NCBI GenBank assembly: GCA_023374045.1
Contig: CM041780.1
Location: forward strand, 88,191,627 to 88,255,626
Source of the DNA: Limonium bicolor
Taxonomy: Eukaryota; Streptophyta; Magnoliopsida; Caryophyllales; Plumbaginaceae
Direction of reading: 5' to 3'
DNA: 64,000 bases
Within the stretch, counting starts at the first letter, position 1, and each line of letters begins with the position of its first letter. Of this stretch, positions 1 through 64,000 are shown in pieces. Both the position numbers and the translations under genes were made by a program. Under the pieces are notes generated by a model, which worked only from the letters and a program-made list of their open reading frames with translations, was not told the DNA's origin and searched no databases.

Positions 1-1466
1 TTAAGTGTGTTTTGACGTACAAGCGTACGTGAACTATGGTGTGCATAGCACAAAATAATTGGTTTTGATTATTGGTGCGTATGTAACATGAACATACGCA
101 TTCGTTCATGGTTTAATTGTGGTAATTGCGCATAGAAGATGCGAATACCATTGTGATAAGTGTGCCTACCTTGTTAACTATTGTGTGAGAGTACAAGTAT
201 GAGGAGTAAAGAAACTCCCGGGGAACTAAAACCCCGACAGTATATGTTCATATGATACTAAATGTAATATTGTGTATTGTATTTTGATAAAAGTATATAT
301 ATACAGTATTATGATTTATGAAGAGGTATGACACCGACATAGAACCTAGCGAGAGGTAAATTCCTCTAGGTAACTTGATTAAAAGTGAATGGAGATAATT
401 GATGGACGGAGTTCCATCCCTTGGAGATGTAATGATTATGACTAGAAGGATTGGAAGATAGAAAATGGTAAATGCTTGAATTAGTTGTTGTTTGAAATTG
501 ACGTGGGAGGTGGAACTTGATTTGCATGCAATCAAGGGAAGCCAAACACAAATTGGGTGGAGAGATAGTTCAACACTGATGCTGATCAAATCAGGGTTGG
601 ATAATTCTTGAAACTCCCTATAAGTGGTCACAAATAATCGCCTTAAGAATAAGATGCAGTTATCATAAATTGGACTTGGAGTTGTATGACGTTTTCAAAA
701 AAGGATTTTAGATTGGTGTTTCAAATCTTCGATTGGTATTTTCAAGACTTCAATTAATATTTCCTAGATTCTTAAATGGTATTTCAAAGGAAGAATTTCT
801 TTACTTGACCTTGTAAAAAGGATTTTCAATTAGTACTTTCCAATAAAGGATTTCATTCCACTTAACCTCATAAAGAATATTTTCATATTACTTGCTCACG
901 AGCTGAGGACGTATGAGCCTTTGTCTTCGGACCGGTGACATGAGAAGTATATTTAAAAATGTATGTGATTGTTTTGTTCTTCCAAAGGAACGGGGACCAG
1001 AAGGTGTCCATCCCGACCGGGTTCTGCGGGATCACAGTGTATATGTACTCGACGTGGGAGTCGAGCACTGTAACGTCCTGTAGTCTTAGGACCGAGCCCA
1101 TGAAGAGATGGAAAAGGTATTTCTGTTTGTTATACATACTAAGACATGTTGTGTGTGATATGTGTAATAAATATTATCCCGACCTATGAGTCTGAATGTT
1201 GTTATGTGACCCAGACCTGAGAGTCTGAGTGTAGTTATGTAAGTACAAATGTTTTTATGTTACCCGGACCGTTGAGTCCGAGGTTATTAAGGAAGCATGT
1301 CATGTATGGATGTGAATATGTTACCTGGACCGTTAAGTCCGAGTTTTTTATGTGAAGTGTGCTTTAGTATGGAAGTTGTATCTTGCAAATAATCCCAGTG
1401 TTCTGATTAAAAGGATATGAGGAAATTGGGAACTTCGAGGACGAAGTTCTTTTAAGGGGGGTAGAT
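1..1466 (+). mobile_element. 3' internal region of a plus-strand Gypsy-type element (A), no pol visible
   Basis: This stretch runs into a polypurine tract and the LTR that starts at 1467, so it is the 3' end of a plus-strand LTR element. I see no retroviral protein domain in any frame. Around 1178-1345 a short motif of the type GGACCGTTRAGTCCGAG recurs at 60-100 base spacing as small hairpins. Parts around 190-240 resemble the inside of LTR A, which hints at rearrangement. It may be a long 3' untranslated region, or an insertion that displaced pol. Confidence 0.55.
1454..1466 (+). promoter_or_regulatory. Polypurine tract of element A
   Basis: AAGGGGGGTAGAT lies directly before the LTR start TGAAATACCCC and follows a GAGGACGAAGTTCTTTT motif that chromovirus 3' ends commonly carry. 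This is the expected plus-strand DNA priming site. The same arrangement occurs on the minus strand at 15197-15214. Confidence 0.8.
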
Positions 1467-1950
1467 TGAAATACCCCAAACCTTAATATGTTAATTAATT
1501 ATGTAATTATGATTTTCTAAGGCTAATTAAGTCCTTAAGATCATTGGTGAAGAAATAAAAACCAAAAAGAAAAAGAAAATGCGTAAAAGTCACAAAACGT
1601 GAAAACACGTATTTAATTATTTTAGGAGGTATATAACCTTCACTAAGGTTATAAATATTTCTTATACCTTAATCACTCACTAAGAACATGTGGGAAAAAT
1701 TCCGGAAGGAAACGGATCCTTAAAACAGATTAAAAACACAAACGAACCTTAAAGCGTGTTTTTCGAGGAAACCGGGAAAACGCGACTTTAAGCGGGTTAA
1801 ATAGACCCATAATAATTTTGGTCAACCAAATAGTCATTAATAAACTATAATGAAGGTATAGAACCAATAAAATTAATTTAACGAGGAAATTCCGGAAAAC
1901 GGGTTCCGGGAGTGAAGAGTGCAAAAAAAAATAAAAGTTGTGGGGTGAAA

Positions 1951-1960
1951 GTATAAATAA
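1951..1960 (+). promoter_or_regulatory. Probable LTR A TATA box
   Basis: GTATAAATAA lies about 485 bases into the LTR. A short GT repeat and a CT-rich, leader-like tract follow within 200 bases. The equivalent place in the related LTR B2 (44501-44510, minus strand) also has GGTATAAATA, which supports a conserved core promoter. Confidence 0.55.
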
Positions 1961-3608
1961 GCTAAACTAATGTGCCCCATTTGCAAAAAAAAATAAGAAA
2001 CACATTGTGTGTGTGTGTGTGTCTCGTACAGCCCCACACTATTTCCCCCCTTTTTATTATTTCCTAACTAACTCAAAAGACAAAGAAATAAAGAAAGAAA
2101 ATACATAAAGTAAAAAGAAATCTCTCTCTCTCCTAACTCTCATCCTCACTCACGCTTTTCCCCCTTCTGATCTTCTTCTTCCTCCAATGAACTCCAATGG
2201 CGATTTGCAAGAGAACATACAACACCTCTCTTCTCTCCTAAGTTTGAACACCCAAATCAACTCCAAATCCCACAAAAATACTACCGTTGGAATCCCCTCC
2301 TCTCAAGGAACATTTTCCACCCTTCAAAATATGGAAACCTCCATCTTCATCACCATGGCTGTAGCTCCTTTTGAAGCTTGAAGACCACCATTGTGACCCC
2401 CTTCATCTCTACATTGTTTCAAGGTAAAAATGGTCTTCAAAGTTCATCTTTTTCCAGCTTTTTAGTGCAAAACGAAAATCACTATGTGAGCCTTGCTTTC
2501 TCCCCTTTCCAGCCGGTTTTGGTATGCATTTTAGGAGCTGGAAACTCCACTTCTTGGCTGTCCAAAAGTCCCTGTTAAAAAGCTCCAAAGAGGTAAACCC
2601 TAACTTGTGCCCGAAGCCCTTTTTGTTGAATTGAGATTTCCTAAGGGTTTAGATAATTAATAGAATGTGTTTTGTGTTTCTTGAATGTTGGGATGGAGTT
2701 TGGAAACTCCATTCCCTCTTGACCGATTTTGAAGAGATGAGGAGCAAGAGAAGAATTATAGAGAGACTTGTGAATTTAAGGTAAGAAAACTACCTTAATA
2801 CTACATTGGTTGTTTAAGGATTTAGGATGGGTTAAATTGAATAATGAACCCAAGATATGAAAATAATGTGTTTAGTTGATTTTGAGAGATCTTGTGAATT
2901 ATTGGTTTGAATTGGGGGCCTTGGAGCCAAAGGATTTGAGATTTGAGTTATATTGTTGTTTGGATAATTTTGTGGATACATTATGTGCTGGTAAGACCCT
3001 TGTAAGGTTGTGGCTAGATTAGGAATGAAATTGGTGAGATTTGATGGTTTGGAGTATGTAGATTTATGGGGAGGTTATGGCGAAATTTCGATAGAAAATA
3101 AGTGTTTTAAGGTGACTTGGTGAACTGGAGGAGCTAGGTGTGTATGTGGTTGAGTTGAGATACTTGATGACCTTGTAATGGTAGATGGAGAATGATATTG
3201 GAAGGGTGCAAAATCTGTAGCATAATGGTGATAGGAACTTAGAATTCCAAGAAAAAGAATTTGTGTTTATAACTTGTGAAACAAGGAGTGAACTTGGTTT
3301 AGAGGATGCAATTGTCTAGGAATGATGTGTAATGGTCATTGATGCATTTGATGAGATTGGTAAGGGGTAGAAACTAGCAAGAAGAAGCTAGAAATGCACA
3401 AGTGTGCAAATTTCAAGAATGAGAAAAGTGAGTTTATTGAATTTGAGCAAGAATTGGGTGGTGGATTAAACCAAAGATTTGGAGAGGTTTAGAGCATGTT
3501 TTGAGGTGTTTAATTATGTAGGAAACTTGTGGAAAGATTAGGGAAAGTTTGAGAGTGATTTAAGGGTTGATTTGGGGTTGAAAAATGACCTTTGTAGCAG
3601 TTTTTAGC

Positions 3609-3795
3609 AGGGTCCGGGACCTAGGTTATGTACCAAGTCCCGGACCGCATCAAAAAACATGCCGAGAGTAAATGCAGGAATTGGTCAGGGACTTAAGTCC
3701 AGGACCAAGTCCAGGACCAATGTCAAAAATAGGCCGAGAGTGGATTTCAGAGGTGGTCCGGGACCTTGGGTCCAGACCAAGTCCCGGACCAGGGC
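3609..3795 (+). repeat. Hairpin minisatellite in LTR A (about 3 units)
   Basis: About three imperfect units of 55-75 bases each hold an inverted repeat. The clearest is 3755-3790, where GGTCCGGGAC/TTGG pairs with CCAAGTCCCGGACC with one bulged base. Units are separated by a sequence containing GCCGAGAG. Hairpins of other sequence occupy a comparable place in LTRs B, E1 and E2. Confidence 0.75.
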
Positions 3796-6019
3796 AAAAA
3801 TTGCCTAAAATGTGTTTTAAAGTGTTCCAAAGGTGGGGGATTGATGGGTAATGGTTTTAGATGTTGTTAAGGCCTTGTTTGGTGACTTTTAAAGTACTAA
3901 GAAGTATAAACAAGGGTTGGAAGTGATTGAGAAAGTTGTGAGTTTAAGTACACAAAGTTAAACCGAAATAACGGGATAATGGGGTAAGTACGGGAGTAGC
4001 AATTATGTACCTACCGTAACGCCTTAATATTAATTGAACCATTTAACATGTAAATAGTGGTTCAAGAGTAAGACATGAGGAACAAGTGTGAACCGAGGAA
4101 CATGAGAACACCCGGTAAAGAAATTCCCCACGGTGACAGGTATGGTTTTCTTGCAACCTGTGTCCTACCGGGTTACACCGGCTTGTATGCCAATGTGTTT
4201 TCCTGTATGTTTGCACCTTGTAAGATAAGTCATGTAATGAGTTTACAGTAATTCATTTATGTGGCGTAAATAGTTTTCGATGCCGTTTAACCTTAATTAT
4301 GTGTTAAACCGTAGCTAACCGACTCTAGGATCACATAAGAGTCCGGTATTCGGATTAAACGTCCCAACCCACGGGAGCGTACTAACTACGGCTATCCGTG
4401 CCTTAGTTGTAAATTGTGGATTATGTGAGTTGTGTGTTGCCTTTGCTTAATGTATCGTTGTTTAACGAATGTTGTTGTCCATGCTTGTCGAATGGGATGA
4501 TACATCCCTTGTGTGTGATTAACCAAACTTGTAACACCAAAAGGTGTATGTATGATAAGTTCCATAAAGGAACTTCTAACTAATATGTAATTATTATGGG
4601 GGGTGAGGAATCCGGTCGTTCCGGTCGCGCGTGTTGTTTGGGAGTTGATGTATATATGTGAATTAACTCCCACTCTGTTATGTTATGGTTGTTTTCCTTC
4701 TTGGATTACAATCACCCACAAGCTTAACCAAAGCTTACCTACCTTGATTATTACTCGGGCTAGGGGGAATACTGTTATGTTAAGGTTGTTTTTCTTCCTT
4801 GAATTACAACCGCCCACAAGCTTAACCAAAGCTTACCTATCTCATCACTATTGGAGCTGGGGGGAAATTGTGTATGGTGTGATCGGCCCTATATTACGGC
4901 CGACCCATCTAAGTGAAGTAAATGTGTACGGTGTGCTCGGACTTATATTTCCTCCGGCACATCCTAAGTAAAGTGTATGTTCTTTAAGAAGAACGGTGTT
5001 AAGTTGTATACATATTATTGTGTGAAGTATGTTGTTATGTTGTGTATATTGATCTCCGAAATCAACCCCGTACAAATATAAGGGGGTAGTTAAGTATAAC
5101 CCGATTAAATGGGTATGTGTCGTCTAACAAGGAATAGTTCCATTAGGGTAGAACCCCCAAGGGTCAAGAACACAATAATGTGATCTAACCAATGTGATGC
5201 GTTAATCTTATGTTGTATCCTGTTAATTGGATGTGTGATTTATGAGCATGATATGTGTGTATAGTTTTCATGTATGTTTTAAATGTAATTAACCGCATGC
5301 TCAGACGACAAATAGTTGTGCGTGGCCCGGTAGCATGCGGGCTGCGGGATTACCATACCAGCAAAGGTGCTGACCCCCTTTGGGGGGCCCCATTACTTTT
5401 CAGGTACAAGAAGCTGGTAGCCGTTCGACAGTAGGACGGGGTAACTGTTTATGTATGGGCGGTTTATTTAGTTAGCGTAATATCGATGATGGAATGTATT
5501 AGACTCGGTACAGTTTGGATTGTAAACGTATTTGAATTCAGTTATAACGGATTTGTAAATGTAAAGTGTGGTGCTCGTAATCTTGTCCATCAGACCGGTA
5601 CATTGTGTATGTATTAGCCTTGTTAGCCACGTGGGTGGCTAACGGTGTGTAACACCCAATGGAATAAGTTAGATGTTGAGTTGTAATTCCGTTGCTAAAT
5701 GTTGTTAAGTGTGGTGTTTATAGTTGGGGTGTTACAACTACGCATACCGAGTTTACTAGGTTCCAAAATCATTACAGTACTTCTCCCAAATTCATACACA
5801 CTCACTAGGAGTCAATTTGCTACCCATTCCTCACAAACTAGATGCTTCTAATTACAAGGCGCGCCACCGGTCTCTTACCCTGACCGTATCCGCTCCGGTA
5901 CCTGCGCACTAAAAACGTTCCCCCGAGGGGGTCAGCTTTCGCTGAATATGATAACTGCATACCCCGCGTACTAGCGAGGGTACGCCGACCATTTGGTCGA
6001 ATACATGCAATTCATTTTG

Positions 6020-6105
6020 CAATACATACATACATACATACATGCCTTCATTCACGATACTTCAATACTACACAAGATATACATACATACATACATACAG
6101 TACCA
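6020..6105. repeat. ATAC-type microsatellite
   Basis: Two short runs of CATA repeats, at about 6024-6043 and 6081-6101, sit inside LTR B. Further scattered ATACA words continue to about 6350. Confidence 0.8.
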
Positions 6106-7196
6106 TACATGCTTGGAAGACAATACAGGTCAACCAATACTTACTTACCATCTTTTGGGTTACACATACACAATACATACTCATTACATACCCAATACGC
6201 AATACGGAGATACAATTCTCCAATACATACAAAGGTCCAGTTAGCTTTATTACACACCCGGGTTAATCGGGTGTTCGATACTCTTTTACTTCCGGTCAAC
6301 GACTTACAATAGTCAAGACCAATACACATACAATACTTACTTCTTACATACTTTACTTCCAGTTAAGTCGGTATGACCTCCGGGCAGGGATTACTACATC
6401 CCACCACCGGGCTTTAGGGTGGCCCACTAATCCAGGATGCTACCCATTCAAGGGAATTAGTCCAAGGAAAAGATTATAGCCAGGATTCAGATCCAACCTC
6501 TTGTGTTTCCTCATCCTCACGCGTGGCCGAAACTATATCGGACTTCTACTCATTCCATTTTACTCATTACTCAAGTCAGGAGTTAGAATGTTAGGAATTA
6601 GTAGAAGTCAGTACTTCATTCCCATACATACATACAATACACAAGTACACAATACTTACACATACTTCTCATTTCCATTCATTCATTTCATGAATTATAC
6701 AAACTAATTGTTCAAGAAGATACAACAAGAACAAATAGTTCAAACACAATTAAGTGCAATATAAATCTAATCCTATTCGTGCATTTATCTTATTGGTGAT
6801 CACATAAGCACACAAATCGGGGTAACCAAGTTAGGATAATACAGGGCATGAAGAATCATTACCGTACAACCCGTCGTATTCGCACTACCGTTCCTTGGAG
6901 ATCGACTATTTGATTCCTATACATACATGGAGTAGCATGATCAATGATCTATTATTGGTCTAACTTACCTTCATTGACTTTCAATATTTACTTACCACTT
7001 CATTACTTTCTTACTTGATTATAAAACCTTCCCTTCCTTTACTACTTCTTAAACTTGTTTTCTTACTAATTTATTTACTTTCTTACCATTACTACTTCAT
7101 TAATGGTGTATTACCACAACATATTGCTTATATTGTGTATAGGCATATATATATACATGATTACTATAATCATATAATAAACATTTTTTTTTGTTT

Positions 7197-7600
7197 GACT
7201 CGGCCGAACTTGCAAGTCCGGTCGCAAGTTCGGTCCAAGTTAGTAGGCTACATCGTGTGAAAATTCTGGGGCCGACCGACCTTGCAAGTCCGGTCCCAAG
7301 GTCGGTCCATTCCAGTAAGTTCCTTCGTGAGAATTTTAGCCCGACCGACCTTGCAAGTCCGGTCGCAAGGTCGGTCCATTCCAGTAGCTTGCATTACGGG
7401 AATTTTTCTGGCCGACCGAACTTGCAAGTCCGTCGCAAGTTCGGTCAATTCCAGAAGGTTTCTGACGGGAGAAATTTCTGGTCCGACCGAACTTGCAAGT
7501 CTGGTCACAAGGTCGGTCGATCCCAGAAGGTTTCCCGTCTTTGTAAATCTGGGCTCGACCGAACTTGCCAGTCCGGTCGCAAGTCCGGTCCGGCCCAGTA
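7197..7600. repeat. Hairpin minisatellite in LTR B (about 7 units of 60 bases)
   Basis: About seven tandem units each contain a strong inverted repeat. In the unit at 7344-7375, ACCGACCTTGC and GCAAGGTCGGT are perfect 11-base arms around a 10-base loop. The linker between hairpins is more variable. Open frames across this stretch in several frames result from the repeat and are not genes. Confidence 0.85.
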
Positions 7601-9820
7601 CTTCAGTTTTAAAATCTGTTTTGGTGTGTTTTCTTTGCCCATTGCTTCCCAAATCTTTACCAATATTTCCCCACATGATTAGCACTAATCAAACTTCCTA
7701 AATCACCTTGGTTCATCCACCAAACTTACTACTCAATCCTTACATTCACTTACACACTTTCCCTCACTTCTTCTCAACACTTATACTAGTTCCCTTTCAC
7801 CATGCTACAGATTTTGCTCTTTCCTCAAATGCTATAGATTTCAACCTAACCTTTATCATTCAATACTCTTACTACCATACCACTACTAATATCCTCATTA
7901 CATTACCTTCCACTCAATCCTTCCCATTATCTAGCTCCTTTCAAAGTCTGTTACAAGTGGTTTATACTTCACACTTTAGGCTCTCCAAGCACACCTAGTT
8001 TCTCCTAGTTCCTCCAATGCATTATACTACTTCTTGCTACAGATTTTACACTTTCACATCCTCATACTACAAGTACCAATCCATAGTTACTAAATACCTC
8101 CACTAACTTCAATACACATTTGGTTCTCCCATTCACCAAGTCATCCACAATTGTACATATTCCTACCAAATTTTGCCATAGCTCATCTACTTTTCTTACT
8201 TAGCCACACATACACCATCTTACCAAATTCATGCCTATTCTAGCCACACCCATACAAGGGTCCTGCCAGCAATCAATACAATACCAATTCATCAATACTT
8301 CCTCAATCTACAATATTAATACTCATATACAATACTCTTGGCTCTATGGCCTATAATTCACATACTAGTTCACAAATACCCCAAAATTCCATACTACAAT
8401 ACCAATAGAATATTTTGGGTTCCTTAAATCGGTTTACCCATACTCATTACTCTAATGCATTAAATTTACCATTCAAGAAAGAGCTCTTCCCTTGGGCTCT
8501 AATTCCTTCTTTCTTTTCCATTTCTCCTTCCTCTCTTTTTCTTGCCCCAAATCGGCTACATGGGGAATGGAGTTGCCAAACTCCATTCCCATCACCCAAT
8601 GTACACAAAATAAGTACAATTAAAATGCTAACCCTCAAATTAACATTAATTCATTGGAGTGTTTAGAATACGAATTCTAGGTTTACCTTTGGAGTGTTTT
8701 AGGAGGGGTTTTAGCCCTTAGTTCAAGAAGGTGATTCCACCACCATTGCAAGGTTGATATTATGCTCAAAAGAGAGAGAGAGAGAGAGAACAAGGCATTA
8801 CACAAGGGTAAAAATCGCTACCAAAGGAGATGAAAAAACTTAAGGTTTTCATGGAGATTTTTACCTTGTTGGAAAGAGGAGACTCCAAGCTCCATAATGG
8901 TGTGCTTTTCTCTTTGAATGGGGTATACCCACGAAAATGAACTTCCTCGTTTTGAAATTCCGAAAAGAGGGAAGTGTAGAGGAGAGTGAGGGGAGTTCAA
9001 ATATGTAGTTATTTGTGTGGTTGGAGCTCAAATGGAGGTAGAGCAAGGAGGGGAAGATGAGGTTGCCATTGGAGCTCTTGTGGAGCTTTCAAATCGCAGC
9101 CCAAGGGAGGAGGAAGAGGGAGAGTACAGTGGGGGAGAAGGAAGGAAAGAGAGGGGTGAGTGAAATGAGAGAGTGAGGTGAGAGAAAAGGGTAAGTACCC
9201 CCTTTTACTTTATCACTTTTAGCTTTTTGCTCTCTTATTTAATTAGCTAGTTACATGTGTGTGTGAGGGAGTTATTTGACTGATAAAAACCGGCCTCCAC
9301 TGTTATACTAGCTGGAGCGTTTTTCGTCTTTTACAGAAAACGCTCGTTATTTTACCCGGTTTAGGTACTATTCACTAACGGGCCCCGTTTTCCGGGATTT
9401 TCTCGTTTCTTTATTTTATTGGTTATTAAGCTTCCATAAATGCTTAATAACTATTATTTATGATTCATAATTTTTACGGGTCTGTTTGACCACTTAAAGT
9501 CACGTTTTCGGGTTTCCTCGAAAAACGTGCGCTAAAGCTCTTTGAGCGTTTGAATACATTTCTTGGATCCGTTTTCTTCGGGAATCGTTCCCAAACATTA
9601 TTTAGGTCTTATTAAACCTTTAGAATCCATATAATACGCTAACCGAGGTCTCATACCTCCTATGGTTATTTAACGCTTATTTAGCGTTTTTTTTCGCTTT
9701 TAAGCGTTTCTTTATTTCTTTCGGATTTATTTTCCCTTACCAATACTTCTTAATCATTATTAGGCTCTTAAATACCTATTCGGATAATTTAATCGCCATA
9801 TATAAGGTCGGGGTATTTCA

Positions 9821-12605
9821 TCAACGCTTCAAGGCAATATTTCATAATAGTCGATATTTATTTATCGCTTTATACCACATTACCTTGTGTTATAAATTCA
9901 TAATATAAGAATTATAAAGTTTCCCATAATGATTTAAATTCTTTATTCTTTGTTAGACACACTTGTACTTAATTGTGTTATTTACTCACAAACCTTTTAT
10001 CAAGGATTCACCTTAATGTTGTACAAGGTATTTTATTACCATAGCCATTATATTACAAGGTTTATAACCATGTGTTATACTCCCCAACCTTCTAATTTAA
10101 TTCCATCATTTTTATGTGATTGTTTATAAGGTATATGCATACCATAATAAATTCCTTTATAATATACTCTCTTATACTTTAATATATATAGTCACTTCAT
10201 ATCATTTTAAACCTTACATTATATTGTTCATTGCTTCTGAAAATTCCAACCCAACCTTATGCTTTCGGCATTTTAATATTCCTTCCCTTCATTTTTGATT
10301 ATTTACAAAACCACCACAAATATTATTTGTTGTTACTTTTCCTTTCATTATTTAATCAATAACCTAATATTCCAAACATTATAATATACAAACATAATCA
10401 TATATGTATGCTTAATTCGAACAGCAGCCCCTCTTTTCTAGTTTTATACTTTTACCCACAACTTTCTCATTATTACATATTACCCCCTTATTATGTAAAC
10501 TTACAATTTAATACTTAAAACCTTATATTATACATATTAACTTATTTAATTCCAAAAATTCCCAAAATAATTTCTAAAATTTCCGAACAGACCCTAGACT
10601 GTTCCAATATTATTTTTCCACCCCTAAGTTCTGGTTATTTACATAATAACCCCATAAGTTTGATAAATGTTACATTTTAATACTTAAACTATATATTATA
10701 ACCCTTAGTTTATTAAATTACAAAAATCAACCTAAAATTCACCAAAATTATGTACAGACCCCTACTGGTCATATCAACGTCATTCCAGCCCTTAACTTTC
10801 GAAAATTACATAAACACCCCAAATAGTTTTGTAATTTTCATTTTTAACTTAATACTTGATATAAGTTACCAAATCAATTACTTTTTTTTCCAACTTGGTC
10901 AAACACCATATATGGTCAAGGTTGACCCTCCAAACACTCATTTGACAAACATTTATCAGTAATTACGAAAATACCCTATTTACTATGTAGTTTTACATTT
11001 AAGTGTTTAAACTTTATAAAAATTACATCTTATGTTTTAAAAATTCCGAAACAGCCCGTTCATTTTATTTATTATTTAGCACCCCAACTTTATTTATTAT
11101 GGTTGGCCCACATGGTAAATCTTTTGTTCATTTTAACACTTATAAAGTTCATAAATCATATTATAACTTTTATATTCAATTTATGTTACACCTAAATTCA
11201 TCATTATTCATACAAAATGTTTCTAGGTGATTATGTTCACTAAAAATACACTGTAGCACCCGAAACATGTTTAATTCATTTAACCACCCATAAACTTAAT
11301 AATTAACATTTTAAAGCTTTAATAACTATATTAAATTGGCCTAAACACATGGCCTTAAACATAACATAAACTTAACTTTAAAATGACATTAAAATGTCCA
11401 TAAACTATAGGTTACACGACTTGCTACAGATTGTTTTATTTAACTTAAAAAATCATTTTTCTTTCATTTTTAACTTATAAACTTGACTTTAATAAGTCAT
11501 TACCACCTAGATTCACTAACCGAACATATAACCATCATTTTATACACATTTTCAAGGATTAAACCGAACCTATATACATAGACATTCTCGGCCATGTTTT
11601 AATTTACAAGACAATACACTATAAAGCTTTAAAAGTGTTTTAGGAGTTCTTACCTTGTTCTAAACACCAAGAACTCCAAACACCTCTTGTATAAGTTCAG
11701 CCCGATATGTATATATACTGTAGGTTAGTTTTTATTTCATGAACTAGCTTAAATAACAACATACTACCTTAAGATCTTAAATGAACATTTTACCTCTTAA
11801 GTTTGGTTTTCTTTTTGGGATGATGTCCCTAATGCCTCCACACTCCATGGGGGGTTCCAAGACCCATTCGGTCCAAAAACACAAGGAAGAAGGCTTTAGT
11901 TAGTGACTTCTCCAAATGACAAGTTTAAGGAGTTTTTAGGCATAATCAAAGATAGATTTTACCTTGAAGTGTTGGGAGGTCTAAGTGTGGTTCTAGGCCA
12001 CCTAATATAGTAGTAATAACTTTAGTTTCTGTAGGAAAAAGATGGAAGAGCTTGAGGCTTGAAAAGCCATGGAAATCCATGATTTTACCTTGATTTGGAG
12101 CCCTTTTTAGATGGGTTTTGGAGCAGCTCTTTGGATAAATGAAGAGGGCTGGAAACACCATTCAAATTGCTGTCAAAAGGTGTAGAAAAATAGGTAATTA
12201 ACAGATCATTTTCGGACTTAACATTTAAGAGAGGTAAAAAGGTGCTTTAAGGCATTTTTCCTTACCTTAAGGTTATTAGGGGTTCCCATAGCCCTTGGGT
12301 GGATATTGGGCGTGGATTGGGTCCTCCAAGTCAGTAATGGTGCCTTAGATGGAGTGGGAGGAGTTAATTTTGACCATATACCATAATGAAGGAAGAAGGG
12401 TGTCTTAAAGCACATTTTTCTTACCTTGACTTACCAATCTGGTTCTCCTTGTTTCACCACTGTTTTTACTGACCCATGCTCATAAATTTTGAGTTAGAAT
12501 GAAAGAAGAGAAGTGGCTGGTGATTTGGAGCAAGGAAATGAAGTCTTGAGATAGAAAAGGGCTTAAAACCCATTAGAGGCTTAAAGCTTGAAAAGGGATG
12601 AAGAT
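9821..12605. other. AT-rich unassigned region with LTR-like debris
   Basis: No coding domain, RNA gene or defined element end is visible. Roughly 9830-10420 is plain AT-rich sequence. 10425-11270 holds degenerate repeats. 11640-12600 has ACCTTG-rich segments and leader-like stretches resembling the middle of the minus-strand LTRs here, so part of it may be an old LTR fragment. Confidence 0.4.
10425..11270. repeat. Degenerate tandem repeat, about 165-270 bases per unit
   Basis: A pattern recurs four to five times: a CAGCCC/CAGACCC block, an ACCCC block, then ACATTTTAATACTTAAA-like and ATTAAATTCCAAAAATT-like stretches. Divergence is high and the boundaries are uncertain. It could be an old tandem duplication inside a transposon. 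Confidence 0.4.
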
Positions 12606-13084
12606 TGTAAACACCCCAACCCGAAACTTCACAACCTGTACGATGATAGCTCCCAAAGATAACTGGAAATGCAGCGGAAAATACATACATAACAACGGGT
12701 GGTGCTACAACGCCGTTAGTCACCCATGTGACTAGCAAGGCTAACTCCAATACAACTTACAAATGATACGGTCTGAGCGCTGAATACAAACCGCTTAAAA
12801 TAGAAAACCAATAATAAAGTACAGTACTTACTGTAAAATGATGCCGGTAATAATGATCCCTGTCTTAATTCTACCCACCTACACTCGGTCGGGAAATCTC
12901 TTCTTTCTTCAGGTACCTGAAAAGTGGGGGTGCCCCAAAGGGGCTCAACAAACAACACTGGTATGGAAAACGTGCAGCCCATCGGCTACTGGGCCACACC
13001 AACTACTTTGTCGAATACATGCAAGTCATTTTGTAAAGCTGTAAATAAGCATCATATCATAATCATAACAAGCATCCATACAAG
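12606..13084 (-). mobile_element. 3' end of a minus-strand LTR (C), interrupted at 13084/13085
   Basis: It starts TGTAAACACCCC, the reverse complement of an LTR terminus. It aligns in order with the reversed last 500 bases of LTR A: a GTTAGTCACCCATGTGACTAG-like hairpin, a GGTACCTGAAAAG block, and a CCGGGCCAC-type block. It is cut at 13085, where an oppositely oriented LTR begins. Confidence 0.65.
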
Positions 13085-13952
13085 TGAAATACCCCAAACC
13101 TTAATATATTGTTTAAACACTTAAATATGGTATATTAAGACTAAAAAGAGTCTTAGAAACATTAGTAAACAAATTTAAACAAAAGAAAACACAAGATGTG
13201 CTTTAAGGTCAATAAAGGCCAAAATGTGCTCTAAGCTTGGGGTAAGCTTGGTTAAGACCTAATGAACTTACCAAGATCTTAATTATATGCTAATGAACAT
13301 ATTAAACCATTACCAAAGAAAACCAAGCTTGAAAACAAGTTTAAACACAAAATGTGCTTTAAGGAGTCTTAAAGCACATTTTTGAAAAATTGTCTTGTAA
13401 ATGAATTTTGAATGGCTAAATGTCCATCATTACTCTTTAATTACATGTGTACTATATAGTATCACATTTGGAAGTCTATATCAATGGGAAATCAAAATTT
13501 TCACTTCTATGTGCCTTGTTTTCATGAATAGTGATTTTTATAAGCTATTTTGTAACATATGTTTGTATAAGTAATTAAATTGACAAATAAAGACTATAAT
13601 ACCCTCATACTACTATTGGGGGCCGGTTTTTAAGGTTGGTGACACACCACCCTTGTTAGCTTGTTAAGAAAATAAAGAAGACTACTTAAGTACCTTTTTA
13701 CTTTATAAAGCATAATATCTTCAAAAGCAAATTCTATCTTATTCTCTCATTTCTTTCCTTCATTTCCCACGGTTCCAAACACCTTCTTCAACATCTCTTC
13801 TTTATTCTCTCACGGTTTGCAATAGTACACACCACCATCTCCATCTTTGATCTCTTGTAAAATCTAGCTCACTTGTCCAAATCAAAACAAACACCACCAA
13901 TCTCTTCCTCTCATCAAGCTCTTCATTTCTATCTTCTTAAAATTCCAAGACA
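13085..13952 (+). mobile_element. LTR start (F), plus strand, runs into the gap
   Basis: TGAAATACCCCAAACC begins at 13085, and the next 870 bases are homologous to, but clearly diverged from, the inverted copy at 14453-15196. Whether this is a solo LTR or the 5' LTR of an element hidden by the gap cannot be told. Confidence 0.65.
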
Positions 13953-14452
13953 NNNNNNNNNNNNNNNNNNNNNNNNNNNNNNNNNNNNNNNNNNNNNNNN
14001 NNNNNNNNNNNNNNNNNNNNNNNNNNNNNNNNNNNNNNNNNNNNNNNNNNNNNNNNNNNNNNNNNNNNNNNNNNNNNNNNNNNNNNNNNNNNNNNNNNNN
14101 NNNNNNNNNNNNNNNNNNNNNNNNNNNNNNNNNNNNNNNNNNNNNNNNNNNNNNNNNNNNNNNNNNNNNNNNNNNNNNNNNNNNNNNNNNNNNNNNNNNN
14201 NNNNNNNNNNNNNNNNNNNNNNNNNNNNNNNNNNNNNNNNNNNNNNNNNNNNNNNNNNNNNNNNNNNNNNNNNNNNNNNNNNNNNNNNNNNNNNNNNNNN
14301 NNNNNNNNNNNNNNNNNNNNNNNNNNNNNNNNNNNNNNNNNNNNNNNNNNNNNNNNNNNNNNNNNNNNNNNNNNNNNNNNNNNNNNNNNNNNNNNNNNNN
14401 NNNNNNNNNNNNNNNNNNNNNNNNNNNNNNNNNNNNNNNNNNNNNNNNNNNN
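13953..14452. other. Assembly gap (500 N)
   Basis: Exactly 500 unknown bases, which suggests a placeholder length. The gap separates two inverted LTR copies and removes most of E1's 3' LTR and its left insertion boundary. Open frames spanning it have no meaning. Confidence 0.99.
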
Positions 14453-15196
14453 GGCTAGATGGAGCTAGCATGGAGTTGCTCTTCACGTTAATGGAGAAGG
14501 GAGAGAGAGCAAGAAATCGTGAGAAACAAAGGAGAATGAAGAAGTGAGGAGAGAGAACTAATAAAGTGTGATATTTATGTAAAAGTGAATAGTGCTTTTG
14601 CTTTACAAAACTTTATTTGCCTAATGAGTCATGAAGGTGGTGACTCACCTTATAAGAAACCGGCCCCCCTTTGTAACAGGGGTACTTAAGTCATTGTTGA
14701 CCAAATATCTCACTTATATTGACTTATGTTATAAACTAGCTTAAATAATTTACTATTCACCAAACAAGGCACATTGTTGTGAAATTTTTGATTTCCCATT
14801 ATATAGACTACTTCCAAATGTGATACTATATAGTACACATGTTAATTAAAGAGTAATGACGGACATTTAGCCATTCCAAACTCATTTACAAGACAATTTT
14901 TCAAAAATGTGCTTCTCCTTAAAGCACATTTTGTGTTTTAACTTGTTTTCAAGCTTGGTTTTCTTCGGTAATTGATTTAAAATGACCATTAGGATATTAC
15001 TAAGGTCTTAGAACATATTTGGGTACTCTCCCAAGTCTCTCCAAGCTTAGAGCACGTTTTTGCTTAAACTGCTCTTTTGGTGTTTCCTTATATTTTCTTT
15101 GATTAGAAATGTTTCTTAATGTTTATAAGGCATTATTTAGCCTCCTTATATCTTATTTTATCATTTAAACACCATATCTAAGTTTGGGGTATTTCA
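14453..15196 (-). mobile_element. E1 3' LTR, first 744 bases only
   Basis: This segment matches 42537-43280, the right arm of E1's 5' LTR, almost base for base. It ends at 15196 in GGGGTATTTCA, the reversed LTR start, directly beside the polypurine tract. The remaining LTR of roughly 3.4 kb is lost in the gap. Confidence 0.85.
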
Positions 15197-15214
15197 ATCT
15201 ACCCCCTTAAAAGA
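15197..15214 (-). promoter_or_regulatory. E1 polypurine tract
   Basis: Read on the minus strand, TCTTTTAAGGGGGTAGAT lies directly before the LTR start TGAAATACC. It is nearly identical to the tract of element A, so the two families are related. Confidence 0.85.
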
Positions 15215-15545
15215 ACTTTGTCCTCAAAGTTCACATATGTGCTTAATCATTCCCGGTACTCAATTCCCTTAATCTTAACACCACATCTTATATTCACATT
15301 CACACATCTCAAGACTCAAGGTCAATCTCAAATACATATCATAAGTATCATAACTCAAACTTACACCGAAGTGTATTAACTTACACAAATTCACATCTTA
15401 AACAACCAAACAAACGACAAACATGATCGTTTCCTAACTCAAAAGCGAGGAAGCTCTACCCCCCCTTAAAAAGGGGTACGCCCGTACCCTATACAGACGA
15501 TCTAGTCAGTAAACAAAGAAGGGTACTTCGCCCTCATCTTATCCT
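15215..15545 (-). other. E1 3' untranslated region
   Basis: These 330 bases lie between the chromodomain end and the polypurine tract. No coding sequence or other feature is visible apart from a CCCCCCCTTAAAAAGGGG-like inverted repeat near 15461-15477. Confidence 0.6.
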
Positions 15546-16092
15546 CTAACTCTCCCACGTGGCCTCTTCGACATCCTGGTTAGACCAGAGAACCTTCACC
15601 AGTCGCACTGACTTGTGGCGAGTGTCCCTAGTCTTACTATCCAAGATTCTCTGAGGAGTCTCCACGGATCTCATATTCGGTTCTAAAGTCAACCTCTCAG
15701 GTTCTAACACATGGGAGGGGTGGTGCATGTATTTCTTTAGCTGTGAACATGAAAAACATCATGCACTTTACCCAGCTCTGCAGGTAAATTTAACTTGTAA
15801 GCAACCGGGCCCACCCGCTCCGTAATCTCATAAGGACCAACAAATTTCGGGCTTAATTTGCCCTTCTGCCCAAACCTGAATACACCCTCATCGGTGAAAC
15901 TCGCAGAAATACCTGGTCGCCCACTGCGAACTCCAGGTCCCGTCGTCGAACATCAGCATACGACTTCTGCCTATCTTGAGCAGCTTTCATGTTCTCCCTG
16001 ATTTGCTGAACTTCAGCCTTAACTTGTTCTAAATACTCTGGTCCTATAATGACCGTCTCACTCGACTCATCCCAAGGAGCGGTGTACGACAT
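15546..16092 (-). pseudogene. pol: E1 pol: integrase C-terminus and chromodomain
   Basis: This is the C-terminal part of a chromovirus integrase in two frames with a frameshift near 15730-15850. The 15853-16092 segment has the post-core helix ([19 protein letters not shown]) and [11 protein letters not shown], the usual lead-in to the GPY/F module. The 15546-15728 segment has RILDSKTRDTRHKSVRLVKV, LW and EEATWE, which is a Tekay-type chromodomain tail. In chromoviruses this module steers integration toward particular chromatin. It ends WES followed by a stop, so the last residues of the family consensus are missing. Confidence 0.85.
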
Positions 16093-16685
16093 GGTCTACC
16101 GTACAACGCTTGAAAAGGTGCCATCTTGATCGAAGCGTGATAGCTGTTGTTGTATGAAACTCGATCAGATGCAATCTGTCAATCCAACTGCCCTGGAAGT
16201 CTAAGGCACATGCTCTCAGCATGTCCTCGAGTGTCTGAATAGTACGCTCAGTCTGACCATCTGTCTGAGGATGGAACGCGGTACTCACTCAGCTTGAGTT
16301 CTGTACCCAACGCTTCTCTGGTAGCTCTCCAGTACCTCGAAAGGAATCTGGTATCTCTATCTGACACTATGGTCTTTGGTATCCCGTGATGTCTCATGAT
16401 TTCTTTCTCAAATAACTCAGCTAATTTGGTCACCTTCCAAGTATCCTTCATCGGTATGAATCGGGCTACTTTGGTAAGGCGATCCACCACCACCCATATC
16501 ATGTTGAGACCTCCCCTAGCAGGTGGAAGCCCAACTACGAAGTCCATGGAGATATCATGGAACTTCCACTCGGAACTGGCATCGACTGTACCATTCCGCC
16601 CAGTCGTCGGTGCTCGAATTTCACCTTCTGGCATGTGAGACACCTCAAGACGAACTCGGTAACATCTGTCTTCATCCCCGACCAC
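16067..16685 (-). pseudogene. pol: E1 pol: integrase catalytic core
   Basis: DDE integrase core in two overlapping frames (16248-16685 and 16067-16288) with a frameshift around 16280. The catalytic residues are visible in context: the first Asp in WVVVDRLTKVARF, the second in TIVSDRDTRF, and the Glu in the helix after [35 protein letters not shown] precedes the core as usual. The enzyme would join element cDNA to host DNA. The broken frame means this copy, as assembled, would not make it. Confidence 0.9.
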
Positions 16686-17118
16686 CAGAAGTATCTCTTC
16701 ATGTCTTTATACATTTTAGAGGCTCCCGATGGATGGAAACTGAAGAACAGTGTGATTCTCTAAGTATACGGTCTTTCAGATCCGTGTTGCCTCGTGGTAT
16801 GCATAACCGGCCCTTAAGTCTGATCAGATCATCATCATGAAGTCTGAAGTCGTATTTCTGACTCTCAAAGGTACCATCTGTCAGCTTCTGTCTGACCTCT
16901 CTCATGTACTCATCTGTCCTCTGAGCCTCTCGCACCTCATCAACCAAGCTGGAGAAAGAAACTAGCGAATGGAGTGAGTGTGCTCGACAGCTCAGGGCAT
17001 CTGCTACAACATTGGCCTTCCCCTCTTTGTATTGGAGGTCAATGTCATAGTCTTTCAGAAACTCTAACCATCCCTCGCCTCTGTCGAAGATTTAACTCCT
17101 TCTGAGTGAATATGTATC
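16686..17118 (-). pseudogene. pol: E1 pol: RNase H end to integrase zinc-finger region, frameshifted
   Basis: The open stretch 16699-16947 reads as the linker after RNase H (DEVREAQRTDEYMREVRQKL, LCIPRG) and enters the integrase N-terminal region (LRESHCSS). It then loses frame before the HHCC finger, whose second half reappears in another frame left of 16690. The segment 16948-17118 also needs a frame change to link RNase H with this linker. E2 has the same order, better preserved. Confidence 0.75.
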
Positions 17119-17592
17119 TCAAACTCTTGTGATCGGTGTAGATCGTGACACTAACCCCATATAAGTATGGCGCCATATCTTCAAAGCGAAGACTACAGCT
17201 CCCAGCTCTAAATCATGTATGGGGTAGTTCTCCTCATGTTTCTTCAACTGGCGTGAGGCATATGCCACCACCTTGCCATGTTGCATGAGCACGCAACCCA
17301 GCCCTCTGCCGGATGCATCACAATAAACCTCAAAGCCCTCTGTACCGTCTGGAATGGTCAGAACCGGTGCAGTGGTCAGTGAGTCCTTCAAGTGCTGAAA
17401 TGATCTCTCACAGTCAACTGTCCACAAGAATGGTGCATCCTTCTTCATCAGACTGATCATCGGTTTCGCGACCTTGCTGAAATCTCTAACAAACCTCCTG
17501 TAGTAACCTGCCAGACCGAGAAAGCTCCGGATGTCGGTAACAGTCTTCGGCCTTGGCCAAGTACGTACGGCATCAATCTTTGCTGGATCCAC
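17119..17592 (-). pseudogene. pol: E1 pol: RT connection and RNase H
   Basis: It opens with [20 protein letters not shown] and [13 protein letters not shown], the Gypsy RT thumb/connection signature, and continues into RNase H with [35 protein letters not shown] and [19 protein letters not shown]. The first RNase H Asp (in YCDAS) and the Glu in HDLEL are present. The frame is lost after the WRHTYMG part, where related elements continue with TDHKSL. RNase H removes RNA from the RNA-DNA hybrid during reverse transcription. Confidence 0.9.
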
Positions 17593-17621
17593 TGCGATCC
17601 CAGCATCTGAGATGACATGAC

Positions 17622-18197
17622 CTAGGAAAGAGACCTGGTCAAGCCAAACTCACACTTGGAGAACTTAGCATATAGCTGGTTCTCCCTCAATATTTCCAAT
17701 ACCCTCCTCAGATGTTCCTCATGCTCAACCTTAGACTTCGAATATATCAAAATCTCATCAATAAACACCACAACCGACTTGTCCAGCTGCTCCCGGAACA
17801 AGCGGTTCATCAGATCCATAAACTTCGCCGGTGCGTTCGACAAACCGAACGGCATCACTGTAAACTCATAGTGGCCGTATCGTGTCCGGAATGCCGTCTT
17901 CTCAATGTCTCCCTCCTTAATGGCTATCTGATGATACCCCGATCTGAGATCAATCTTGGAGAACACAGATGCTCCCTTCAACTGATCGAACAGATCGTCA
18001 ATGCGGGGTAGTGGGTACTTATTCTTCACTGTCACTGCATTCAGCTCTCTGTAGTCGATGCAGAGGCGGAGACTACCATCCTTCTTCTTCACGAAGAGGA
18101 CTGGCGCTCCCCATGGTGACACACTTGGTCTAATGAATCCCTTATCCAACAAATCTTTCAATTGTTCTTTTAACTCAGTCATTTCTGCCGGAGCCAT
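17622..18197 (-). pseudogene. pol: E1 pol: reverse transcriptase, active site FIDE
   Basis: Reverse transcriptase core: [76 protein letters not shown] and [14 protein letters not shown]. In the family the active site is FIDD, with two Asp binding metal. Here the codon at 17754-17756 is GAG, so the second Asp is Glu. The frame is lost after CEFGL, where FLGHV would be expected. Together with the frameshifts this suggests the copy is not autonomous, though a single-base error is possible. Confidence 0.92.
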
Positions 18198-18900
18198 ACG
18201 GTATGGTGCCTTGGCTATCGGTCCGGTACCAGGTAGAAGCTCGATGGTGAACTCTACCTCCCTCCCGAGTGGGTGGCATGCCGGGCAGTTCCCGTGGAAA
18301 TAAGTCGGGGAACTCCGACACTACCGGTAAGTCGGGGTCGAACTCAGGGTCTCTCTTTATGTCCTGTACATAGCAGAGGTATACTTCTTCCTTTCTCCTT
18401 AATTCTCTATACATTGCCATGGCGGTGATGATCCTAGTCGAAGGCTCTCTGGGCCTCTGGCGGTATGATATTGTTACCCCAGACGGACTCCTGAGCAGCA
18501 ATCTATGCTCGGCGCAGAGGATACGTCCCTTGTGCCGCTCCAACCAGTTCATCCCGAAGATAACATCAAATCCTAGCTTACTGAACTCTATGAAACTGAC
18601 TGGAAAGTCTTCTCCCTTAATTCTGACAGTGGCTCCTCGGTAGTAACGAGTGCAACGAACCTTCTCCTTAGACGGGAGCGTAACCGTGAAGTCGGGTAGC
18701 TCATCAGCGTCTAGCCCCAACCTGCTCGCGAATGATGCCGAGACAAAGGTATGCGAGGCCCCTGAGTCGAAGAGAACTGATGCCTCAATCCCATTAATCG
18801 GAAAGGTGCCGGTGAGGATGGTACCGCTAGCGTCGCCTGTGCCTCTGTAAGTATGCTTAACGCACCTTCCGTACCGAGTCCATAACCTAATTGTGTTCAC
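18175..18900 (-). pseudogene. pol: E1 pol: aspartic protease and start of RT region
   Basis: Retropepsin-type protease with the catalytic motif LFDSGASHTFVS and the later GFDVIFGMNWLERHKGRILC strand. Linker sequence with [20 protein letters not shown] follows, as in Gypsy elements. The frame slips after PGMPP, and the RT lead-in continues in the overlapping frame ending near 18197. The first in-frame ATG is at 18900, so Pol could begin there or by an unknown readthrough or splicing route. In E2 the protease follows the zinc knuckle directly; here the AlkB domain and a stop come between. Confidence 0.88.
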
Positions 18901-19040
18901 AAGCTTTATGAGTATTGATGGTATAACAAGAGTCGTAACAATTTATATGAACACACTGTTATTTTATTCATGACCATCCTGTTTACAACGTGTGCTTTAA
19001 TCTTACATCTCCTTCCTCATCTCATTCTAACATTACATGG
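18901..19040 (-). other. Non-coding spacer between AlkB stop and protease
   Basis: These 140 bases have stops in all minus-strand frames. They contain possible donors (GTAAGA, GTAATG) after the AlkB stop, and a possible acceptor, TACTTACAG, lies just downstream near 18850. How Pol is expressed past this spacer is not clear from the sequence. Confidence 0.5.
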
Positions 19041-19778
19041 CTAATATTGTCTAAAGGTCAGGTTTAATCTTCCTGGTCTCATATGCGTCGCATTGATTAC
19101 TGCTGACGGTGCTGTATTCAGCTTGATTCTCTTAATCCCATGGTATAACATCCTTGATTCTCCTCCCAAAATTAACACATCACCTGACTTAAGTACCAAC
19201 TTATCTACACGGTCCGCACGCTTCTGCTCGCCGTATAAAAACTCTGCATCATCCCCAATGGACCAAGACACTACGGGTATCCCTTTTCGAGAGACTCCGT
19301 TGTCTCGTCCTTATCCTGGTGTAGTCCCAGTCTCCCATCCTTCTCGTAGAAGTTTACAATGCAAATGTCTGTCTGGATGTCTGGAATCGGTTCAGCTTCC
19401 AACTGCTGAGCGATTTCCACGACTTGTGTAATAACTGGATGGAACTCTTCGGGTATTCCCGGTGGTGAGACTCCATCTTGCTCCCTCATGGTTTGGTAAT
19501 TCTTGGCATACGGATTCCATTCCTTGCCCAAGCTCATCATTTTTAATTTCATCCGTGCTCCCCCTGGGTACTCCGGTGTGTAAAAACCTCCCGGTCCCAT
19601 TCCTAGTTGATTGCATCTTCTGATGATGGCTATTTGTGCTTCGGGTGTCAGGTATCCCTTAATAAAATCATACCTGGGCGGATAACCTGACATTGTTCGG
19701 TTGGAAAGTCTATGGTTTCGATGTCGGTGTGCTCCGGGTTAGGTGTAGATGGTATTGGGTAGCAGATGTTGAATCTTC
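19041..19778 (-). pseudogene. ALKBH1-like: AlkB-type (plant ALKBH1-like) Fe(II)/2-oxoglutarate dioxygenase domain inside E1
   Basis: About 245 codons between gag and protease. Motifs in order: FNIC near the start, VIRPGMILL, GMGPGGFYTPEY, MKLKMMSLGKEWNP, ICIVNFYEKDGRLGLHQDKD, SWSIGDDAEFLYG, SGDVLILGG, LYHGIKRI and RPGRLNLTFRQY, then a TAG stop. Iron ligands are His (19319-19321) and Asp (19313-19315) of HQD and the distal His (19140-19142). 2-oxoglutarate contacts are the Arg residues of RLNLTFR (19068-19070, 19050-19052). Such enzymes oxidatively remove methyl groups from nucleic acid. The motifs and the C-terminal ending resemble plant ALKBH1-type proteins. Two one-base deletions, near 19657 and 19288, break the frame; both look recent or erroneous, because the protein resumes without loss. 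The domain itself shows no intron, as expected for cDNA capture. Confidence 0.9.
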
Positions 19779-19914
19779 CTAAAGTGGTAGTAAGTTATAT
19801 CTTACTTAAGTTATAATCTCATCTTATTCTTACTTAACTCATTTATTCACCAAGCATGCATGATAATGCGGTAAGCAGGTAGTTTTTTTTATTACTAAAT
19901 GGTTATAATGGTAC
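19779..19914 (-). other. Candidate intron 3 joining gag to AlkB (136 bases, GT-AG)
   Basis: The minus strand reads CCAG|GTACCATT at the donor and TTACTACCACTTTAG|GAAG at the acceptor. The interval is AT-rich and has stops in the gag frame. Removing it joins gag (ending SSRP plus one base) to the AlkB N-terminal frame in phase 1, with no stop, through to the FNIC motif. The match of phase on both sides is the main support. No transcript evidence is available here. Confidence 0.55.
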
Positions 19915-20202
19915 CTGGCCTTGATGAGAGTTCAGGCTCATCGTCCCGGTCCACCATGTGTAAAGTGGGTCCCGACTTCTGGGTCGCCCTTGGGTTCTTG
20001 TCTGCCGGCTGCTGCACCTTCCTCTGACCGTCAGATCCAGCTCCCTGATCGGTCTTGCCCTTGCCCCTGGTATCGGGCCTATAGGCTCTGCTAGCAGGGT
20101 TCCGGTAACACTCATATGCCCGGTGTCCATAAACTCCACAAAAGTTGCACTCCACCTTATTCCCTTTACAATCAAGTCCGGGGTGGTCCTTGTGACACCC
20201 AC
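19915..20202 (-). CDS. gag: E1 gag exon 3: zinc-knuckle region
   Basis: It encodes the nucleocapsid part of Gag: a first Cys/His cluster (GGCHKDHPGLDC) followed by a CX2CX4HX4C zinc knuckle, CNFCGVYGHRAYEC, then a basic, low-complexity tail (RGKGKTDQGAGSDGQRK). Zinc knuckles bind the element's RNA for packaging. The open frame actually runs from 20284 to 19895; I trim it to the candidate splice sites. Its reading frame is the same as exon 2 and continues into AlkB through candidate intron 3. E2 has the matching knuckle at 52300-52402 but with protease directly after it. Confidence 0.75.
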
Positions 20203-20337
20203 CTACAAATGAAGCGTCGCTGGTAGCCACCATCGGCTCCCTTCTCAGTCTCAGATCCTGCTGATTCATAATGTCAATTCTCATATCTCAAATGGTTACT
20301 AATTTGTTTCTTAACTCATTTAATATCAATTCCTTAC
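20203..20337 (-). other. Candidate intron 2 in gag (135 bases, GT-AG)
   Basis: Donor AAGG|GTAAGGAA and acceptor TTCATTTGTAG|GTGGG on the minus strand. The unspliced frame has a TGA stop at 20288-20290 inside the interval. Splicing removes a multiple of three bases and joins a basic Gag tail directly to the zinc-knuckle Cys/His cluster. An alternative is that the TGA is a plain nonsense change, so this is weaker than introns 1 and 3. Confidence 0.4.
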
Positions 20338-20593
20338 CCTTTGGCGCCCTAGAGCGCAGGGGTGTAGCTGCATAAGCATACGTCAACTTCAGTGGCTCTT
20401 CCGGAGCCTTCTCCTTTTCCTCCTTCCCCTTTGGGTTCTGATTTTTCTGGGCCTGAGGCTGGTACTTTTGTTTCTTGTACCCTCCTTGCCCTTGACTTTC
20501 TGAGCTCTTACCAGCAGTCTTCCTCTTAGCATTCTCCTCGTCCCTCAGCTGGACGGTTATCTCAACCTTAGCAGCGGCATGATAGCACTCCTC
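20338..20593 (-). CDS. gag: E1 gag exon 2: basic linker
   Basis: It opens EECYHAAAKVEITVQLRDEE, which resembles the end of the Gypsy Gag capsid domain, followed by a Lys/Gln-rich tail (KKQKYQPQAQKNQNPKGKEE). The open frame upstream to 20617 is ascribed to intron 1. It probably links the capsid with the RNA-binding zinc knuckle. No stop lies within the segment. Confidence 0.65.
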
Positions 20594-20679
20594 CTGCTTT
20601 TCCATAGTATTAGTCACTCTTATTTCTCATAATCTAAATCTTACTCATTACTTACTCAAATCTCAATCATTCTTATTAC
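20594..20679 (-). other. Candidate intron 1 in gag (86 bases, GT-AG)
   Basis: Donor TTGCAG|GTAATAAG and acceptor GGAAAAGCAG|GAGG on the minus strand, with a plant-like branch-point sequence GTGACTAATAC about 22 bases before the acceptor. The interval is AT-rich and has stops in the gag frame. It is phase 0: the codons CAG and GAG on either side are intact, and the join gives continuous Gag-like protein. An out-of-frame insertion is the alternative. Confidence 0.6.
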
Positions 20680-21321
20680 CTGCAAGGTAGTATAACTCGT
20701 CGGCCCCATACCGTAGCGGAGTCGATGGCTAAGCCCGCCATAGAAGCGGTCCACCAGGATCTGGTCAGAATATCCAAGACCTGGCAGAAGACGGAGCAAG
20801 GCAGTGAACTCTGAGTAATACTCGTCCACTGTCATCTTGTCCGTCTGCTTAAGCGCATCCAACTGTAAGCGCTTCTTCATCTGGACATGGGCGGGGTAGT
20901 ACTTTGCTCGTAGCAAGGCGGTGTACTGCTCCCAGCCGAACTCTGGATTGGCCACATGCTCGGCCCTCACCAGCTTCCACCAATCGCCTGCCGCCCCCTT
21001 TAGATAGAAAGCAGCTAGACGCACCTTGATCCCAGCAGGGACATCAAGGGTCTCGAAGGCGGTCTCCAACTCGGAGATGTACGCCTCAAGCTTGGCGGGA
21101 TCGGTCTCCCCCTTAAAGTGCGCGGGTCGAAGATCTGCAAGACTCTTCACCCAGTTTAGTTCCCTAGGTTGTGGCGGTGGAGGTGGTGCACCCACACCAG
21201 GCTGATAGCCCATATGCCCTAATGCGGCAGCTACGATCTCTGCGATCGTCTGCCCTCCAGGTATTCCTGAAGCATCATCACCCTGGCCGCGACCTCGGCT
21301 TCCCCTAGGACGTCCTGCCAT
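20680..21321 (-). CDS. gag: E1 gag exon 1: capsid (retrotransposon Gag) domain
   Basis: Gag forms the virus-like particle. From ATG 21321 (chosen over 21333 because MAGRPRGSRGRGQG has the basic start typical of Gag), the protein has a Pro/Gly-rich region, then a Retrotrans_gag domain: FKGETDPAKLEAYISELETA, LKGAAGDWWKLVRAEH, FGWEQYTALLRAKYYP, MTVDEYYSEFTALLRLLPG and FYGGLSHRLRYGMGP. About 214 residues with no frameshift, the best preserved part of E1. The frame would stop soon after 20680 if candidate intron 1 were retained. Confidence 0.9.
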
Positions 21322-21530
21322 CTGAATAAGCATAATTCACATTAGATTTGTATTCACCACTGTTTCGGTTAACGAATTTATAACGTTCGTAGACGATAAA
21401 GACGATCCACGCTTATTAGTGGCCATCTGACTCTACTCACTCTAACTTCTCACACCCTTAACCCATCACTTATTCCTTAGCTTATATCCTAACTCGGTGG
21501 TTACTCATGTCCGGTATTTCTTGATCAGAG
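21322..21530 (-). other. E1 5' untranslated region; primer site not identified
   Basis: About 200 bases lie between the 5' LTR and the gag ATG. The expected initiator-Met primer-binding motif TGGTATCAGAGC is not found after the LTR end, although E2 has it. The sequence here is CGCTCTGATCAAGAAATACC, which looks rearranged. The LTR terminus is also CG in place of CA. Either this copy is mutated here or it uses another primer. Confidence 0.55.
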
Positions 21531-23039
21531 CGTAACACCCCATCCAAAGCCATTCGTGGTTAACGCAAAACTGAACACTTAATCGAATACGTCGCAACGG
21601 AATTAAATAACACCTGGACCTTGCCACGGTCTGATCGTTAGAATATACCGGCCTTAACATTTACAATACTTATCCAAAATACTTATCCAACTCAAAACAT
21701 CACCATCCACAATACCACAACCAACCGAGTACAAATATCTTACACATGATCGCAACCTTACTTCAGTTTAAATATAAACAGTCGGGTGCACAGGCGCAAC
21801 CCGAACTCAAAATAAACATCCCACCCTAAGTCTAACCGCTCCTACTCTCGTAGTGCGTCCTCATGGGTCTCTTACCTGCAAGTGTAAAAATAGCCCCCGA
21901 GGGGGTCAGCACGAATGCTGGTACACCCTCTCATGGCCCCCAAGCTAACGGGGCTACGACGACTAATTGTCGATAGCATGGAAATTGATTACATACACAA
22001 GCATAATATGAAGTGCAATAACAATAACCACAGATGAACATATATAGTTCACAAACCATGAACGACTCCAGCGTTCCCTTATCAAGTGGGTTAGTAACCC
22101 CCTCCTTAGTCCTCATTTCCTTAATCTCAGTACCTTACCTTAATCTCAATCTAAATCTCAAACTTAATCTCAGTTTACAAACCGTTCCTGGAAGGGATTG
22201 GTTGTAGCTTAATTCGAACCTGGGATTTAGGTGATCCCACCGCACCATCTTAATGCCACCTACTCTGGACGGGAGTCCAGCGTAGCTGAGCCGGCAACCG
22301 GCCCTAGGCTACAAGTCCGAAGACAAGTCCACCTTAAGCGGAGGGTCGGATCTGATTCAGATACCGTCCCCCTTTTTTCCTTAGCATGCATGACTGGAGA
22401 TCGTTCCCGGTTTTCCTCACTCAAGTTCCAGTTAGTAAAATCTTAATCTCACCATGTGCTAGCTAAGCCTTAACGGCATTAACCAACAACCACCAAACTT
22501 AACTCTTATTCTTAACTCAGTAAGTACTAAACTTTGGTTAGTAACAATCTCAAGTCTCGCGGGTTAGTGTAAAAGATAACACAAACACAACGAGAATAAA
22601 TATAACCGGTGCATGCTTTTAATCTTGTTTTTAGTCATAGCAATTAAACAGATAACACACAAGCCGAGGGACACCTCTTAGCAAGCAGGCACAAGAAGGA
22701 TTGTACCGTTCCACCGTCGACGATCGTTTGGTTTATCTCCTTCCAAGTCCCAATTCACAAACCTAGAACATTGATTCAGTTTTAGGTTATTATTCAATCC
22801 AACTCAATAGAATTTACTTAACCTTCCTAGACATCAACTTTTAACCCTTTGTTTTTCACTAAGCCTTATGGTTTTAACTTGACTCCTAAGTGCATCATTT
22901 CCTCTTTATTATTACACTTACTCTCCCACCTTAATGACCATTACACCACCAAACTGTCCCTGCAATAATCTTATAACATCCGTACTTAATTATCCCCATC
23001 ATTTCCTAACCTTAAACAAGGTTTTTGGTCCATACAGTG

Positions 23040-23209
23040 GCCTGTCCGAACTTGTGTCCGGACTTCCCCAAGTTCGGACACAAGTCGAGACTCAAAACTG
23101 AAAACAGACGCATGTCCAAACTGTGTCCGACTTCGGAAGTTCGGACATGGGTCGAGGAAAACTCAAAGTAGAAACAGGTACGTCCGAACTTGTGTCCGGA
23201 CTTCCCAAG
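23040..23209. repeat. Hairpin minisatellite in E1 LTR, left part
   Basis: About three units with arms ACTTGTGTCCG (23050-23060) and CGGACACAAGT (23075-23085), followed by CGAGACTC. The array resumes at 40849 after the inserted element. The same arm and linker words occur in the otherwise different LTR of E2. Confidence 0.85.
23205..23209. repeat. Target-site duplication CCAAG (left)
   Basis: CCAAG immediately precedes the LTR at 23210 and recurs at 40844-40848 immediately after the other LTR. A 5-base duplication is standard for LTR elements and shows that this is one intact insertion. Confidence 0.92.
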
Positions 23210-25194
23210 TGTGGAGGTGATTTTTTTCGGTATGAGGGGGGTCTATCTAAATATGGACTTACTGAGAAGCCTAGATCCTAGAAATTGCCATTCTGTGGGG
23301 GGTGAAAAACCCGTTATTCATGGCAGCCCTCAAACCTATTACATCGTCCGTCTTTCCCAGAAAGCATAAAGGGGAATGCAATGTGCACTAAACACCCGCT
23401 CTCAATGGGCTCCACGCGGACTTATGCCCTAAGGGCGGAATTGACTAGAGTCGCCCGCCACCTAGTTTGACCTAAGATACTAGGAAGGAAAGGAAGGAGG
23501 GTTCTAAGAACCATTGGTTGACTCTGAATTTATTGCCTATGGATGGGGCTTATTCGGTCATACTAGAGATTCTGTGTGGTTCGCACTGGGTTAACACCCC
23601 TTAGAAGTGGCAACGACCACGACTTTGGATTGGTGCCCGAGGAAGCCTCGGTCTCCAATTGTCGGGATTTGCCTTCTTTCAAAACCTTATTAGAGAGATT
23701 CAAATAAAAGCCAAAGGATAGGATTGAGTGCGGGTTGAGGATTAGATGATTTAGAAGAGTTTGGAGAATAGGTTGGTCTTGGAGTTGGTTTGGTTGAAGT
23801 ATTGAGAGGTTTTGATTGTTTTCTGAGAGGTTTGAGGTTGTTTTGACTTTCACGAGAGCAAAGGATGCTGGGAGTTTTGAGGAGCAAAGGGGTATTTTGG
23901 TTATCTTTGTGAAGTTGAGAGATGCTCAGATTCTTTGGTGGAATTGAGGAGTTTTTCGTGTTTTGTAAGGTTCAGGTTTCGAAGGTTAGCTTTTTGAAAC
24001 GTTTTTGTGAAGCCAAATGTGTTAAAGAAGGGTTCAGGTTTTCGAGATAATTTGAGCGTGGGGGATGGTCGGTTCACAAGTGTTTAGGTTTGAGGTGGCT
24101 AAAATTGTCCAAGAGCATTCGGGAATTTGGAGGTCCTTAGAGTTTGTTCAGTGACGGATTGAGAAATGTTTATGTGACTTGAGGTCCTATGGGAAGGGTT
24201 GTATTGGCTCATTCAGAATTGGTCTCTCTTACCGAAAAAATCATTTTTTGTTGTAAAAGGGCGGATAATCCCGAGGGATTACCCTATGTACCCCCTCGAA
24301 CACGACACTTAATTAATAGTAAGTGCCGAGGCTCGAAAGATGGGGCAATGAATTTATGTCGAAAAAAATAGGATTCAGAGAGAAACACCATGAATGAGAT
24401 GTTCTCGGTCGAACCCTAATAACGTCTCTAACTCCCGGGGTTTTAAAACATTAAAAACCGAAAACATTGAAATCGAGCGGAAGGGAGTTAGACGATTCTA
24501 AAATCCCGGCTGCAACTAGGAAGGTCGTTGCTTTTCCTAGCACCCCGCCTTGTAAAAATCTAGGCTGCAATCAGGGGAGGTTTGTCACCCTAATGCCCCG
24601 CCTAAGGAGATCCAGACTGCGACAAGGGAGGTTACGACCCCAGTGCCCGCCTCGGATTTTTATTTTAGAAGAAAGACATTGGTGTCTAGCTAGGAAGAAA
24701 ACGCTCTTTGAAGGTGTTTAGACATCCCATGTTCCCCAAAAACGGTTTAGGTTTGAGTTTGAAACTGAGTTGGAAACTTTTGAAGTTGTTCGGAATTCTC
24801 GATGAAGAAACACTGATTTTGAGAAAATTTTTAGGAGAAAACTTTCTGTATATGTGAGAAGAACTTTCTGCACATTTTGAGAAGAGTTTTCTGTGATGTG
24901 AGAAGAGTCTTTCCATTAAAATTCTACAAAATAGTTTCCTTTTGAATAAAGTGATGGTTTGAAATTCTTTTTTGTTTTTGGATTTTGAAAGAATTTATGA
25001 GTTGAGGTGAAATGGATAAAATGAATTTGAAATTGAATGGAATTGGGCTGATTTGAATTGGGATGAATGAATTGAGTTTGAGTTGAATTGGGTTAGAATT
25101 AAATTGGGTTTGAATGAAATTTACAAATTGGGTGTGGATTGGATGAAATATTTGGTGGTTTGAATTGAATTTGGTTGGAATTGGATTTGGGCCG

Positions 25195-25640
25195 ACATTG
25201 AAAAACGGGACATGTCAAAGTTTGGGTCAGTCAAAGTTGATTGGTCAAAGTCAAGTTAGGTCAAGGTCAAATTTGGATTGGTCAAAGGTAGACCAGGTAA
25301 AAGTTAGGTCAAGGTCAACGTTTGGATTGGTCAAAGTGGGGTCAAGGTCAAAGTTTGGGTCAATGTTGGGTTGGATGGGCCGAGTGGGCTGGATGGGCTT
25401 GGTGGGCGAATGGGCTTAGTGGGCCGAAATGGGCCTTGGTGGGATTAGCTTTGGAATTGAATGGGCCTATTTTGGTCTTTGTTGGAAATTGGGTCTTGTT
25501 TGAAGTTGGGCCGAAATGGGGCCTTGTTGGAGTTGGCCCGAAAATGGGGCCCTGTTTGGAGTTAGGTCAAAATTGGGCCTTGTTTGGAGTTTAGGCCAAA
25601 ATTGGACCTTGGGCTCTTGATTTCAATTTGGCCTTGTTTG
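25195..25640. repeat. Low-complexity GGTCAAAG / GGGCCTTG repeats
   Basis: Irregular short repeats of GGTCAAAGT, then TGGGCCGA and GGGCCTTGTTTGGAGTT, occupy this part of the LTR. The second LTR has the same at about 37500-37925. Confidence 0.75.
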
Positions 25641-28120
25641 AGCTGAGCATGTTTATGTTTGGGCTGAATTGATCTTTCGATTTTGGGCCGAAGTGAGCTT
25701 TTCAATTTGGACTGAAGTAGCTTTGGGTTTGCCTGATTTTAGCCTTTGATTGTTGGGCTTTTTATTTGGAAGGGCTAAGAAATGTTTTTGGGCTGAAATG
25801 AACCATGGGTTTGATTTGGACTTTGGTTCCCAATTTGGGCCTTGGTTGGGCTTTATCGATTTATGGGCTTGACTTGTGAAATAATAACAAGTGAGATGGA
25901 TCAATTTATTGATTTATTAACTCTTGATTATGGGTGTGTGAGGGCAAAGGAGGATTCCACCCACAATAAAACGGATGAGAGATCCGCTAGCATGGAGTGG
26001 TTTCACATCCTAGTCTTCCTAAGAGAGCCCTAAGGGCTTATTCTTTAAATATTTTAGCCTTATAGAATAAGGGATGGTTTTGGTGTTTTCTGAAGCTATA
26101 GGAGATTACTGCCCCACGAAACGAATGAGAGACCCGTTAGGTGTGGAGCAATAATGCATCCGAAACTTTTCTGTCAGTTTAAAGGTCCCTAAGGTGATAA
26201 CTAGGGCTTAAATGATAAGAGTGAGGAGAATGAAATAAAGATTATAATTAATGCACGGCACAAAGATATGCATACAAGAAACAGATCCAGTAATATTAAA
26301 GTCATCAAAAATGCAAACCGAAGCTTGAAGTAAATGGTCCTGTTTCGCTTCCATGTTTACAACTAGTGAAATTTTCCCTAAACAACGAAGTCTTGAAGCC
26401 AAACGTTACAAACTCCAATAGTTAATCACATCGGTTTGTCACTTCGTCATTTCTCGTTCATTTTCATCAGTTGAATCTCATGCAGATACCAACTATACGA
26501 CACCTACATCACTCAGATCCTATATCACAATGTACAAAACAGAACTAGAGAAAAGAAATTAAAACTTCTTGAACGGTTTATAGCAGAAAACCCAAATCAG
26601 AGACCAAATATACACTTCCACTTTCATTCATTCGAACTCCTAACACCCTTATTGAAGCTAAAGAAAATGAACAGTACAGGTGCTTAGCAGTAGCAGAGAT
26701 ATAATATCAACAATAACAGAAACAAATCGATTATGGCAGCGTGAGACGATTTCTGAATTTAAAAACAGCGCCATAGCAGAATCCCCGTTTTATTTGAAGA
26801 AGCCCATTGCAGGCTAAAAAAATAGACTACTAATTTGTTTAAGGTAGAATTAACCTAGACTACTCCTGTTTGGTATAATTGACGAGCATAATCTCAGGCA
26901 TCAACAAAGTTTTAAAAAAATGATCGATCCTAATATTAAAGAGCCGAGAGCAGTTTCAATGATAGCCCAAATAAAACAAATCAATACACAACATGTAATT
27001 ACCCGCCTGAAGCATTTAAACCCCATATGATCTGCCTATGGTAATTGACCACTTCAAATCCGTAAGCAGCACATAGGACACAATACAGAACCGGAAGAAA
27101 ATGTACAGCGCGAAACAGTTAGGCAAAACAATATGTGGCATTTCAGAACAGCAAGGAACACCAACCCAAAATCAACAGGCTCGAAAAACTTTGCAGAAAT
27201 ATCTTCATTGCTACCGCATTATCAACCCTTTCAGTTAAGGAATAAGTACCGATTGAAGGAAAATGAAGATTCATGAGGTTCGGGGCTCTTCACTCAGTGT
27301 AGACATGACCACGAGCATGAAACAGATAACACAACGAACGGGGTTCGAGCATTGACCTTCGCATCGAGTTAGGCTCCAGGAAGCATCAGGCCATGTCGAA
27401 TCGAGCGTTCCAACGAGGATAGCAGTCCTGTCCATTAGCCAATTCAAATGAAGGTACCGATATTCAAATCGGACCAAAGAGATAAACAACCCGAGATTAG
27501 TTCTGGGGATTTAACCGTTATTTGAAACAAAAGTAGGAGTTGTTTAGAAATTCGGATTCCTTCCCTGTAACTTGTGGTCACCGGCCATTGATTTCTCCAA
27601 AACCTCAGTTTGCTCTGGCTTGAACTCGTACGTCAATAAAAACCACAGAGACACACAAATCAGAAAAAAAATATTTTAACAGAGGAAGAAGCAATAATTT
27701 CTCAACCAGAGGTGGATCGGGATTGGAATGGAGCTTAGGGCTTCCGAAAAGTTCACACATCTAACACAAACAACATAAGTGGGACTGTGTCGAGTGCCAG
27801 AAATGCACAGCGAAACAAGTTTTCTTCGGGATTCCTCAACGAATGTCGGATTCGTGGTGGATTTTTTAAGAAAACGGAGCTCTTAAGAGTAAATTGTGTT
27901 TCTGGGTTTTTTGGTTTTCAGATCGATAAGGGAATCGAAGAATGGGAGGAAAGGGTCGAGAGAATCATGGGGGGAAGAAGTTGTTTCTCTGGTTTTTTGG
28001 TTCTTTGAGTCTCGAGAGGGATGGAGAGGGGAGCAAAACCGAGAAGAATATGAAAGTTAGGAAGGAGTGTCGGCTGCTGATTTTGAGGAAGAGCCCCCGT
28101 AGTCCTTTAGGTTTTTTTCA

Positions 28121-28130
28121 CTATATAGGC
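28121..28130 (-). promoter_or_regulatory. Probable TATA box of the Tat/Ogre-like LTR
   Basis: GCCTATATAG on the minus strand, about 400 bases into the LTR, a normal distance for a U3 promoter. The same sequence is kept in the other LTR at 40433-40442. Confidence 0.55.
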
Positions 28131-28530
28131 AAGAATGGGATGGTTTTTGACTAAAAAGAAGGGCTGATATAACGTGGGCCGTTTGTAGTGGCTCCAATTC
28201 GGGCCTGGCGTGAATACTAGGCTTGGGTGTTTGTTTGGGTTTATAGGTCCAGTGTTTGGGGCTGGAATGGGGTTTAAGGGATTGGGTTAGGTCATACTTC
28301 AATTAAATGTGGATTGTTTGAAAACAGAAGAATGTTTGGAAATTCATTTTTAAAGAGATTGGGTTTTTTGAGAATGTTTTTAAAAAATTGACTTGAAAAG
28401 GTTGACATAAAAAGATGATTTCGTTTTGGCACGCATGTTGATATGTTTTGAAAAAGAAAGGCGACGACCCCCCTATTGTATTCATTATTTTGGAATTTGC
28501 TTTATGGGGTGAGAATTTTTGGTGTCTACA

Positions 28531-28545
28531 GATGGCTCCCCTTGA
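28531..28545 (-). promoter_or_regulatory. Polypurine tract of the Tat/Ogre-like element
   Basis: TCAAGGGGAGCCATC on the minus strand ends exactly at the LTR start TGTAGACACC. The purine run sets the strand of the element. Confidence 0.7.
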
Positions 28546-28640
28546 TTCAATTCTGCAAGCCCTTGCAGAATAGGATCAAGGTTGACGGGGCGCCAAAAAT
28601 TCTCACTGTGATTTATGATTTGTTCTTAGGGTGCGGGTGC

Positions 28641-29620
28641 ACGGGGACTTATGACGGGCCCCAATTGCGGTGTTTGATGGTATGAGGACTAATGACGGGC
28701 CTCAACTAGATCTCGGTGTCTAGCTCTAGGACTAATGACGGGCCTAGAATACGATCAAACAACTATGCATGAGGACTAATGACGGGCCTCAACTAGAACT
28801 CGATGTCTAGCTCTAGGACTTATGACGGGCCTAGAATGCATCTTCGAAATGTATGAGGACTAATGACGGGCCTCAACTAGATCTCGTGTCTAGCTCTAGG
28901 ACTAATGACGGGCCTAGAATACAATCGGTATATGGTTATGCATGAGGACTAATGACGGGCCTCAACTAGAACTCGGTGTCTAGCTCTAGGACTTATGACG
29001 GGCCTAGAATGCATCTTCGAAATGTATGAGGACTAATGACGGGCCTCAACTAGATCTCGGTGTCTAGCTCTAGGACTAATGACGGGCCTAGAATACAATC
29101 GGTATATTGGTTATGCATGAGGACTAATGACGGGCCTCAACTAGAACTCGGTGTCTAGCTCTAGGACTTATGACGGGCCTAGAATGCATCTTCGAAATGT
29201 ATGAGGACTAATGACGGGCCTCAACTAGATCTCGGTGTCTAGCTCTAGGACTAATGACGGGCCTAGAATACAATCGGTATATTGGTTATGCATGAGGACT
29301 AATGACGGGCCTCAACTAGAACTCGGTGTCTAGCTCTAGGACTTATGACGGGCCTAGAATGCATCTTCGAAATGTATGAGGACTAATGACGGGCCTCAAC
29401 TAGATCTCGGTGTCTAGCTCTAGGACTAATGACGGGCCTAGAATACAATCGGTATATTGGTTATGCATGAGGACTAATGACGGGCCTCAACTAGAACTCG
29501 GTGTCTAGCTCTAGGACTTATGACGGGCCTAGAATGCAATTGAAAGTACGAGGACTTATGACGGGCCTCAACTAGACCTCTTGACATCTAGCTATAGGAC
29601 TTATGACGGGCCTATAATAC
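28641..29620. repeat. Hierarchical tandem array: 44-base units, 88-base pairs, 175-base higher-order repeat
   Basis: The word GGACTWATGACGGGCCT recurs about every 44 bases. Alternate copies differ: one is followed by CAACTAGA, the next by AGAAT plus a spacer. Two 88-base pairs with different spacers (GCATCTTCGAAATGTATG and ACAATCGGTATATTGGTTATG) form a unit repeating at 28851, 29024, 29199 and 29374, a period of 173-175 bases. Edge copies at both ends are more diverged, as expected from unequal crossing over. Confidence 0.92.
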
Positions 29621-29864
29621 TTTGTGGAGTTGTACAAAACTCGCTGCTTTGAGCGGCTGGTTTGAGGATGACTCTGATCGTTGGTTGATCCGGGATTGGA
29701 TGCTTTTTGATTGTTTTCGTGAGGGATGTGATAGTCGAATGTTTTTGTTGATGTGGCCCTTGACATCGTCAGTGTGGGACTTGTGCTTTCGTTTTGCTTT
29801 GACAGTCTCGCCCGATGTGCACTATAGTTTCGGGATTTGATAGAACTCTTGGCTCCAGAGTTTT

Positions 29865-30785
29865 GAGATGGCTCCGATATGGCTCCTGAGTTTATGGTTT
29901 TTGTGATTTTGTGATTGGTCTTTGAGTGGATGGTTTTTTTTTTGAGTGATTTTGGGAACTTGATGGTTTTGATATGATTAGGTGACTTCGATATGATTTG
30001 AGGGCTCCGGTATGATCGGATGGCTCCGGTGCGGCCAGATGGCTCCGGTTTGATTTGTGATTCCCTTGTGAGCAACGGCTCTGGGATGGTTGGTGGGTTT
30101 CGATTTGGATTGAGGTTTTGGGTTGAGTGGCGGGTCGATGTGATTTGTGTACTTTGATGTGATTGACATTTTTTTTGTTGTGGATGAATAGTTTTGGTAT
30201 GGATTTTGGATCGAGTGGTGGGTCGATGTGATTTACTGTGGTTGACAGTTTTTGGTTGCAGATGAATGGCTTTGGTATGGTCAGTTACGGCTTTAGGTTC
30301 TTCGAGATGGCTCCGGGATAGCTTGGGATGGCTCCGGGGAGGCTACGGGATGGCTCCATTGGTGATGACGAGGAAGAAAGGGGAACTTTCGCCTGTGAGA
30401 TGGTCGCACCCTGAGCGGGCTGCCTACGTACTCAATTCCGTATTGAGATCAGACCATACGTAGTTCGAAACTCTGTGAGCAATGTCTTGGTGACGAAATG
30501 GCTCAGACAGGGATTTGAGGTGGCTCCCGTATTGTTCTTGGCCTGTTGGGATGGCTCCCGTATGGTTTTAGGGGATGGTCTCAATGTATGAGGATGGCTC
30601 CCGAATGGCTCCAGTTTGGTTCTGGATATGGTGTTGATGAGGCTCGAGCATGACGTTGGAAGGCTCCGGAATTGTCTTCGTACGGCCTCGGATGGCTTTA
30701 GTTTGGTTTGATGTAGCTCAAGGATAGCCCAGGATGGCTCCGAGATGGTTCGATGTAGCTTGGTGATGGTCTGGGATGGCTCCAG
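29865..30785. repeat. Degenerate GATGGCTCC minisatellite
   Basis: Irregular repeats built on GATGGCTCCGG(T/A)ATGG at 12-40 base spacing. The core GATGGCTCC also forms the junction at the element's polypurine tract (28531). Confidence 0.75.
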
Positions 30786-33474
30786 TTGACATCTTTTGAT
30801 CGGAAGTTACGTTTCAACAACTGCAACTGAAGTCAACTTTCAGCGAGACTAGGCAGAGTTCTTACCGGTCGGATGCTGATGATGGAAAGGTTATGATGCA
30901 TGTAGACGTTAAATGCTAGTTACGATGCAGAACACGTATGCCATTTTTTTTGGAGAAAAGGTGTGACCCTATCTTTAATAACATGAGGTTTACGAATATA
31001 AGACATCTTTGGTTCAATCTTGAGTGATTGTTGAATTCGAATGCGTGAATCAGTTTCCTCTCATGGAGGGATGCGGGTCAATCTCTCGTGAGTATGGCCG
31101 TGTGTGCGAATGTCGTGATGATACTCTTGATGCTCGGAGCAGGATTTTCCTAAGAATTTCTTTTCGAGGTTCCAGACTTTCTGATCATCACAAATTCCTC
31201 ACTTGCAATGGGATTAGCTGTTTATGATTTGGTGCTTCGATCGAAGAATCACTCTCACTCGAAAGACCTTGTAGGGTAAGGTCACACTCTTCCGCTCATG
31301 GTCCCTTTAGGATGATGGGACATGTTGATAATGAGTATGAAGCTTATGATTCATGTTTCAGATCCGATACTTTCAGTTAACGCTCACCAACTAACGAGTC
31401 AGAGGTCTTTTATTGGGTTATAACGGGGTTGAGGGGTATGATGCATGTCACATGGGACTGGAGGATTTGTTTAGGAGTTGTGGAGTTTGTGTAATAGAGG
31501 ATATGTTTCGCCTTCGCCATGGGTGGAATGATTAGACAGACAATCTTTGAGAATCCTTTGTTGGTTTCGGAGGGACATCATTGGTCCTTTTGCTTATTTT
31601 CTCCTTCTTTGGTGTATGATTTTCTCATTCTTCTCCTTCCTTTCGGGGTATGATTTTCTCGTTCTTCTCCTTCTTCCTTTTGGAATCGTATTGGCTCATT
31701 GACTTTCTTAGACATTTCTACTAACTCTTTTGGCTTTCAATTTTGCTTTCAGCTTTGGAGTTTCATTGACTCGCTGGTCTTCTCAAACATTCTATTTGCT
31801 GTTTCATGAAAGATGGTGGGGGGGAGACCCTGGCTCCGGCTCCTTTGAGATCCTCTATTGCAGGGGTAAGTGTGTATATGTGAGTTGGCATGCTGTGGAG
31901 TCCGCAGAAAAAGGTTTATCGTGAAAGGCTCAGCGGGGCTCACTAAGGGATTACGTATAGGGGAGTCAAAGCTTTTTGGTTTTGTGGAGATCTTTGATCC
32001 TAAGTGCCTTGTCATCCTCATTAGTCAGTGATTGTTTTCTTACTACTTCTCGGATCTCTGCATGAATCACAGTTCGTATCTTGTTATCAACATTGATCTC
32101 GCTATGGTTTGTGCCTCTCCATGTGCTGAAGGAATGCACAAGTCGCTCATGGTTTTACCTCGATTGGCTCTCTCAACCTTCCCTCAACGCTCAGTGGATT
32201 GTCCAAAAGCGCTCACTTGAAATTCAAGAGAAAATACCGCTCTTCGCACACTACTCACTTGGTTTGTGGTGCTGATTTTGATTTGACCCTTGTGTTCGTT
32301 GACGGGTCGAGAGTTTTATGATTCACGCACTCTGTTCAATCAATCTCTCACGATTTTCCCGAAGATGTCATTTCGATATGGGAGTATGCAAATGCAATTA
32401 TCTACCATGCGATGTATTGTGGTAATATGGAATTACTATGTATAGGATGCATGAAATGTTGAAAATGGTGAATGAAGATGATTGACTAAATGTTTTTTTT
32501 GTGTTGTGTTTGTTTTGTTTTTGGATGCAATGCATGAATGGTAAGGTTATGACTAGTCTCGTTTGAGTCGTATTCAGCTCATGGTTCATGAAGCTCATCC
32601 CACTACTGCTGGTTTTGAAGATGGTCTAGCTGTTGGGGTCACTGTCGGGGTAGTGATTCTCAAGTGAGGTTGGGTTAGTGATTGGCTCCTGGATTTTGGT
32701 ACTTTTAGGGAGTGACCACTCCCGCATGGTGACCTTACGATATGGAAAGGACTGCTTCTTTTCATCTTGGGCACTGATGCACATGGCAGAGGCTCAAACT
32801 CCCCGGTGTTTTCTACTATCCCTTTGAAGATCAGACTTTGGATATTGAGGTGTTGGGATGAAAGCTGATATGTGATGAGGTGAGGATGGAACACGTGATA
32901 GTGCAATATTTTTTATGGTAGACAGGACTCGTACATGACAGATGTTTTTGGATGGACTAAAGGTGCTTGTGACTTTTTTTTTACATGAATGCAATGCATG
33001 TGTTTTGCCTTGTGCTCGGTTGCATTTGCTGGTGTTGTTTATCTAGGGGATACCTCCTGTAGATATCGTGAATTCTCACCCCATAAAGCAAAGTTGATGA
33101 ATGATAAATAACTATGAGGAGTCATTCCTTATTCATTCTTCTCTTTATTCGTGCATGCCAAAAGAAACCACGTTTTAGAAAAACGATTTTGAAAACGTGT
33201 GTTTTCAAAGTGGTGGATTTTCTCAATGGGTTTTGACGCTCTGTCATTCGCAAATACAATAGGGAGTAGGGAACCCTATACACATTGATCTAAACAAATT
33301 CAAGGGGAATGTATAAACCTATACATGTAATCTATTCAGAAATGGACGAGAGAGAAAAGAATCATAGGGGAAGAAGACCTATACATCATCAATCCTAAAA
33401 AGGTCATTAAAATGGGGAAGTGTTGAGCTGGACTTCTACTGAACTCTTCTGGTCCGTCTTTGGGATTCTGGAAG

Positions 33475-33580
33475 ACTGCTCGCGCTCGGGCTCCTGGTTG
33501 GTTGCTCGCTCGTCTTCGGATTCTTGACCGGCTGCTCGCTCATCTTCGGCTCTTGACCGGCTGCTTGTTCATTTTAAGGC
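33475..33580. repeat. Short tandem repeat, about 36 bases, 3 copies
   Basis: TTGACCGGCTGCTCGCTC and similar words with a GTCTTCGG-type linker repeat about three times inside the non-coding middle of the Tat/Ogre-like element. Confidence 0.6.
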
Positions 33581-35495
33581 TCTTGCAGCGGAGCGGTACT
33601 GTGATCAAGCAAAACGGGTTGGTGTTCTTCGGATTTTCAACAGTTTGAACTCGAGTCAGTGTTGCTGACCTTCATGTCGCTTGACTCGGGTTGGTACACC
33701 TCTGATTTTGTATTTAAATGGTTGGTGTTAGTCTTCATGTTGCTCGGTTAGCTCCACGGGTTGGTGCGCCTCTGGCCTTCAGCTCGATCCGCGTAGTCGA
33801 TCTTCATGCTGCTTCACTTGCTCCGACTAGAGGAATGGGGGATGTTTTTGAGAAAGGAAAGATGAATGATCGAACACAAAATTTTATGTGAAAATCCACC
33901 ACTTTTGTGAAAACACGAAATGACTAGTACGCTCCACGGTAATGACCGCTGCTCTTGAAGGTGGGCAGAACTTCAAAATAGCGGGTCACGACATGGGGAC
34001 TAAATCATTTATTTTGAAATACATTTGTGAAAATCCACTTTGAAAACTGTTTTCGAAAACCATTAAGAAATAATGTTGGTTAAGAATGTTGTTTGAAATT
34101 CGTTTGTAGAAAGTAGGTTTTTCGAAATCTATTTCTGAAAATCGTTTTGGAAATAACAAGGTTTTAAAGGATGAAGTGACGGGTTTTAAAACCCCAAATG
34201 TTTGGGAGCAAAACTAAGGTGAGACTCTAAATTGAACGAGCTAGTAAAACCTCTTTAAAAGATATGTGAAAGAGAATTCCGAATGTTTTAAAACAGACTG
34301 GTTTGAAAAAGTGGTTTGCACACATGTATAGCATAAAGTAAATCGTGGCTATATTTGATGTGGAGCTGTAAGTGTTAATGTTGGGATATTCACTTTCCAG
34401 GTCAATTATGATTCCGTTTCACCGGGGGAACCATCGTCCCTTCACTGTTCATCTCTCGGGTTTTTTCTCTGTTATGCCTTTGCGGGGCACGTTATCAAGA
34501 AAGTCCGGAGTGCTTAAGTTCGAAAGGTCAGGACACCCGAGATGATAAGGAAACATACGCCACGGCCAGTGATGATCCGACAACACCCCACTTTTCGGGA
34601 AACTCGGAGAAGTACTGCATGGGAACGGGTCTCTCGTCACCTGCACGGTCAGGTGTGTCTAAAGTCCAAATTATTCACTGACTACGTTGTGCCATGTATG
34701 GGTATCCGGTAAATACGGGATCCTCTATGGACGTATAGCGTGACATTGGGCTTTAGAGACACATGTGGTGCAGAGGAGCAATGGAGAACTGAGCCCATGC
34801 AATCTTCAGGGTAAGACAGAAGGGCGGTCAGACAGACGGCATACAAGGGGGTGACTTCCATAAACCCGTCTTAGACACCGGACCAGGTAAATGGACACTG
34901 AAGGCTCAAAGTTCACTATATGCTGGCTTCGACTCGGATAATGGAGGATATTTTTGGATCATGAGCTCAAAGCGTTGGTCGGAGACCGTACCGCCTCGTG
35001 GGTTTGTTCACTGAGAGAGTGACCCTAGCTCATGGGGAATCAACCGTGGACCGGTTGGGGATCCCGTGACATCGTGGGTAAATCGGGTGACACAGAGGAA
35101 TGCATGTCCTAAGCTACCCACCCCATGCACCCCACAATCGCAATAAGCAGTAAACAAACCAGATGAAGTTAGCACCAACCAATTCACTAAGAGTTTTATC
35201 TTGAGGATAGTGATGCCAAATTGGTTGTTTATTAACCTAAAGGGAAGTTAGCTTCATTTAGTCCTAAGTGTCTCTTTCTAATCGTGAGCTAAACATTAAC
35301 CCAATTGTTGTAATGTTTGTTGAGGATCTAATATGTCCTAGCTGTCCTCATCAGGCACACACTCTGAGTGTGGAGTAGAATAATCCTAGAGGCTTGGAAT
35401 GAATCTCTTGAAGGTTTTGAAAGAAGTGGGGAAATCCTGACAATTTTGAATGGAGTTCAGTCTTCCTTGAGTTTGAGAAAAACTTACTCAACTTT

Positions 35496-35513
35496 TCCCC
35501 AGCAGAGTCGCCA
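35496..35513 (-). promoter_or_regulatory. Primer-binding site of the Tat/Ogre-like element
   Basis: TGGCGACTCTGCTGGGGA on the minus strand begins three bases after the LTR end. TGG pairs with the CCA tail of a tRNA. I cannot name the tRNA with certainty. Confidence 0.7.
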
Positions 35514-35516
35514 TTC

Positions 35517-38500
35517 TGTGGAGGGTGATTTTTCGGTATGAGGGGGGTCTATCTAAATATGGACTAGCTGAGAAGCCTAGATCCTAGAAATTGCCATTCT
35601 GTGGGGGGTGAAAACCCGTTATTCATGGCAGCCCTCAAACCTATTACATCATCGTCCGTGTTTCCCAGAAAGCATAAAGGGGAATGCAAGTGTGCACTAC
35701 ACCCGCTCTCAATGGGCTCCACGCGGACTTATGCCCTAAGGGCGGAATTGACTAGAGTCGCCACCTAGTTTGACCTAAGATACTAGGAAGGAAAGGAAGG
35801 AGGGTTCTAAGAACCATTGGTTGACTCTGAATTTATTGCCTATGGATGGGGCTTATTCGGTCATACTAGAGATTCTGTGTGGGTTCGCACTGGGTTACAC
35901 CCCTTAGAAGTGGCAACGACCACGACTTTGGATTGGTGCCCGAGGAAGCCTCGGTCTCCAATTGTCGGGATTGCCTTCTTTCAAAACCTTATTAGAGAGA
36001 TTCAAATAAAAGCCAAAGGATAGGATTGAGTGCGGGTTGAGGATTAGATGATTTAGAAGAGTTTGAAGAATAGGTTGGTCTTGGAGTTGGTTTGGTTGAA
36101 GTATTGAGAGGTTTTGATTGTTTCTGAGAGGTTTGAGGTTGTTTTGACTTTCACGAGAGCAAAGGATGCTGGGAGTTTTGAGGAGCAAAGGGGTATTTTG
36201 GTTATCTTGTGAAGTTGAGAGATGCTCAGATTCTTTGGTGGAATTGAGGAGTTTTTCGTGTTTGTAAGGTTCAGGTTTCGAAGGTTAGCTTTTTGAAACG
36301 TTTTTGTGAAGCCAAATGTGTTAAAGAAGGGTTCAGGTTTTCGAGATAATTGAGCGTGGGGGGATGGTCGGTTCACAAGTGTTTAGGTTTGAGGTGGCTA
36401 AAATTGTCCAAGAGCATTCGGGAATTTGGAGGTCCTTAGAGTTTGTTCAGTGACGGATTGAGAAATGTTTATGTGACTTGAGGTCCTATGGGAAGGGTTG
36501 TATTGGCTCATTCAGAATTGTCTCTCTTACCGAAAAATCATTTTTTGTTGTAAAAGGGCGGATAATCCCGAGGGATTACCCTATGTACCCCCTCGAACAC
36601 GACACTTAATTAATAGTAAGTGCCGAGGCTCGAAAGATGGGGCAATGAATTTATGTCGAAAAAAATAGGATTCAGAGAGAAACACCATGAATGAGATGTT
36701 CTCGGTCGAACCCTAATAACGTCTCTAACTCCCGGGTTTTAAAACATTAAAAACCGAAAACATTGAAATCGAGCGGAAGGGAGTTAGACGATTCTAAAAT
36801 CCCGGCTGCAACTAGGAAGGTCGTTGCTTCCCTAGCACCCCGCCTTGTAAAAATCTAGGCTGCAATCAGGGGAGGTTTGTCACCCTAATGCCCCGCCTAA
36901 GGAGATCCAGACTGCGACAAGGGAGGTTACGACCCCAGTGCCCCGCCTCGGATTTTTATTTTAGAAGAGAGACAATTGGTGTCTAGCTAGGAAGAAAACG
37001 CTCTTTGAAGGTGTTAGACATCCCATGTTCCCCAAAAACGGTTTAGGTTTGAGTTTGAAAACTGAGTTGGAAAACTTTTGAAGTTGTTCGGAATTCTCGA
37101 TGAAGAAACACTGATTTTGAGAAATGTTTTTAGGAGAAAACTTTCTGTATATGTGAGAAGAACTTTCTGCATTTTGAGAAGAGTTTTCTGTGATGTGAGA
37201 AGAGTCTTTCCATTAAAATTCTACAAAATAGTTTCCTTTTGAATAAAGTGATGGTTTGAAATTCTTTTTTGGTTTTTGGATTTTGAAAGGAATTTATGAG
37301 TTGAGTGTGAAATGGATAAAATGAATTTGAAATTGAATGGAATTGGGCTGATTTGAATTGGGATGAATGAATTGAGTTTGAGTTGAATTGGGTTAGAATT
37401 AAATTGGGTTTGAATGAAATTTACAAATTGGGTGTGGATTGGATGAAATGGATTTGGGTTTGAATTGAATTTGGTTGGAATTGGATTTGGGCCGACATTG
37501 AAAAACGGGACATGTCAAAGTTTGGGTCAGTCAAAGTTGATTGGTCAAAGTCAAAGTTAGGTCAAGGTCAAAATTTGGATTGGTCAAAGGTAGACCAGGT
37601 AAAAGTTAGGTCAAGGTCAACGTTTGGATTGGTCAAAGTGGGGTCAAGGTCAAAGTTTGGGTCAATGTTGGGTTGGATGGGCCGAGTGGGCTGGATGGGC
37701 TTGGTGGGCCGAATGGGCTTAGTGGGCCGAAATGGGCCTTGGTGGGATTAGGCTTTGGAATTGAATTGGGCCTATTTTGGTCTTTGTTGGAAATTGGGTC
37801 TTGTTTGAAGTTGGGCCGAAATGGGGCCTTGTTGGAGTTGGCCCGAAAATGGGGCCCTGTTTGGAGTTAGGTCAAAATTGGGCCTTGTTTGGAGTTAGGC
37901 CAAAATTGGACCTTGGGCTCTTGATTTCAATTTGGGCCTTGTTTGAGCTGAGCATGTTTATGTTTTTGGGCTGAATTGATCTTTCGATTTTGGGCCGAAG
38001 TGAGCTTTTCAATTTGGACTGAAGTAGCTTTGGGTTTGCCTGATTTTAGCCTTTGATTGTTGGGCTTTTTATTTGGAAGGGCTAAGAAATGTTTTTGGGC
38101 TGAAATGAACCATGGGTTTGATTTGGACTTTGGTTCCCAATTTGGGCCTTGGTTGGGCTTTATCGATTTATGGGCTTGACTTGTGAAATAATAACAAGTG
38201 AGATGGATCAATTTATTGATTTATTAACTCTTGATTATGGGTGTGTGAGGGCAAAGGAGGATTCCACCCACATAAAACGGATGAGAGATCCGCTAGGCAT
38301 GGAGTGGTTTCACATCCTAAGTCTTCCTAAGAGAGCCCTAAGGGCTTATTCTTTAAATATTTTAGCCTTATAGAATAAGGGATGGTTTTGGTGTTTTCTG
38401 AAGCTATAGGAGATTACTGCCCCACGAAACGAATGAGAGACCCGTTAGGTGTGGAGCAATAATGCATCCGAAACTTTTCTGTCAGTTTAAAAGGTCCTAA

Positions 38501-40843
38501 GGGTGATAACTAGGGCTTAAATGATAAGAGTGAGGAGATGAAATAAAGATTATAATTAATGCACGGCACAAAGATATGCATACAAGAAACAGATCCAGTA
38601 ATATTAAAGTCATCAAAAATGCAAACCGAAGCTTGAAGTAAATGGTCCTGTTTCGCTTCCATGTTTACAACTAGTGAAATTTTCCTAAACAACGAAGTCT
38701 TGAAGCCAAACGTTACAAACTCCAATAGTTAATCACATCGGTTTGTCACTTCGTCATTTCTCGTTCATTTTCATCAGTTGAATCTCATGCAGATACCAAC
38801 TATACGACACCTACATCACTCAGATCCTATATCACAATGTACAAAACAGAACTAGAGAAAAGAAATTAAAACTTCTTGAACGGTTTATAGCAGAAAACCC
38901 AAATCAGAGACCAAATATACACTTCCACTTTCATTCATTCGAACTCCTAACACCCTTATTGAAGCTAAAGAAAATGAACAGTACAGGTGCTTAGCAGTAG
39001 CAGAGATATAGATATCAACAATAACAGAAACAAATCGATTATGGCAGCGTGAGACGGATTTCTGAATTTAAAACAGCGCCATAGCAGAATCCCGTTTTAT
39101 TTGAAGTAGCCCATTGCAGGCTAAGAAAAATAGACTACTAATTTGTTTAAGGTAGAAATTAACCTAGACTACTCCTGTTTGGTATAATTGACGAGCATAA
39201 TCTCAGGCATCAACAAAAGTTTTAAACAAATGATCGATCCTAATATTAAAGCCGAGAGCAGTTTCAATGATAGCCCAAATAAAACAAATCAATACACAAC
39301 ATGTAATTACCCGCCTGAAGCATTTAAACACCATATGATCTGCCTATGGTAATTGACCACTTCAAATCCGTAAGCAGCACATAGGACACAATACAGAACC
39401 GGAAGAAAATGTACAGCAGCGAAACAGTTAGGCAAAACAATATGTGGCATTTCAGAACAGCAAGGAACACCAACCCAAAATCAACAGGCTCGAAAAACTT
39501 TGCAGAATATCTTCATTTGCTACCGCATTATCAACCCTTTCAGTTAAGGAATAAGTACCGATTGAAGGAAAATGAAGATTCATGAGGTTCGGGGCTCTTC
39601 ACCAGTGTAGACATGACCACGAGCATGAAACAGATAACACAACGAACGGGGTTCGAGCATAGACCTTCGCATCGAGTTAGGCTCCAGGAAGCATCAGGCC
39701 ATGTCGAATCGAGCGTTCCAACGAGGATAGCAGTCCTGTCCATTAGCCAATTCAAATGAAGGTACCGATATTCAAATCGGACCAAAGAGATAAACAACCC
39801 GAGATTAGTTCTGGGGATTTAACCGTTATTTGAAACAAAAGTAGGAGTGGTTTAGAAATTCGGATTCCTTCCCTGTAACTTGTGGTCACCGGCCATTGAT
39901 TTCTCCAAAAACCTCAAAGTTTGCTCTGGCTTGAACTCGTACGTCAATAAAACCACAGAGACACACAAATCAGAAAACAAAATAATTTTAACAGAGGAAG
40001 AAGCAATAATTTCTCAACCAGAGGTGGATCGGGATTGGAATGGAGCTTAGGGCTTCCGAAAAGTTCACACATCTAACACAAACAACATAAAGTGGGACTG
40101 TGTCGAGTGCCAGAAATGCACAGCGAAACGAAGTTCTTCGGGATTCCTCAACGAATGTCGGATTCGTGGTGGATTTTTTAGAGAAACGGAGCTCTTAAGA
40201 GTAAATTATGTTTCTGGGTTTTTGGTTTTCAGATCGATAAGGGAATCGAAGAATGGGAGGAAAGGGTCGAGAGAATCATGGGGGGAAGAAGTTGTTTCTC
40301 TGGTTTTTTGGTTCTTTGAGTCTCGAGAGGGATGGAGAGGGGAGCAAAACCGAGAAGAATATGAAAGTTAGGAAGGAGTGTCAGCTGCTGATTTTGAGGA
40401 AGAGCCCCCGTAGTCGACCTTTCGGTTTTTTCACTATATAGGCAAGAATGGGATGGTTTTGACTAAAAAGAAGGGCTGATATAACGTGGGCCGTTTGTAG
40501 TGGCTCCAATTCGGGCCTGGCGTGAATACTAGGCTTGGGTGTTTGTTTGGGTTTATAGGTCCAGTGTTTGGGGCTGGAATGGGTTTAAGGGATTGGGTTA
40601 GGTCAGACTTCAATTAAATGTGGATTGGGTTTGAAAACAGAAGAATGTTGGAAATTCATTTTTAAAGAGATTGGGTTTTTTGAGAATGTTTTTAAAAAAT
40701 TGACTTGAAAAGGTTAACATAAAAAGATGATTTCGTTTTGGCACGCATGTTGATATGTTTTGAAAAAGAAAGGCGACGACCCCCCTTATTGTATTCATTA
40801 TTTTGGAATTTGCTTTATGGGGTGAGAATTTTTGGTGTCTACA
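35517..40843 (-). mobile_element. Tat/Ogre-like 5' LTR (5.33 kb)
   Basis: The partner of 23210-28530, in the upstream position on the minus strand. It starts (minus) TGTAGACACC at 40843 and ends CCTCCACA at 35517, followed by the primer site. Near identity with its partner suggests a recent insertion, but homopolymer noise prevents a sound age estimate by eye. Confidence 0.9.
40433..40442 (-). promoter_or_regulatory. Probable TATA box, second LTR copy
   Basis: Same CCTATATAGT context as 28121-28130. This is the 5' LTR, so it would be the promoter driving the element. Confidence 0.55.
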
Positions 40844-40848
40844 CCAAG
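40844..40848. repeat. Target-site duplication CCAAG (right)
   Basis: Matches 23205-23209. Immediately after it comes GTCGGACACAAGT, the second half of the interrupted hairpin. Confidence 0.92.
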
Positions 40849-43280
40849 GTCGGACACAAGTCGAGACTCTGAAAATTTTCACGCAACAGGGCCTGTCCGA
40901 ACGTCCATGTCCGGACGGATGTTCGGACAAGGAAAAACACTCATTTTCTAAGCCTTCAAACACTTAACCAATTTTCACCAAACTTCTCCTAAACCTCCAT
41001 AATGTCTTCTAACTTCATTTGGCACATTTACACCCTCATACAACATCCCACAAAACTCATTTTCTATCTCCTTAAACACTTACTCACTTCATACCAAAAT
41101 TCCTACACTTATGATATTTTCTCCTTGGTTTTCTAAGTGGTGTTTCATACCTATGACAGCCACTATGCCAATAATGTTCCCTCACTACTACAACATCATC
41201 TCCCAAGCATCTTTTCTTGCACTTTCCAAGGTTTTCCTTAAATTCTAAACCCTAGTTTCTCCCTAAACCACCTAAAAGTTTTATGCTCTTTTACTTCAAA
41301 CTTACTAAAGTTTTCTAGCTTCTTTTATCAACATTTACCTAAGTCCTAAATACCCAAGTACATACTTTGTGATTCCTAAATCCTTCATGGTGATACCTAG
41401 GTCATTATAAGTCATTAAAACACCTTAATCTCACCCTTTTTCATCAAGACAACCTCTAGAACTTCCTAGTGCTTCCTTAGTCATTAAATTCCCTTAGAAC
41501 ATCTCAAACACTTAAGTTCTCATTTAAATTTTGTCATGGGTTCTCTAGTATATAATACATCCTAACACTTGGTTTTCCTCCATCAAACAACCAATACCAC
41601 ACAAATTCTCATCACAACACCTTAACACACAATTTACACTAAAACTTCACCACATCATCATATAGTGCTTAAACTTAAAATGCTTGGCACTTAGGCCCTT
41701 AAATGACAATAATCTTAACCACTGAATTTCCACATATATTTGCCTTCAACCTGCGAATACACACAACAAGGCTCCCATTGAAATAAAATGCTTCTTGTAA
41801 TTCACCTTGATGTTCTTAAACTACCTCTTTTTCTCATTTGCTCCTTAGTCACAAGTTCACAAGTATAGTCATTGTTTCTCCTAGGTTATATATAACCCTT
41901 TTCTAATGTAAACTCTCTACTAAACTCATCACTTATCTAAATCCCATTCCCTTAAACAATAAAACACCTTAAGGTAAGTAATTTACCTTGTTCTTTTAAA
42001 AGCTTTAAAAAGCTTTCTTCCTTAGGTTTTTCTTTGTTCAATCTCGGTCACCAATGTGTATCTCCTTGCCAATGTTCTAACCAATATCCAATGACTCCAA
42101 TGAGTACTAGATAACACATTAACCCTAAGGAACAAACCCTAGGTTAAAAATATGCTTTAAGGTATTAAGGTGATTGTTTTACCTTGGTTCCTCAAGACAA
42201 GCTTGGATATGAAGCAAGAAGGACCTCCTCAATCCTTTGAAGAGTAGAAAACAAGCTAGAACAAGGCATAAACATGGAATCCCATGAGTGTAAATTTTCG
42301 GACAAGAAAGTAAATGGTGGGAACCTAGATTTTCTTACACTTTCTTTACCTTAAGAGAATGGAGAAGCCAATGGAGTCTCCAAACTTGAATTTCCTCCTC
42401 TAATGGTGGTTTGACTTGGCACCAAAATGAAGCTCTTGAAGTTTTGAAAAGATAGAAAGAGAGAGCTTGAGCTAACTAAGAAGAATATGTAATTTGTTTT
42501 GGTTTTGGAGCTAAAATGAGTGAGTTGTGTGCAAGGCTAGATGGAGCTAGCATGGAGTTGCTCTTCACGTTAATGGAGAAGGGAGAGAGAGAGCAAGAAA
42601 TCGTGAGAAACAAAGGAGAATGAAGAAGTGAGGAGAGAGAACTAATAAAGTGTGATATTTATGTAAAAGGTGAATAGTGCTTTTGCTTTACAAAACTTTA
42701 TTTGCCTAATGAGTCATGAAGGTGGTGACTCACCTTATAAGAAACCGGCCCCCCTTAGTAACAAGGGGTACTTAAGTCATTGTTGACCAAATATCTCACT
42801 TATATTGACTTATGTTTAAACTAGCTTAAATAATTTACTATTCACAAAACAAGGCACATTGTTGTGAAATTTTTGATTTCCCATTGATATAGACTTCCAA
42901 ATGTGATACTATATAGTACACATGTTAATTAAAAGTAATGATGGACATTTAGCCATTCAAAACTCATTTACAAGACAATTTTTCAAAAACATGCTTTAAG
43001 ACTCCTTAAAGCACATTTTGTGTTTTAACTTGTTTTCAAGCTTGGTTTTCTTCGGTAATTGATTTAAAATGACCATTAGGATATTATAAGGTCTTAGAAC
43101 AATATTTGGGTACTCTCCCAAGTCTCTCCAAGCTTAGAGCACGTTTTTGCTTAAACTGCTTTTGGTGTTTCCTTATATTTTCTTTGATTAGAAATGTTTC
43201 TTAATGTTATAAGGCATTATTTAGCCTCCTTATATCTTAGTTTATCATTTAAACACCATATCTAAGTTTGGGGTATTTCA
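40849..43280 (-). mobile_element. E1 5' LTR, right arm
   Basis: Continues the LTR interrupted at 23209 and ends at 43280 with GGGGTATTTCA. Its last 744 bases match E1's 3' LTR (14453-15196), with scattered substitutions and short indels. It carries the remaining hairpin units (40849-40935). On the minus strand the segment around 42560-42640 is CT-rich and leader-like. 40940-42530 shows no other feature. Confidence 0.85.
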
Positions 43281-45049
43281 TTGCATCCTAGTACTCCCAT
43301 ACTTCAAATATCATTCCATGGTCATTAGACATCCCTACAATCCCCAATACACACCTTGGTTCCCCCATTGACCAAGTCATTCACAAATGCACATATTCCT
43401 ACCAAAATTTTGCCATAATTCATCTACTTTTCTTACTTGGCCACACATACCAATTCTCACCAAATTCATTCCTAATCTAGCCACACCCTTACAAGGGTCC
43501 TACCAGCAATCAATACAAATATATATCCTTCCCAATACCCCAATACTCCATCAAACATCAATACTAATACTCATACACAACCATTTGGCTCCAAGGCCTA
43601 CCATTCACATACTATTGCACAATTACTCAACTTCCACAATTACATTACTAGTACATTATTTGGGTTCTTTATATTGGTTTACCCATTCCCATTACTCCAA
43701 TGCACTAAAATTTAACATTAGTAAAGAGCTCTTACCTTGAGCTTATAATTCCTTCTTTCTTTCTCATTTCTCCTCCTTCTTCCTTTCTTGCCTAAATCGG
43801 CCACGTGGGGAATGGGGTTGCCAAACTCCATTCCCATCACCCAATGAACAAAAACACTACAATTAATATACTAACTCTTAGATTAATGTCAATTCATTGA
43901 AGTGTTTGAAATGAAATTTCTAGGGTTTACCTTTGGAGAGTTTTAGAAGGGGTTTCAGCCCTTGGTTCAAGAAGGTGAATCCACCACCATTGCTAGGTTG
44001 ATATTTTGCTCAAAGGAGAGAGAGAAAACAAGGCATTACAAAGGGGCAAAAATTGGTTATGAAGTAAGGTGGGGAAAACATGAGTTTTTCATGTAGATTT
44101 TACCTTGTTGGAAAGAGGAGACTCCAAGCTCCATAATGGTGTGCTTTTCTCTTCAAATGGGGAAAACCCATGGAGATGAAACTCATCCTTTTCGAATTTT
44201 GAAAAGAGGGAAATGTAGAGGAGAATGAGGGGAGTTCAAATATGTAATTATTTTTGAGTTTGGAGCTTACATGGAGGTAGAGCATGAGGTTGAAGGAGGG
44301 AAGCCATTAGAGCTTCTTGAAGCTCTCAAAATCGCAGCCACAAGGGAGAAGAAAGAGAGAGTACGAGAGGAGGATGAGGAAGGAGGGAATGGAGAGAGAA
44401 TAGAAAAGTGAGGTGAGAGAGTATCTTTTCTACTTTTGTACTTTTGCTTTTGCTTTTTGATTTACTTATTTGTTACTTGTGTGTGTGTGTGAGAGAGGGC
44501 TATTTATACCCATTAAAACCGGCCCCCACTGTTACACTAGCTGGAGCGTTTTTCGTCTTTTACAGAAAATGCTCGTTATTTTACCCGGTTTAGGTACTGT
44601 TCACTAACCGGGTCCGTTTTCCGGAATTTTCTCGTTTCTTTATTTTATTGGTTATTAAGCTTCCATAAATGCTTAATAATATTTATTTAATGACTTATAA
44701 TTTTTACGGGTTCGTTTGACCACTTAAAGTCACGTTTTCGGGTTTTCTCGAAAAACGTGCTCTAAAGCTCTATTAGCGTTTTAATTCATTATTTGGATCT
44801 GTTTTCTTCGGGAGTTGTTCCCATATATTATTTAGGTCTTATTAAACCTTTAGAATCCATATAATACTCTAACCGAGGTCTCATACCTCCTATGGTTACT
44901 TAACGCTTATTTAGCGTTTTCCGCCTTTTAAGCGTTTCTTTATTTTCTTTTGGACTTATTTTTCCCTACCATATTAATTAGGTACCATTAGGCCCTTAAA
45001 TACGTATTAGATTAATTTTAATCCCTATATTTAAGTTCGGGGTATTTCA
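43281..45049 (-). mobile_element. LTR B2, right part, minus strand
   Basis: Homologous to 8030-9820 of LTR B throughout, ending in the same GGGGTATTTCA at 45049. E1 is inserted at its left edge (43280/43281), and the rest should lie left of E1 but is lost in or near the gap; LTR C (12606-13084) is a candidate. It has a TATA box at 44501-44510 on the minus strand. It interrupts the integrase gene of element D. Confidence 0.75.
44501..44510 (-). promoter_or_regulatory. Probable TATA box of LTR B2
   Basis: GGTATAAATA on the minus strand, about 540 bases into the LTR, followed by a GA/CT-rich leader. It corresponds to 1951-1960 in LTR A. Confidence 0.55.
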
Positions 45050-45763
45050 CTATCATGGGTCATGGGTGGACAAGCTACATTTAATTGAATTCTCCTACAA
45101 CAACAGTTATCACGCCATCATAAAAGTAGCACCGTATGAAGCTTTGTATGGGAGGAAATGCAGAACCCCACTATGTTGGAATGATTCAGGGGAACCAGTA
45201 ATAGTTGGACCACAACTAACAGAAGAAATGAGTCAACAAGTTAAGGATATCCAGCAGAAAATGAAAGCTGCACAGGACAGACAGAAATCATACGCAGATT
45301 TGCACAGAAGGCCAGTGGAGTTTCAAAAAGGTGATAAAGTGTTCTTAAAGATATCACCGACCAGAAGTGTAGTACATTCGGTAAGAAGGGCAAGGTAGCT
45401 CCAAAGTATATTGGACCTTACGAGGTGTTGGAGAAAGTAGGCAAGGTAGCTTACAGATTAGCGTTACCGATGGAATTAGAACAGGTGCACAATGTTTTCC
45501 ATGTCTCACAGTTAAAGAGATACATCCCAGATGAGAATCATGTGTTACTAACAGAAGAGGTGGAGTTAGAACCAAACCTATCATATATTGAACAACCAAT
45601 CAGGGTATTAGATCGTAAGTCAAGAGAAACCAAGGGGAGATCAGTGGATTTGGTAAAGGTACTATGGAATCATCACGAAATCCAAGAAGCCACATGGGAG
45701 CTCTAGAGTAAAATGAGGGAACAACATCCAGATTTATTTAGTCAAGGTTAGTTACTAAGTTTT
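45050..45763 (+). pseudogene. pol: Element D pol: integrase C-terminus and chromodomain fragment
   Basis: The 3' end of a plus-strand chromovirus pol. It starts inside integrase ([35 protein letters not shown]), continues through [19 protein letters not shown] and KGDKVFLKISP, shifts frame near 45371, then shows GPYEVLEKVGKVAYRLALP, VFHVSQLKRYIPD and a chromodomain (RVLDRKSRETKGRSVDLVKV, LWNHHEIQEATWEL). A TAG replaces the next codon at about 45704, and the usual ending with QHPDLF follows in the same frame, so this is a nonsense change. The upstream two thirds of pol was displaced by the B2/E1 insertions. Confidence 0.9.
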
Positions 45764-46021
45764 GGAGGAAACTTTTCTTTTAAGAAGGGGAGAGCTAAAG
45801 GCAAAAAGTGGGATTATAATCATATTTGAACATAACTGGAAATTGCGATATAGTTATTTGATGGTAGCTGTGTGATTTACTGTGTTGATTTATATGGTAA
45901 GTGTCTTGCTTTCTGGAAATGTGATTTGTGTGAATGGATAGTAATTAACATAGGTTGCTTGTATTTTTGTGATGTTGCTGAATCATTTATGATTAGATAG
46001 CTTCGGGGACGAAGCTTTAAT
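45764..46021 (+). other. Element D 3' untranslated region
   Basis: Non-coding sequence between the chromodomain end and the polypurine tract. It contains the typical GGGGACGAAGCTTTAATTAA lead-in and nothing else I can identify. Confidence 0.6.
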
Positions 46022-46035
46022 TAAGGAGGGAAGGA
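46022..46035 (+). promoter_or_regulatory. Polypurine tract of element D
   Basis: TAAGGAGGGAAGGA directly before the LTR start TGAAACACCC at 46036. Confidence 0.8.
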
Positions 46036-46511
46036 TGAAACACCCTAGGAAATCATAGTTACAAAATATATATTCATTGCTCGGTTACATGCAGTTGTAG
46101 TTGTAAAGGAATAACTAGTTTGTGTCATTCTCTTTATTCGTAATAAAATCTTAGATATAGCTAGAATGTTAGAAAATATAAGCTAATTATTGTGAACCAT
46201 ATAATGTAGTCGGTAAGTTCATGTCAAATGTGTCATTGTAACAATGGCATGTTACGTTCGCATTACCGGTTGTAAAACGGTAATTACCGGTTGTACATGT
46301 ACATAGTTGGCTAGTTTAATTTTCTGTCGTCAATACCTATTCAATACGTTGGTATAGACAGTTAAACTAGATCTTTCCTCATTATTAAATAGCCATTGTT
46401 TCCTAGTAACAACAAGCCCGGTATAGCAACTATATTTTACCGTTAACAATATTATGTTACAGCTATGTCAAAATGTTACATACTACTTGACTAAATATTT
46501 TTAGCTTGTAT
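46036..46511 (+). mobile_element. Element D 3' LTR, left arm
   Basis: The LTR starts TGAAACACCCTAGG after the polypurine tract. After 476 bases it is interrupted by element E2; it resumes at 55562 and appears to end at 60318 with GGGGGTGTTACA. Confidence 0.8.
46507..46511. repeat. Target-site duplication TGTAT of E2 (left)
   Basis: TGTAT before E2 at 46512 and again at 55562-55566 directly after it. Confidence 0.92.
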
Positions 46512-48725
46512 TGTAACACCCCCAAACACTGGCCTAGGAGTTAGGGGTATTACACGCCGCGTATTATTACATAATAACGCAAGGCTCTAATAAACAGACT
46601 TAAACAGATAATAAAATAAGGCCCAAATGAATACTTGAATAAAGTATAAACCAAAGTGATGTCGTAACATCCCAAAGTAATAACAGAACCCACCAAAACG
46701 AATATCAAAAGCAAGAGCTAACTGAAGAGGCCCAAAGGCTCAAATTCAAATACAAAGTCTCCAAAAGAATCTAAATAACAAACAGACTAAACTCCAGAGC
46801 TGCAAAGTGACCCTCGCTGATCAATCTGCAATGTTAGATAACGTAGGGGAATGAGCACACAACTATGCCCAGTAGATGACAAAACTTCATCAACCAACAT
46901 GCTCAAAACATTTATAGAATGTTAACAAATCAGAAAGGAGTCAAAGGAACCATAAGCATGTCAGAAAATAGAACAGAAGTCCATAAAATAGAGGACTAAA
47001 CAGAGTCAGAAAGGAAAACAGAAAGCAGAAAACAGCGTGGACACTAGCGATCACAGCTAAGACAGAAAGCAACAAGCTCGTGAATAGAATGAGGAAACCT
47101 CACTCGTAAACAGAAACAGGGTGAAAACACCCGTGAACAGAACGGGGAACATCACCCGTGAACAGAAGGATCCTACATAGCGCGCTACGAGACAGCGAAA
47201 CCAGCCATCCAAAGGCTCAGACACAGAGATAACTAGGTCCCAAAACAGAATCTTAAATACAGATAAGCATATGTGCACCAAAGGCACCAGAAAGCACATA
47301 GATGGCTTGGAAATCAGAAGGGGAATCCAACCCCGCAAACGGAAGTCAAAACAGAGCTCAAACGAGCAAGTTATGGTCAAAACAGTACCATGTCCGAACT
47401 TGTGTCCGGACATCAATGTTCGGACACAAGTCGAGACTCAGAAGTCGAAAACAGACAGATGTCCAAACATGTGTCCGAACTACGAAGTTCGGACACAGGT
47501 CGAACATTAAAACAGAAGTAGAGACAGAGGTGTCCGAACATCAAAGGTCGGACAGATGTTCGGACGTTCTTCGGAAATCAGACACGCGCAAAGTCCGTAC
47601 TTGTGTCCGGACATCCATGTTCGGACACAAGTTGAGGCAAAATTCAGAGAATACAGAAGGCTGTGTCCGAACTTCAAAGCTCGGACGGAAGTTCGGACAT
47701 AGCGAAAACTTCAGAGAATTAAAGCGCAGACGGGCATGTCCGAACTTCCAAGGTCGGACCGATGTTCGGACATGCCGAAAAACTCAGAAGACAGAAGTGA
47801 TTTCCACACAGACAGAGGCATCAAAACATTGTCAAAACATTATAAGTTTTCAGAAAAAACCTTGGGGGTTTGTAGGCATTAAAACGACGTTAAACAGACA
47901 GTTCACAATCACAATCCAAGACAGAACGCAATCCGAATTCAGAACCGGAACGAAACTCCCCAAGGCCGAACACACTAATCGAATCCATCAGCCACCTACC
48001 TCAATTACAGCAGAGACGAAACACGATCTGAACAGCAGAGAATCCCGAATCCGAAACAGAGCAATCGACCACGTTACAGCAAGATAACCCAAAAGAAATT
48101 CCAGAATTCTGAACAACCACAAACGCAGAACAATGCCAATTCAGAAACGCAAACCTAACCCTGAAACTGAAACTGCAGTCTGAACTGAAATACAATTCTC
48201 ACCTGAAACTGTCTATGGATTCGCAGAGCACGTCAACAGCAGTAGAGATCGACAGAGAACGTCGCGAAATTCACTGATTACAATCAGATTGCAGAGAAGG
48301 GAATTAGGGATTTGAGAAGTTCCCAAAACTGATTGCAATACCAAACAACGAAACACCAACCTGATTATGAAGAGAACAGCGAGACAAAGTAGAGTTCACA
48401 GCAGCAGTCAAATCTTCAATCAGCAGCACTTGGATAGATTGATGAAGAGCAATACGTGAAGAGAGAGAGGGGGAAGAAGGAAGGCACCACGACTCTGAGG
48501 AACTGGTCGGGAATAAGGAATTTGAATAGAACGTGATTAACATCACGATAAGAGAAGTAATATCTCTTAATTGATAAAATAAATCCTTTACCTGAAAATA
48601 AATAACAAAAGACCTCCACGCCCCTGACTTTAATCCAAAGGACTTCCACGTCCTAAATTCAAAATGGACCAACTTAACGAATCATTGTAACGAAATAAAA
48701 TATAACCAAATCTTGGGTTATAACA
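46512..48725 (-). mobile_element. E2 3' LTR (2.2 kb)
   Basis: Plus-strand ends TGTAACACCCCC and GGGTTATAACA. It contains a hairpin array at 47390-47776. A 261-codon plus-strand frame across the array (47302-48087) is produced by the repeat and has no domain. Confidence 0.92.
47390..47776. repeat. Hairpin minisatellite in E2 3' LTR (6 units)
   Basis: Six units of 55-70 bases with paired arms. In the first, ACTTGTGTCCG (47398-47408) and CGGACACAAGT (47421-47431) surround a 12-base loop. Other units have shorter arms such as GTCCGAAC/GTTCGGAC. The arms and the CGAGACTC linker are shared with the E1 LTR. Confidence 0.88.
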
Positions 48726-48755
48726 TCACCTCCCCCTTAAAAGAATTTCGTCCTC
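48726..48755 (-). promoter_or_regulatory. E2 polypurine tract
   Basis: On the minus strand GAGGACGAAATTC is followed by TTTTAAGGGGGAGGTGA and then the LTR start TGTTATAACCC. Confidence 0.85.
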
Positions 48756-48770
48756 GAAATTAAAACATAC

Positions 48771-49394
48771 CTACTGCTCGAAAAGGGCGGGGATCTTGGA
48801 ACGAACTTCGCTTTCGACCTCCCAGGTCACCTCCTCCTCTGACTGACCCGACCACTGCACCTTCACCAAGGGCATGGTCTTACTCCTGAGCTTGCGGACA
48901 TCCCGCGCTAAAATCCTCGAAGGAACTGCCTCGAACGTGAAGTCCTCCCTCAACTGAAGCGGGCTGAAGTCAATCACATGCGACGGGTCCGGAATATACT
49001 TCCTCAGCATAGACACATGAAACACACAGTGAACCCCAGCCAACGACGGTGGCAAAGCTAGACGGTAGGCAACCGGTCCGATCCTCTCCAGGATCTCAAA
49101 AGGACCCACGAAGCGAGGGCTAAGCTTGCCTCTCTTCCCAAACCGGACAACTCCTCGAACTGGAGAAACCTTCAGATACACATGGTCGCCCACCTCAAAC
49201 TCTAGAGGTCGTCTCCTCTGATCAGCGTAACTCTTCTGACGACTCTGAGCCACAAGCAAGCGCTCTCTAATAGACTGAATCTTGCCCACAGCATCCTGAA
49301 CCAAGTCTGGACCAATCACGGCTCTCTCCTTCAGGTCGTCCCAACAGATGGGTGACCTGCATCTCCTGCCATACAAGGCCTCAAACGGAGCCAT
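48771..49394 (-). CDS. pol: E2 pol: integrase C-terminus with GPY/F module and chromodomain
   Basis: 207 codons, uninterrupted. Order: APFEALYGRRCRSPICWDD, an AQSRQKSYADQRRRPLEF helix, VGDHVYLKVSP, GPFEILERIGPVAYRLALP (GPY/F module), VFHVSMLRKYIPDPSHV, then a chromodomain with RILARDVRKLRSKTMPLVKV, QW and EEVTWEVESE, ending ALFEQ and a stop. In Tekay-type chromoviruses this tail targets integration to particular chromatin. It is one frame of the polyprotein and needs the upstream frames for function; M here is not a real start. Confidence 0.9.
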   Translation of the reverse strand: MAPFEALYGRRCRSPICWDDLKERAVIGPDLVQDAVGKIQSIRERLLVAQSRQKSYADQRRRPLEFEVGDHVYLKVSPVRGVVRFGKRGKLSPRFVGPFEILERIGPVAYRLALPPSLAGVHCVFHVSMLRKYIPDPSHVIDFSPLQLREDFTFEAVPSRILARDVRKLRSKTMPLVKVQWSGQSEEEVTWEVESEVRSKIPALFEQ

Positions 49395-49790
49395 CCCGAT
49401 ACTAGTCTGGAAGCTGTATTATAAGCAAACTCTATCAATGCAACGTGCTGATCCCAGCTGCCCCCGAAATCCAACACACATGCCCTGAGCATGTCCTCAA
49501 GGACCTGATTCGTCCTCTCTATCTGACCATCTGACTGAGGATGGTAAGCTGAACTGAAAGACAACTTCGTCCCCAAAGCCTGATGCTAACTCTGCCAAAA
49601 TCTGGACACGAACCTCGGATCTCTGTCAGACACTATCGAAGCTGGAACTCCGTGCAGACGTACTATCTCATCACATATAGCTGAGCCAAGCAGTGCAAAC
49701 TGAAGTCTTCCTGACAGGCAAGAAGTGGGCGCTTCGTGAGCCGGTCCACGATAACCCAAACTGCATCAAAGCCCCTCGGAGTCTTAGGCA
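49331..49790 (-). pseudogene. pol: E2 pol: integrase catalytic core, frameshifted
   Basis: The core is split over frames. DFVMGLPKTPRG and WVIVDRLTK (first Asp) lie at about 49730-49805, [10 protein letters not shown] (second Asp) at about 49610-49640, and HPQSDGQIERTNQVLEDML (Glu) in the frame 49331-49576. All three catalytic residues survive, so only the reading frame is broken. Confidence 0.85.
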
Positions 49791-50526
49791 GCCCCATGAC
49801 GAAGTCCATACCGACGCTCTCCCACTTCCACTCCGAACGGGAAGAGGCTGAAGTAAACCAGTGGTCTCTGATGCTCAGCTTTGACCTGCTGACAGGTCCA
49901 ACATCGGGATACGAAATAAGAAATGTCCCTCTTCATGTTACTCCACCAGAATATCTCACGTAGGTCCCGGTACATCTTCACACCTCCTGGGTGTACCGAG
50001 TATGGAGCTCCAGGAGCCTCTTGCATAATCTCCCGCCTCAAGGCGTCATCTGCAGGCACACAACACGGTCTCTGAACCTCAGGCAGCCATCCCTGAAACT
50101 CTGAACTCGACTCCTGACCAGCAGACAAACTCTCTCTGATCTTACTCAACCCGACGTCGAGCTCCTGACTGGCCTTGATCCGGTCGATCAAGGTAGGCTG
50201 AATCTGCAACGCTGCCAACATCCCTGGCCTCTCTGGACGAACGACCCAGATACCCATACGCTGCAACTTGAGAGCAGACCTCTGCACACCAGACAAAGCA
50301 CAAACGGTCCCAGACGGACCCCTCCTACTGAGCGCATCAGCAACCACATTCGCCCTACCAGGATGGTAGAGGATCTCCAATCATAATCGTGCAGCAACTC
50401 CAGCCACCTCCTCTGCCTCAAGTTCAACTCCTTCTGAGTGAACAGATACTTGAGGCTCTTATGGTCCGTATACACCTTGCACGCAGCTCCATAGAGGTAG
50501 TGCCTCCAAATCTTCAAGGCAAACAC
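49784..50526 (-). pseudogene. pol: E2 pol: RNase H end and integrase zinc-finger region
   Basis: Two overlapping frames. 50188-50526 begins [20 protein letters not shown] and has [20 protein letters not shown], the end of RNase H, then loses frame. 49784-50380 continues the linker (ADALSRRG) into the integrase N-terminus: YSVHPGGVKMYRDLREIFWW and CWTCQQVKAEHQRP, the HHCC zinc-binding domain. Confidence 0.88.
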
Positions 50527-51908
50527 ACAGCAGCTAACTCCAGGTCGTGGGTCGGATAGTTCTTCTCATATGGCTTCAACTGACGAGAGCCATATGCTAC
50601 TACCTTCCCATGCTGCATCAGCACACACCCAAGTCCCTTATGGGACGCATCACAGAAAACCTCCAGACCCTCATTACCCTCTGGAAGGGTCAGAATCGGC
50701 GCAGATGTCAACCTCCTCTGCAGCTCCTGAAAACACAGCTCACATGCCTCACTCCACTCGAACTTCACATCCTTCTGCAGTAGACGAGTCAAAGGGATCA
50801 CTAGCTTGGAGAAGCCCTCCACAAACTTACGATAGTAGCCCGCTAATCCAAGGAAGCTACGAATCTCTCCAACATTAGTAGGCCTGGCCCACTCAGTAAT
50901 AGCCCTAATCTTCTCCGGATCCACGGAGATACCATCCTTAGAGACCACATGTCCCAAGAATACCACCTGATCCAGCCAGAACTCACACTTCTTCAGCTTC
51001 GCGTACAGCTCCTTCTCCCTCAGAGTCTGGAGAACAGTCCTCAAATGCTCCTCGTGCTCCTCAGCACTCTTGGAATACACCAAGATGTCATCTATAAATA
51101 CCACGACGAACTGATCCAGAAAGGGTTTGAACACCCGGTTCATCATGTCCATAAATACAGAAGGCGCATTCGTCAGACCGAATGGCATCACTAGGAACTC
51201 GTAGTGTCCATAACGAGTCCTGAAGGCGGACTTAGGCACATCGTCTGCCTTAATCCTCAACTGATGATAACCGGACCTCAGATCGATCTTCGAAAACACC
51301 TTAGCTCCTGCTAACTGGTCGAACAAGTCATCAATGCGCGGGAGAGGATACCTATTCTTAATGGTAACCTTGTTGAGCTCCCTGTAGTCAATGCACAAAC
51401 GCATGCTACCGTCCTTCTTCTTAACAAATAACACTGGCGCTCCCCAAGGCGACACACTAGGGCGAATGAAGCCCTTATCCAGCAGCTCCTGCAACTGGAC
51501 CTTCAACTCCTTAAGCTCAGCAGGCGCCATGCGGTATGGGGCCTTAGAAATCGGCTGAGTCTCAGGTGTGAGCTCGATCGAGAACTCCACCTCTCTGACA
51601 GGGGGAAGCCCAGGTACATCATCCTGGAACACATCTGGGAAGTCTCTGACTACTGGAATGTCCTCCAACTTCGCATCCTTGCGAACCTCAGGGATGTAGC
51701 ACAGATATCCCTGGCATCCTTTCCTCAGGAAACGAAACGCCTGCATGGCTGATATCACTGGCGGCGAGCACGGGAGTCCATTCCCTGCTACAACTAGGCG
51801 GGGCTGACCCGGCTCCTCAAAGGTCACTCTCGAAGCAGCACAATCAATGTGGGCATGGTGCGCAAGCCAATCCATGCCCAAAATCACATCAAAAGTAGTC
51901 ATCTCCAT
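50514..51908 (-). CDS. pol: E2 pol: protease end, reverse transcriptase and RNase H
   Basis: 464 codons in one frame. It starts in the protease C-terminus ([13 protein letters not shown]), then [81 protein letters not shown] and [14 protein letters not shown]. The two active-site Asp codons are at 51087-51092, intact, unlike E1. The connection ([13 protein letters not shown]) and RNase H ([43 protein letters not shown]) follow. RT and RNase H together copy the RNA into DNA. It is best read as part of a gag-pol polyprotein. Confidence 0.95.
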
Positions 51909-52402
51909 AGGGATGAGGTTAGCACCAGAGTCCTATCTCTGACTAACACAGGACTATCTTTACAAACAGAGTTCAAAAGCATAGAAGAGTCTCTAACTAA
52001 TGGACTATGCACACACAGCTCAACACCCAGAGGCACAACAGGCAAACCGAGCTCACCCACTAACTCAGCAGAAATAAAAGAGTGGGTGGCTCCAGAGTCA
52101 AACAAGCAGAAAACAGAACGAGAAGACAGCTGGAGAATACCTGTGACAACTCTGTCAGTCGATCGGTCTCTCTCTCCAGCCATCGCGTACACTCTGGCCT
52201 GGCCCTGGGGCTTCTTCTGCTCAGCCCGGTCTCGATCTCTGGACCCTGAAGCAGACTCACCAGCTCTACCTCCAGAGCTACCTCTGCTCCTCTCGGCCTG
52301 AGGGCAGTCAGCTATCCTATGTCCCATGGACCCACACTTGAAGCAGGCTCCGACTTCCTGTAGCAGTCCTGACCTCTGTGAAACTTGCCACAGACCTGGC
52401 AC
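51899..52402 (-). CDS. E2 gag zinc knuckle and protease active site
   Basis: 167 codons joining the end of Gag to protease. Zinc knuckle [14 protein letters not shown] (CX2CX4HX4C), a Ser/Arg-rich linker ([20 protein letters not shown]), the Gypsy strand [21 protein letters not shown], then the protease active site [13 protein letters not shown]. Only about 60 residues separate the knuckle from the protease, with no dioxygenase domain. A frameshift near 51900 leads into the protease C-terminus in the next frame. Confidence 0.9.
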
Positions 52403-52435
52403 TTCGGAGCAGGAGCTGACGAAGACGAACCACCT

Positions 52436-53239
52436 CTATCTCGAACGGTCCCCAGAGCGGTCTCCAGCTCGGTCTCCAGTAGACTGCTTCTTCTGAGAAG
52501 CAGACTGATCCCTCCTGTCGCTCTCGTCGGACCTCTGCTTCCTCTTCTGGTCCTTCCCTCCAGACTGGCGACCTCTCAAGTCAGCCTCTACCAACAGGGC
52601 GACATCAGCTACGTCCCTGAAGGTCTTGTGACGCAGAGGCGTCACAGCAGAACGGATATCAGGCCTCAGGCCACTCTCAAACTTCCTGGCCTTCCTATGC
52701 TCGTCAGGCTCAGGTGCAAACTTCGACAGGCTGATGAACTTCCTGACGTACTCCTCCACACTCATATCCCGACCCTGGCGTAGTCGGTTATACTCCAAGA
52801 TACGCTGGTCCTTATACATCGGGGTAGAACTGTTATTGAACTCCCCAGTGAACTGCTCCCACGTCCAAGGCTGTGGGAATCTGCCCATCACTGACCTCCA
52901 CCACTCCTTGGCTTCGGCCTTGAAAGAAAGGTGCGAAGTCCACCTTCTGCTCCTCCTCAGAGCCCATCACACGCAGCAAATCCTCCACCTCTGACAGCCA
53001 GTGACTGGCCTCCTGGGGGTCTCCTGCCCCATCGAACGACGGCGGCTTCAGCTTCATGAACTCCTGAAGCGCCTTCACATTTCTCCTCCAGCATCCGCCC
53101 CAGCTGGGCCTGCTCCGCCAGCTGGTCCTCCTCCAGCTGGACCACCCCTTGCAGCCATGGTCTGCATGAGCTGCGTCATGAACTGCTGAACAGCATCAGC
53201 CACATTTCCTGGAGGGTTCGTTGCTCTTCTTGGCGGCAT
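52436..53239 (-). pseudogene. gag: E2 gag capsid region, frameshifted
   Basis: Gag starts at ATG 53239 (PPRRATNPPGN) and runs through at least three frames: a Gln/Met-rich start, LKPPSFDGAGDPQEASHWLS (52833-53078), then WTWEQFTGEFNN, ILEYNRLRQGRDMSVEEYVR, KFISLSKFAPEP and FESGLRPDIRSAVTPL (52436-52891). This is the Retrotrans_gag domain. Two or three one-base shifts break it. Confidence 0.88.
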
Positions 53240-53330
53240 TCTGAAAGTCCAACAGCAGGCAGTTAGACTCAGACACTAACACTGACGTTTCTGACTGACT
53301 GGCTAACTTAAAATCCCAGCAGATTAGAAC

Positions 53331-53347
53331 CCAGAGCTCTGATACCA
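53331..53347 (-). promoter_or_regulatory. E2 primer-binding site (initiator Met tRNA)
   Basis: TGGTATCAGAGCTCTGG on the minus strand, five bases after the LTR terminus TTACA. TGGTATCAGAGC is the common plant primer site complementary to the 3' end of initiator Met tRNA. Confidence 0.9.
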
Positions 53348-53352
53348 CTAAA

Positions 53353-55561
53353 TGTAACACCCCCAAACACTGGCCTAGGAGTTAGGGGTATTACACACCG
53401 CGTATTATTACATAATAACGCAAGGCTCTAATAAACAGACTTAAACAGATAATCAAATAAGGCCCAAATGAATACTTGAATAAAGTATAAACCAAAATGA
53501 TGTCGTAACATCCCAAAGTAATAACAGAACCCACCAAAACGAATATCAAAAGCAAGAGCTAACTGAAGAGGCCCAAAGGCTCAAATTCAAATACAAAGTC
53601 TCCAAAAGAATCTAAATAACAAAACGACTAAACTCCAGAGCTGCAAAGTGACCCTCGCTGATCAATCTGCATGTTAGAAAAGTAGGGGAATGAGCACACA
53701 ACTATGCCCAGTAGATGACAAACTTCATCAACCAGCATGCTCAAAACATTTATAGAATGTTAACAAATCAGAAGGAGTCAAAGGAACCATAAGCATGTCA
53801 GAAAACAGAACAGAAGTCCATACAATAGAGGACTAAACAGAGTCAGAAGCAGACAGAAGCAGAAAAAGAGTGGGACACTAGCGATCACAGCATACAGACA
53901 GAACAAGCAACAGCTCGTGAACAGAACGAGGAAACCTCACTCGTAAACAGAACAGGTGAAAACACCCGTGAACAGAACGGGGAACATCACCCGTGAACAG
54001 AAGGATCCTACATAGCGCGCTACGAGACAGCGAAACCAGCCATCCAAAGGCTCAGACACAGAGATAACTAGGTCCCAAAACAGAAGCTTAAATACAGATA
54101 AGCATATGTGCACCAAAGGCACCAGAAAGCACATAGATGGCTTGGAAATCAGAAGGGGAATCCAACCCCGCAAACGGAAGTCAAAACAGAGCTCAAACGA
54201 GCAAGTTATGGTCAAAACAGTACCATGTCCGAACTTGTGTCCGGACATCAATGTTCGGACACAAGTCGAGACTCAGAAGTCGAAAACAGACAGATGTCCG
54301 AACATGTGTCCGAACTACGAAGTTCGGACACAGGTCGAACATTAAAACAGTAGTAGAGACAGAGGTGTCCGAACATCAAAGGTCGGACAGATGTTCGGAC
54401 GTTCTTCGGAAATCAGACACGCGCAAAGTCCGAACTTGTGTCCGGACATCCATGTTCGGACACAAGTCGAGGCAAAATCAGAGAATACAGAAGGCTGTGT
54501 CCGAACTTCAAAGCTCGGACGGAAGTTCGGACACAGCGAAAACTTCAGAGAATTAAAGCGCAGAAGGGCATGTCCGAACTTCCAAGGTCGGACCGAAGTT
54601 CGGACATGCCGAAAAACTCAGAAGACAGAAGCGATTTTCACACAGACAGAGGCATCAAAACATTGTCAAAACATTATAAGTTTTCAGAAAACAACCTTGG
54701 GGGTTTGTAGGCATTAAAACGACGTTAAACAGACAGTTCACAATCACAATCCAAGACAGAACGCAATCCGAATTCAGAACCGGAACGAAACTCCCCAAGG
54801 CCGAACACACTAATCGAATCCATCAGCCACCTACCTCAATTACAGCAGAGACGAAACACGATCTGAACAGCAGAGAATCCCGAATCCGAAACAGATCAAT
54901 CGACCACGTCACAGCAAGATAACCCAAAAGAAATTCCAGAATTCTGAACAACCACAAACGCAGAACAATGCCAATTCAGAAACGCAAACCTAACCCTGAA
55001 ACTGAAACTGCAGTCTGAACTGAATTACAATTCTCACCTGAAACTGTCTATGGATTCGTAGAGCACGTCAACAGCAGTAGAGATCGACAGAGAATGTCGC
55101 GAAATTCACTGATTACAATTAGATTGCAGAGAAGGGAATTAGGGATTTGAGAAGTTCCCAAAACTGATTGCAATACCAAACAACGAAACATCAACCTGAT
55201 TACGAAGAGAACAGCGAGACAAAGTAGAGTTCACCGCAGCAGTCAAGTCTTCAATCAGCAGCACTTGGACAGATTGATGAAGAGCAATACGTGAAGAGAG
55301 AGGGGGGGGAAGAAGGAAGGCACCACGACTCTGAGGAACTGATCGGGAATAAGGAATTTGAATAGAACGTGATTAACATCACGATAAGAGAAGTAATATC
55401 TCTTAATTGATAAAATAAATCCTTTACCTGAAAATAAATAACGAAAGACCTCCACGCCCCTGACTTTAATCCAAAGGACTTCCACGTCCTAAATTCAGAA
55501 TGGACCAACTTAACGAATCATTGTAACGAAATAAAATATAACCAAATCTTGGGTTATAACA
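53353..55561 (-). mobile_element. E2 5' LTR (2.2 kb)
   Basis: Pair of 46512-48725, with few differences (small indels and some substitutions). It contains the matching hairpin array at 54225-54610. Confidence 0.92.
54225..54610. repeat. Hairpin minisatellite in E2 5' LTR (6 units)
   Basis: The same six units as 47390-47776, in the same order. Confidence 0.88.
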
Positions 55562-56019
55562 TGTATAGTTATCACCAATAATTTATTTAATGTCTAATAG
55601 TATAGCCTAGTTGATTTTCTTGTCTTAATATTAGAAGACAACAAATAAAAATTAAACTAGTCACACTATATACGGTTGTACTTTTTGTATCATTTTACAT
55701 TCTTATCACTTTACAATTATTTCAGCTAAATCAATTCATTTAGTCATAGTCAGTCGATGGCTCCATTAGTAAAAAAAACAACTGTGGCATAATTTGGCTA
55801 AGCCAACAAAGTGAACCGGTAAAAAAAAAAGTAACATTTAGTAAGCAAGGTGGCTTACATGTACGTGCTTTGACTGAAGATAATCTCATCTTCTTTTTAA
55901 ATGTATATATTCATGTGTGTTGTAAGTACCAAAAGAATCCCATTCACTCATATTGACATCGATTTTACTTTTGTGATTGTTTAATGATTGCTTATCTTCT
56001 TTTGTAATTATTAATCCAG

Positions 56020-56132
56020 AGGCTGAAGCGGATGAATGCATTAAACTTTTACTACAATTAGGATGTCAGGTACCGAATCCATCCCAAACTAAAGCGAACA
56101 TTGTCAGTCAAATTCAAGAGCAATGGATGTAA
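56020..56132 (+). pseudogene. Exon-like coding fragment of unknown origin
   Basis: After a plant-like intron end (CTTCTTTTGTAATTATTAATCCAG) comes a 36-codon frame with ordinary protein composition, EAEADECIKLLLQLGCQVPN and then an IVSQIQEQWM ending and stop. It may be the last exon of a host gene captured by the LTR. I do not recognise the protein, and the frame is short enough to be chance. Confidence 0.3.
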
Positions 56133-57098
56133 AACGTTCTAGTCGGTGAAGGTTGCCAAGGGAGCAGATGGGGTGTTGTTTTGTCATGAGGAAGCGTGGG
56201 GAAGATGTGGCTTTGTACTTCTGCTGTAGGATGTTTTTGGTGGGATGTGGCGCATTAGGAATTAGAAAGGTCTAGCTGTTGATAACTAGCTTGAATAGCT
56301 CGCACTAGTACTAGGCTTGTATTTGGATGGTGGGTACTCTTTTTCCTCTCTAAATTTTTTCCTACTGGGTTTATTTAGAGAGGTTGTAATGAGGCCCAAC
56401 ATACCCATCTGTCTGATTTTCCAGACATCTTTCATTATCTATTACCAATATGGCTTTAAAGCCCAAATTATCAAAAAAAAAGTGGCCTTATATAAGTTAG
56501 CCAACACATTTAACCAATGGGAACAAGACAACAATGGGTTGTACGTACATGAGGTATATCTTGCTGAATGGAATTGATTTTTCTTGCTAATACAAAACTA
56601 ATCTCGGCAGCTATTCTGTCTTGTTGAAACTTTTTCTCCTGCCTCTTGACCACTTACGTAAGTTTCCAACTAGTAGAAAGTAGTAGGAGAAAATTAACAG
56701 CAAGATTAACACAAGTGCTGGAGCTGCTGTCCTGCGCCAACAACAAGGAGGAAGAGGGATCATTAGTCTCAAGTAATTTAACAAATAATGGCTAGAAGAA
56801 ATCAGGTAACTCACATGTACAATCAAGATGTCAAAAAAAAAGACTCGTTTTCTATGAATTAATGTTACCGGTTTTTACTGTACCAATTTACTACCATTAC
56901 ATTGTTGAATTATGGATTGGTGTTGCTTTAGTTTGTTGGTTTAGAGTTTTCTTGTAGTTAGTAATTTACGGCTAGTATTAGCCGACAGGATAGGTTGTAG
57001 AAGTGCAATTAGAAGGAAAAAAAAATGTCGCTAGCTCACCTAATACACGAGGAGATGTAGTCCTTTTCCAAAGCCAGCAGCTCCCTTTTTGTTTCTAA

Positions 57099-57285
57099 GG
57101 ACCCGTTCGTTCAGTGCATCTAGCATATTAATTTCTTTTCTGCAAAAAGTACTGGACAAATGTCAACTTTTAATTGCTTTATATTTTACCATAGTACAGT
57201 TGGCCACCCACCATTTGCTAACCACAGGAAACTTAATGAAAAAGCTACTAATAGTAGCTTTTGTTGGCAAGGAGCGAACGATCCC
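57099..57285. mobile_element. Tourist-like MITE 1 (187 bases)
   Basis: Imperfect terminal inverted repeats, GGACCCGTTCG at the left and the reverse of GGGATCGTTCG at the right, flanked by TAA (57096-57098 and 57286-57288). A 3-base TAA/TTA duplication is typical of the PIF/Harbinger group. An internal hairpin AAAGCTACTAATAGTAGCTTTT lies near 57241-57262. Confidence 0.7.
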
Positions 57286-57659
57286 TAAATTGATTACCGA
57301 TTCCCTGGGCATGAGGATGTGTGGGTAAGTTAAATAAATATACAGTATAGTTAGATAAATATACATTAAGTTGGTAGAGAGAAAAGATGGGTAGTAGGAC
57401 TGTTTCCTTTTGCAGTCGGTAATTGGAGTTAGTAAGCTGGGTGGGGTTTTCTAATTTTGTGGCTTAGCTTATTATAAGAGGATGTAATTAAAGTATGTAG
57501 GTGGTCTGCTACGTTTTAAAAAAAATAACAAGCTAGATATAGGCATAACACGTTTTATGTTGATTAATTGTTGCTGTCGGTTAAAACTCAAGGAAAAAAG
57601 TATAGCCGTTGTCAGTTTGTATGAGTATAAATTGAGTTTGGAAAAAAAAAAGAAACGTG

Positions 57660-58168
57660 CTGTAAGTTTCACATGTTTGTGTATATATATGCACATTAAT
57701 AACCGGGGATAGCAGCTAGGAAAAAGAAACAGGAAGTTCACGAGCAGCTACTGTAAAGTTGTATATTTGTGTGTGTGTATATATATATGCATATCGATAA
57801 TGAGGATAGCAACCAGAAAAAAAAAACAATAGGAAGATGAGATAGGGAGTTCACGGGCAGCTACTGTAAGTTCCGTGTATTTGTGCGTGTGGGTATGTAT
57901 ATATGCATATCAATCAATAACGGGAGTTAGCAGCTAGGAAAAAAACAAAATAGGTAGTTGAGATTGAGAGAGGAAGTCCACGAGTGTGAGTATATATATA
58001 TGCATATCAATAACCGGGCATAGCAGCCAGGAAAGAAAAAAAATAGGAAGTCTGTGTGTATATATATACATACGCATAGCAGCCAGGAAAGAAAAAAATA
58101 GGAAGATGAGATCGAGAGAGGAAGTCTGTGTGTGTATATATATACATACGCATAGCAGCCAGGAAAAA
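57660..58168. repeat. Irregular tandem array with TATATA tracts (6 units)
   Basis: A unit with GTGTGTATATATATGCATA, then ATAGCAGCCAGGAAA and an A-rich/GAGATGAGA tail, recurs six times at 55-120 base spacing. The last two units are nearly identical. Confidence 0.8.
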
Positions 58169-58612
58169 CGATAGAACTAATTGAAACAAATAACTTGTTT
58201 TAGTTAATGGATGGAGAATATGTTGATTTACAATGAAATATACAATTATCGTAAGTTAGCATATGTATTTGAACTTGAATTGTTTCTGTCCAGCACGTTA
58301 GCTGCTGTTTAACTAGGAGGTAGTAGCATGTATTAGTGGAGTTAGGAAAGGGGTGGTTAAATCCCTAGGCTAATTACTAAAGGAATCGGTTGTAAAACCG
58401 TAAGCGTCATTGTTATAGTTTGTATAGTATTATTTGGATGAATTAAACATTGTGTATAAATTGTTGCAGCGATAAATTGTAAATGCTGATACTGTGATAT
58501 TTCGGTTTAATAAATAAAGTTGGTTGTACTGACATACTATAATACTATGATCTATATTTTGGTAACTTGAGGTAATAAATGAGGCAAGGAAGTGCCTAAC
58601 CAATTGGTGACA

Positions 58613-58799
58613 TGTTTATGGAATATTTGTGAGAATGTGAGAATATGAATATGTGTATTTTATTAATAGGAGAATAAGCTCCTTGTATATTTGTTTACAG
58701 AGAGAGCCTCTCTATTTATAGAGAGGAGGGTGTACAAAATACATGTGAGAAGCAGTACCGTACAACTAATATTACATTGGTCTATATAACATCCTAACA
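58613..58799 (-). mobile_element. Ty1/copia 3' LTR (187 bases)
   Basis: On the minus strand it runs TGTTAGGATG to ATAAACA, has a TATA box (CTATAAATAG), and an AATAAAA-like poly(A) signal, and follows a TTTTTGAGGGGGAA polypurine tract. The short LTR is normal for copia elements. Confidence 0.85.
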
Positions 58800-58821
58800 T
58801 TCCCCCTCAAAAACAGAGTGG

Positions 58822-59230
58822 TCACACTTGATTTTGCAACAATTCTAGACCAATGTTGTGTAGCATCTGACGGTAGTGGTTGCCAGGAAGAGGTTTGGTC
58901 ATAAAATCTGCCAGTTGTTGTCGACTGGAAACGTGCTCTACATTGATCATCCCTTCTGATAATTTCTGTCGGACATAATGTATGTCCAGCTCAATGTGTT
59001 TCGTCCTTTGATGTTGTACTGGGTTCCTTGCTATGTATATTGCAGACTTGTTGTCGCACCGGATCGGTATGGGAGTCACATCAGGAATGCCCAGTTCAGC
59101 TACTATTCTGCTCAGCCAGGCCAGTTCTGTAGTCACCAGTCTCATGGCTCTGTACTCTGCCTCAGCGGATGATAGAGCCACACTTGCTTGCTTCTTTGAT
59201 TTCCAAGCAACAGGACTTCCTCCTAAAAAT
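58822..59230 (-). pseudogene. pol: Ty1/copia RNase H fragment
   Basis: 119 codons of copia RNase H C-terminus: ALSSAEAEYRAM, ELAWLSRIVAELGI, CDNKSAIYIARNPVQHQRTK, HIELDIHYVRQKL, HVSSRQQLADFMTKPL, then the stop just before the polypurine tract. The rest of the element upstream (right of about 59230) is absent, so this is a 5'-truncated copy. Confidence 0.93.
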
Positions 59231-60318
59231 ATATAAAAACCAGTTTATTGTTACTGCTTCTACCAACGTATTGGAGCAAAGCCATCATGATCTACTCTAT
59301 AGGCTGATGATCTATAGGGGGTGTGCACACTTAAGGACATGGGGTGAGGTGGGTTATCTTATCTGAGGGGTCAAGAGTGTTAGTACTCTATGTCGAAAGA
59401 CCGACTGCCCGAGGATAGTGGAAAGTATATTATGGTGGAAGAAATTGTACCTACACTCAACGGTGGAACTCATTGCTTCACTTGCTGTTATGAAAGTTTG
59501 TTGTTATTTTGGAATGTTCGTTTGTGTGCTTAAGGTGTGGTAAGTAACTTAGATGTTTCCTTGGTTTCATGTATTAACCCTGTTATGAATGTGTTATTTA
59601 TTGTTGTGCTGCTCGGGTGCATAAGTTTTATAAAGATAAAATGTATTTTACAGGTTGTAGTGGGAGTTACTCAATTTACTGATTTGCAACGGCAACCTTT
59701 TCTTGTATGTATGAATTTTATGGTTGCAGATTCCTAACTCTACTTGGATGGCCCTATACTGTGTGGAGGAGGTGGTGGTCAGCCACTTCCTGAATATATC
59801 TCTGGTGGAAGACCTCATCTTGAGGGAAGGGGTACAGGTGGTGGTGATTAGGAAGGTTACCTGTCTTGCTATAAGTTATCGTAGGCTGCAAAGACAAGCC
59901 AGGATGCGCGTACTTCCTGTAGAGGAAGTATGGAGAAGATTCCCAAACTTTAATAGGGACCTTAGATAGTATGTTAGCTGCCTAAATGTTTTAATGTAAG
60001 CTAAGAAGTAATGTAAGACAGTAGTCAACTTGTGAAAAGGTTTAAGTATATGTAGTTTTTGGAGGATGTAAGAGCTAGTGGGAATGTTAGATGTTTACAA
60101 GTATGTTTCTATTTGTACGTGGAAGTTTTTATAATGTGTATGTACATAAATGAAGTTTCAAGTTGATTAGTAAAAAGGGGCAAAGTCTTCAAGGTTTGTT
60201 TCTTAGCCTTAGCGACCACTAGAGAGTGGTTATGGCGGTAGCATCCCGATTAGGTAGTTTCTAGTCTTCCGCTGCATTGTTCCGAAATTTTATAAGCCTG
60301 ATTTTTGGGGGTGTTACA

Positions 60319-61743
60319 GGTTCAACTGAACCCAAAGTGGATTTTGTTGAACTAACCTAAAAATCTTTTTAGACTAATAATCTCAACCCAAACCTTGTTT
60401 TGTACACTTCAGTTTTGGGTTTAGTTTTGAATTTGAGTCAAGATTAACATCCCTAGTAAAAATTATTTACACCCACACAGACTCACTATAACAATATAGA
60501 TCTATTGGGCAATATGTATATCATCAAGGGAGGTAACATAAAACTTGCCTAAAAAAAGAGATCAAAGGGGCAAGTATTTAGTCGTCTCGAATTGTGTAAT
60601 CAATGGAGGCAAGTCAATTAGTTGTCTCCGTTGGTTTGATCAATGGCGGCGACACAGATATTTTGCCTTCGTTGATATGCTATTTGCTGTGAGCCTAGAC
60701 CTGGTAATTTTGACTCAACCCGAACCCAACCATAACTCTATGGGTTAGGGTCTTGATTATTGACCCATTTATTTTTTGGGTTGGGTTAGGGTAGAGATTC
60801 GGACCCATGACCCAACCTAAAACCTGAAAATATATTTGTTAACAATAATAAAATAAATATAAATGTAATATATATATATATATATATATATATATCTATT
60901 ATATATTATATATATATATTTCATACTAAACTATGTCTTAGGCTTAAGTAGAATATATTTTAACAATCAGCCCAAGTCCAGTTGGACTATCCAATCTTTA
61001 AAAATATCACACACTTCATTATGTTACCAACCAAAGGGCTGAACCAGCTCTGCATATCAAACAATCATTTTGAGCTTGACTTCACATCTTATTTGTTTAG
61101 TTTGACTCAACCAGCTTTGCAGTTGCTGATGTAAGATACTATTCCAAGATGTTGTTTCTTTGAATGATATATGCTTTGGCTTTTCTAAATGATGCAACAC
61201 AACTGGGTTGTTTAGATGATATAGAAGGGTGAACAAAGTATGAGATATATGTTTTTATGAATATTTAGCAAAATAAGTATAGTACTTTATGGCTATAAGC
61301 TCTAGAAGTAACTACTGTATTTTAAAAAGTGATATACCAAATGCAACTCAGGGGATGTGATTATATCAATTAAATATTTATGTAATGCTATCCAGGGGTT
61401 GTGAAAGTAGATGTTGTACTTTGAAAAGTGATCTATCAAAATAGCTATTATACTAAATGTATACAATTTAATCTTATGTAATGTGTCATTTATAATTGTG
61501 TCAAGTAATATGGGGTATTGTTTGCATAAAAAATGGGTTGGGTGGTTGGGTTAAGGGTTAAGGTTTAAGGATTTTAAATGGATTGGGTTAGGATCATGAT
61601 TTTTTGACTCATTTTTTTTGGTTGAGTTGAATTGGGTTTATGATATCTTAAATTGATTGGATAAGGGTTGATATCAATCCAATCATGACCCGAATGGCCA
61701 GATATATCAAAATTGTCATCGTTAATAACTTGCCTCTGATTAT
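60319..61743. other. Non-coding AT-rich region with a TA microsatellite
   Basis: No coding domain is visible. A TA microsatellite lies at about 60868-60920. GGGTTGGGTTA-type words occur on both sides of it (60700-60830 and 61530-61690), in a style seen in some non-autonomous DNA transposons, but I cannot place ends. Confidence 0.5.
60868..60920. repeat. TA dinucleotide microsatellite
   Basis: Two runs of TA repeats broken by CTATTATATAT. Confidence 0.9.
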
Positions 61744-61933
61744 GGGGGTGTTCGTTCCCCACGATTGAAAAAATGCACGGCACCCAAGAACTTTATTTTA
61801 CATATGTCATATTATTATTGGAGTTTTTTTCAATTGGGACTCATCACTGCTCTCACAGGATGAGCTTTATCGTAAAGCAGCTATAGCTGCGTTTGAAATT
61901 GCTATGAGATTAATGGCATGACCGAACACCCCC
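61744..61933. mobile_element. Tourist-like MITE 2 (190 bases)
   Basis: Perfect 11-base terminal inverted repeats, GGGGGTGTTCG and CGAACACCCCC, flanked by TAT on both sides (61741-61743 and 61934-61936). No coding capacity. The last bases of the repeat (GTTCG) match those of MITE 1. Confidence 0.75.
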
Positions 61934-61936
61934 TAT

Positions 61937-62549
61937 ATACTAAACCCGAGACGAACTAAAACAACTCCCATCCCTAGATCATGTAGCTCACAGACTCCCC
62001 TCCATCTCGATTGCCTATCTCGGTTGATTTCTAACTGAGCTTCATCTCTCTACCATCTCTACTCTTAATTTCTAACTGAGCTCCATCTCCCTCCATCTCT
62101 ACTCTTGTTAAATTTGGGGCAAATGAGTGAAATCAGGGTTGTGAAAAGAGTATTCTTGTTTTGCAATGGCCGAGGGGTGTCTGTAGTTCCTGGGCGAGTT
62201 GAATATGCTGGGTAAGCGAGTTGTTTGGTTTGGTTTTAAGTTGTTTGGTTTTTTGAACTCGTCCTCTTGGGGAAGCGCACTAGCGAGTTTTGTTAACCTG
62301 GCGTTGTTCTCTCTACAGGAGTTTTTCTTGACGGTCATTTGTGCATTTTTCTTCTTCGGTATGCGTAGTCACGATCAGAAACAAGTTGACACCTGCTTAA
62401 GCTCCAAATTCGTTCTTTCCCTATAAAGTTTCTCTTTAAATCAGTTGAGATTTTTGCATTATTTTAATGTCCCAAGGGATTTCGGGAAGGGGGTTCAAGA
62501 TGAACGCAAATGTTATCATTTCGATTGTGAAGTTAATCTGATAATCCTG
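61937..62549. other. Non-coding flank with a 40-base duplication
   Basis: A 40-base segment TTTCTAACTGAGCTYCATCT plus CTACCATCTCTACTCTT-type sequence occurs twice in tandem at about 62028-62106. A plus-strand frame at 62199-62426 has no recognisable domain. Nothing else is identified. Confidence 0.5.
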
Positions 62550-64000
62550 TTTTTTTTTTGATAATTTACTGCCAAAGGCAGTTTGTGGCAGAGTACGCTT
62601 CAAAAAGAAGCACTTGCCAGGTTACAAAGACACCAGGCATAACAAAAATAATACAAAATAGACCAGAAACAAATAAAACACGCGAGATAAAGAGTCAATA
62701 AGTAAAACACGGATCAAACGGGGAGGGAGATTAGAACTCTAATGAGAGACTATCAGAGAGACTAGATGTCGAGCTCTCCGGGCGATTTTCTTTATTTTTC
62801 TTTTTTCCTTCAACCCTTGCACTTCTTCTCGGCCTTCGAGAGATTTTGAAAGGTTCTCAATAGATAATAAGGGGTTCGGAATATGCACCTTTAGACGCTT
62901 ACCAAAACCAAGGCAAGCAACTGCCTCTTTGTTGGCAATTTTATCGGCCGTGTCTTTCCCAATTAAGCTAGCACCGATATCATAATAAGATTGCATAGAG
63001 TCAGGTATTTCATGTGGCAATAGAATCATGGTGGGATGGTCTGATGTATTACTGGCCACATGGACTGTGTCAATCGCTTCATTAGGTTCAGAGTTGACTA
63101 ATTCAATGTGAGAATCCGACCCAATGACTGAGTGAGCTTCATGAGAAACATCACACACACCCACCAGGAGCATCGTCAATGTTTTCAGGTGCAAGATGGG
63201 CAGATAGAGCAAGTTGTTCATGTAGGGTCTGATCTGGAGGGCACGTAGACAATTAAGTGAATCCACCTGATTATTGGGACCATCTTCAGGAAAACCGTAT
63301 TCAAGCAGACGCAGGGTTCCAAGACAACGCAGTGTATCAGAGCTCTCATGATCTGTCTGAGAATCGTTAGTATCCTTATTGGTACAATCAACACTTCTGG
63401 ATGGGGAACTTGATCTTGAATTTTCCACCTCATCAACTATCTTGTTGTCCTGGCCTGTCACATGCTCCATAGACAGAGTTGGAGACAAGGAAGAAAAAAC
63501 TTGGAGATTGTTGATTTCACTAACACCCATAGTTGTAGGGATATTATTCGTAAGGACAGTGAAAGTTTCATTAATCAAGGTGAATTGATTGGTTTCAATC
63601 CTAACAATCGCCTCTGAGTAGGCTAGAGCGCTTGCTTCTTTGTCTCCCTCAATGGCAATCACTTTTCCTAAGTGTTGGGCAATGGAGATGATATTCTCTG
63701 TAGACCATGCCATCAATGGAATTCCTCGGATTATGATATCCACTAGTCTAGTGTTCGGTTGGTCAGAGGGCTCCCAAGCCTTGATTTTCCAGTGAGCTTT
63801 CTTCTCTAGGAGTTTAATACGGTCTTCAACAGAATGCAGAACAACAACAACCTTATCACCAGAGAGGGGGATGATTTCGTCCACTCGCACCCATTTATTG
63901 AGCTTAATCTTGAGTTGCTCAAAACGAAGATGATTTCCAGATTGTAACACAATACTTCTCTCTAGCTTAGAGACCATCATATTTGAAGCTTTTAAGGAAA
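62550..64000 (-). mobile_element. L1-type LINE copy with ORF1 only, continues past the window
   Basis: On the minus strand an ORF1-like frame is followed by about 180 bases ending CTTTGGCAGTAAATTATC and a 10-A tail (62550-62559), which resembles plant L1 3' ends. No endonuclease or reverse transcriptase ORF2 lies between ORF1 and the tail, so ORF2 is deleted. The target-site duplication would be seen beyond the right edge. Confidence 0.65.
62739..63980 (-). CDS. LINE ORF1-like protein (DUF4283-like), 5' partial
   Basis: 413 codons from ATG 63980; no in-frame stop lies between this ATG and the window edge, so it may start further upstream. The first 150 residues resemble the RNA-binding N-terminal domain of plant L1 ORF1/DUF4283 proteins: VVVVLHSVEDRIKLLEKKAH, WKIKAWEPSDQPNTRLVDII, RGIPLMAWSTENIISIAQHL and GKVIAIEGD. 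The middle is Ser/Asp-rich and low in recognisable structure, and the C-terminus is basic (KEKRKIKKIARRARH). No zinc knuckle is seen. Such proteins bind LINE RNA. Intactness over 413 codons suggests a fairly young copy. Confidence 0.7.
   Translation of the reverse strand: MMVSKLERSIVLQSGNHLRFEQLKIKLNKWVRVDEIIPLSGDKVVVVLHSVEDRIKLLEKKAHWKIKAWEPSDQPNTRLVDIIIRGIPLMAWSTENIISIAQHLGKVIAIEGDKEASALAYSEAIVRIETNQFTLINETFTVLTNNIPTTMGVSEINNLQVFSSLSPTLSMEHVTGQDNKIVDEVENSRSSSPSRSVDCTNKDTNDSQTDHESSDTLRCLGTLRLLEYGFPEDGPNNQVDSLNCLRALQIRPYMNNLLYLPILHLKTLTMLLVGVCDVSHEAHSVIGSDSHIELVNSEPNEAIDTVHVASNTSDHPTMILLPHEIPDSMQSYYDIGASLIGKDTADKIANKEAVACLGFGKRLKVHIPNPLLSIENLSKSLEGREEVQGLKEKRKIKKIARRARHLVSLIVSH

What the first reader, a model, noticed from the sequence alone, without database searches (positions are those of the whole stretch)
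19041..19778. A Gypsy retrotransposon carrying an AlkB-type demethylase domain between gag and protease
Seen: E1 has all AlkB landmarks (HQD, distal His in YHGI, RLNLTFR) between its zinc knuckle and protease, on the same strand and in gag-pol order. Known: ALKBH-family enzymes remove methyl groups from RNA or DNA, and some plant RNA viruses (flexivirus group) encode AlkB domains. Inference: the element may erase methyl marks from its own RNA or cDNA that would otherwise limit translation, stability or reverse transcription. I know of no established LTR retrotransposon class with this domain, but I cannot search.
Basis: partly seen in the sequence, partly recalled or inferred. Interest (0 to 1): 0.96.

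Follow-up and report, generated by a model that had tools for sequence, protein, structure and literature searches.

The report
Retrotransposons that carry a DNA demethylase
More than two thousand copies of a jumping gene in this (very likely plant) genome carry, between their coat-protein and protease genes, a conserved enzyme domain of the ALKBH1 demethylase family, which the element likely uses to strip methyl marks from its own genetic material.

Summary
Window 19041-19778 (- strand) encodes an AlkB domain (PF13532) between gag and protease of a Ty3/Gypsy element. It is a high-copy family: an exact AlkB 30-mer occurs 2,331 times in the window's own 2.92-Gb genome and a protease 30-mer 2,376 times; in the listed sample 72 of 100 protease hits have AlkB 755-791 bp away, same strand, right side. 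Young copies with LTR pairs carry it. Codon changes in AlkB are constrained like the protease's (pN/pS 0.14-0.16 against 0.17; LTR control 0.69-1.23). A second, anciently diverged family in this genome also has AlkB-PR-RT (AlkB 60% identical, synonymous sites saturated; one copy read). The window's own copy is broken. The enzyme is ALKBH1-type (nearest rice OsALKBH1), not the ALKBH5 type published for orchid Ogre-like elements (PMC9289625), and the element is chromovirus-like. Splice-site phases suggest, untested, that one Gag donor joins in frame either to AlkB or to protease-Pol, giving a Gag-AlkB fusion. No transcript or enzyme data.

The parts
19041..19778 (-). AlkB (ALKBH1-type 2OG-Fe(II) dioxygenase) exon, from the putative splice acceptor to its stop; frameshifted twice in this copy
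   Evidence: PF13532 in both halves; nearest solved structure OsALKBH1 5xeg; acceptor site ends at 19779
20659..21333 (-). gag, capsid part (exon 1; putative intron starts at 20679)
   Evidence: Retrotrans_gag and Ty3_capsid; donor TTGCAG|GTAATAAG
20338..20593 (-). gag exon 2 (putative)
   Evidence: open frame; splice sites in phase
19915..20257 (-). gag exon 3 with zinc knuckle (putative), ending at donor CCAG|GTACC
   Evidence: CNFCGVYGHRAYEC in frame; donor found in all 20 copies fetched
19779..19914 (-). putative intron a (Gag to AlkB), 131-134 nt in the copies
   Evidence: phase arithmetic; window sites
18845..19914 (-). putative intron b (Gag to protease), about 1.07 kb, holding all of AlkB
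   Evidence: phase arithmetic; window sites
18178..18844 (-). aspartic protease start of pol
   Evidence: RVP_2 E 9.7e-26
17625..18197 (-). reverse transcriptase
   Evidence: RVT_1 E 9.3e-35
17122..17592 (-). RNase H
   Evidence: RT_RNaseH_2 E 2.8e-28
16251..16685 (-). integrase core (fragment)
   Evidence: rve E 1.1e-5, 26.1 bits against a cutoff of 32.6
14453..15196 (-). 3' LTR, first 0.74 kb, running into a 500-N gap (13953-14452); polypurine tract just before it
   Evidence: blastn to L011/L028 LTRs
21532..22792 (-). 5' LTR, gag-proximal part (as aligned; LTR-insert border about 23209)
   Evidence: blastn to L011 LTR
41105..43280 (-). 5' LTR, outer part, cut off from the rest by a nested element
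   Evidence: blastn to L011 LTR; nested LTR pair 23210-28530 / 35517-40843

Best explanation
This is a high-copy chromovirus-like Ty3/Gypsy family that encodes an ALKBH1-type demethylase domain between gag and protease; the domain is likely made by splicing as a C-terminal extension of Gag, and would be packed into the element's particles, where it is predicted to remove methyl groups from the single-stranded RNA or cDNA of the element. Shown: domain identity, order, copy number, LTR structure of young copies, coding constraint, and a second old family with AlkB-PR-RT. Inferred from sequence: one Gag splice donor joins in the same phase to an AlkB acceptor (Gag-AlkB) or to a protease acceptor (Gag-Pol, AlkB spliced out). 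Untested: transcripts, packaging, enzyme activity, substrate (6mA, m1A or m3C in ssDNA; m6A or m1A in RNA) and benefit. The window copy itself is dead.
For: Exact 30-mers: AlkB 2,331, PR 2,376, reversed-pattern control 0; 72 pairs among the first 97 AlkB and 100 PR places. In all 20 fetched copies a gag or zinc-knuckle frame lies before AlkB and a PR or RT frame after it (the 20 were picked for open AlkB frames). LTRs of about 4.1 kb, iMet-type primer site and polypurine tract; LTR mismatches 0.36-1.8% in 8 of 10 copies whose flanks were fetched. pN/pS over 24 copies: AlkB N-half 0.14, C-half 0.16 (outside the search query), PR 0.17; RT 0.05 (21 copies); LTR read as codons 0.69-1.23 (20 copies). 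Second family: AlkB 60% identical to the first at saturated synonymous sites, catalytic residues kept. Phases: donor leaves 1 nt in 20 of 20; AlkB acceptor needs 2 in 18 of 20 (1 changed, 1 not found); PR acceptor needs 2 in 12 of 20 (1 changed, 7 not found). The acceptors picked by eye in the family II copy share that phase. Structure model of relative P0001: pLDDT 93, best PDB match OsALKBH1.
Against: No transcript, protein or activity data. The window's subfamily carries a frameshift near the domain start that would break the Gag-AlkB join (same few codons in 7 of 8 group-B copies; 8 of 8 top-ranked loci differ from L011 by 2 indel events in the N half), yet it amplified, so the fusion is not needed in cis. 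The first 33 AlkB codons show no constraint within the family (pN/pS 1.2, few changes) and are only 14 of 34 identical between families. Gag exon 1 carries indels against L011 in 15 of 18 copies. In the one family II copy read, no gag was found within about 2 kb upstream. I chose the 20 copies by open AlkB frame, so frame-intactness in them is not evidence; of the 8 top-ranked loci 5 carry C-half indels, and these include all 4 that I had not chosen by frame (window, L003, L004, L006). 28 of 100 PR places have no exact AlkB 30-mer beside them.
Confidence: 0.55

Rival explanations
1. AlkB is translated as a free protein, starting at the conserved Met of RPGM, not as a Gag fusion, and acts on element or host RNA as an m6A eraser, as proposed for the orchid element.
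For: The first Met of the frame sits at the domain start. The 33-codon tail before it shows no constraint within the family. The orchid ORF2 is a separate frame with m6A activity in vitro (PMC9289625).
Against: The tail keeps [FY]-[DN]-I-x-Y-P and E-x-C-x-V across four related proteins, and in families I and II an AG acceptor in the same phase precedes it. Rice ALKBH1 is described as acting preferentially on single-stranded or unpaired DNA (PMC10469495).
Confidence: 0.25
2. The enzyme acts in the nucleus on the element's chromatin or DNA (6mA, or by opposing Polycomb silencing as rice ALKBH1 does), keeping the element expressed.
For: Rice ALKBH1 affects R-loop 6mA and opposes PRC2 (PMC10469495, abstract and background read). 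Closest structure is OsALKBH1.
Against: Nuclear targeting was not looked for; no localisation data.
Confidence: 0.13
3. The domain is a passenger: a host fragment captured once, amplified with the element, without function.
For: The window copy and its subfamily are frameshifted. 28 of 100 protease places in the sample lack an exact AlkB 30-mer beside them, though mutation of the 30-mer alone could cause that.
Against: pN/pS 0.14-0.16 against 0.69-1.23 for LTR read as codons; an old second family keeps the frame and the catalytic residues at saturated synonymous divergence.
Confidence: 0.05
4. Assembly misjoin or a host ALKBH1 gene lying by chance next to a retroelement.
For: None beyond the single N gap at 13953-14452, which does not touch AlkB.
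Against: Copies at one spacing, and hits on all eight large contigs.
Confidence: 0.01

Closest known systems
Gypsy_Pa_2799 and relatives, Phalaenopsis Ogre/Tat-like elements with ALKBH5-like ORF2 (Alvarado-Marchena et al. 2022, PMC9289625)
   Same: A plant Ty3/Gypsy LTR element carries a conserved AlkB/2-ODD domain (PF13532) in many copies with cofactor residues kept.
   Different: Theirs: ALKBH5-type m6A eraser, Tat/Ogre lineage, tRNA-Arg primer site, 25.5 kb with 6.4-kb LTRs, gag-pol one ORF and AlkB in a separate ORF2. Here: ALKBH1-type, chromovirus-like (SH3/chromo C-terminus), iMet-type primer site (name recalled), about 14.5 kb with 4.1-kb LTRs, AlkB between gag and protease, gag apparently intron-bearing. 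Their screen of 121 angiosperm genomes reported the domain only in two Phalaenopsis species.
Plant ALKBH1C/1D, DNA N6-methyladenine demethylases (rice OsALKBH1, PDB 5xeg/5xoi)
   Same: Fold, catalytic residues, C-terminal RPGRLNLTFRQY; 42-55% identity in the listed named host proteins; best structural match.
   Different: The element proteins form their own branch (89/90 support, not decisive), lack the host N-terminal part, read as one exon across the domain (host gene structure not examined) and sit before the protease.
AlkB domains of plant RNA viruses (Alpha- and Betaflexiviridae, Closteroviridae; as cited in PMC9289625)
   Same: A viral replicator carrying its own AlkB.
   Different: RNA viruses; not compared by sequence here.
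Splicing-controlled GAG output of plant LTR elements (Copia EVD shGAG, PMC8892269, passages read; Ogre gag-pol putative intron, PMC9289625)
   Same: Splicing decides Gag against Gag-Pol products.
   Different: Here the alternative exon is predicted to add an enzyme to Gag; untested.

Membership tests
Ty3/Gypsy LTR retrotransposon | Two LTRs (TG..CA), primer site, polypurine tract, target duplication | tested here: met
   LTR pairs in 8 of 10 copies whose flanks were fetched (1 partial, 1 none), primer site AAAGTGGTATCAGAGC, polypurine tract; 5-bp duplications read by eye in 4 (L010, L011, L015, L019), not resolved in the others
Ty3/Gypsy LTR retrotransposon | gag, then PR-RT-RH-IN order | tested here: met
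   the window's own integrase hit is below cutoff
Chromovirus | chromodomain at integrase C-terminus | tested here: inconclusive
   Chromo E 8e-5, 22.9 bits, just under Pfam cutoff 25.1; SH3_Tf2-1 E 2.4e-27 (one copy). The related E2 in the window passes (27.4 bits)
Chromovirus | RT clade with named chromoviruses | not tested
   no reference RT set at hand
ALKBH1-type AlkB dioxygenase | PF13532 with HxD..H iron ligands and RxxxxxR | tested here: met
   (the RxxxxxR is beyond the end of the partial protein P0002)
ALKBH1-type AlkB dioxygenase | closest to ALKBH1, not other ALKBH | tested here: met
   PDB by sequence and by fold: OsALKBH1 first; human ALKBH5/FTO not among the rows listed. No tree with all ALKBH subfamilies was made
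ALKBH1-type AlkB dioxygenase | demethylase activity | not testable with these tools
   needs protein assay
Orchid ALKBH5-carrying Gypsy (Gypsy_Pa_2799) | ALKBH5-like domain | tested here: not met
Orchid ALKBH5-carrying Gypsy (Gypsy_Pa_2799) | AlkB in own ORF apart from a single gag-pol ORF; tRNA-Arg primer site | tested here: not met
   AlkB lies between gag and protease; primer site iMet-type (name recalled)

The most novel reading that the evidence does not exclude
An LTR retrotransposon lineage that builds a demethylase into its particle: one Gag splice donor chooses between an AlkB exon and pol, so that Gag-AlkB coats the particle and cleans methylated bases from the single-stranded cDNA during reverse transcription; an ancient trait kept through at least two family splits, and a capture separate from the orchid RNA eraser.
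Probability: 0.4. Interest if true: 0.9.

Novelty: new variant of a known kind. Interest (0 to 1): 0.78.

Why it matters
Two different AlkB subfamilies in two different Gypsy lineages would be convergent capture, good evidence that methylation of RNA or cDNA is a real barrier to plant retrotransposons. An ALKBH1-type enzyme points to DNA (cDNA) methylation or damage, which the orchid case does not. The predicted splice fusion to Gag is directly testable, and the large set of natural copies, with and without an open AlkB frame, makes effects on the element measurable.

Tried and rejected
One-off fragment or misjoin: rejected by copy number and spacing. ALKBH5-type AlkB: rejected, ALKBH1 is closest. 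Indel comparison of AlkB C-half with other regions (17 of 18 without indels): discarded, because I had picked those copies by open frame. In the 8 top-ranked loci L001-L008, C-half indels are in 5 of 8; four of these loci (L002, L005, L007, L008) are the same copies as L021-L024 of my picked set, and the four not picked (window, L003, L004, L006) all have them. 88 of 150 scored hits have an open frame of 230 aa or more, but the query covered half of AlkB. Host ALKBH1 donor gene: not found. A palm ALKBH1 query returned 117 scored rows (of 47,067 candidates), all 53-58% identical across the whole domain; one was read and is family II, the other 116 were not read. An N-terminal query gave only two hits at E 1.01. 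Annotated Gag-AlkB fusions: the best 120 of 332 long proteins listed show no gag, protease or RT domain. IMG/VR with P0001: no relative. A 3-mismatch AlkB count and a family II count were not obtained (tool busy). Literature; in the listings only PMC9289625, and a review citing it (PMC12786077, passages), were seen to treat AlkB in a Gypsy element. I saw no paper on an ALKBH1-type AlkB in an LTR element; the other listed papers were not opened.

Full report
What is there. On the - strand of the window a Ty3/Gypsy element runs gag (20659-21333), zinc knuckle (about 19898-20284, by eye), an AlkB-like stretch (19041-19778), protease (18178-18900), RT (17625-18197), RNase H (17122-17592) and a weak integrase match (16251-16685). 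Both halves of the AlkB stretch hit PF13532 well above cutoff. This copy is broken: two frameshifts in AlkB, more in pol, and no primer site. A younger LTR element with 5.3-kb LTRs (23210-28530 and 35517-40843, 97.9% identical) splits its 5' LTR; the outer 5' LTR part is at 41105-43280 and the inner at about 21532-22792.

Which AlkB. By sequence the closest solved protein is rice OsALKBH1 (5xeg: E 8.7e-37 and 1.8e-27 for the two halves). The best named database relatives are plant ALKBH1C/1D 'DNA N(6)-methyladenine demethylases' and similar plant proteins at 42-55% identity. An AlphaFold model of the relative P0001 (pLDDT 93.4) matches OsALKBH1 first (TM 0.93, 52% identity) and bacterial AlkB next. 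Unnamed proteins P0001 (75%), P0002 (69%), P0123 (61%) and P0004 (63%), from public assemblies without organism names, are closer than any named host protein among the 120 best rows. With the two families of this genome they form one branch (89/90); this allows, but does not prove, a single capture.

How many, how old. The window's own genome is held (2.92 Gb, 2,686 contigs). A protein search scored its best 150 of 44,642 candidates and all 150 matched at 87% or more. An exact AlkB 30-mer occurs 2,331 times and an exact protease 30-mer 2,376 times; the reversed patterns 0. Among the first listed places on contig C1 (97 AlkB, 100 protease), 72 form pairs 755-791 bp apart on the right side and strand, 25 AlkB and 28 protease places are unpaired, and simple capture-recapture gives about 3,200 copies. 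Runs at about 10.4-kb spacing fit LTR-sharing tandem arrays. I fetched the cores of 20 copies, picked by open AlkB frame, and the flanks of 10 of them. LTR pairs were found fully in 8, partly in 1 and not in 1. LTRs are about 4.1 kb, with TGAAATACCCC...GGGGTGTTACA ends, primer site and polypurine tract, and 5-bp target duplications legible in 4. LTR mismatches in the 8 are 0.36-1.8% (my sums of the mismatches), that is, young insertions. The integrase C-terminus of one copy has SH3_Tf2-1 and a chromodomain just under cutoff, so chromovirus-like.

Selection. Pairwise counts over 24 copies (20 fetched, the window, and L003, L004, L006, which were not chosen by frame) give pN/pS 0.14 for the AlkB half used as query and 0.16 for the half outside it, against 0.17 for protease, 0.05-0.06 for RT and RNase H (21 copies), 0.20 for gag exon 1 (23 copies), and 0.69-1.23 for LTR read as codons (20 copies). 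The short non-coding linker gave erratic values (0.40-2.74). The 33-codon tail before the domain gave 1.2 on few changes. One search's indel comparison is set aside because of how I picked copies; the four top-ranked loci not so picked (window, L003, L004, L006) all have AlkB C-half indels.

A second family. Searching the same genome with an oil-palm ALKBH1D returned 117 scored matches of 53-58% identity, most without stops, each spanning the domain without introns. One was read (L049): AlkB (252-aa frame) then protease and RT on the same strand. Its AlkB is 60% identical (147 of 244) to the first family's, with pS 0.74 and pN 0.25; the RT start is 85% identical with pS 0.83. Iron and 2OG ligands are unchanged. 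So AlkB has been kept over long divergence. No gag was found within about 2 kb upstream in this copy, so the gag part of the layout is not confirmed for family II.

How it may work. In family I, gag is broken by short AT-rich stretches at the same places in the copies looked at, with splice-like borders that keep frame by my reading: TTGCAG|GT to AAGCAG|GAG, and AAGG|GT to CTCAG|GAT (six copies inspected, the first acceptor motif not matched in one). The last gag donor, CCAG|GTACCA, was found in 20 of 20 copies and leaves one base. The AlkB acceptor needs two bases in 18 of 20 (1 changed, 1 not found) and the protease acceptor needs two in 12 of 20 (1 changed, 7 not found by the motif). In the family II copy both acceptors, picked by eye, again need two. 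One donor with two in-phase acceptors would yield Gag-AlkB or Gag-Pol. By established knowledge Gag fusions enter the particle, so AlkB would meet genomic RNA and nascent cDNA there. [quoted passage not shown]), which suggests cDNA as the substrate. All of this paragraph beyond the sites and phases is inference. The window's subfamily spread with a frameshift that would spoil the fusion, so AlkB is either supplied in trans or dispensable.

What is known. PMC9289625 (parts 1-5 of 7 read, and passages) describes Phalaenopsis Ogre/Tat-like elements with an ALKBH5-like ORF2 that removes m6A in vitro, found in 2 of 121 angiosperm genomes screened. The present family differs in AlkB subfamily, element lineage, primer site and position of the domain. 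In the listings of literature I saw no ALKBH1-type case. Hence: new variant of a known kind, likely an independent capture.

Noticed in passing
window 23210-40843: 17.6-kb LTR element with 5.3-kb LTRs (97.9% identical) and an 84/91-nt tandem array (28645-29620); two of its longer open frames had no Pfam hit. It is nested in the AlkB element's 5' LTR.
   Followed up: partly
window 46512-55562: Second chromovirus (E2) with LTR pair 97.4% identical and a chromodomain; zinc knuckle and protease read contiguously (by eye), without AlkB between them.
   Followed up: partly
L049 391-1146: Second AlkB-PR-RT family in the same genome, about 60% identical in AlkB; copy number not counted, gag not found nearby.
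   Followed up: partly
genome C1 1430330-1461707 and 49203386-49244984: AlkB elements in runs at about 10.4-kb spacing, as expected of LTR-sharing tandem arrays.
   Followed up: no
window 13085-13677: Inverted piece about 78% identical to the AlkB element's LTR start, probably an older relative.
   Followed up: no
window 62742-63998 (-): 419-codon open frame with a sub-threshold DUF4283 match.
   Followed up: no
P0239 (Smallanthus, 786 aa): Annotated protein scoring 412 bits against one AlkB domain, probably two AlkB domains.
   Followed up: no
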